In this document: positions 1 through 28,876 of the stretch, in pieces
Position numbering within the stretch: position 1 is the stretch's first letter
Layout of the letters: the number at the start of each line of letters is the position of its first letter
Origin: a virus
Length of the DNA stretch: 28,876 nt
IMG/VR virus record: IMGVR_UViG_3300032820_000079
Coordinates: 1-28,876 of that record
Reading direction: 5' to 3' (one strand)
Program-made: the position numbers and the translations under genes
Notes under the pieces: generated by a model
Told to the model about the DNA's origin: nothing
Database searches by the model: none
What the model saw: the letters and a program-made list of their open reading frames with translations, nothing else

Positions 1-1
1 C

Positions 2-244
2 CGCTCGATCACTTGGCCGTCCATTGCCGAGGCTGACGCTGGAGATAAGGCGTCTGGAGTCCTGATCTACCGGCTTGTTGCTGGCTCAAGTACCCCTGTT
101 GAAGCGAACGACATTCCGCTCTGCTTCATCAAGTTTGCCTCCGCTATCGACCCGGACGGCTCCGACCTGACCGTGAAGTGGTCGGGGGTGGCCGATTCGT
201 CTACATCTGGAACCATTTTGAAGATTCAACAGGCAGCCGTGTAA
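2..244 (+). CDS. C-terminal end of an unrecognised phage protein (partial)
   Basis: An open frame enters from the left edge and stops with TAA at 242-244, leaving 80 residues and no start in the window. The visible part has balanced composition and reads like a compact beta-rich domain, with segments such as VLIYRLVAG and GTILKIQQAAV. It lies directly upstream of the virion-type genes on the same strand, so it is probably also a structural or tail protein; this is inference from position only. No family was recognised. The stop is followed within five bases by a hairpin that leads into the next gene. Confidence 0.6.
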   Translation, partial: RSITWPSIAEADAGDKASGVLIYRLVAGSSTPVEANDIPLCFIKFASAIDPDGSDLTVKWSGVADSSTSGTILKIQQAAV

Positions 245-248
245 CATC

Positions 249-273
249 ATCATTCCTTTCTGGCAGGAATGAT
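249..273 (+). promoter_or_regulatory. Intergenic hairpin enclosing the ribosome site of the repeat-protein gene
   Basis: ATCATTCCT (249-257) pairs perfectly with AGGAATGAT (265-273) around a 7-base loop. No T-run follows, so it is not a standard terminator. The right arm contains AGGA, the only Shine-Dalgarno-like sequence before the ATG at 279, so folding would hide the ribosome site. It could act as a translational brake or an RNA processing site; that role is inferred. Confidence 0.5.
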
Positions 274-278
274 CCCCG

Positions 279-1832
279 ATGTTTCAATTACTGCTTAGAG
301 GCCAGCAGCCGCTACCGCCAACAGAAACAAGCCCCTCCGCCGCCTTGGTGGAGTGGGGTGTAGTTGCTGCGGTAGTTGTCTCCGTAGTTTCGACGGACCC
401 GGCAATCGCCGAGTGGTCGGACTCTGCCCCGAGAACAGAGTCCACCGTCTCGGCGGGGCCAGCCGTATCGGAATGGTCTGCCTCCGCGCCGACAACAAGG
501 TCTGCCGTTTCCGTGGACGCGGCCACTGTGGAGTGGGCCGTCTCCACCCCGGCGACGGCTGTTTCGGCCCCCGTTGTGGCAGCCGCAGTTGTTGAGTGGC
601 TGCCGGTAGCCCCGACCGTGGAGCTGGTGAGGGAGACAACTGTAAGCACTACCGCTGTAGTTGTCGAGTGGGCTGCCACGGCCCCGACCGTCGTCTCCAC
701 CTACTCGACCGTCGCGGTGGTCGTTGAGTGGATTCCCGCAGGCCCCACAGCCGTTTCTGAGGTGTCCTCGCAAGCCGCCGTTGAGTGGATCCCCGTAGAA
801 CCAACGATCATCTCCCCCTACTCGACCGACGCGGTGGTCGTTGAGTGGGAGCCGGTTGCCCCAACCCTTGTCTCCGTGGTCAAGCCCGGCGGGGCCATAA
901 TCGAGTGGCTCCCTGACACCCCGGAATTCAGACAACCGGCCACCGTTTCGGAGGTTGTCGTTGAGTGGATTCCCGTGGCCCCAACGGTCGTCTCCACCTA
1001 CTCGACAGAAGCGGTGGTGGTTGAGTGGGTTGTGCCCTCGGCTTCGCCAGACACTAGGATGTCGCCTTCCAGTGTTGAGGTGGAGTGGGTACCGGCCACG
1101 CCGGTAACAGTTGTCTCCAAGCCGACTGTTACCGTTCCAGTCGTGGAGTGGACCCCCGTCGAGCCGGGTCTTGTTTCAACGGTTTCCACGACTGAAGTTG
1201 AAGTCGAGTGGATCATACCGGGCGTGCTGGCGGGCGGTACTGGCAGCCTGCCAGACCCGGCGGTGGTTGAGTGGATTCCCTCTGCTCCCACCCTTGAAAG
1301 CACATACCACGTCGATCCTGTCACGGTTGAGTGGATTGTCGGGTCTCCCGAAGAGTCTTCGGACCTTGAGCCGGGGGCTGCCGAAGTAGAGTGGTCTACC
1401 GGCGATCCAGTGGCCGAGAAGGTCGTCTCTGCGGACCCGCCAACCGTCGAGTGGCTCCCAGAAGAACCGGAGACATCGCGGGCTGCCGAAGCCGGGGTTC
1501 CGGTAATAGAGTGGATTCCGGCGTCCCCGACAGTCGTTTCCTCGGTCAGTCCGTCTTCAGTCACGGTTGAGTGGGGGCCGTCCTTCGTCTACTCGGGCAA
1601 AACCCCGATGCCGACCCCGGCAGTCGCGGAGTGGGTTCCTGTCGAGCCGGAGGTGATTTCAGAGCTGGGGCCGGGTGTTGCTACTGTAGAATGGACACCA
1701 ATATCGGCTACACTAGAGTCCTCGGTCTCCACGGTTGCGTTGGTAGTTGAATGGCTTCCGGGGGCGGCTACTACCGAGCAAGTCGAAGACGAAGAAGACG
1801 GTTCCGCATTCCTCTTGTTTGTAGGGTGGTAA
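279..1832 (+). CDS. Glu-Trp tandem-repeat protein, probable virion or fibre component
   Basis: This 517-residue protein is almost entirely a tandem repeat. Twenty-four Glu-Trp dipeptides occur at a nearly fixed 20-residue spacing (range 19-24). The approximate unit is [IL]P-x-x-PT-x-VS-x-x-ST-x-A-VVV-EW, with two short beta-prone stretches (around PTxVS and VVVEW) per unit. It has no Cys, very little Lys, no transmembrane segment and an acidic tail (EDEEDG) ending in FLLFVGW. The regular period suggests a beta-solenoid or elongated fibre, but no family was recognised. It lies just before the ejection-type genes and only one base separates its stop from the next ATG, so a virion role is likely by context. 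The start at 279 is preceded by AGGA ten bases upstream. Several units are nearly identical in DNA, which implies recent duplication. Confidence 0.8.
   Translation: MFQLLLRGQQPLPPTETSPSAALVEWGVVAAVVVSVVSTDPAIAEWSDSAPRTESTVSAGPAVSEWSASAPTTRSAVSVDAATVEWAVSTPATAVSAPVVAAAVVEWLPVAPTVELVRETTVSTTAVVVEWAATAPTVVSTYSTVAVVVEWIPAGPTAVSEVSSQAAVEWIPVEPTIISPYSTDAVVVEWEPVAPTLVSVVKPGGAIIEWLPDTPEFRQPATVSEVVVEWIPVAPTVVSTYSTEAVVVEWVVPSASPDTRMSPSSVEVEWVPATPVTVVSKPTVTVPVVEWTPVEPGLVSTVSTTEVEVEWIIPGVLAGGTGSLPDPAVVEWIPSAPTLESTYHVDPVTVEWIVGSPEESSDLEPGAAEVEWSTGDPVAEKVVSADPPTVEWLPEEPETSRAAEAGVPVIEWIPASPTVVSSVSPSSVTVEWGPSFVYSGKTPMPTPAVAEWVPVEPEVISELGPGVATVEWTPISATLESSVSTVALVVEWLPGAATTEQVEDEEDGSAFLLFVGW
348..1754 (+). repeat. 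About 60-base tandem coding repeats (Glu-Trp units)
   Basis: Each unit ends in a GAGTGG-type codon pair (GAA TGG in the last). Most units have diverged at the DNA level, but three 38-base segments at 694-731, 811-848 and 991-1028 are nearly identical: TCTCC, then CTACTCGAC, then GCGGTGGT, then GTTGAGTGG. This pattern fits expansion by unequal recombination or slippage followed by drift under selection to keep Glu-Trp. Confidence 0.85.
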
Positions 1833-1833
1833 A

Positions 1834-2835
1834 ATGCCACAGAACAGCTACGCAAATATGGGCTTGCAGCAAGATGCCCAAGGCCAGTTCTCGCCAATCG
1901 CGGGATTTGGGGTCGGTGCCCTGCCCAGTGCCGAAGAGATTTCCGGCATGGGGTGGAACGACCGGATGGGGATGATGATGTCCCAGATGGGGCAGGCCCA
2001 GCAGCAAGCCCAGCAAGCTAATCTCGGCCTTTTCTCCTCGCAGCTAAACGAGGTTGGGAACCTAGGAACGGCTGGTCGTCAGCAGATTTCCGATGTTTAC
2101 TCCCAAGAGCGGGGGAGAATGGGGCAGAATCTCGCATCCAGAGGTCTGGGAAGCACGACAGTTGGGTCGGCAATGTCGGCGGGGATTGCCGGGAGAGAGT
2201 CTCGGGACCGGACTAGGCTCGAAGAAGGACTAACGCAGCAAAGATTGAATGTGCTGAACGCGGCCTCGTTCCAGCAGCCGGACATGGGCGGCTTCTACAA
2301 CCAGATGATGCAAGCCGGTTCTGCCGGTCTAGGCTCAGCCAAGGCCAAGCAGCCGCCTTGGTGGGCCAGTCAAGTGCTTGGCTCCGGTCTGGACATGCTT
2401 GGCGGTGGCGGCGGTGGCGGTGGCGGCGGGATGATGGGCGGTCTGGGTAAGCTGCTCGGTTTCGGGGGTGGTGGCGGTGGTGGCGGGACGGCTGGCGTTG
2501 CTCACCTCACCGATATGGGCGGCACCGCCGGAGGTGGCGGTGGAATGGGGATGATGGGCGGTCTGGGCAAGATCCTCGGAGGTGTCGGGAATTTCGGGAT
2601 GGGGGCAGGGAAGGGTATTGCCGGGATGTTTGGGTTCGGAAGTGGCACCGCCGGTGCCGGTCTGGGGTCAATGGGCGCGATGGGTGCAGCACTCGGCCCA
2701 ATCGCCGCAATAGCCGGTCTCGGCTACCTCGCCTACAAGAACAGAAAAGACATCAAGCGAGAGACCAAGAGGATCGGCAGGCAGATCGGCAAGGCCGGTA
2801 AGAAGGTCAAGAAGTGGTTCAAGAAGATTTTCTAG
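1834..2835 (+). CDS. Gly-rich small ejection-type virion protein
   Basis: This 333-residue protein has a Gln/Met-rich helical N-terminal part (to about residue 165). A low-complexity middle follows, with two polyglycine tracts (about 190-220) and repeated GMMGGLGK segments. Near residues 275-300 there is a hydrophobic stretch rich in Gly and Ala (GAMGAALGPIAAIAGLGYLAY). The tail is strongly basic (about 303-333), ending GKKVKKWFKKIF, and looks membrane-active or nucleic-acid binding. Position and size match the small internal virion protein that precedes two larger ejection proteins in T7-like phages, but no sequence homology to T7 gp14 was recognised. It starts one base after the preceding stop and ends nine bases before the next gene. 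Confidence 0.7.
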   Translation: MPQNSYANMGLQQDAQGQFSPIAGFGVGALPSAEEISGMGWNDRMGMMMSQMGQAQQQAQQANLGLFSSQLNEVGNLGTAGRQQISDVYSQERGRMGQNLASRGLGSTTVGSAMSAGIAGRESRDRTRLEEGLTQQRLNVLNAASFQQPDMGGFYNQMMQAGSAGLGSAKAKQPPWWASQVLGSGLDMLGGGGGGGGGGMMGGLGKLLGFGGGGGGGGTAGVAHLTDMGGTAGGGGGMGMMGGLGKILGGVGNFGMGAGKGIAGMFGFGSGTAGAGLGSMGAMGAALGPIAAIAGLGYLAYKNRKDIKRETKRIGRQIGKAGKKVKKWFKKIF

Positions 2836-2844
2836 GGGTTATCC

Positions 2845-4875
2845 ATGCCGGTCAATGTAGCATTCGGTCCTTCCGCTGGTGTCATCGGTCAGATGGGGTT
2901 CGGGGCTGGTAAACGCCAGTACACCGACAGGCGAGATCAGGTCGAGCGAGAGTCAAAGCGTCAGATGCTCTCTGATGCTATGAACTTCACGAGGTTCCTG
3001 CGTGAAGGCAGGAAGCCTGAAGAAGACCACCAACGCGCTATGGCGCGGATGGACAAGCAGCAGCGGCTCCAAGTGAAGACGATGGATCATCAGGCTGCGA
3101 TCCAGAAGACCACAGAGACATGGAGGCAGGATGTCGCTGACGACCGGCGGGCGGCGCAGGCCAAGCAGCTTGACCAGCTCGAATACGATCTAGACCAAGA
3201 GATGCTCGGCCTCCCCCCGGACATGAGCGAAATGGAAAAACAGACTTGGAGGACGCGGGCATACCAAAAGGGTGCCCACAAAATCGGGACCATGCAGGCA
3301 GCGGGGCCGGACATCCAGCCATTCAAGCACTTCGACCACGACGGCACCATGTACCGACAGAACATGGACGGGAGCGTCACGAATGTCTCGGCAGAGCAGG
3401 CTGAGACAAAAGCAAAAAGACAAGCTGCCGCGACCAAGTCTGCGGTTGAGACCAACAAGGTGGTCCTTGACGCGCAGAAGCAGGCGGCTGAACCCTACAA
3501 CCTCGACATTCAGGCGGATCGGGAGGAGCTGAAAGAGGTTACTTCAGGATACACCGGGAATAAGACTGAGACGCCAACACCGCCGCGACCCAAAGACCCA
3601 GCAGCAGTCGAGGCGTATGAGAAAAAGGTTGCCCAAATAAATCTGGACAACCAAGAACTCAAAGAGTGGAAAGCTGAGAAGAAGGCGTTGAGGGATGGCA
3701 TCAGGCTCAAAATCCAACAAAGGGACGAGGCCGTGGGAGATGCCGCCATAGCCATGTACCAGTCTTTAGGCGGAGTGGAGGGGGTTGGCGGCTCCATGAC
3801 AAGCAGCCTCTACAAAGAGGCACTGAAGAAGAAGGCGGCAAGGGTGGAAGCGGCTGCCGAGGAAAACCAACGCGCGAGGGTCAGGGAAGACCTCAAGGCC
3901 GCCACGCAAGGAGATCTTGCAGCCGCCCAAAGAATCACTCAATCCACAACATCGGACCCCGGCTTGGTCCCGCCACGATCCTCCGAGGCCGCTGCACTCG
4001 CGGACCTCACCGCCCCCGGCGCACAAGGCCCGGATTTCACGACAGTCGCGGGAGACAAAATCTCCGCCCCGCAAGCTGCTGCACTTTTCAGTGGAGAGGC
4101 AGGGATAAATCCTGAAGCACAGAAGGCATTGCAAATCGCCTTCGGTGTCGGCCAAAAGGACGTGCAGAAATGGAACGCAGAAAACAAAGAGAAAAACCCG
4201 ACCGTGAAAACTTCTGTCGTGTCGGTAGATGGAACCATGAAGACGGTTCAGATAAAGCAGCGGGACGCCGACCTCATCAACAACGAGGTGTTTCCGATGC
4301 GGGACCAGTTGGAGAGGCGTCGCACGGAAGCCCAGAAGGCCATCGACAGGATCGACTCCGGTGAAGATACTGTCAAAAACCAGAACGTCATAGCAGACCT
4401 GAAGGAACAAAAGGATGTTATGGACAAGATGCTGGCGATTCTCGAAACCCGGCACACGCTCCTTGAGTCTGGCGGCGGCGACACGTTCGGGTACGGGACA
4501 GCCATGTCCAAGAAGACGCCAGTCCTCATCGAGTTTGAGGAACTCAAAGCCCGCCGGAAGAAACTGGTCGAGGACATAGCAGCGGGCGGAAAAACCGTCA
4601 CGGATATGCAGCTCCGGGGGGTCAGAAAGCTGGCGGGCGAGAACCCCCTCGGCAAAAATGCAGCCCGCTTCTTGAGAGGGACAGGGGTTCCGTCTATTGC
4701 GGAACATTTGTCAAAGAGCGAAGCGGAACTTGCTGACCCCGAGAAGACCCCGTGGTACTTGCAAAGTGCCGGTGCCCTTTGGAAGAACTACCTAGAGCCT
4801 GAAGAAAAAACGCCTGAAGAAGAGCGGGAGTCTTACAGAGAAACGCTCGACACCCTCGGCCAGATGGGTACATAG
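2845..4875 (+). CDS. Coiled-coil-like internal virion or ejection protein
   Basis: The 676-residue product is rich in Lys, Glu, Ala and Gln, with long predicted-helix segments (roughly residues 25-120, 185-360 and 480-580). There is no signal peptide or membrane span. A Pro/Ala-rich interruption (about 365-410) separates two helical halves. It is the middle gene of a 333/676/3481-residue series, the same order and relative sizes as the T7-type internal core proteins gp14, gp15 and gp16. I therefore infer that it is a gp15-like component of the ejection tube. No catalytic motif was recognised. The intergenic gap to the giant gene is 11 bases. Confidence 0.7.
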   Translation: MPVNVAFGPSAGVIGQMGFGAGKRQYTDRRDQVERESKRQMLSDAMNFTRFLREGRKPEEDHQRAMARMDKQQRLQVKTMDHQAAIQKTTETWRQDVADDRRAAQAKQLDQLEYDLDQEMLGLPPDMSEMEKQTWRTRAYQKGAHKIGTMQAAGPDIQPFKHFDHDGTMYRQNMDGSVTNVSAEQAETKAKRQAAATKSAVETNKVVLDAQKQAAEPYNLDIQADREELKEVTSGYTGNKTETPTPPRPKDPAAVEAYEKKVAQINLDNQELKEWKAEKKALRDGIRLKIQQRDEAVGDAAIAMYQSLGGVEGVGGSMTSSLYKEALKKKAARVEAAAEENQRARVREDLKAATQGDLAAAQRITQSTTSDPGLVPPRSSEAAALADLTAPGAQGPDFTTVAGDKISAPQAAALFSGEAGINPEAQKALQIAFGVGQKDVQKWNAENKEKNPTVKTSVVSVDGTMKTVQIKQRDADLINNEVFPMRDQLERRRTEAQKAIDRIDSGEDTVKNQNVIADLKEQKDVMDKMLAILETRHTLLESGGGDTFGYGTAMSKKTPVLIEFEELKARRKKLVEDIAAGGKTVTDMQLRGVRKLAGENPLGKNAARFLRGTGVPSIAEHLSKSEAELADPEKTPWYLQSAGALWKNYLEPEEKTPEEERESYRETLDTLGQMGT

Positions 4876-4886
4876 GAACCACGCAA

Positions 4887-7800
4887 ATGGCAGAACTGAA
4901 CTTCGACAATTACGCAGAAGAAGAGTCCGGGGTAACGGACGCTCTGGCGGCAGGTCAGGGCACTTCAGACGCCTACCTCAACCGAATCGTCCAGCAGGAC
5001 GCCAAGCTCAAGGCGTTTGAGGCCGCAGAAGACGCTAGGGATATAGACAAAAAGGCAAAGCACTACGAGGGGAAAAGCACCCCCTTCATGGTGCAAGCTG
5101 TTGGCCGTGGTGTCGAGCAATGGGGCAGGTCGTACTCGTGGCTCGCCAAGCCGTTCCTCAACGAAGAGGAGATGATTGAGTTCCACAAAGAAGATGAGCG
5201 AATTGCCGCCGGGTTCAATCAGGCTATGGACATGGGTGGCCTCGGTGCGACCCACAAGTTCCTTGCCAACGGACTCAAAGATTCCACGGATATGGCGGGG
5301 AAGATGGTTGTCTCCGCATACACAGGTGGGATGCCCTCCCTTTATGTCCAGTACGGTGCGCAGGGCCTCAACCAGACATACCACCAAGCAAGGGTGGCCG
5401 GTCTCAGCAAGGAGGACTCGCTCAACCACGCCAGCCTGATGACCGCGATTGAGATTGGGACAATGGCCCTGTTCCATGCTGGCAGCAAGTTCTTCCCAAA
5501 GATCATGCCGGATATTGAATCTAGGATTGTTGCCGAACTTGGCGGCAGCTTGGGGGCTTCGAGCGGCAGGAGAATGGCGTCGAGAGCTACATCAAAAGTC
5601 GTCAACGACTCCCTTATGAAGAGCTTTGGGCGAGGGGCTGGCAAGATGCTCTGGGAAGGCGGCGTTGAAACGGCAGAGGAGGTCGGCACCGCCGTCGGTC
5701 AAGCTATGGCTCGCGCAGCCCAGATCCCCGGAGCAGAAGACGAGGCCAACTGGACGGACAAAAACGGCAGCGTGCTGAACTCCCCGATGATGCTGACCGC
5801 CCTCCACACGGCGAGGGACACCGCCGGTGCGATGGTCTTTATCAACGGTGCCCCCAAGATCAAGAATGGTATCCGTCGGTTCTTGAACGCCCCCTCCAGA
5901 GGCAACGCCCTCGCCGCCGCCAAATGGCTCGTAGCCATCGGTGCAGCAGATAGCGTCGAATCCCTCAAGAGCAGGGATGTTCGGGAGTCGGCCCAAAAAA
6001 TAGCCCTGAACAAGCTGAGAGACCCGAACTCCGACATAGACGTTTTGGCGATTGCCGAAGAATACGGAGTCAATATCGGGAGCCAGTGGGACGCTGCGGA
6101 AGGCGAGTTGCCGGAGGTGTGGCGGGATCGTGGAGCTTACGAGGTGATTCCCGGTGTGGTTCTTGGAGGGCGTTACGGGGCGGAAACTGAGCAGGCTGAG
6201 CGGGCAATCGTTGACCTCCACAACGAACTCGGGAGCAAGTTTGGCTACAAGCTCAGGATCGTAGATTCGGAAGGCGGAAGAGAATCGCTTCAGGGCGTTG
6301 AGGGCGCGCACGTCTCTAGCGACAAGACCGTCTGGGTCACGCGGCAGCACCTTGAAACCCTCCTCCGCAGAGACAAGAGCCTGAAGAGCGTGGCCGCCGG
6401 TCTTTATGCCCACGAACTCACCCACGTTCTCGAAGAGGAGGACGGATATCAGGAACTCGAAGAGTTCGTATTGATGAACTTCAAGGAGGATTACCTCAAG
6501 GCTCGGGAAGGGTACAAGGGCGACTATGAAGCAGCGCGGAAAAAGCCCGGTAATGAAAGCTGGGGCGATCTGGACGAGCAGAGGCTCAACCGCGAGGCAC
6601 TTGCTAGGTGGATGGAGGACGGATTCCTGAAGAGCGGCGCGCTCTCCAAGATCGCCAAGAGCAACATGACCCTCTTCGAGCGCATCCGCGACTGGTGGTA
6701 CCGCCGGATGAACAAGTGGAAAGACAGCCGGAAGTACGGCGAAGTCTTCAAGATGATCCAGAAGATCGCCCGGAAAGAGGGACTGGACGACAAGCCGTTC
6801 CCGACCGGACTGATGAACGTGGAAGGTGCCATCGGGGTTCCTGCTGAAGAGCTTGCTGGGACTAGGACCGATATAGGGTGGACAGAAAGCTATCAGGCTC
6901 CTCCCGATAAAAGATCAGGGAAAACAGGCAAGACAGAAACCGAGGCTGACAGAGACCCCGAGGCGGAAGAGCTTGCCGAGGCCAAGTCTCTGTGGGAAAG
7001 GAGCGAGTTCGACCACCTGTACGACCCGGACGAAGAGGGGAACCGAAGGCTCCAGATAGAGGCAGAGCTTGAGAACGTAACCCTCGAACAAGACCTCGGG
7101 GACGCTGTGGCGAGTCCGGCGGTGAACCGCACCCCGCTCCAAGACGGCCCTCCGAGCGGAACCGAGCCAGCCATCCAGAGGGATATCGGGGGACGAATTG
7201 AGAACTCAGACGTTGTAAGGCTCCGGCGGATTGCTGAGCTGAATGAGGACTTGGAGAACGCCACGCCCAGCGAGAGAGAGGCTCTCTTGAGGGCGTTCGA
7301 CGAAGAGACGGACCAGCTCGCCATCTCAGAAAACAGGGATGCGGAAGAGCAGCAGGATAGACAGGAGCATCGAGAGGCTTGGAACGCGGCGAAGGACCAG
7401 ACGCAGATCGTCCAAGAGAGCCAAGCGGATCGCCTGCGGAGGTGGAAGCAGGAGCAGACAGAGCGACTAGGGGGCTTCGCTCCCGAGCCTTCCCTTGAAC
7501 TGGGACTCACGCAACAACTGGATGATGCGCTGAAACATATTGATCCCGAGGACAACACGCAGGCACCCCAAGCACTCCCAGACCCCTCCTCCCTCAAGAC
7601 TGCCCGCGAAGCCTCGGCAGCGAGAGACGACGCTTGGACAAGGAAGCAGGACGCAGAATTTCTAGGGATGGACAGTTCTGTGGAGACCGAGGAGTGGAAG
7701 GCACTCAGGGACCGCGCCGAATCCCTCAGTCGGCAGGAGAAGTTCAACACCTTCACCGACACGGCGCAGGTGCTGGGCCTGCGGTTGCAGTCCGAGCAGG

Positions 7801-10800
7801 TCGAAGAGGGGGTCGAGGTGGCTGGGGATCGCCGCGAGGTGTTCTTCGACCTCCCCACTATTGAAGACATCTTCTTCGGAAACGTCAGCGAGGATCAGGA
7901 GGTTCGACTGCGAGACTTCCTTGCAGCCGTGGAGGAGGCTAACCCCGGCGACTACACGATTACAGCCAACACGAGACTGATTGAGAGCAAGCTGGACTCT
8001 CTGGGACGCCCGGAGCCGACGACAGGCACACCGCTCCAAGCCGAGCAGATGGGCGAGCTGGGCGTAAACGTCCCGGTTGCGACCCAACCGTCAGTGTCTA
8101 ACGTCGCGGAAGTTGCCAGAGACCTAGAGGAGTGGGAAAAACAAAAAATTGATGCCACTATGTACTGGGAGTACCGCGATTGGCAGGAGGAAGAGCAGGA
8201 CCGGCTGGCTGCCGTGGGGGCCGAGTCCATAAGCCAAGTCGAAGGGTCCGACTACGACTTCAGCCAGATGACTCAGGAAGAGCTGGCGGACGTGGGCCGC
8301 TCAGTTGAGAGGGCCGAAGAGCAAGCGAGGGCCGTCGAGCCCGCCGTCGAGCCAGCCGCTGAGCCTGTTGCCGAGCCTGTTGCCGAGCCTGTTGCCACCG
8401 GAACGACCAGAAACATCAGCATCCGATACGAAACCCCTCGGCAGATTGGCGACTATATACTCGCGCCATTCATCGAGTCGCTCCGGGGCCTCAAGGCAGG
8501 CGAGCGGGCCGACGTTCTCCCTGATGGGTGGACACTCTCCGAGGGGGCCTTCGCAGGGGGAAAGAACAAGTTTCATCCGTCCGAAGAGGTTATGGAGCAG
8601 CTCAAGGCTGCGTTTCCTAACGCGGTCTTTGCCGACGACTTCGTCATCAGGTACGGCTCCAACAGTCAGGCAGCCCGGCACCCTGTTGGCCACCCGGAAG
8701 CAGGGGCCGTAATGGAACTCCAGATCAGCAAGCACCACAAAGGCATCAAGCTCCGGGCCAGCATCGCCCACGAGATGCACCACATGGCAGGCAATTGGGG
8801 GTTGGACCTCAAAAATCCGAAAGACCCGGTGGAGGCTGTCGGATACCTCACCAACGAGGGAGAAATAGCAGCCCACGCCGTCGAGGCTGCCATGTTGTTC
8901 GAGGACGCACACCCCGGAGAGGACTTTGACGCGGCTAAGCTGGCGGAAGCATTCCCTGAAAAAGAGTCATTCAAAAACTACGCGAATTTTGCGGACCAGA
9001 CCGCAGCTGAACGTATCGCAGGCAAAACCGAAGGCAACTTTAGTGCTGAGCATATCCGGGCTGCCGGAGAGTCTTTCGCAGCTCAGGCACAGGCAGCCTT
9101 GGGTCGCACAGCCACTCCAGCAATCCCGTCCGTTAAGAGCGAGAAAAGGCCAAAGAAGAAAAAGAAGACCGTAGTCGAAGAGGCGCAGGAAGAATCGAAG
9201 GTAACGGCTGACGCAGCTATCGTCGCTCAAACCGACGTTGGAAAAGAGGCGGCGGACGAGCTTCTCGCGGAAGACTCGGCGACCCTGCAAGCGACTGTCC
9301 CAGAAGACAGCACCACCGTTCTTGAGGTCACGGCAGAGCCGGAAGACATCGGCTTGGACCCAGAGTTTCTCAAGAAGGTCATCGAAAAGAGCGCACCCAC
9401 GGAGTTCTTGGACGAAGCGGAATCTGAAATCGCAGGTCTGGCGGATCAGGCCGAGAGCGAACTCGACCCGAAGCTGAAGGCTGGCCTTGAAGCAGAGGGC
9501 AAGGCTCTGTCCAAGCTCGCTGACGAATTCAACACCATCTCCCAGATTGAAGACCCTCAAGAGAGGCGGGAGAAGATCAAGTCGGCCAAGAAGAAGATCG
9601 TCAAGAAAATCGAAGAGAGTAGAAAAGCGTTCAAGGAAGCGAACCCCGGCGGAGGGGGAAGGAACGTGTCTGCGGAAAGACTTCAGGCGTTTGTTTCTGC
9701 ATACGCGGAGATTGAGCTTTCCGACACGGTAGCCAGCCGCCGGACAATGGAAGCCGGAACTCTCAGGGGCGGGTCGAGGTCGAGGGAAGAGTTCGCCGAG
9801 GGCGAAAGCCAATACACCATGAGCGTTGACGAGTGGGAGCAGCGTCGGAATCAGGACAGGCAGCTCGCCTTGCAGCTTGATGAGGCTGACCAGCTCTACG
9901 CATCTCAGCCCGACAAGATAAAGGAGGCAACAGAGCGAGCCGCGAGCCACTTTGCAAGGCTCAGCCCGCAGCTTTTAGAAGCTCAGGCCATAAAGCTGGG
10001 CGACTTTCTCGGCCTCCCCGTGGGTACCGACCCGCAATCCGTGGCCGAGGCCACGACGAGAGCCTTGATGCTCCCCACGTTCCAGCGTGACCCGGACGGA
10101 AACGTCATGTATGGAGAAGACGGGAAGCCTCTCGTGAAGGTTCCAGACGACGTGATGGACCTGCTCAGGTATGTGAACTACGAGCGAGACGTTACCAAAA
10201 AGACTTTCAAAGTCCTGACGATTGCATACGAGGCGGTTGCCGAAACGCCGAAACGCACAACTGACGCCCGAAAGATCACTCAGGTTCCCGGCAGCAGGCT
10301 CAGGCCATCAGCCAGATTTCAGGGCGAGATGGGCAATAAGGGAATCCTCGACATAGCCCTGCCCACAAAAGAAGACGGGTCGGTGGACGACAGCGAAATA
10401 AAGAAGCTGGCAAAGGAACGAGGAGTCCTGTACCAAGCCCCGCCATCGAAGCCACCGACAAAGAAGTCGGTCAAGACTCAGGCAGCAACAAACAACAGGG
10501 TTATAGAGGAGAGAGTCCTGAAGTCGGATGCTTGGTCTCCTGACCTGAGCGACATGGAGCTTGATGCACTGATTGCTGCGGAGCCGGACTTCATCGACAT
10601 CAGCGACGATGCTTCCATCGAGTCGGCACGGAAGCAGATCCACAAGACGAACGTAGAAACAACAAGAAACGGCAACTGGAACAGGATCAGGCTTCACGAC
10701 GAGCAGGAGGGCAAGCTGCCCCAGTTGGATCGCCCCTTGGAAGTTGGGGAGAGCGTCACCTTTTCTGGGAAGGCCGCAAAGACCGTCCGAGCTGAGGAAG

Positions 10801-13800
10801 AGGGCAAGGGAGTTCTGATCATAAACAGGGTCATCAAAGGGGAAGCCGAGTCGTTCGATGACTGGAAATACGACATCGAGTGGACCGAGATAGACGGGCA
10901 GAAGGTCGAGCCGAGGAAGGCACACATAAGAACCGTTGTAGCTTACGCTGACAGGACACGGAAGCCTGTAAAGGCCGCCTCGGACAAAGAGCTTCAGAAC
11001 ATATTCAAGGATGTACTTAGAAGCTGGCAGGCGGGCAGCGAGAAGTTCCGCCCGGTTGTTCCAGAGAGCATGACGGACGAAGCGTTCAACCGCGTTGAGG
11101 CCGCTGGCCTGACGAAGCAAGAGCAGATTATCAACACGGTTGTAAACCCGGAGTTCAGGGAGCTTGGCTGGATTGGAGCAGGGCGGAGCAAGCTCACCCG
11201 GATGAAGGGTGAAGCGAGGAAGGACGGCCTGAGCGACAAGGAAATCGAGGTATTCCTCGGAAGGATTCTCAAGCACGAGATCGAATACAAGGCGGGCAGA
11301 GGGTACGGGACGGTAAAAAAGATCATCGGCAACCTTGAAGGGCTCGGCACGAAGGCTGTCGTTGAAAAGGCCGTCGAAGCACCTCTGGCGAGGTTCATGT
11401 CGAAGGTTGAGCCGTCCCAGCCGGGCGAGAGAGACCTCTCCCGTGCAGAGAGAATCAGTCAGACAGTCGAGGCGGACAGGGACATTGACCCGATCACTGG
11501 AATTCTTGAGGAGGAGCTGGCCGCCCTCCAAGCCGCGCTTCAAGAGGCAGAACAGGGGACACTCCCTGAGCTGGACATCTTGGCAGAGATCAAAGACAAG
11601 GAGGCTGAGATCGACCAAGCCAAGGAAGATGAGAAGACCGGGGGGTCTGAGTCTCACGTCCAGTTCGCACTCCGGGGAACCGGGAACGAACAGACGGACC
11701 TTCTCATTGAGATCGCAAGGTTTGCACGGTCGGTTAATGAGCAGTTCGGTTTTCCAAAGATGGATATGCCGTGGTTGACCAGCCCTGCAAGATTACTAGA
11801 AGAAAAAGAAGGAATGGTGGGGGACATCTCGACTGTCCTGAAAGACCTCTCAAGAGTCTACGGCGACGAAGCGGGAGGAAATTGGGACAACGAAGCTCTG
11901 GAGCTTTGGGAACGGATTGAAGCCGGAGACGAGAGCGCGTTCAACGAGCTTGACGGGATTCTTGAGATTATCCTTGGGTCTGAAGGCGCAGCGACGGTAG
12001 AGGCGCGAATGAGGGCGGAGGAACTCAGGGACGCGATGTTCACGGACATAACCAAGAAGACCCCCCAAGAGGTTATGGAAGAGCAAGAGGCCGCTGCCGC
12101 CGAGGCTGCTGACGAGGCTGCTGCCAGTGAAGAGGAGTTCTACGATCCCGAAGAAGACGAGGGGAAAATCTCCCTCGACGACATCGCCGGACAGTGGCTC
12201 GGGGAACAGCTTGTCCTCCAGACGGACGACCTCAACGCACAGCTCCAGAGGCTCGAACGGAACGTCGCTTCCCTCAGCCAGCAAATTGAACACGCTGACG
12301 AGGCGGGGTTTGAGTCGAGCAAGCCGGGCATTATCGAGAAGCTCAAGCAGACCATAACCTACCGCAACGCGGTCTCTCGGCAGCTTGCGCTGAAGCTCAA
12401 CGACCTCTACAAGCTGCGGCGGGAAGTCTCGAACCGGGTCCAGTTTGCCGTCGAGAGGAGACGCCCGGATTCCCCGGATACTCTCGTGGACAAGGCCATC
12501 CAGTTCGACGTGGAAAGAAGAAAAGAGACGGGCCACTGGGAAGGCATGACCCCAGAAATGCAGGAGCTTTTCGACGGAATTGTCGAGAAGCACTACGACC
12601 TGAAGCACCCGAGCAACTGGGTGCAGGTCGAAGGGGATGCCGAGGCACACTGGGCCAGCCTCAAGGCCAAGCACGGCGAAGAAGGTGCCCGTGAAATCAT
12701 CCTTGAGGAGCTGAAGGCCAACGCAAAAGAGGGCGTCCCCGCGTCGGAAAGAAACTCGGTGCTTGGGAACCGCCTCGTTCAGGAACTCTACAGCGAAGCC
12801 TTTGCAAACCCAGACAGCAAGGGCCTGATTGATCTGGCCTCGCGCGCAACAGAGGCACTCCTCTCCTACGGTACGGAGTTGGGGCGGTCCTTCTACTTCC
12901 TGAGAAGGATGAACCCTCTCGAAAAGGCGAAGAAGGCTCTTGGCGAGGCGTTCTTTACGCCCCCCGAGAGGATTATGCAGAAGGTCCGAAAGCTCAAGAA
13001 GCAGAACAACAACGCAGGCGCGCAAAAGATCCTCGACGAATGGACCGACACCGGCCTCCCGAAGCTGCGAAAGCAGCTCACCGACCTCGGCTGGGACTTG
13101 AGTGATCTCAACGCGATTGCCTCCGACCCCATCCTGTCGTCGCAGCTCCTCGACGTTATCAGCCAGCACACGGCTCACTGGACAGACAAGCTGTTCGAGT
13201 ATTGGAGAAACTCGATCCTCAGTGCCCCGACTACGCAGATGGCGAACATAACGGGGACAGCCTTCTTCGCGCTCTACGAGCTTGGCATCAAGAGGAACAT
13301 GCAGGCTGCCGGGAACCTCTTTATAAACAGCCCGCACCTACCCACCTTCGAGGAGAATTTTGTCGTATTCAAGCAGATGATGAAGTCGATGCGGACTACC
13401 GCTTGGGCGAACTTGCAGCAGTCTTGGAAGACAGAGCAGATGGTCCTTGAGACCCAGTTGAACGCGGCTGGGCTTGGCGTCAGCACGGAGATCGAGGGTC
13501 GGTTTGGCTCAGCAGGCAAGCAGTTCATCAAGGGCAAGACCGGCGGGTTCATCCGCGTTCCGCAGCGAGGACTCCTTGCGGCGGACGAGTACATGAAGAC
13601 CACACTCACCGAAATGTACGCAGCGGGGTATGCGTTCCGTGCCGCCCGCCAGCAAGAGGCGGAAGGCAATATGACGAGGGAAGAGTCGGCTAAGTTCATC
13701 GACTACTTGATGAACTCAGATAAAAAGGCCGAGAGAATCTGGATGCCAGCCTACCAGCAGGCACTCCGTCAGGCTTGGCAGACAGATTTGCCCAAGGTCG

Positions 13801-15332
13801 GCCAGTGGGCGGTGCAGTTCAGGAACGCATACCCAGCCACCAGATTTGTCATCCCGTTTATTGTGACTCCCATAAACATCCTGACAACCGGCGTGGGGAT
13901 GAGTCCCTTCTCGGCAATATCATCCCTGTATCGCTGGTCCCAGCTCAGGGACGAGGGGATTGACCCCCAGCAGAGGATCGAGTCTGTCGAAAAAATCTAC
14001 GACGGGTTCACCAACACGCTCCTCTCGGGCATGTGGGCGATGGTGCTGATGGCTATGACCGACGACGACGAGCCCATGATTACCGGGACAGAGATCGACG
14101 TTATGCGGGGCAGGCAGCGGTACCCGTCAGGAAGGCCGGGAGAGCTGCCGACCATGTCTGTCCGCCTCCCGTTCTCGGACAAGTGGTTCAGCTACGCCCG
14201 CATCGAGCCGTTCGCCACGGCAACAGCACTCACTATCGACCTGATCAAAACAGCCCGGCACGGCAAGGCGGGGCACGGCGAGAAGGTCGCACAAGATATC
14301 GGCAGAGGTATCTACGGACAAATTCAAGAGAAGACATTTATGCGTGGCATCGCGGAGATTCTGGAAGCCAGCAAAGAGACCTTTGCGGGCAGGCCTGTGC
14401 AGGGGTTGGGGGAATACTTTTCAAATACCGCCGTGTCTTTTGTTCCCAACGTGATCCGGTCAACGGCACGCGCAACCCAAGTGTCCGCGCCGGAACGAAA
14501 AGTTTCAAGAGAACCGGGCAAGCAGATGATGAGCCTTCTCGATGTCACCCTGAAGAAGACTGAGATTCTGCCAGCCTTGGGTCTCGTCAAGGACTTCCCG
14601 AAGGTGGACTTCTACGGCAGGGAAATGCCAAGGCACAAGAGCTTTGGTGTAGGTGGGCAGGCCGGGGACTTCTTGTACCGTCTGGTGGTCCCGGCCACCG
14701 TGAAGTCTACACACAAGTTTGTCGGCGATGAGGTTATGCAGCGGTACAACAACCGCATCGACAACATGGAGGACGCCTACATCGGACCCGAGCAGCCTGA
14801 CCGATACTTCAAAATAGGCGGAAAGAAGAAGTGGATGAGCAACGAGCAGTACAACGAATACTGCCTGATGTCCGGTAATCTCTCCAGAGAATTCACGCGA
14901 ACCCTCAATCTTGATGTAGACAACCCCACTGGCTTGGACATCAAGAAGCTGAAAGAGGCACACAGCAGGGCTCGCGGTGCTGCCAGAGAATACTGCATCG
15001 AAAAGTTCTGGGGTGACGGGGAAAGGCTGGCGTTCATGGAGGAGGCTACAGCCGATGGACTCAAGGAGGCCTCCATCAAGGCAAAGGCAAAGATTTTGAC
15101 CCGAAGAAAACCCACCATGAAATCTCTCAGCGAGGAAGAAAAGAGGCTTCCCTACCGGATGCGCCGTGCTATCCTTGAAAATAGAATAAGTGAGCTAGAA
15201 GAGGAGCAGAGAGCCGCCGCGCAGGAGCTTGCCTCCGAGGATGTTGGAGGACGAGAGGCGGCAGCCGCATTCGGTGGCGGCGTCGGGGCACGCAAGAGAA
15301 TTCGTCAGGCAATAAGAACATACGGGGGTTGA
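4887..15332 (+). CDS. Giant polyvalent ejection-type protein with two zincin motifs
   Basis: The product is 3481 residues from one uninterrupted frame. Residues 1-400 are amphipathic and helical. A first zinc-metallopeptidase motif, HELTH, lies at about 509-513, and a second, HEMHH, at about 1295-1299 with a possible Glu ligand downstream in NEGEIAAHA. Acidic, coiled-coil and linker regions fill the middle, including a short EPVA repeat near 1150-1170 and a poly-Lys stretch near 1420. Residues about 2765-3270 resemble the conserved C-terminal region of giant podovirus proteins (LPD38-like): FEYWRNSILSAPTTQMANI, then LLAADEYMKT, then VIPFIVTPINIL, then YARIEPFATA. By analogy it would be ejected with the DNA, cut cell-wall or host proteins and help DNA entry. 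No transglycosylase motif and no RNA polymerase motif was seen. The peptidase activities are inferred from the motifs alone. Confidence 0.85.
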   Translation: MAELNFDNYAEEESGVTDALAAGQGTSDAYLNRIVQQDAKLKAFEAAEDARDIDKKAKHYEGKSTPFMVQAVGRGVEQWGRSYSWLAKPFLNEEEMIEFHKEDERIAAGFNQAMDMGGLGATHKFLANGLKDSTDMAGKMVVSAYTGGMPSLYVQYGAQGLNQTYHQARVAGLSKEDSLNHASLMTAIEIGTMALFHAGSKFFPKIMPDIESRIVAELGGSLGASSGRRMASRATSKVVNDSLMKSFGRGAGKMLWEGGVETAEEVGTAVGQAMARAAQIPGAEDEANWTDKNGSVLNSPMMLTALHTARDTAGAMVFINGAPKIKNGIRRFLNAPSRGNALAAAKWLVAIGAADSVESLKSRDVRESAQKIALNKLRDPNSDIDVLAIAEEYGVNIGSQWDAAEGELPEVWRDRGAYEVIPGVVLGGRYGAETEQAERAIVDLHNELGSKFGYKLRIVDSEGGRESLQGVEGAHVSSDKTVWVTRQHLETLLRRDKSLKSVAAGLYAHELTHVLEEEDGYQELEEFVLMNFKEDYLKAREGYKGDYEAARKKPGNESWGDLDEQRLNREALARWMEDGFLKSGALSKIAKSNMTLFERIRDWWYRRMNKWKDSRKYGEVFKMIQKIARKEGLDDKPFPTGLMNVEGAIGVPAEELAGTRTDIGWTESYQAPPDKRSGKTGKTETEADRDPEAEELAEAKSLWERSEFDHLYDPDEEGNRRLQIEAELENVTLEQDLGDAVASPAVNRTPLQDGPPSGTEPAIQRDIGGRIENSDVVRLRRIAELNEDLENATPSEREALLRAFDEETDQLAISENRDAEEQQDRQEHREAWNAAKDQTQIVQESQADRLRRWKQEQTERLGGFAPEPSLELGLTQQLDDALKHIDPEDNTQAPQALPDPSSLKTAREASAARDDAWTRKQDAEFLGMDSSVETEEWKALRDRAESLSRQEKFNTFTDTAQVLGLRLQSEQVEEGVEVAGDRREVFFDLPTIEDIFFGNVSEDQEVRLRDFLAAVEEANPGDYTITANTRLIESKLDSLGRPEPTTGTPLQAEQMGELGVNVPVATQPSVSNVAEVARDLEEWEKQKIDATMYWEYRDWQEEEQDRLAAVGAESISQVEGSDYDFSQMTQEELADVGRSVERAEEQARAVEPAVEPAAEPVAEPVAEPVATGTTRNISIRYETPRQIGDYILAPFIESLRGLKAGERADVLPDGWTLSEGAFAGGKNKFHPSEEVMEQLKAAFPNAVFADDFVIRYGSNSQAARHPVGHPEAGAVMELQISKHHKGIKLRASIAHEMHHMAGNWGLDLKNPKDPVEAVGYLTNEGEIAAHAVEAAMLFEDAHPGEDFDAAKLAEAFPEKESFKNYANFADQTAAERIAGKTEGNFSAEHIRAAGESFAAQAQAALGRTATPAIPSVKSEKRPKKKKKTVVEEAQEESKVTADAAIVAQTDVGKEAADELLAEDSATLQATVPEDSTTVLEVTAEPEDIGLDPEFLKKVIEKSAPTEFLDEAESEIAGLADQAESELDPKLKAGLEAEGKALSKLADEFNTISQIEDPQERREKIKSAKKKIVKKIEESRKAFKEANPGGGGRNVSAERLQAFVSAYAEIELSDTVASRRTMEAGTLRGGSRSREEFAEGESQYTMSVDEWEQRRNQDRQLALQLDEADQLYASQPDKIKEATERAASHFARLSPQLLEAQAIKLGDFLGLPVGTDPQSVAEATTRALMLPTFQRDPDGNVMYGEDGKPLVKVPDDVMDLLRYVNYERDVTKKTFKVLTIAYEAVAETPKRTTDARKITQVPGSRLRPSARFQGEMGNKGILDIALPTKEDGSVDDSEIKKLAKERGVLYQAPPSKPPTKKSVKTQAATNNRVIEERVLKSDAWSPDLSDMELDALIAAEPDFIDISDDASIESARKQIHKTNVETTRNGNWNRIRLHDEQEGKLPQLDRPLEVGESVTFSGKAAKTVRAEEEGKGVLIINRVIKGEAESFDDWKYDIEWTEIDGQKVEPRKAHIRTVVAYADRTRKPVKAASDKELQNIFKDVLRSWQAGSEKFRPVVPESMTDEAFNRVEAAGLTKQEQIINTVVNPEFRELGWIGAGRSKLTRMKGEARKDGLSDKEIEVFLGRILKHEIEYKAGRGYGTVKKIIGNLEGLGTKAVVEKAVEAPLARFMSKVEPSQPGERDLSRAERISQTVEADRDIDPITGILEEELAALQAALQEAEQGTLPELDILAEIKDKEAEIDQAKEDEKTGGSESHVQFALRGTGNEQTDLLIEIARFARSVNEQFGFPKMDMPWLTSPARLLEEKEGMVGDISTVLKDLSRVYGDEAGGNWDNEALELWERIEAGDESAFNELDGILEIILGSEGAATVEARMRAEELRDAMFTDITKKTPQEVMEEQEAAAAEAADEAAASEEEFYDPEEDEGKISLDDIAGQWLGEQLVLQTDDLNAQLQRLERNVASLSQQIEHADEAGFESSKPGIIEKLKQTITYRNAVSRQLALKLNDLYKLRREVSNRVQFAVERRRPDSPDTLVDKAIQFDVERRKETGHWEGMTPEMQELFDGIVEKHYDLKHPSNWVQVEGDAEAHWASLKAKHGEEGAREIILEELKANAKEGVPASERNSVLGNRLVQELYSEAFANPDSKGLIDLASRATEALLSYGTELGRSFYFLRRMNPLEKAKKALGEAFFTPPERIMQKVRKLKKQNNNAGAQKILDEWTDTGLPKLRKQLTDLGWDLSDLNAIASDPILSSQLLDVISQHTAHWTDKLFEYWRNSILSAPTTQMANITGTAFFALYELGIKRNMQAAGNLFINSPHLPTFEENFVVFKQMMKSMRTTAWANLQQSWKTEQMVLETQLNAAGLGVSTEIEGRFGSAGKQFIKGKTGGFIRVPQRGLLAADEYMKTTLTEMYAAGYAFRAARQQEAEGNMTREESAKFIDYLMNSDKKAERIWMPAYQQALRQAWQTDLPKVGQWAVQFRNAYPATRFVIPFIVTPINILTTGVGMSPFSAISSLYRWSQLRDEGIDPQQRIESVEKIYDGFTNTLLSGMWAMVLMAMTDDDEPMITGTEIDVMRGRQRYPSGRPGELPTMSVRLPFSDKWFSYARIEPFATATALTIDLIKTARHGKAGHGEKVAQDIGRGIYGQIQEKTFMRGIAEILEASKETFAGRPVQGLGEYFSNTAVSFVPNVIRSTARATQVSAPERKVSREPGKQMMSLLDVTLKKTEILPALGLVKDFPKVDFYGREMPRHKSFGVGGQAGDFLYRLVVPATVKSTHKFVGDEVMQRYNNRIDNMEDAYIGPEQPDRYFKIGGKKKWMSNEQYNEYCLMSGNLSREFTRTLNLDVDNPTGLDIKKLKEAHSRARGAAREYCIEKFWGDGERLAFMEEATADGLKEASIKAKAKILTRRKPTMKSLSEEEKRLPYRMRRAILENRISELEEEQRAAAQELASEDVGGREAAAAFGGGVGARKRIRQAIRTYGG

Positions 15333-15333
15333 G

Positions 15334-15726
15334 ATGAAACGTGGCAGCGAAGATTTCCACAAGGAACTCAAAGAGCTTGGGTTGCTGCACGACAAGAAGC
15401 AGAGGGACTACGGCACTTCAAGCGACCCGTTCGCTAACGTGCGGGCCGCAGAAGACTTTGGCGTCCCCGCTTGGCAGGGGTGCCTGATCCGTATGAACGA
15501 CAAGATGACCCGCCTCAAGAACTTCTCCACCAAGGGGGAGCTTGCAAACGAGGGGGTTGAAGATTCCCTGCGAGACCTCGCGGTCTACTCACTCATCGCT
15601 CTCTGCCTGTTCAAGGAGCGGGACGACGAAGGCGGAGTCGGTGCTGAGGGAGGGATCGTCAAGGGTTTTACTAGGGAGACAAATGATGGCAGAGCAAGCG
15701 ATAAACAATCTCGTAGTCGTATCTGA
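15334..15726 (+). CDS. DUF1599/Nmad1-like small protein
   Basis: This 130-residue protein starts one base after the giant gene's stop. The core (about residues 19-98) carries KKQRDYG, then DPFANVRAAEDFGVPAW, then RMNDKMTRLKNF, then EDSLRDLAVYSLIALCL. This resembles the small helical phage proteins grouped as nucleotide-modification-associated domain 1 (DUF1599), which have a MazG-like look. Such proteins are often linked to nucleotide metabolism, but the reaction is unknown. The last 30 residues are low in conserved character and overlap the next gene by 44 bases. The family assignment is from memory of the motif and is tentative; that it is a real gene is well supported. Confidence 0.7.
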   Translation: MKRGSEDFHKELKELGLLHDKKQRDYGTSSDPFANVRAAEDFGVPAWQGCLIRMNDKMTRLKNFSTKGELANEGVEDSLRDLAVYSLIALCLFKERDDEGGVGAEGGIVKGFTRETNDGRASDKQSRSRI

Positions 15727-16552
15727 CACCCACTGTGGCTGTCGTCTCGGCCTGTGCCCTCCCGGTGGAGTGTTCATGGACGAGGGCGGTATGTACAAGC
15801 CGAGCAAGCTCCAGAAAAAAGTCTGGAAGATGTGGAGGGAGTTCTGGGATGAGTTTGTTCCCCTCGCGACCCGTGGAGAACCCTACGCTGTCGTCTTCAA
15901 CGGAGACATCGTCGATGGAGTCCACCACGGAAGCACCACACAGATCAGCCACAACCTCGAAGATCAGGCATCTATTGCTTACGAGTGCATGGCACCAGTT
16001 GTGGAGGCTTGTGAAGGACGTTACTACCACATACGCGGGACAGAGGCCCACGTCGGGCAGTCAGCCAGAGACGAAGAGAGTCTCGCCAAGCGTCTCGGTG
16101 CCATTCCCAACGAAGAAGGTCAGCACGCACGATGGGACTTGTGGAAAATGTGCGGACCAAAGCTCGTGCATTTCTTACACCACGTCGGCACCACATCTTC
16201 GGCTGCTTACGAAGCGACGGCGGTCTTCAAGGAACTGATCGAGGAGTACGTCGAGTCGGCCAAGTGGGGACGCCGCCCGCCCGACGCCATCATCAGGTCG
16301 CACCGACACCGATACATCATGTGTGAAATTCCTACCGGCAGCGACGCCGCCACAGGGAAGGGGCGAACATCCACAGGCCACGCAATTGCAGCGGTAACTG
16401 GCTGCTGGCAAGGCAAGACGCCGTTTGTGTGGAAGATCGCTGGAGCAAGGCTCACAACGCCGCAGTTTGGCGGTCTGGTTGTGAGGTTCAAGGAAGATGA
16501 ACTCTTCATAAGGAAAAGGATATGGACGGTGGAGCGTTCGAGGGTGGAATGA
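15683..16552 (+). CDS. Calcineurin-like metallophosphoesterase
   Basis: The 289-residue product has the ordered metal-binding motifs of the calcineurin-like phosphoesterase superfamily. These are D-x-H at residues 15-17 (VVVSDTHCG), GD at 74-75 (FNGDIVDG), RGTEAH at 118-123 in the position of the usual GNH[DE], and a late His motif, SHRHRY. The replacement of the usual Asn by Thr in the third motif is notable, though the downstream His remains. The frame is open further upstream, but ATG 15683 has GGGAG six to ten bases before it, and the added N-terminal residues would only be a shadow of the previous gene. Substrate is unknown; related phage enzymes are thought to act on nucleic acid ends or phosphoproteins. 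It shares an ATGA overlap with the next gene. Confidence 0.8.
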   Translation: MMAEQAINNLVVVSDTHCGCRLGLCPPGGVFMDEGGMYKPSKLQKKVWKMWREFWDEFVPLATRGEPYAVVFNGDIVDGVHHGSTTQISHNLEDQASIAYECMAPVVEACEGRYYHIRGTEAHVGQSARDEESLAKRLGAIPNEEGQHARWDLWKMCGPKLVHFLHHVGTTSSAAYEATAVFKELIEEYVESAKWGRRPPDAIIRSHRHRYIMCEIPTGSDAATGKGRTSTGHAIAAVTGCWQGKTPFVWKIAGARLTTPQFGGLVVRFKEDELFIRKRIWTVERSRVE

Positions 16553-16821
16553 GCTTCAAGAAAATGTTAGGTCCGGGCGATTCTGTGTGGGATGAGATCG
16601 GCAAGTTCAAGCTGAAGAAGTGCCCATTCTGCGGGGAGTACCCGGACTGGACATTTACTGACGGTGACGAGGATGGTCTGCAATGGATGATCCATTGCCA
16701 AGAGAGGACTTGTCACGTCAAGCCTTGGACATCTTGGTCAGACCAGCCGGAATTTGCTTCTCTGAAGTGGAACAGGAGGTTTGCAGGAGGGAAGCCAAGC
16801 GGCGGAAAGTGGATGAAATGA
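16549..16821 (+). CDS. Lar-like zinc-ribbon protein
   Basis: The 90-residue protein carries CPFCGEYPDW near its middle, a later HCQERTCHV pair and a closing LKWNRRF. This is the layout of the Lar (restriction alleviation) family: CPFCG, a second Cys pair and a final WNxR. Lar of the Rac prophage modulates type I restriction; whether this protein does so is inference. The chosen ATG overlaps the upstream stop as ATGA and has GAGG five bases upstream. An in-frame ATG at 16522 (with AAGGA upstream) would add nine residues and cannot be excluded. It overlaps the following micropeptide by four bases. Confidence 0.7.
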   Translation: MSFKKMLGPGDSVWDEIGKFKLKKCPFCGEYPDWTFTDGDEDGLQWMIHCQERTCHVKPWTSWSDQPEFASLKWNRRFAGGKPSGGKWMK

Positions 16822-16913
16822 GTGACACGCTTGTTGTACTTCTGGCTGCCGAAGCGTTGATCTGGGTCATCCTCCTGATGGTGGTGGCAGAAAAAAACCG
16901 GAAAAATCATTGA
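16818..16913 (+). CDS. 31-residue single-pass membrane peptide
   Basis: A short frame starts with an ATGA overlap on the preceding stop. The peptide has a short polar start (MSDT), one hydrophobic helix over about residues 5-24 (LVVLLAAEALIWVILLMVVA) and a basic end (EKNRKNH), an N-out/C-in type layout. It is the last frame before a promoter and a long untranslated leader, so it closes the upstream operon. No homologue was recognised; a role in the host membrane is plausible. The coupling to the upstream gene and the clean hydrophobic pattern are the evidence for it being real. Confidence 0.6.
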   Translation: MSDTLVVLLAAEALIWVILLMVVAEKNRKNH

Positions 16914-16937
16914 CATCGGGTTAGCCACCCCTAAGAT
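16910..16937 (+). promoter_or_regulatory. Sigma70-like promoter for the structured leader
   Basis: A perfect -35 hexamer TTGACA (16910-16915) overlaps the stop of the membrane peptide. After a 16-base spacer comes TAAGAT (16932-16937), four of six matches to the -10 consensus. Transcription would begin near 16944 and produce about 295 bases of leader before the ATG at 17239. Confidence 0.55.
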
Positions 16938-16943
16938 GTGACT

Positions 16944-17238
16944 GCCAACTAGAGGAAAGAAATCGGCTGAGGGGGAGACAAATTGGGGGCAACAAAACAC
17001 ACTTGGGCGGGTTTGCTCCATCGCCTTGAGACACCGGAAGCGGGTGTCTCTGGTCTCCTCGATTGTTACCCGGCGGACCTCGCAAGTCCGATGCTGGGGG
17101 CGAGTGTAACCAAACCAATTCCGGGCAATGCTGACCCTTGCATCCCGGTGGGGGCAAACATGAGACTCGTAGCCAGCAGGCAATCACCAGCTTGATAACG
17201 AAGGGGGTTTGCCCCCGGATAGGGAGCGGTGCGCGCCG
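16944..17238 (+). ncRNA. Structured untranslated leader or small RNA
   Basis: No convincing gene occupies this stretch, but it folds heavily. GAGACACC/GGTGTCTC pair at 17028-17035 and 17043-17050. A three-part stem lies at 17065-17110: GTTAC/GTAAC, CCGGC/GCTGG, GGAC/GTCC. A bulged stem spans 17121-17148 (CCGGG-ATGC with GCAT-CCCGG). GGGGGCAAAC (17150-17159) is perfectly complementary to GTTTGCCCCC (17207-17216), but the latter can instead form the local hairpin GGGGG-TTTG-CCCCC (17203-17216) just before the gene at 17239. Two mutually exclusive folds next to a start codon resemble a riboswitch, but no known class was recognised. A TTG-start frame of 70 codons (16983-17195) with AGGGGGAG upstream is a weaker alternative. 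Confidence 0.45.
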
Positions 17239-17478
17239 ATGGCAAAGAAAAAGATACACGTCAACCAGCATGTTATTCGTCGCAACGCCAAACATGGCAC
17301 CGAAGATCCTCCAATTACGGTAAAACACCGAAGAAACAACCATTATGGAACGCGCGTCGAGGTGCTTGGACCCTCGGTTCTGGTCTATAGCGCACACAAG
17401 CCCTTGCTGTCCTGCGGTGCCCGGCTGATACTAGAGTGTAGTTGCCCGGTTCTTGTTGACGGCAAGGAGATCGAGTGA
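17239..17478 (+). CDS. Small conserved phage protein of unknown function
   Basis: The 79-residue basic protein begins MAKKKIHVNQHVIRRNAK and contains a central PPITVKHRRNNHYGTRVEVLG segment and a KPLLSCGARLILEC end. I recall similar small proteins (IHVNQH start, GPSxVxY, KPLSCGARVW end) in many unrelated phages, where their role is unknown. The fold looks all-beta with two or three Cys near the end. It is the first gene behind the structured leader; AGGGAG lies 13 bases before the ATG, rather far, so translation may depend on how the leader folds. Its stop overlaps the next start as TGATG. Confidence 0.75.
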   Translation: MAKKKIHVNQHVIRRNAKHGTEDPPITVKHRRNNHYGTRVEVLGPSVLVYSAHKPLLSCGARLILECSCPVLVDGKEIE

Positions 17479-17705
17479 TGGACGAACTTGAAAATGAATT
17501 CGACGATGAGTTCAAAACAATACTGAGCGATTGCCCTGACTGCGGTGATATCCCAGACATCAAGGAATACTACCGCGAAATAGAAGGGGTGATGTTTAGT
17601 GGGGTTGTGTGTGAAAAATGCAACTTGGCAGCCTTGCATTTCAGCACGCAGTCCGGCATACATTTGTGGAACGAGATGGTTCAGGAGTGGAGCGGAAATG
17701 AGTAG
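17478..17705 (+). CDS. Second Lar-like zinc-ribbon protein
   Basis: The 75-residue acidic protein has CPDCGDIPD near residue 20, VCEKC about 25 residues later and LWNEMV near the end. That spacing and the final WN match the Lar-type zinc ribbon, as in the gene at 16549. The two differ strongly in the residues between the motifs, so they are not recent duplicates. Start: ATG 17478 shares its last base pattern with the upstream stop (TGATG); an overlapping GTG at 17475 adds one residue. It overlaps the next gene by eight bases. A restriction-countering role is possible but unproven. Confidence 0.7.
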   Translation: MDELENEFDDEFKTILSDCPDCGDIPDIKEYYREIEGVMFSGVVCEKCNLAALHFSTQSGIHLWNEMVQEWSGNE

Positions 17706-18000
17706 TCTTGGGCGTTGGTGCCTGTCGTATTGCCTGTGTGTTGTTGTGTTATTTCACGCAGGGATAATTGCGTCAAACATCTTGGCCTTCTTCATACTCC
17801 CTTTCGCTGCCGACTGGTTCGTCGCCGTTCCATGTATGTCCGCGATATTGTTTCTCACGCTCGCTAGGGGCATCACCTGCCCCTTGACCGACCTTGAGAA
17901 CAGTATGAGGCGAAGGGCAGGCCTCAAGCGGATTGGGGGCTTCGTAGGCTATTACTTCATCAAACCTTGGAGGCGATTGTGGGCAAGAAAGACATGGTAA
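17698..18000 (+). CDS. DUF2784-like small membrane protein
   Basis: The 100-residue protein has two or three hydrophobic segments: about residues 7-33, 40-53 and a weaker one near 80-90. The loop motif GITCPLTDLENSMRRRAG is followed by GGFVGYYFI. The CPLTxLEnxLR signature after two membrane helices matches my recollection of the DUF2784 family of bacterial inner-membrane proteins, whose function is unknown. The ATG overlaps the preceding stop and GGAG lies a few bases upstream; extending the frame upstream would only read through the zinc-ribbon gene. It overlaps the next gene by 22 bases. Confidence 0.7.
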   Translation: MSSLGRWCLSYCLCVVVLFHAGIIASNILAFFILPFAADWFVAVPCMSAILFLTLARGITCPLTDLENSMRRRAGLKRIGGFVGYYFIKPWRRLWARKTW

Positions 18001-18275
18001 TTACGCTGGAAGAGCTTGAGGCGGCTCTTGGGAAAGAACACAGGGGACACTCAGCTCCGCCGGAGGGGTGGAAGACCGCGAAGGAGTGGGCTTCGGAATG
18101 GGACGTTAGCCTCCGCACGGCGCAGACTCGCATTGCGGATGCGACTGAGGTCAACATGGTCGAGATGCGGAAGTTCCGCCGCAAGAGCATCGACGGCGGT
18201 ACCCACTACTCGGCCCACTACCGATTCAATCTGGATCGGGGTCGGGTATCTCGGGGATCAGACCCCGCTCCTTGA
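17979..18275 (+). CDS. Helix-turn-helix-like small protein
   Basis: This 98-residue protein has a central segment GWKTAKEWASEWDVSLRTA, then QTRIADA, that reads as a helix-turn-helix of the excisionase/MerR-like type (TAKEWA then S-x-RTAQ). A basic arm follows (MRKFRRKSIDGGTHYSAHY). It could be a DNA-binding regulator; the target is unknown. GTG 17979 is preferred because GGAGG stands five bases upstream; ATG 17994 and TTG 17967 are alternatives. It is the last plus-strand gene of this block, and its 3' end overlaps the 3' end of the minus-strand gene by 50 bases. Confidence 0.6.
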   Translation: MGKKDMVITLEELEAALGKEHRGHSAPPEGWKTAKEWASEWDVSLRTAQTRIADATEVNMVEMRKFRRKSIDGGTHYSAHYRFNLDRGRVSRGSDPAP

Positions 18276-18498
18276 AGGCGTTGAGCAGGCCTTCGAGGTG
18301 GGTCATTTGCGTGGACATACTGATCCCGTCGATCAACGCAATCATGTTCGAGGGACCGAAATCCTCGAATTCCTGCGTCCATCGGTAGAGAACATCGACG
18401 AGTTCTCGGTCGATTTTCTCGATGTTTTCCCAGTTCGGCTCACAGATAACGATGTATCTGTGTCCATTTATCTGTAATTCCGCCCTCGGAATGTCCAT
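18226..18498 (-). CDS. Lone minus-strand protein of unknown function
   Basis: The 90-residue acidic protein starts MDIPRAELQINGHRYIV and ends in a DPDPD tail. Its composition is gene-like, with a short beta segment (INGHRYIVICEP) followed by helices, and AAGGA sits five bases before the ATG on the minus strand. It is the only minus-strand gene between 1 and 25700. It is divergent from the replication block and its 3' end overlaps the plus-strand gene by 50 bases. No family was recognised. A regulatory role in switching on the neighbouring block is possible from position only. Confidence 0.6.
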   Translation of the reverse strand: MDIPRAELQINGHRYIVICEPNWENIEKIDRELVDVLYRWTQEFEDFGPSNMIALIDGISMSTQMTHLEGLLNAFKERGLIPEIPDPDPD

Positions 18499-18505
18499 TT
18501 TTTCC

Positions 18506-18533
18506 TTGCCTTCCTCTAAGGGGGTGCTAGAAT
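18506..18533 (+). promoter_or_regulatory. Extended -10 sigma70-like promoter of the replication block
   Basis: TTGCCT (18506-18511), a 16-base spacer and TAGAAT (18528-18533) preceded by TGC give an extended -10 promoter. Transcription would start near 18540, about 35 bases before the ATG at 18575, which has a strong GGGAGG site. A second TTGACA at 18552 has no matching -10 before the gene. Confidence 0.5.
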
Positions 18534-18574
18534 CCCTGTGAGTTCAGTTCTTTGACAACTGGAAGGGAGGCGAA

Positions 18575-19648
18575 ATGATGAACCCACATGAGGTCATCAG
18601 AAGGCATTGCTGCTCTGACAAGTTCATGGGAGCAATGATGAACGGGATGCTGAGGGCGTATAATCTCATTTGGTGGGATCATACGAATGACCTCGAAGTC
18701 CTGTCAGTCGAGAAAACGTACTGGTGTCCATTGTACAATCTGGACACCAACAGGCGTAGCAGGAAGTTCGTTCTTTCTGGAAAGCTCGACAAGGTCGTCC
18801 GCGAGGGCGACAAGATCGTCCTTTACGATCACAAGACGACATCGTCCAAGATCGGTTCCGACTCTGATTACTGGAGAGTTCTCCAGATCGAGGGTCAGCC
18901 AAAGCAGTACGAGATACTGCTGAGGGCTAACGGGATTGAGGTGGACAGAATCGTCTGGGACGTGGCTCGGAAGCCACAGATTAGGCCGAAGAGAATCGCA
19001 CACGCTGCGAGAGCTTCGGTCTTGGAGAGGGGAAAATACTTCGAGATTGAAATGTCCGACGAGACGATTGAGGATCTCAGGACAATGCACTTGGAGGACG
19101 AGAACCCCGAGATGTTCGAGGCGAGGGTGTTCACGACGGTCCACAGAGACCCGACCGAATACTTCGCACGACGCTCGATTCCGAGCCTGAAGGACGACCT
19201 GTATACCCACAACCAGAATATGTGGGACTTGTCAGGCAACATAGCCACGGCGAGAAAAAGGCACGATGCTCACGGGCGTCACACCTACAACGCCGGGGCC
19301 TGTTTCCAGTACGGAACGGCTTGCTCTTACCTTGGTATCTGCGAGGGCAGCGACTCGCCCGAAAGTGGAAACTGGGCAAGGGGTGAAGTTCACCCCGAGC
19401 TGGACGTTGACGAGATCGACAGCGACAAGGAGGTACTTACCAACAGCAGACTGAAATGCTTCCAGACCTGCCAGCGGAAACATCATTTCCGTTACGAACT
19501 CGGTCTGGAAAAACACAGTGCTAAGGACAGTGACGCACTGTTTTTTGGAACCGTCTGGCATCACGTCATGGATGCGTACTGGGCGGAAGTTTCGGGATTC
19601 CAACTGGAAGGAGGCGACTCTAATGGGAACCGCAACGAAATGGCTTGA
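18575..19648 (+). CDS. RecB/Cas4-family PD-(D/E)XK nuclease with permuted motif order
   Basis: The 357-residue protein has the nuclease core: Glu46, Asp72 in SGKLDKVV, Asp85-x-Lys87 in LYDHKTTSS and QPKQY at 108-112 (the QxxxY motif). A Cys set at 243, 250 and 256 (ACFQYGTACSYLGIC) would bind a 4Fe-4S cluster as in Cas4/AddB. The parts that normally begin this family, a CxRKHxFRYELG segment with the first cluster Cys (C295/C299) and the GxxxH helix (FGTVWHH, His about 329-330), lie at the C-terminus instead. So either the domain is circularly permuted or a second domain copy is cut short by the next gene. The role is probably DNA end processing in recombination-dependent replication with the ATPase and SSB downstream. 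The start has a strong GGGAGG site. Confidence 0.8.
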   Translation: MMNPHEVIRRHCCSDKFMGAMMNGMLRAYNLIWWDHTNDLEVLSVEKTYWCPLYNLDTNRRSRKFVLSGKLDKVVREGDKIVLYDHKTTSSKIGSDSDYWRVLQIEGQPKQYEILLRANGIEVDRIVWDVARKPQIRPKRIAHAARASVLERGKYFEIEMSDETIEDLRTMHLEDENPEMFEARVFTTVHRDPTEYFARRSIPSLKDDLYTHNQNMWDLSGNIATARKRHDAHGRHTYNAGACFQYGTACSYLGICEGSDSPESGNWARGEVHPELDVDEIDSDKEVLTNSRLKCFQTCQRKHHFRYELGLEKHSAKDSDALFFGTVWHHVMDAYWAEVSGFQLEGGDSNGNRNEMA

Positions 19649-20426
19649 GGGCATCACAAGGAAAGCGTCAAAGCGACCTACCGCACTGGTCATCATGGGC
19701 CAGCCGGGGGTCGGCAAGACTACGCTGGGGGCTTGGGTTCCCGGCGGCTTGATGATGCCCTTCAAGCGGGAAAATTCCTACGACATCTTGAAGGCGTCGG
19801 GGTCTATTCCCAAAGACCTGCCGGTTTTACCGCCGGTAGAAACTTGGCAAGGGTTTTTGGAAGTGGTGGAAGAGTTGAAAACTCAGAAGCACGACCACAA
19901 GGCACTTGTCATCGACACCCTTAGCTGCCTCGAAACCCTGTGCCACGAATATGTGTGCAACAAGGAGTTCGGGGGGGACTGGGGTGAAAGGGGGTTCGCT
20001 AGCTACCAGCGTGGCTACGACATCTCCCTCTCCGAATGGAGAGAAATGCTGGACCGACTGGATGACTTGCGTGACGAGAAGGGGATGACGATTGTGTTCT
20101 TGGAACACGTCCAAATCCGCCCCTTCAAAGACCCCGAGGGGTCCGACTACGACCGTTACCAATCGGCCTGCCATCGCAAGACGTGGCAGTTCACGCACCA
20201 GTGGGCTGACGCCTGCCTGTACTACAAGTTTTACATTGAAGTTCAGGAAGACGGTGGCAGAATGAAGGCAAAGGGCGGGAAGACTCGGATACTTTGTACC
20301 GAGCCAGACCCCGCTTACGATGCCAAAAACCGCATGAATCTCCCTCGGGAGATTGAAGGCGGAGCTTCCGGTGAGGAAGCGTGGTCGAACTTGACTGAAG
20401 CAATACTCGAAGCGAGAGAGGAGTAA
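19623..20426 (+). CDS. RecA-like/AAA_24 ATPase, Sak4-like recombination protein
   Basis: The 267-residue protein has a Walker A motif GQPGVGKTT at 26-34 and a Walker B-like HKALVIDTLS near residue 98. Further conserved stretches are WREMLDRLDDLRDEKGMTIVFLEHVQIRPF, here spread over about 150-180, SDYDRYQSACHRK and AKNRMNLP near the end. This order matches the AAA_24 (Sak4-type) phage ATPases, which load onto single-stranded DNA and help annealing or strand exchange together with an SSB. The next gene is an SSB-like protein, as expected. ATG 19623 is preceded by AAGGAGG eight bases upstream; the frame is open further 5' but that part is a shadow of the nuclease gene, which it overlaps by 26 bases. 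Confidence 0.8.
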   Translation: MGTATKWLEGITRKASKRPTALVIMGQPGVGKTTLGAWVPGGLMMPFKRENSYDILKASGSIPKDLPVLPPVETWQGFLEVVEELKTQKHDHKALVIDTLSCLETLCHEYVCNKEFGGDWGERGFASYQRGYDISLSEWREMLDRLDDLRDEKGMTIVFLEHVQIRPFKDPEGSDYDRYQSACHRKTWQFTHQWADACLYYKFYIEVQEDGGRMKAKGGKTRILCTEPDPAYDAKNRMNLPREIEGGASGEEAWSNLTEAILEAREE

Positions 20427-20430
20427 GTTC

Positions 20431-20934
20431 ATGGCACATTATGTCAACGGGCAGATGTACCTGTGTCGTATTGAAGACCAGTATTTCAGCACGACGCCCA
20501 AGGGGACTGAGTTTTTTGGCTTGGTCATTCGTCCCATCGCAACAATCGAGGGGACGCAGAAGAACACGATTACCGGCGAGTTCACTCGTCGCGTGTCCCT
20601 CTGGCTCAACAGCGACAGCAACGTGGAGCGATCCACTGAGCGGCTCCAGTCCTTGTGTCCCGAATGGGATGGAAGCTGGTCGAGCCTTGATCCGAAGACC
20701 GAAGACGGAACCTCCCTGAAGGGCATCGAGGCTGAACTGCGTTGCACCCACTCTCAGAGTGGAGACAAGGTGTACGACAACTTCGATTTCCCTCGTACTA
20801 TTGAGGCTGATTCTCACGTTTCAGACTCAGATGTTGCGAAGAAACTCGACCGTCTCTACGGGACTGTCAAGAAGAAGAAGAAGCCCAAGGCTGCGGCCAA
20901 GGCTGACGTTTCTACTGAAGAAGTCCCGTTCTAG
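20431..20934 (+). CDS. SSB-like single-stranded DNA-binding protein
   Basis: The 167-residue protein has a beta-rich N-terminal part (about residues 1-130) with alternating hydrophobic residues, then a Lys-rich hinge (VKKKKKPKAAAK) and an acidic tip ending STEEVPF. An OB-fold-sized domain plus linker plus acidic tip ending in Pro-Phe mirrors bacterial SSB, whose DDDIPF tip recruits partner proteins. The gene follows the Sak4-like ATPase by four bases, the usual partnership. The OB fold itself is inferred from length and context rather than from a recognised motif; a DUF669-like phage protein is the main alternative. The ATG has GAGAGGAG upstream. Confidence 0.65.
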   Translation: MAHYVNGQMYLCRIEDQYFSTTPKGTEFFGLVIRPIATIEGTQKNTITGEFTRRVSLWLNSDSNVERSTERLQSLCPEWDGSWSSLDPKTEDGTSLKGIEAELRCTHSQSGDKVYDNFDFPRTIEADSHVSDSDVAKKLDRLYGTVKKKKKPKAAAKADVSTEEVPF

Positions 20935-20941
20935 AGAACAG

Positions 20942-21009
20942 TCACGGGGGGTTGCGGCTTAAGAACACCGCCGCCTTGGGTTAGCCGGGTTCGAGTCCCG
21001 GCCCGTGGC
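20942..21009 (+). other. tRNA-like element 1 (acceptor and T arm only)
   Basis: TCACGGG (20942-20948) pairs with CCCGTGG (21002-21008), with a G20941-C21009 extension. A perfect T arm, CCGGG-TTCGAGT-CCCGG, lies at 20985-21001 in the correct place against the acceptor. The rest is only about 36 bases and forms one hairpin (GCGGC/GCCGC) rather than D and anticodon arms. At 68 bases and without an encoded CCA it is not a standard tRNA; it may be a degenerate tRNA or a tRNA mimic. Confidence 0.45.
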
Positions 21010-21083
21010 CTTCGGGCATGGATGCGTTTGGGGGAAAGGATTCCCCGCCCGAAGGGAATGGATTCCCACCTTACACGGTGCTT
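21009..21083 (+). ncRNA. Hairpin cluster exposing GGA loops
   Basis: CCTTCGGGC (21009-21017) pairs with GCCCGAAGG (21047-21055), enclosing GGGGAA-AGGA-TTCCCC (21031-21046). An adjacent hairpin GGGAA-TGGA-TTCCC follows (21054-21067), sharing two bases with the outer stem. A third copy of the same hairpin type, GGGGAA-GGA-TTCCCC, lies at 21169-21183. All three put GGA in the loop. There is no convincing gene in 20935-21548, so these stems probably act as RNA. Confidence 0.5.
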
Positions 21084-21187
21084 GCAGGATTGGTTGCGTC
21101 TCAAACTAGGCGAACCGACCGGGGCACCACCTTACTCCCCTTGTTTGGTAGCACCAAGGAGGGGGGAGGGGGAAGGATTCCCCGCCT

Positions 21188-21274
21188 GAACAGCCCGAAG
21201 CTGATGCACAGCCGAATCATGCCCGGCAGGGCCGCTGTACTAGGTTCCCTCTCTGGCTTAGGGCTGTTCTTTTT
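21188..21274 (+). ncRNA. Stem-closed RNA domain ending in a U-tract
   Basis: GAACAGCCC (21188-21196) is perfectly complementary to GGGCTGTTC (21261-21269). Between them lie an internal GCCC-GGCA-GGGC hairpin and other short stems. TTTTT follows at 21270-21274, directly before tRNA-like element 2. The closing helix plus the T-run could be a transcription end for an upstream small RNA, or a processing site. Confidence 0.4.
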
Positions 21275-21347
21275 GGGCCTGATCTGGTGAATTCCTTGCG
21301 TACTTAGACACGCCTTGGGGCACCGGGTTCGATTCCCGGCAGGTCCA
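21275..21347 (+). other. tRNA-like element 2, with tmRNA-like ends
   Basis: This 73-base element has a 7-bp acceptor, GGGCCTG (21275-21281) with CAGGTCC (21340-21346), discriminator A and no encoded CCA. Its perfect T arm is CCGGG-TTCGATT-CCCGG. Positions 8-9 are AT and CTGG follows, as in bacterial tmRNA (GGGGCTGATTCTGG) rather than tRNA, which has T at position 8. The centre is one hairpin, GCGT-ACTTAGAC-ACGC, with an 8-base loop containing CTTAGA. If read as a tRNA the loop would give anticodon TAG (Leu), with a faulty stem. It may be a reduced tmRNA-like or degenerate tRNA-Leu element. Confidence 0.45.
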
Positions 21348-21548
21348 CTGTCCACGAGAGACTTACCGTGCGCGTGCTTGGTACGAGAGCAAGAGCGGCA
21401 GGGAACTGTCTCGAAAGTGGACTTTGGCGGCACTGGGCGAGGAGGTGCTGGTAGTCTCTGTTCCGGTAGCGGACAGTACGCCAGCGTAATGCAAACCTCA
21501 CGTCCCAGTGTCCGCCTCTTCCTACCTCATCCAGAAAGGAGGGTTGTT
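21348..21548 (+). other. Structured non-coding stretch before the replication gene
   Basis: GTCCAC (21350-21355) pairs with GTGGAC (21417-21422) and inner GAGAC (21358-21362) with GTCTC (21408-21412), bounding a 73-base unit without a T arm. A second long-range stem pairs GCGGACA (21469-21475) with TGTCCGC (21509-21515). No gene was recognised. The stretch ends in a very strong AAAGGAGGG ribosome site for the ATG at 21549. Confidence 0.4.
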
Positions 21549-22130
21549 ATGACCTTGGATGAACAGGCGATGGCCCTTTACCAAGCCTACCCCCGCAAGG
21601 TTGCGAGGGGTGCGGCACTAAAGGCCATCAAGAAGTCCCTGATAATGCCCCCAGAAAAGGGCGGCATTGGCTACGACGCGATGCTGGGAGCAGTCCTAGA
21701 GTACGCCGAAGCCAAGAAGGGACAGGAGTCCCGCTTCGTTCCCCACCCGTCCACTTGGTTCAACCAAGAGAGATGGGCTGACGACAGGAGCGATTGGTGG
21801 GAGGGCAGGAGGCCAGAAGTCCCCGCAGAAGCCGCCTTTGATAAGGTGCGGGAAGCCATCTCTAAATTTGGGACCGGCGATCCGAAGGGGGCGAGAGAGT
21901 GGCTGCAAGACGTTGCTATCACGTCTGCGGTCAGAGAAGTTGGGTGGAACAATCTCTGTAACATGGACGACTTCAGTCGTACTGCCATTTTCAACCGATT
22001 CCGTGTACTCTATGAAGAGGGAGCCATTCGTGTCAGACGAAGCCAAAGCGGAGAAGAGGAGCAGGGAGAAGGGCCACGAGGCCTACCTCGCTCGGTCATA
22101 CCCATTGAGGCTGCGAGAAAAAAGGCTTGA
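21549..22130 (+). CDS. Phage replication-type protein (helicase-loader or organizer-like)
   Basis: The 193-residue protein begins with MALYQAYPRKVARGAALKAI and continues to RFVPHPSTWFNQERWADD near residues 73-90. The pair 'YPrK...A' and 'fiPhpsTWlnqxRWxD' is typical of phage and prophage replication proteins that act near the helicase loader. The C-terminal half is helical and without recognised motifs. The context (nuclease, ATPase, SSB, RuvC) supports a replication role. The start at 21549 has AAAGGAGGG with ideal spacing; the frame is open upstream to about 21315, but that is the non-coding RNA region. It overlaps the next frame by 101 bases. Confidence 0.7.
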   Translation: MTLDEQAMALYQAYPRKVARGAALKAIKKSLIMPPEKGGIGYDAMLGAVLEYAEAKKGQESRFVPHPSTWFNQERWADDRSDWWEGRRPEVPAEAAFDKVREAISKFGTGDPKGAREWLQDVAITSAVREVGWNNLCNMDDFSRTAIFNRFRVLYEEGAIRVRRSQSGEEEQGEGPRGLPRSVIPIEAARKKA

Positions 22131-22245
22131 TGAAGCCTTCGCATCCTACATGGTGACAACTCCCGGCACGTCGGAGGCGATGAATGCCCTCAGGGAATAC
22201 CGGAAGAGGCAAGCTGAGTACGATGGTCAACATACTGGCGATTGA
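22030..22245 (+). CDS. Small basic helical protein, overlapping gene
   Basis: A 71-residue frame begins at GTG 22030, which has AGGGAG six bases upstream, and bridges the replication gene and the resolvase gene. The sequence is charged and helical (AEKRSREKGHEAYLARS, then LREKRLDEAFASYM, then ALREYRKRQAEY). ATG 22012 is an alternative start with a poorer ribosome site. It overlaps its neighbours by 101 and 23 bases, which is unusual, but it fills the space between two solid genes and its composition is protein-like. No family was recognised. Confidence 0.5.
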   Translation: MSDEAKAEKRSREKGHEAYLARSYPLRLREKRLDEAFASYMVTTPGTSEAMNALREYRKRQAEYDGQHTGD

Positions 22246-22732
22246 CCCCGGAACCTACAAGTCTGCGTGGGCCATTGTCGGAGACGGCAACGTGGTCACG
22301 CAGTTCGGGAAGGGGGACAACAAGGAAATCCTTGATGGCCTTCGACACGGCCTGTACGGATGGCACACCGTCAACCTCGTGGTTGTCGAGATGATGTCTA
22401 GCTACGGGAAACCTGTGGGGACCGAGGTTTTTGAAACGCTGGTATGGATCGGCAAGTTCCTCGAAGGGGCTGGGAATCAACCAGCTACTCGCATCACAAG
22501 GCGAGAAGTGAAGAATCATATCTGCCGGGGACACCGGAAGAAGAATGATTCTCAGGTGCGTAGCTGCCTCATCGAGAGATACGGACCCGACAACAACAAC
22601 GCCATTGGCACAAAGAAAAACCCCGGCCCACTCTACGGAGTGACCGGGGACGTGTGGGCAGCCCTCGCCGTGGGGGTTGCTTACAGGGAACTCTACCTAC
22701 TTGACAAGCCCCCGGCCCTCAACGAAAATTGA
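22223..22732 (+). CDS. RuvC-like Holliday junction resolvase
   Basis: The 169-residue protein starts MVNILAIDPGTYKSAWAIV, the first RNase H-fold strand with catalytic Asp7. It continues with VVVEMMSSYG (second acidic residue), KNDSQVRSCLIERYG and VTGDVWAALAVGVAYRELY (a late acidic residue in a helix). This is the order of the RuvC/poxvirus A22-like resolvases found in phages, which cut recombination junctions before packaging. ATG 22223 is chosen because the fold begins immediately after it; a start at 22184 would add 13 residues read from the overlapping gene. A terminator overlaps its stop codon. Confidence 0.7.
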   Translation: MVNILAIDPGTYKSAWAIVGDGNVVTQFGKGDNKEILDGLRHGLYGWHTVNLVVVEMMSSYGKPVGTEVFETLVWIGKFLEGAGNQPATRITRREVKNHICRGHRKKNDSQVRSCLIERYGPDNNNAIGTKKNPGPLYGVTGDVWAALAVGVAYRELYLLDKPPALNEN

Positions 22733-22747
22733 GGGTACGGGGGTTTT
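22709..22747 (+). terminator. Rho-independent terminator overlapping the resolvase stop
   Basis: CCCCCG (22709-22714) pairs with CGGGGG (22738-22743), and inside it CCCTCAA (22716-22722) pairs with TTGAGGG (22729-22735) around CGAAAA. TTTT follows at 22744-22747. The right arm GGGGG is also the only Shine-Dalgarno-like sequence before the next ATG (22751), so read-through translation and termination may compete. Confidence 0.8.
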
Positions 22748-22750
22748 CTC

Positions 22751-23638
22751 ATGCGCGACCGACTGCGTACTTGGCTGCTTGTTCCGTTCAGCGTGGCTCT
22801 CTGCCTACTGTCGCTGGCAACGGACCCTACTCAAGCGAGCGACTATTTGGACTCAAGTATCCGTGTGAACGGATGCTCTGGGACCGTAATTGGGCGGAGC
22901 GGGAAGGTTGCGATTGGGATTTCCGCCGCTCATTGCGCGCCAAAGACAGGAGCCGTAAGCTCCTTCTGGAACAGAGACGGAAGCGGCGGGAACGTGACTT
23001 GGGTTGTAATTGACCGCAAGAAAGACCTGTCACTGTTCCGGTGCCCCGCGAAGGAGACCATTGGTGTCTTCCCAGTCAACCGGAAGCCCTCAGAGGGCCG
23101 GTATGAGGGCTGTGGGTACCCCAGAGGGAAGGGGCCGGAGATTACCCAGTTGACATTCAAGGGGCTGTGGGACATCACTAGCCTCCCTGAGAAGCGGTGG
23201 ATGTTCAAGGTGGACAAAGGCAAGTTCCACGGCGGCTGTTCTGGGGGTGGCGTGTTCGTCAGCGGAGCCTTGGTTGGAGTTACGACGCACGGCAGCAAGA
23301 AAGACGAGTACCTGTTTGCCGCACCTCACACCCAGCTTGTGTCTTTTTTGGAGAAAGCACAGGAGGCTACCGAAGTCCCTGTTTTTGGGGGCACTGACAA
23401 GGTGGGTGCTGAGGAGAAGGTCGAAGTCAACGGGATCAAGCTGGATTCGGACGTTGACAGAACGAAGGCAATCGTCCATATTCTGAAGTTGTTGAAGGAG
23501 CAACGGGACGAGTTAGCCCGCATTAGACGCACCCCGGTTCGGGTGCAGATAATTGATCCCGATACTGGCGAGGTTCTTCAAGAGAAGGCCTACCCGTTCG
23601 GAACGCCGATCAAGCTCATGCTACCGAGGGCTAAGTAA
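22751..23638 (+). CDS. Secreted trypsin-like serine protease
   Basis: The 295-residue product has an N-terminal signal peptide (MRDRLR, then a hydrophobic core of about residues 8-22, with likely cleavage near 29 after TQA). An S1-type catalytic triad follows: His61 in ISAAHC, Asp92 in RKKDLSLF and Ser164 in GGCSGGGVF. Cys42 and Cys62 flank the His region as in trypsin-fold proteins. Residues about 235-295 form a helical and beta tail (KAIVHILKLLKEQRDELARI) not needed for the protease. A phage-encoded exported trypsin is unusual; it could process virion or envelope proteins in the periplasm. The gene follows a terminator directly, so it may have its own promoter or depend on read-through. Its stop overlaps the next start (TAATG). 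Confidence 0.8.
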   Translation: MRDRLRTWLLVPFSVALCLLSLATDPTQASDYLDSSIRVNGCSGTVIGRSGKVAIGISAAHCAPKTGAVSSFWNRDGSGGNVTWVVIDRKKDLSLFRCPAKETIGVFPVNRKPSEGRYEGCGYPRGKGPEITQLTFKGLWDITSLPEKRWMFKVDKGKFHGGCSGGGVFVSGALVGVTTHGSKKDEYLFAAPHTQLVSFLEKAQEATEVPVFGGTDKVGAEEKVEVNGIKLDSDVDRTKAIVHILKLLKEQRDELARIRRTPVRVQIIDPDTGEVLQEKAYPFGTPIKLMLPRAK

Positions 23639-23703
23639 TGCCGTGTGACTGCGAAACTTGCGAATGCCCTGACTGTCCATTTTGTCCGTGTCACGAGGAT
23701 TAG
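23638..23703 (+). CDS. Cys-rich 21-residue micropeptide
   Basis: ATG 23638 overlaps the protease stop as TAATG and the frame ends in TAG at 23701. Of 21 residues, seven are Cys (positions 3, 5, 8, 10, 13, 16, 18) and one is His (19), with acidic residues between. The CxC, CxxC and CxCH spacings could bind zinc or an iron-sulphur cluster, like a miniature metallothionein. The next gene's ribosome site (GAGG at 23695) lies inside it. It is too short for firm proof, but the coupling and the Cys density are hard to explain by chance. Confidence 0.5.
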   Translation: MPCDCETCECPDCPFCPCHED

Positions 23704-23705
23704 AT

Positions 23706-23939
23706 ATGCCTGTTGGTGAATCAGTGGAACTTGCGGCCAACGATTACGCGATGATGAAGATGCACGCCCTGAACGGCGCGCAACAAGCGGCCAACGGCTT
23801 CAACGCCTTGGTCGAGTGCATCCGTTACGAGCATCAGGAAGCCAAGAACATGGTTTCTCAGGCTGAGGCTCTCGGACATCGTATCGTGGAGGAGTCGGGT
23901 GCAGGGAAAAGCCGAAGCACTGAGCCAAGCGGAAAGTAA
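23706..23939 (+). CDS. Small helical protein of unknown function
   Basis: The 77-residue protein is predicted mostly helical (VELAANDYAMMKMHALNG, then QQAANGFNALVECIRYEHQ, then EAKNMVSQAEALGHRIVEE) with a polar Ser/Lys tail. No membrane segment and no family were recognised. ATG 23706 has GAGG seven bases upstream; an in-frame TTG at 23682 is less likely. It begins two bases after the micropeptide and overlaps the following frame by 41 bases. Confidence 0.6.
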   Translation: MPVGESVELAANDYAMMKMHALNGAQQAANGFNALVECIRYEHQEAKNMVSQAEALGHRIVEESGAGKSRSTEPSGK

Positions 23940-24108
23940 CGCCGGGTTGCACCGCTCTAGGCTTGCTGCAATAAGGTTGTCTGCCCGTGAGGGCGGCATC
24001 GCTACCGTTGTATCCAACAGGGTGGAGGAGCTTCGTGAAGACCTTGCTCGACAAGCTGATGGAACGCTGGGCAGGCGTTCGGATGCTGGAAGAGGAAGCA
24101 AAGGCTGA
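23899..24108 (+). CDS. Small overlapping protein of unknown function
   Basis: A 69-residue frame starts at GTG 23899 with GGAGGAG four to five bases upstream. It is helical and charged (GKAEALSQAESNAGLHRSR, then RVEELREDLARQADG). It fills what would otherwise be a 95-base gap between the genes at 23706 and 24035, and overlaps both (41 and 74 bases). The strong ribosome site and composition favour a real gene, but a misread shadow cannot be excluded. No family was recognised. Confidence 0.45.
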   Translation: MQGKAEALSQAESNAGLHRSRLAAIRLSAREGGIATVVSNRVEELREDLARQADGTLGRRSDAGRGSKG

Positions 24109-24469
24109 AGATGTGGCCGAGATGCTTCGCATCAACCGCGAGGAAGTTCGGGCGCATCTACGCAACAACCTCGGCAGCAACTTTAGCCCGGAGAGCGTGG
24201 AGAGCGGGAGTACACACATCGGGGATGTCGTGCATCACCACACCGAGACCAATACAGAGACGGGTAGCGGCGGCAGAAAGTGGCTCGGCAAAGGCCTGAT
24301 CGCCGCCGCTCTTCTTGGCAGCGGAGCCGGTGCGCCATTCCTGCTCAACCTGCTTGGTGGAGAGATACCTGCTGTCGTGAACCCTCCCGGCGAGGGATCG
24401 AAGTACGACCTGAAACTGGGAGAACCTGATGCAGTACCAGAAAGCAAGAAAGAAGATCAGGGACGGTGA
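24035..24469 (+). CDS. Single-pass membrane protein, holin-like or virion-associated
   Basis: The 144-residue product starts at GTG 24035, six bases after GGAGGAG. A helical N-terminal part (about residues 1-45) is followed by a Ser/Thr/Gly-rich stretch with HHH near 67-69, a basic patch RKWLGKG and one membrane helix at about 87-108 (GLIAAALLGSGAGAPFLLNLL), then a polar tail. The topology could suit a holin or spanin partner because the next gene is a YiiX-type cysteine peptidase-like protein, but no holin family was recognised. It overlaps that gene by 41 bases. Confidence 0.6.
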   Translation: MKTLLDKLMERWAGVRMLEEEAKAEDVAEMLRINREEVRAHLRNNLGSNFSPESVESGSTHIGDVVHHHTETNTETGSGGRKWLGKGLIAAALLGSGAGAPFLLNLLGGEIPAVVNPPGEGSKYDLKLGEPDAVPESKKEDQGR

Positions 24470-24971
24470 TATACTCGCCTTCCGTGGCAACAGGTGCTTC
24501 TCGTGGCTCATCAAGTTCCGCACACTGAGCCGGGTGTCTCATGTTGGCATTGCCATCTGGTTCGATGAACGCCTCTGCTGCCTAGAGGCGATGGAGGGCA
24601 GCGGGGTCAGGCTGTTCCCTGTGAGCAAGTTTGTCGATGAGGGTGAGTGGGTCGATTGGTACGAGCTGTTCGACGAGTCCGTCAGCCGACCGCAGATGAC
24701 GGAGTTCGCCCTGTCCTGCTGGGGAAAGCGGTACGCTTCGATCTGGCAGTTCATTCGCTCGTGGGGGATCGTGTGCCGGAGATGGTTCGACAAGCAACTG
24801 GCTCCTCCCGATACTGATGCAGACAGATTCTTCTGTTCTGAGTTTGTCATGTCAGCACTTAGGGAAGGTGGGTATGCTGGCGAAGGATACGAAAAGCCCC
24901 CTTCGAGGACATCACCCGGAGATATAGTGGAGCTACCGTGCTTACACAGGATGGGAAGGCTGGTTCCGTGA
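24429..24971 (+). CDS. YiiX-type permuted NlpC/P60-like cysteine peptidase or lipid-amide enzyme
   Basis: The 180-residue protein begins with GDILAFRGN, then VSHVGIAIW with His38, and later DRFFCSEFVMSALREGGY with Cys136. His first and Cys second is the circularly permuted order of the YiiX/YebB-like papain-fold family, which includes cell-wall and lipid amide hydrolases. A region rich in Trp and aromatic residues lies between. It could be the phage's wall- or envelope-cutting enzyme; without a signal peptide it would need the neighbouring membrane protein for access. ATG 24429 has GGGAG six bases upstream. Confidence 0.7.
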   Translation: MQYQKARKKIRDGDILAFRGNRCFSWLIKFRTLSRVSHVGIAIWFDERLCCLEAMEGSGVRLFPVSKFVDEGEWVDWYELFDESVSRPQMTEFALSCWGKRYASIWQFIRSWGIVCRRWFDKQLAPPDTDADRFFCSEFVMSALREGGYAGEGYEKPPSRTSPGDIVELPCLHRMGRLVP

Positions 24972-25318
24972 ATTTTGACCGATTTGTTTACGACGCGGAG
25001 TGCGTCAAGGTGGTTGACGGGGACACGCTGCATTTAGACGTGGACCTCGGGTTGGATTGCCGTCGAACTATCACTATTCGCGTGCATGGCATCAACACGC
25101 CGGAGATGCGTGGCCCAGAGAGAGAGGAGGGGATCGTATCTAGAAATTGCCTGAAGGACTTCATTGACAAGTCTGACGGGGGGCTTACGATTCAGACGGT
25201 GAGGGATCGCACCGGGAAGTATGGTCGCTACCTCGCACATATCTTCAACGACAAAGGCCTGAACCTCGGCGACGAACTCGTGCGATTGGGGATGGCGGAA
25301 AGGGTGAACTATGGCTAG
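24968..25318 (+). CDS. Thermonuclease (SNase/YncB) family protein
   Basis: The 116-residue protein shows the SNase fold markers in order: VKVVDGDTLHL (Asp17, Asp19), IRVHGINTPEMRG (Arg38, Asn43 in the place of SNase Asp40, Glu46), DRTGKYGRYLA (Arg87) and LNLGDELVRLGMAERV. The key Arg, Glu and Arg are present. Such enzymes are calcium-dependent nucleases; without a signal peptide it probably acts in the cell, for example on host DNA. The GTG at 24968 overlaps the upstream stop (GTGA), has GGAAGG upstream and places the fold at the start; GTG 24938 is an alternative adding ten residues. Confidence 0.75.
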   Translation: MNFDRFVYDAECVKVVDGDTLHLDVDLGLDCRRTITIRVHGINTPEMRGPEREEGIVSRNCLKDFIDKSDGGLTIQTVRDRTGKYGRYLAHIFNDKGLNLGDELVRLGMAERVNYG

Positions 25319-25667
25319 GCGGCGGAGGCGAAAGAAGAGCAAGCCCTCAACCCGAGGGGAGAAGGCCATGCTCGTCGAGTACAGGGGCGTGTGGGACAAA
25401 CAGTGTGAGGAGTGTAGGTGGATATACAACAAGCTGCACAAGATTTGCCCGAAGTGCGAAAGCACAGAATGGGATTTGCCGGGGCGGGTGTATGATCCTG
25501 ACGGGCAGACTAGAGAGGCAGAGCCGTCTTACACTCCGACGCAGGCAGAGATACGTCAACAGTGCGAGGAAATACGGAAGGACTGGGACGAGGACAGGCT
25601 CAAACAGCAGGAGAAATTCCGCCACTGGAAAGTCCCGACAAGCCAGATAAACCCCGATGAAATATAA
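25311..25667 (+). CDS. Zinc-ribbon protein of unknown function
   Basis: The 118-residue protein has a very basic N-terminus (ARRRRRKKSK), a CEECRWIYNKLHKICPKC zinc ribbon near residues 32-49 and a charged helical C-terminal half (EIRQQCEEIRKDWDEDRLKQ). It could bind nucleic acid through the basic arm and the ribbon. It overlaps the thermonuclease gene by eight bases and is the last plus-strand gene before the convergent terminator. No family was recognised. Confidence 0.65.
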   Translation: MARRRRRKKSKPSTRGEKAMLVEYRGVWDKQCEECRWIYNKLHKICPKCESTEWDLPGRVYDPDGQTREAEPSYTPTQAEIRQQCEEIRKDWDEDRLKQQEKFRHWKVPTSQINPDEI

Positions 25668-25674
25668 CTGCGCA

Positions 25675-25711
25675 CGAAAAAAGCCCCGGTAAGCTATTGC
25701 TACCGGGGCTT
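25675..25711. terminator. Bidirectional terminator between convergent gene blocks
   Basis: AAGCCCCGGTA (25681-25691) and TACCGGGGCTT (25701-25711) form a perfect 11-bp stem around a 9-base loop. An A-run at 25677-25682 gives a T-run for minus-strand transcripts; the plus side ends in TTCTTCG, weaker. It serves the plus-strand gene ending at 25667 and the minus-strand gene ending at 25718. Confidence 0.85.
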
Positions 25712-25717
25712 CTTCGC

Positions 25718-26128
25718 TTAGCGAGCTTTGGGGAATGGGACATGGTGGACAACGTGCGGCTTTCTGGCTTTTGTCACCTTGTACGGACGGGATGTTACGA
25801 TCCCGTTCGGCACTAGTGTCGGCCCGGTGATGCGACAGGCGTGAAACGCCCACCTCATACCGCTCCGTGTGATCTCCTGAACATGGAGTACCACGCCGGG
25901 AACCTGCACCTTGTCATCGGGCGGATCTTCGATCTGCTCGATTACGGCATTCCCCCTGAACGCCATTGACGTTGTCGTCCCGTCTTGTTTTTCAAAGTAC
26001 GGGCCTTCCCTCAGCCGAATGCTGTCCCCAACGCGGAGGATAAGACTCGGGCTGTACTTGAACTCTTTGAGTAGATTCCGGTTGTCACCCCACCCGTGCG
26101 GGTTGTCCGGTGTTGGCTTGACGGCCAT
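25718..26128 (-). CDS. Minus-strand protein of unknown function
   Basis: The 136-residue protein starts MAVKPTPDNPHGWG and is beta-rich in the middle (LILRVGDSIRLREG, then VVLHVQEIT). Its basic, His-containing C-terminus ends in VVHHVPFPKAR. ATG 26128 has GGGAG seven bases upstream; a TTG two codons earlier is less likely. It is a single-gene unit between promoter box copy 1 and the bidirectional terminator. No family was recognised. Confidence 0.65.
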   Translation of the reverse strand: MAVKPTPDNPHGWGDNRNLLKEFKYSPSLILRVGDSIRLREGPYFEKQDGTTTSMAFRGNAVIEQIEDPPDDKVQVPGVVLHVQEITRSGMRWAFHACRITGPTLVPNGIVTSRPYKVTKARKPHVVHHVPFPKAR

Positions 26129-26180
26129 TGTCAATCTCCCTTGAGTAATGAGGGGAGGGAATCTCCCCCTCTACTAATAG

Positions 26181-26208
26181 TATCGGCATTACTGCATCAA
26201 AACTTGAG
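26181..26208 (-). promoter_or_regulatory. Minus-strand promoter box, copy 1
   Basis: Read on the minus strand the box is CTCAAGTTT, then TGATGCAGTAAT, then GCCGATA. It lies 52 bases before the ATG at 26128, directly after the terminator of the preceding unit. The halves match the sigma28 consensus TAAAGTTT / GCCGATAA with a 12- instead of 11-base gap. Confidence 0.65.
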
Positions 26209-26212
26209 TACC

Positions 26213-26254
26213 AATAAAAGAAGCCCCGGCCAACCTCTCGGCGACCGGGGCTTC
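26213..26254 (-). terminator. Terminator of the DUF932-like gene unit
   Basis: GAAGCCCCGG (26220-26229) pairs with CCGGGGCTTC (26245-26254); on the minus strand the stem is followed by TTTTATT. It lies just after the stop at 26261. The loop contains a further GCC/GGC pairing. Confidence 0.8.
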
Positions 26255-26260
26255 CTATCA

Positions 26261-27100
26261 TCAGATCGCGCACACCTTGTCGAGCAGTCGGTGAACACCC
26301 TGAGTTCTGTCGGAGAGAGTAGCCAACGAGCCTCGGCCTTTCAAGGACTGGGTGAAGGCGTTGTAGAGCCTCCAAACCGATCCGTGAGTGGGGTTTGACC
26401 CCGGAAAGCCAGAGACAGGGTTGTCGTACTGCTTATGCTCCTCGTGACTCGGATGCCGATACTCTCGGAGTACATCCTTTTCAGCAATATGAGGAATCGC
26501 ATCGTATTTGTCCCACGACTTCACGAGGATGTCGTGGACTTGCGGTTCCGTCAATTGGTGACGTTTGTACGCCTCGTGGCGATCCGCGATCTTCCTTCGA
26601 CTCGTTCCGAACATCTGAACCGCATCTTGAATGCAGCCATCGAGGTCTTCGATGATGTTCTTCGTATGTCTCCGGCTGACGGTAAACTCACCGTGGAAGG
26701 CGAGGTTATCGCAGACAAAGAGACCCGCACCCCAAGCAATAGCCGAAGGGAATCGCTTGTCGTGCGCGTTGCGGATACCCGCAACCAGTGAAGCCTCGCC
26801 TTCGAGGAGAGCCTCGCCGTCGTGACCAAGCACGGAATCGCGGTTGAGTTCCATCAGCCCGAAATACTGGTTGTGGCATTCGGGTTCGTGGTCCTCGATG
26901 CGTCCCCACTTGTTGACGGCATGAGCCTCTCCGACGAGGTTGTACCCCGACCGCTGGAATGCAGCGAGGCATTTGTCCCACAACATCGTGTGTGGGATGG
27001 GTCGATGTGTCTCCGTCCCTTTTGGCGTGGCTTCGCCAGCCAACTGGTCACGGGTGACATGGTTCGACCCGCAATGGGTCATCAGGTTGAGCTTACGCAT
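26261..27100 (-). CDS. DUF932-like phage/plasmid protein
   Basis: The 279-residue protein contains FVCDNLAFHGEFTVSRRHTK near its centre and HGSVWRLYNAFTQSLKG near its C-terminus. A central 'CxNgl' segment and a late 'GtxWxxxNAxT' helix is the layout of the DUF932 (TIGR03299-like) proteins common in phages and plasmids, whose function is unknown; some accompany anti-restriction or replication genes. ATG 27100 has AAGGGAG six bases upstream. It is a one-gene unit between promoter box copy 2 and its own terminator. Confidence 0.75.
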   Translation of the reverse strand: MRKLNLMTHCGSNHVTRDQLAGEATPKGTETHRPIPHTMLWDKCLAAFQRSGYNLVGEAHAVNKWGRIEDHEPECHNQYFGLMELNRDSVLGHDGEALLEGEASLVAGIRNAHDKRFPSAIAWGAGLFVCDNLAFHGEFTVSRRHTKNIIEDLDGCIQDAVQMFGTSRRKIADRHEAYKRHQLTEPQVHDILVKSWDKYDAIPHIAEKDVLREYRHPSHEEHKQYDNPVSGFPGSNPTHGSVWRLYNAFTQSLKGRGSLATLSDRTQGVHRLLDKVCAI

Positions 27101-27149
27101 GGTTTCTCCCTTTCGTTTGCTCCAAAGAAATTCCCATCACTACTGTAGT

Positions 27150-27177
27150 TATCGGAATTATTGCACGGAAACTTGAG
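27150..27177 (-). promoter_or_regulatory. Minus-strand promoter box, copy 2
   Basis: On the minus strand: CTCAAGTTT, then CCGTGCAATAAT, then TCCGATA. It lies 49 bases before the ATG at 27100. The next bases, ACTACAGTAG, partly match the same position after copies 1 and 3, so the conserved region extends past the core. Confidence 0.65.
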
Positions 27178-27217
27178 CAGTCAAGGAAAAAACATCGGCA
27201 TTTTGTTGCTATCACAT

Positions 27218-27262
27218 AAAAAAAGGGCGAGAAAAGCAGGGTATTCCCCACTCTTCCCGCCC
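27218..27262 (-). terminator. Terminator of the 127-residue gene unit
   Basis: GGGCGAGAAAAG (27225-27236) pairs with CTCTTCCCGCCC (27251-27262), 12 bp with two G-T pairs. A run of seven A at 27218-27224 gives TTTTTTT on the minus strand. It follows the stop at 27272. Confidence 0.85.
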
Positions 27263-27271
27263 CTTTCGCCA

Positions 27272-27655
27272 CTAGAAGTCGATTTCCCGCTCGTAGAAGT
27301 CCTCGTCGTCCGCACCAAACAACTGCTGCTCCTCGATGTAACCCAGTACGGGGCCGAGGGTGGTTGGTGGTGGTGGTCCGTCGTGGCTTCCCGGCTGCGG
27401 AACGTGCAACTTGGTGGCCTGACTACTCGGTGTCCTTACGAGGCGAATAATCGCCCCGACATCTGCATCGAGTAGCGGTTTGACACAACCGTCGAAGAAC
27501 TCGTCGGACGAAGCCTTGATGACCTTGACAGCGTTGTCGTCGTCAAGATAACCGGCTTTCGCCAGACCCGTCAGGATCGCTCTCGCGTAGTCCCGCATGA
27601 GCTTCTCGATGTTGTTTCCCCTCTTGGGGGCCTTCTTCTTCCTCTGTTTAGCCAT
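27272..27655 (-). CDS. Minus-strand protein of unknown function
   Basis: The 127-residue protein has a strongly basic start (MAKQRKKKAPKRGNN), a helical core (IEKLMRDYARAILTGLAKAG), a Pro-rich stretch (GPPPPTTLGP) and an acidic end (FGADDEDFYEREIDF). ATG 27655 has AAAGGAG five bases upstream, an ideal ribosome site. It is a one-gene unit between promoter box copy 3 and its own terminator. The basic and acidic ends suggest nucleic-acid or protein interaction; no family was recognised. Confidence 0.7.
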   Translation of the reverse strand: MAKQRKKKAPKRGNNIEKLMRDYARAILTGLAKAGYLDDDNAVKVIKASSDEFFDGCVKPLLDADVGAIIRLVRTPSSQATKLHVPQPGSHDGPPPPTTLGPVLGYIEEQQLFGADDEDFYEREIDF

Positions 27656-27703
27656 GTCGCTCCTTTCAGCGTTAGACCAAGAGAACTAGAAGTCTACAGG
27701 TAG

Positions 27704-27731
27704 TTTCGGCATTACTGCACCGGAACTTTAG
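27704..27731 (-). promoter_or_regulatory. Minus-strand promoter box, copy 3
   Basis: On the minus strand: CTAAAGTTC, then CGGTGCAGTAAT, then GCCGAAA. It lies 48 bases before the ATG at 27655 and only six bases after the terminator of the upstream unit. Confidence 0.65.
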
Positions 27732-27737
27732 CACTAA

Positions 27738-27777
27738 ACAAAAAAGGGGGCCGAAGACTGTGAAGTCTCCGACCCCC
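27738..27777 (-). terminator. Terminator of the three-gene minus-strand unit
   Basis: GGGGGCCGAAGACT (27746-27759) pairs with AGTCTCCGACCCCC (27764-27777) in a 14-bp stem with a 4-base loop. The A-run at 27740-27745 gives TTTTTT on the minus strand. It lies 32 bases after the stop at 27810. Confidence 0.9.
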
Positions 27778-27809
27778 TCGGCGGGATGGACCTATCATGA
27801 TCTTGCGTG

Positions 27810-27911
27810 CTACCACTTCCGGCTCTCGGCCCAGCGTGCCACGAGGTAAACCGTGAAGCACAGGGCAGCGAGGCCAAAGTAGATCAGCATGTTGGCAAGA
27901 TGCGGGTTCAT
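27810..27911 (-). CDS. 33-residue single-pass membrane peptide
   Basis: The frame starts at ATG 27909-27911 on the minus strand, overlapping the upstream stop (ATGA), with GGGGGGAG six bases before it. The peptide has one hydrophobic helix (residues about 7-24, NMLIYFGLAALCFTVYLV) and a basic-polar end (ARWAESRKW). Strong ribosome site, coupling and a terminator right after it make it a likely real gene. Its role is unknown; like the 31-residue peptide at 16818 it would sit in the host inner membrane. Confidence 0.65.
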   Translation of the reverse strand: MNPHLANMLIYFGLAALCFTVYLVARWAESRKW

Positions 27912-28249
27912 GTTATCTCCCCCCTTACTTGATCCTGAAGGAGCCGAAGGTGGTCCTCAGCTTGCCCAAGCAGGATGTCAGGACGCTTTATAGCGTCGGT
28001 TACGTCGAAGCCGTCCTTGGCGTAATCATCATCCAGAATGACTATCTTTTCCACCACGGGGGGTTTTTTCCCTATGCGTGGCTTCATAATCATTGCGAAC
28101 ATTTGGTGTGGCTCCATAGTAGCTTCGACCGAGCAGTCTGGCTCGTCAGGCACAGGGAGAACTCCCTGCACGTCAGAGGGGGCCATACAAGGCCCGACAA
28201 TGAAGCCCGGCCCCCCCTGATTCGCCCTAGTGCTGGCTCTGGGCAGCAC
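27908..28249 (-). CDS. Minus-strand protein of unknown function
   Basis: The 113-residue protein starts at GTG 28249, which has GGAG seven bases upstream and lies 13 bases after the preceding stop. A longer reading from ATG 28294 would overlap that gene and lacks a ribosome site. The sequence has a Pro/Gly-rich first half and a second half with RIGKKPPVVEKIVILDDDY followed by a helix (LGQAEDHLRLLQDQVRGE). No family was recognised. It is the middle gene of the three-gene unit under promoter box copy 4. Confidence 0.55.
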   Translation of the reverse strand: MLPRASTRANQGGPGFIVGPCMAPSDVQGVLPVPDEPDCSVEATMEPHQMFAMIMKPRIGKKPPVVEKIVILDDDYAKDGFDVTDAIKRPDILLGQAEDHLRLLQDQVRGEIT

Positions 28250-28262
28250 TAGCTTGCTCCGC

Positions 28263-28706
28263 TTACGCCGGGTGCTGATCGCTCGGTGGATCATGCTTGC
28301 CCGGCTCGTAAGCCTCAGTGTTGGGAAAATCCGTTTCCCCGCCGTTGTCGCTGACCGGCGTACCCTCAGTCGAAAAGATGAGGTCGCCAGCCTTCACCGC
28401 CGCCCTTACTGCCTTGTAGGTCAGCAGGTTTTCGGCGTCGGAGAACGAGGCGTTAGCCCACTTCTCCGGGTCAGAGGTCGTCAACTCCACGCTGCAAGGC
28501 GTGTCGATCACTTCCGCAATCCTCGCGGTGTAGTGGGTCGCGTCTTCGAAGGGAATGTCATTCCACATCAACTCACGCATTCCACCGTACCAACCACAGG
28601 CATCCACGGGCTGACCGACAATCGCTACGACCGCCTTGTCAGTCCTCGTGGTGGCCCCTGTGTCGTTCTCCGCGTTGAAGACGACCTTCAGTGTCGCAGT
28701 AAGCAT
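28263..28706 (-). CDS. Minus-strand protein of unknown function
   Basis: The 147-residue acidic protein begins with a beta-rich segment (TATLKVVFNAENDTG, then KAVVAIVGQPVDACGWYGG), has a helical middle (ENLLTYKAVRAAVKAGDLI) and a disordered Pro/Asp-rich tail. AAAGGAG lies nine bases before the ATG at 28706. It is the first gene of the unit driven by promoter box copy 4. No family was recognised. Confidence 0.65.
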   Translation of the reverse strand: MLTATLKVVFNAENDTGATTRTDKAVVAIVGQPVDACGWYGGMRELMWNDIPFEDATHYTARIAEVIDTPCSVELTTSDPEKWANASFSDAENLLTYKAVRAAVKAGDLIFSTEGTPVSDNGGETDFPNTEAYEPGKHDPPSDQHPA

Positions 28707-28779
28707 CTGGCTTACTCCTTTGGGGATACTGCCCCATCAGGCAAGGGTGGTGTCCGCCCCTGCTCGGCGATAACACTCT

Positions 28780-28807
28780 CTTCGGCGTTCCTGCACCCAT
28801 AGTTTAG
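28780..28807 (-). promoter_or_regulatory. Minus-strand promoter box, copy 4 (most divergent)
   Basis: On the minus strand: CTAAACTAT, then GGGTGCAGGAAC, then GCCGAAG. It keeps TGCA and CCGA at the same spacing as copies 1-3 but differs in the left half. It lies 73 bases before the ATG at 28706. No gene was seen from here to the window end. Confidence 0.5.
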
Positions 28808-28876
28808 TACGTTCAGCCGCAATATCTATCATTTTCTTGAAAAGACCCGGAGAAAAGACAAAAAAAGAGCCAGAAC

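Follow-up and report, generated by a model that had tools for sequence, protein, structure and literature searches.

Bacterial sigma28 promoters (FliA in Escherichia coli, SigD in Bacillus, WhiG in Streptomyces) and the phage boxes described here have in common CTAAAGTT, GCCGATA, a gap of 11-12 bases and a short leader; the phage boxes add a conserved spacer element, TG(C/T)A..AA, and a conserved start region. The promoter class is already known. On the usual view, a phage relies on the primary sigma factor of the host until a factor of its own is made or brought. Lytic phages have early regions in which small genes of no known function are likewise clustered with repeated promoters, opposite to the remaining genome; the known ones use primary-sigma or phage-polymerase promoters, whereas the putative promoters of this phage group are of sigma28 type. 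A search of the open-access literature for phages using sigma28 found nothing direct, and by that literature both this use of sigma28-type promoters and the spacer element seem to be undescribed.

Among cultured phages, Salinibacter phage M8CRM-1 (Kryptosalinivirus) has a series of small genes at 40660-47433, between which motifs recur, and a remote DUF932-like homologue (26% identity), but its own motifs are unrelated to the box; they are ACCGGAAACCCG-like and CCCCCTACAG repeats, immediately upstream of the start codons. Naming the host through cultured phages was given up, the matches being remote (Salinibacter 26%, Tunturiibacter 35%, and broad terminase matches); no box was found in the 48-50 kb read of the Salinibacter and Tunturiibacter phages.

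The window analysed here is the whole of IMG/VR record IMGVR_UViG_3300032820_000079 (28,876 bases), probably a piece of a larger phage genome. Four boxes lie on its minus strand, exactly where the original prediction had placed them: box 1 at 26167-26208 (core 26181-26208 plus a conserved downstream part), with a likely transcription start near 26172; box 2 at 27136-27177 (core 27150-27177); box 3 at 27690-27731 (core 27704-27731); and box 4, the most degenerate copy, at 28766-28807 (core 28780-28807). A matrix built from the four scores them at 34-42 bits and the next site in the window at 11 bits; they are the only copies in the window, and all belong to one module. The TGCA and CCGA said to be invariant are so in all four. 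Boxes 1-3, each of sigma28 type, end 52, 49 and 48 bases before the start codon, matching the 48-52 bases predicted for three of them, and box 4 ends 73 bases before it. The predicted length of 28 bases holds for the core only: about 12 further conserved bases (aCAnnaGTAGcG) follow, giving 40.

Boxes 1-4 head cassettes 1-4, all on the minus strand. Cassette 1 holds a gene for about 136 aa (25718-26128) without family match. The gene of cassette 2 (26261-27100, 279 aa) is weakly DUF932-like and is present in every close relative holding the module, and that of cassette 3 (27272-27655, 127 aa) has homologues in related contigs G001 and G002 and no family match. Cassette 4 has a first gene for 147 aa (28263-28706), again without family match, a second reading frame (27908-28294, 128 aa as listed, with a true start that may be inside, near 28101) and a 33-aa frame (27810-27911) whose hydrophobic stretch makes a membrane peptide possible. 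Most proteins of the module have no known family. The strong terminators predicted between the units are there, as hairpins followed by T that separate all of them: the cassette 1 terminator (25677-25710) is a hairpin with a T run, that of cassette 2 (26217-26255, -30.1 kcal/mol) lies 10 bases before box 1, that of cassette 3 (27221-27266) precedes box 2, and that of cassette 4 (27744-27779) lies 12 bases before box 3. After box 4 comes a leader (28708-28773) with two short hairpins conserved across four phages, where two base-pair changes are compensatory. These hairpins matched no Rfam family, and an Rfam scan of the window gave no match; the segment is possibly a regulatory or stabilising leader RNA.

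The original prediction also called for further copies in relatives, and 21 distinct ones turned up in six more contigs of this phage group, against zero boxes in three shuffles of all the sequence. The window and five related contigs together carry 24 distinct boxes, and L041 adds one. A degenerate box pattern matched only four contigs among 2.9 million viral contigs, of which two are relatives with six and eight boxes and two are isolated, poorer matches. Searching with the DUF932-like protein led to those relatives and to further contigs at 43-49% identity, all with at least one box; no box was found in the distant DUF932-like relatives L042-L046, and a scan with the downstream part of the motif included yielded no new copies. 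In every contig the boxes are on one strand and in one region, confined for example to 27.4-30.8 kb of the 46-kb contig G003.

Common genes tie the window and the related contigs into one phage group. The gene order in the group runs from virion genes, including one for a giant protein, through replication genes (exonuclease, Sak4, replication initiation, resolvase) to the box module, which faces opposite to the remaining genome, and then to the terminase side. In the window the giant protein has 3481 aa (4887-15332, plus strand); its C-terminal part matches phrog_6651, a family of internal virion proteins, and near residue 508 there is an HExxH-like motif, AHELTH.

Alignment of the boxes gave a 40-base motif with sharp ends, CTMAAGTT-YNNgTGYARYAAT-GCCGATA-aCAnnaGTAGcG, in which CTMAAGTT is followed by four looser bases, TG(C/T)A, two loose bases, AAT, GCCGATA, aCA, two loose bases and aGTAGcG. 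The AA of the first half, the GA of the second half and the A at position 37 are invariant in 25/25 aligned copies. CTMAAGTT agrees with the sigma28 -35 element (TAAAGTTT or close), with T and AA invariant in 24 boxes and G in 83%; GCCGATA agrees with the composite -10 element (GCCGATAA), with GA invariant and an A next in about 63%; and the phage gap of 12 bases falls within the expected 11-12 or so. Compared at four orthologous places, the 42-base boxes of the window and of G001 share 71-81% identity, against 26-48% for the 42 bases downstream and 40-67% upstream; the orthologue of the degenerate box 4 is at G001 15264-15305. Most boxes are 44-52 bases upstream of a likely ATG with a ribosome site, the automatic start-codon calls being wrong at a few sites, box 4 included. 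Of the 24 boxes, 16 have a strong T-tailed hairpin (-20 kcal/mol or better) within the preceding 80 bases, and weaker ones precede four more. The boxes form a real and conserved family of putative sigma28-type promoters for a small-gene module of related, uncultured phages.

The resemblance of the halves to a sigma28 promoter, part of the original prediction, is well supported by comparison with cellular sites of that type. A strict box pattern matched only twice in 84,980 species genomes, in a MAG (L009) and in Candidatus Rifleibacterium (L010), both times as a single site directly upstream of a cellular gene, for which reason the exact box was discarded as a route to the host. The L009 genome contains nine AAAG-N-GCCGATA sites, of which six share the phage spacing and the other three that of E. 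coli; those inspected lie directly upstream of genes. Across 292 genomes of the L009 phylum, CTMAAGTT-N13-GCCGATA occurs at 69 sites, and its reversed control at 1; a similar pattern in 40 genomes of the L010 phylum gave 15 sites, and the control 1. By these counts, nothing in either half, in the leading C, in the T ahead of GCC or in the 12-base gap departs from what is usual for sigma28-type promoters. The gap, originally singled out as an oddity, is thus ordinary.

The spacer is another matter. TG is present at its place in 21/24 phage boxes but in 3/63 distinct cellular promoters (Fisher p ~5e-14, a value that ignores relatedness and comes from an A+T-rich cellular set). The conserved TGCA noted in the gap is accordingly present and phage-specific, though in the wider set it takes the form TG(C/T)A; as a general feature of cellular sigma28 promoters it was rejected for the phylum surveyed. 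Its conservation in phages and not in cells suggests that something beyond ordinary sigma28 recognition is at work. In a separate count, TGCA was under-represented genome-wide, yet kept in the boxes: 76, 108 and 141 occurrences in the window, G001 and G003, against about 104, 140 and 173 expected.

TGCARTAAT resembles the extended -10 of a primary sigma factor, so that the sigma28 elements could overlap a second promoter (TGnARTAAT) for the host's primary sigma. Such a double promoter is possible but not favoured, and we give it a small probability, as we do its consequence that the cassettes would be expressed with or without active sigma28. TGC followed by ARTAAT does look like TGnTATAAT, and most of the boxes ahead of the DUF932-like gene, taken together with the lone ones in G005 and L041, have a TTGAC at a fitting upstream distance; most other boxes, however, lack an upstream TTGAC, the first place of the -10 hexamer is A rather than T, and the critical A at its second place is G in 42% of boxes. 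An equally likely explanation is a spacer-binding regulator or a preference particular to the host. The spacer element, being specific to the phage group, would also suit a strongly diverged phage-encoded sigma factor, sigma28-like in specificity and dependent on TGCA as well, by which host RNA polymerase would be redirected. The contigs may be incomplete and most module proteins have no known family, both of which leave room for such a factor, but we think it unlikely: no Sigma70_r2 was found in six contigs, including one of 46 kb, by a search whose control was positive in 11/14 genomes, and the r4 matches are below cut-off, span 25-29 residues and come from a small protein that contains a hydrophobic stretch. 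A phage sigma candidate at 24038-24469 was dropped, its r4 match being sub-threshold and the protein unlike a sigma factor.

Phages with a single-subunit RNA polymerase typically have many near-identical promoters, all on one strand; a polymerase of this kind could arrive with the virion or come from a gene beyond the window, and the giant 3481-aa protein is of virion type. It was rejected as a polymerase, since it matches an internal virion protein family and has no DFDGD-type motif. In the contigs, which include a 46-kb one, neither an RNA polymerase family nor a DFDGD-type motif was recognised; a Pfam search for T7-like polymerase also gave no match, and carries little weight as its control gave no signal either. 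The boxes, moreover, have a bipartite 40-base footprint with loose spacer positions instead of a short contiguous block, and match both sigma28 elements at sigma28 spacing, as fits a sigma holoenzyme; we regard reading by a single-subunit polymerase as highly improbable. Least likely is that the cassettes are morons, independent promoter-gene-terminator units inserted singly into the phage genome. Most units do have their own promoter-like box and terminator, but they are clustered, use one class of box throughout and are orthologous, boxes included, in the same order in several phages, which is not the pattern of isolated insertions. Of the readings first proposed, the sigma28-like one is well supported by the comparison with cells, and a phage polymerase or sigma factor gained no support, none being recognised in contigs that may be incomplete. 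This result and the footprint, which ends at the invariant A and has the size of a sigma-holoenzyme promoter, together favour host RNA polymerase with a flagellar-type sigma factor.

It is probable, in our view, that the boxes act as promoters recognised by the host's sigma28 holoenzyme and drive a module of early type. An alternative host sigma factor driving such a module would be unusual for a phage, which speaks against this reading. Under host sigma28, each box would be a sigma28 (FliA/SigD) class promoter starting transcription of one small cassette. CTMAAGTT (-35) and GCCGATA (composite -10) would be read by a polymerase with a flagellar-type sigma, most likely the host's, and transcription would start at or adjoining the invariant A, 9 bases past GCCGATA. 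TG(C/T)A..AA may be a second, phage-specific determinant, either the binding site of a regulator or a preference of the host's sigma28 holoenzyme. The terminators would insulate the cassettes from one another. The module itself is oriented opposite to the other genes, in the manner of an early region. More tentatively, a whole takeover-type module may be under the host's flagellar sigma, with part of the infection proceeding exclusively, or most efficiently, in flagellum-building cells and TG(C/T)A serving as the handle of a sigma28-holoenzyme regulator. If sigma28 is indeed the reader, phage gene expression would be coupled to host motility, flagellated hosts would be implied, perhaps with phages attaching to flagella, and the boxes would be a naturally occurring set of sigma28 promoters that a spacer element tunes. 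In addition, the motif offers a handle for finding the host.

Three further features of the window lie outside the box module. TTGACA-N16-TAAGAT at 16910-16937 (plus strand), upstream of the replication module, is kept in G001 at 3566 and is possibly the primary-sigma promoter of that module; its presence in both suggests that the phage may use primary-sigma promoters elsewhere. Two small proteins (16522-16821 and 17475-17705, plus strand) match the restriction alleviation protein Lar weakly. A metallophosphoesterase-like protein (15683-16552, plus strand) differs little between phages (95-98% identity) whose remaining proteins mostly share 45-88%, pointing to recent exchange or to strong constraint.
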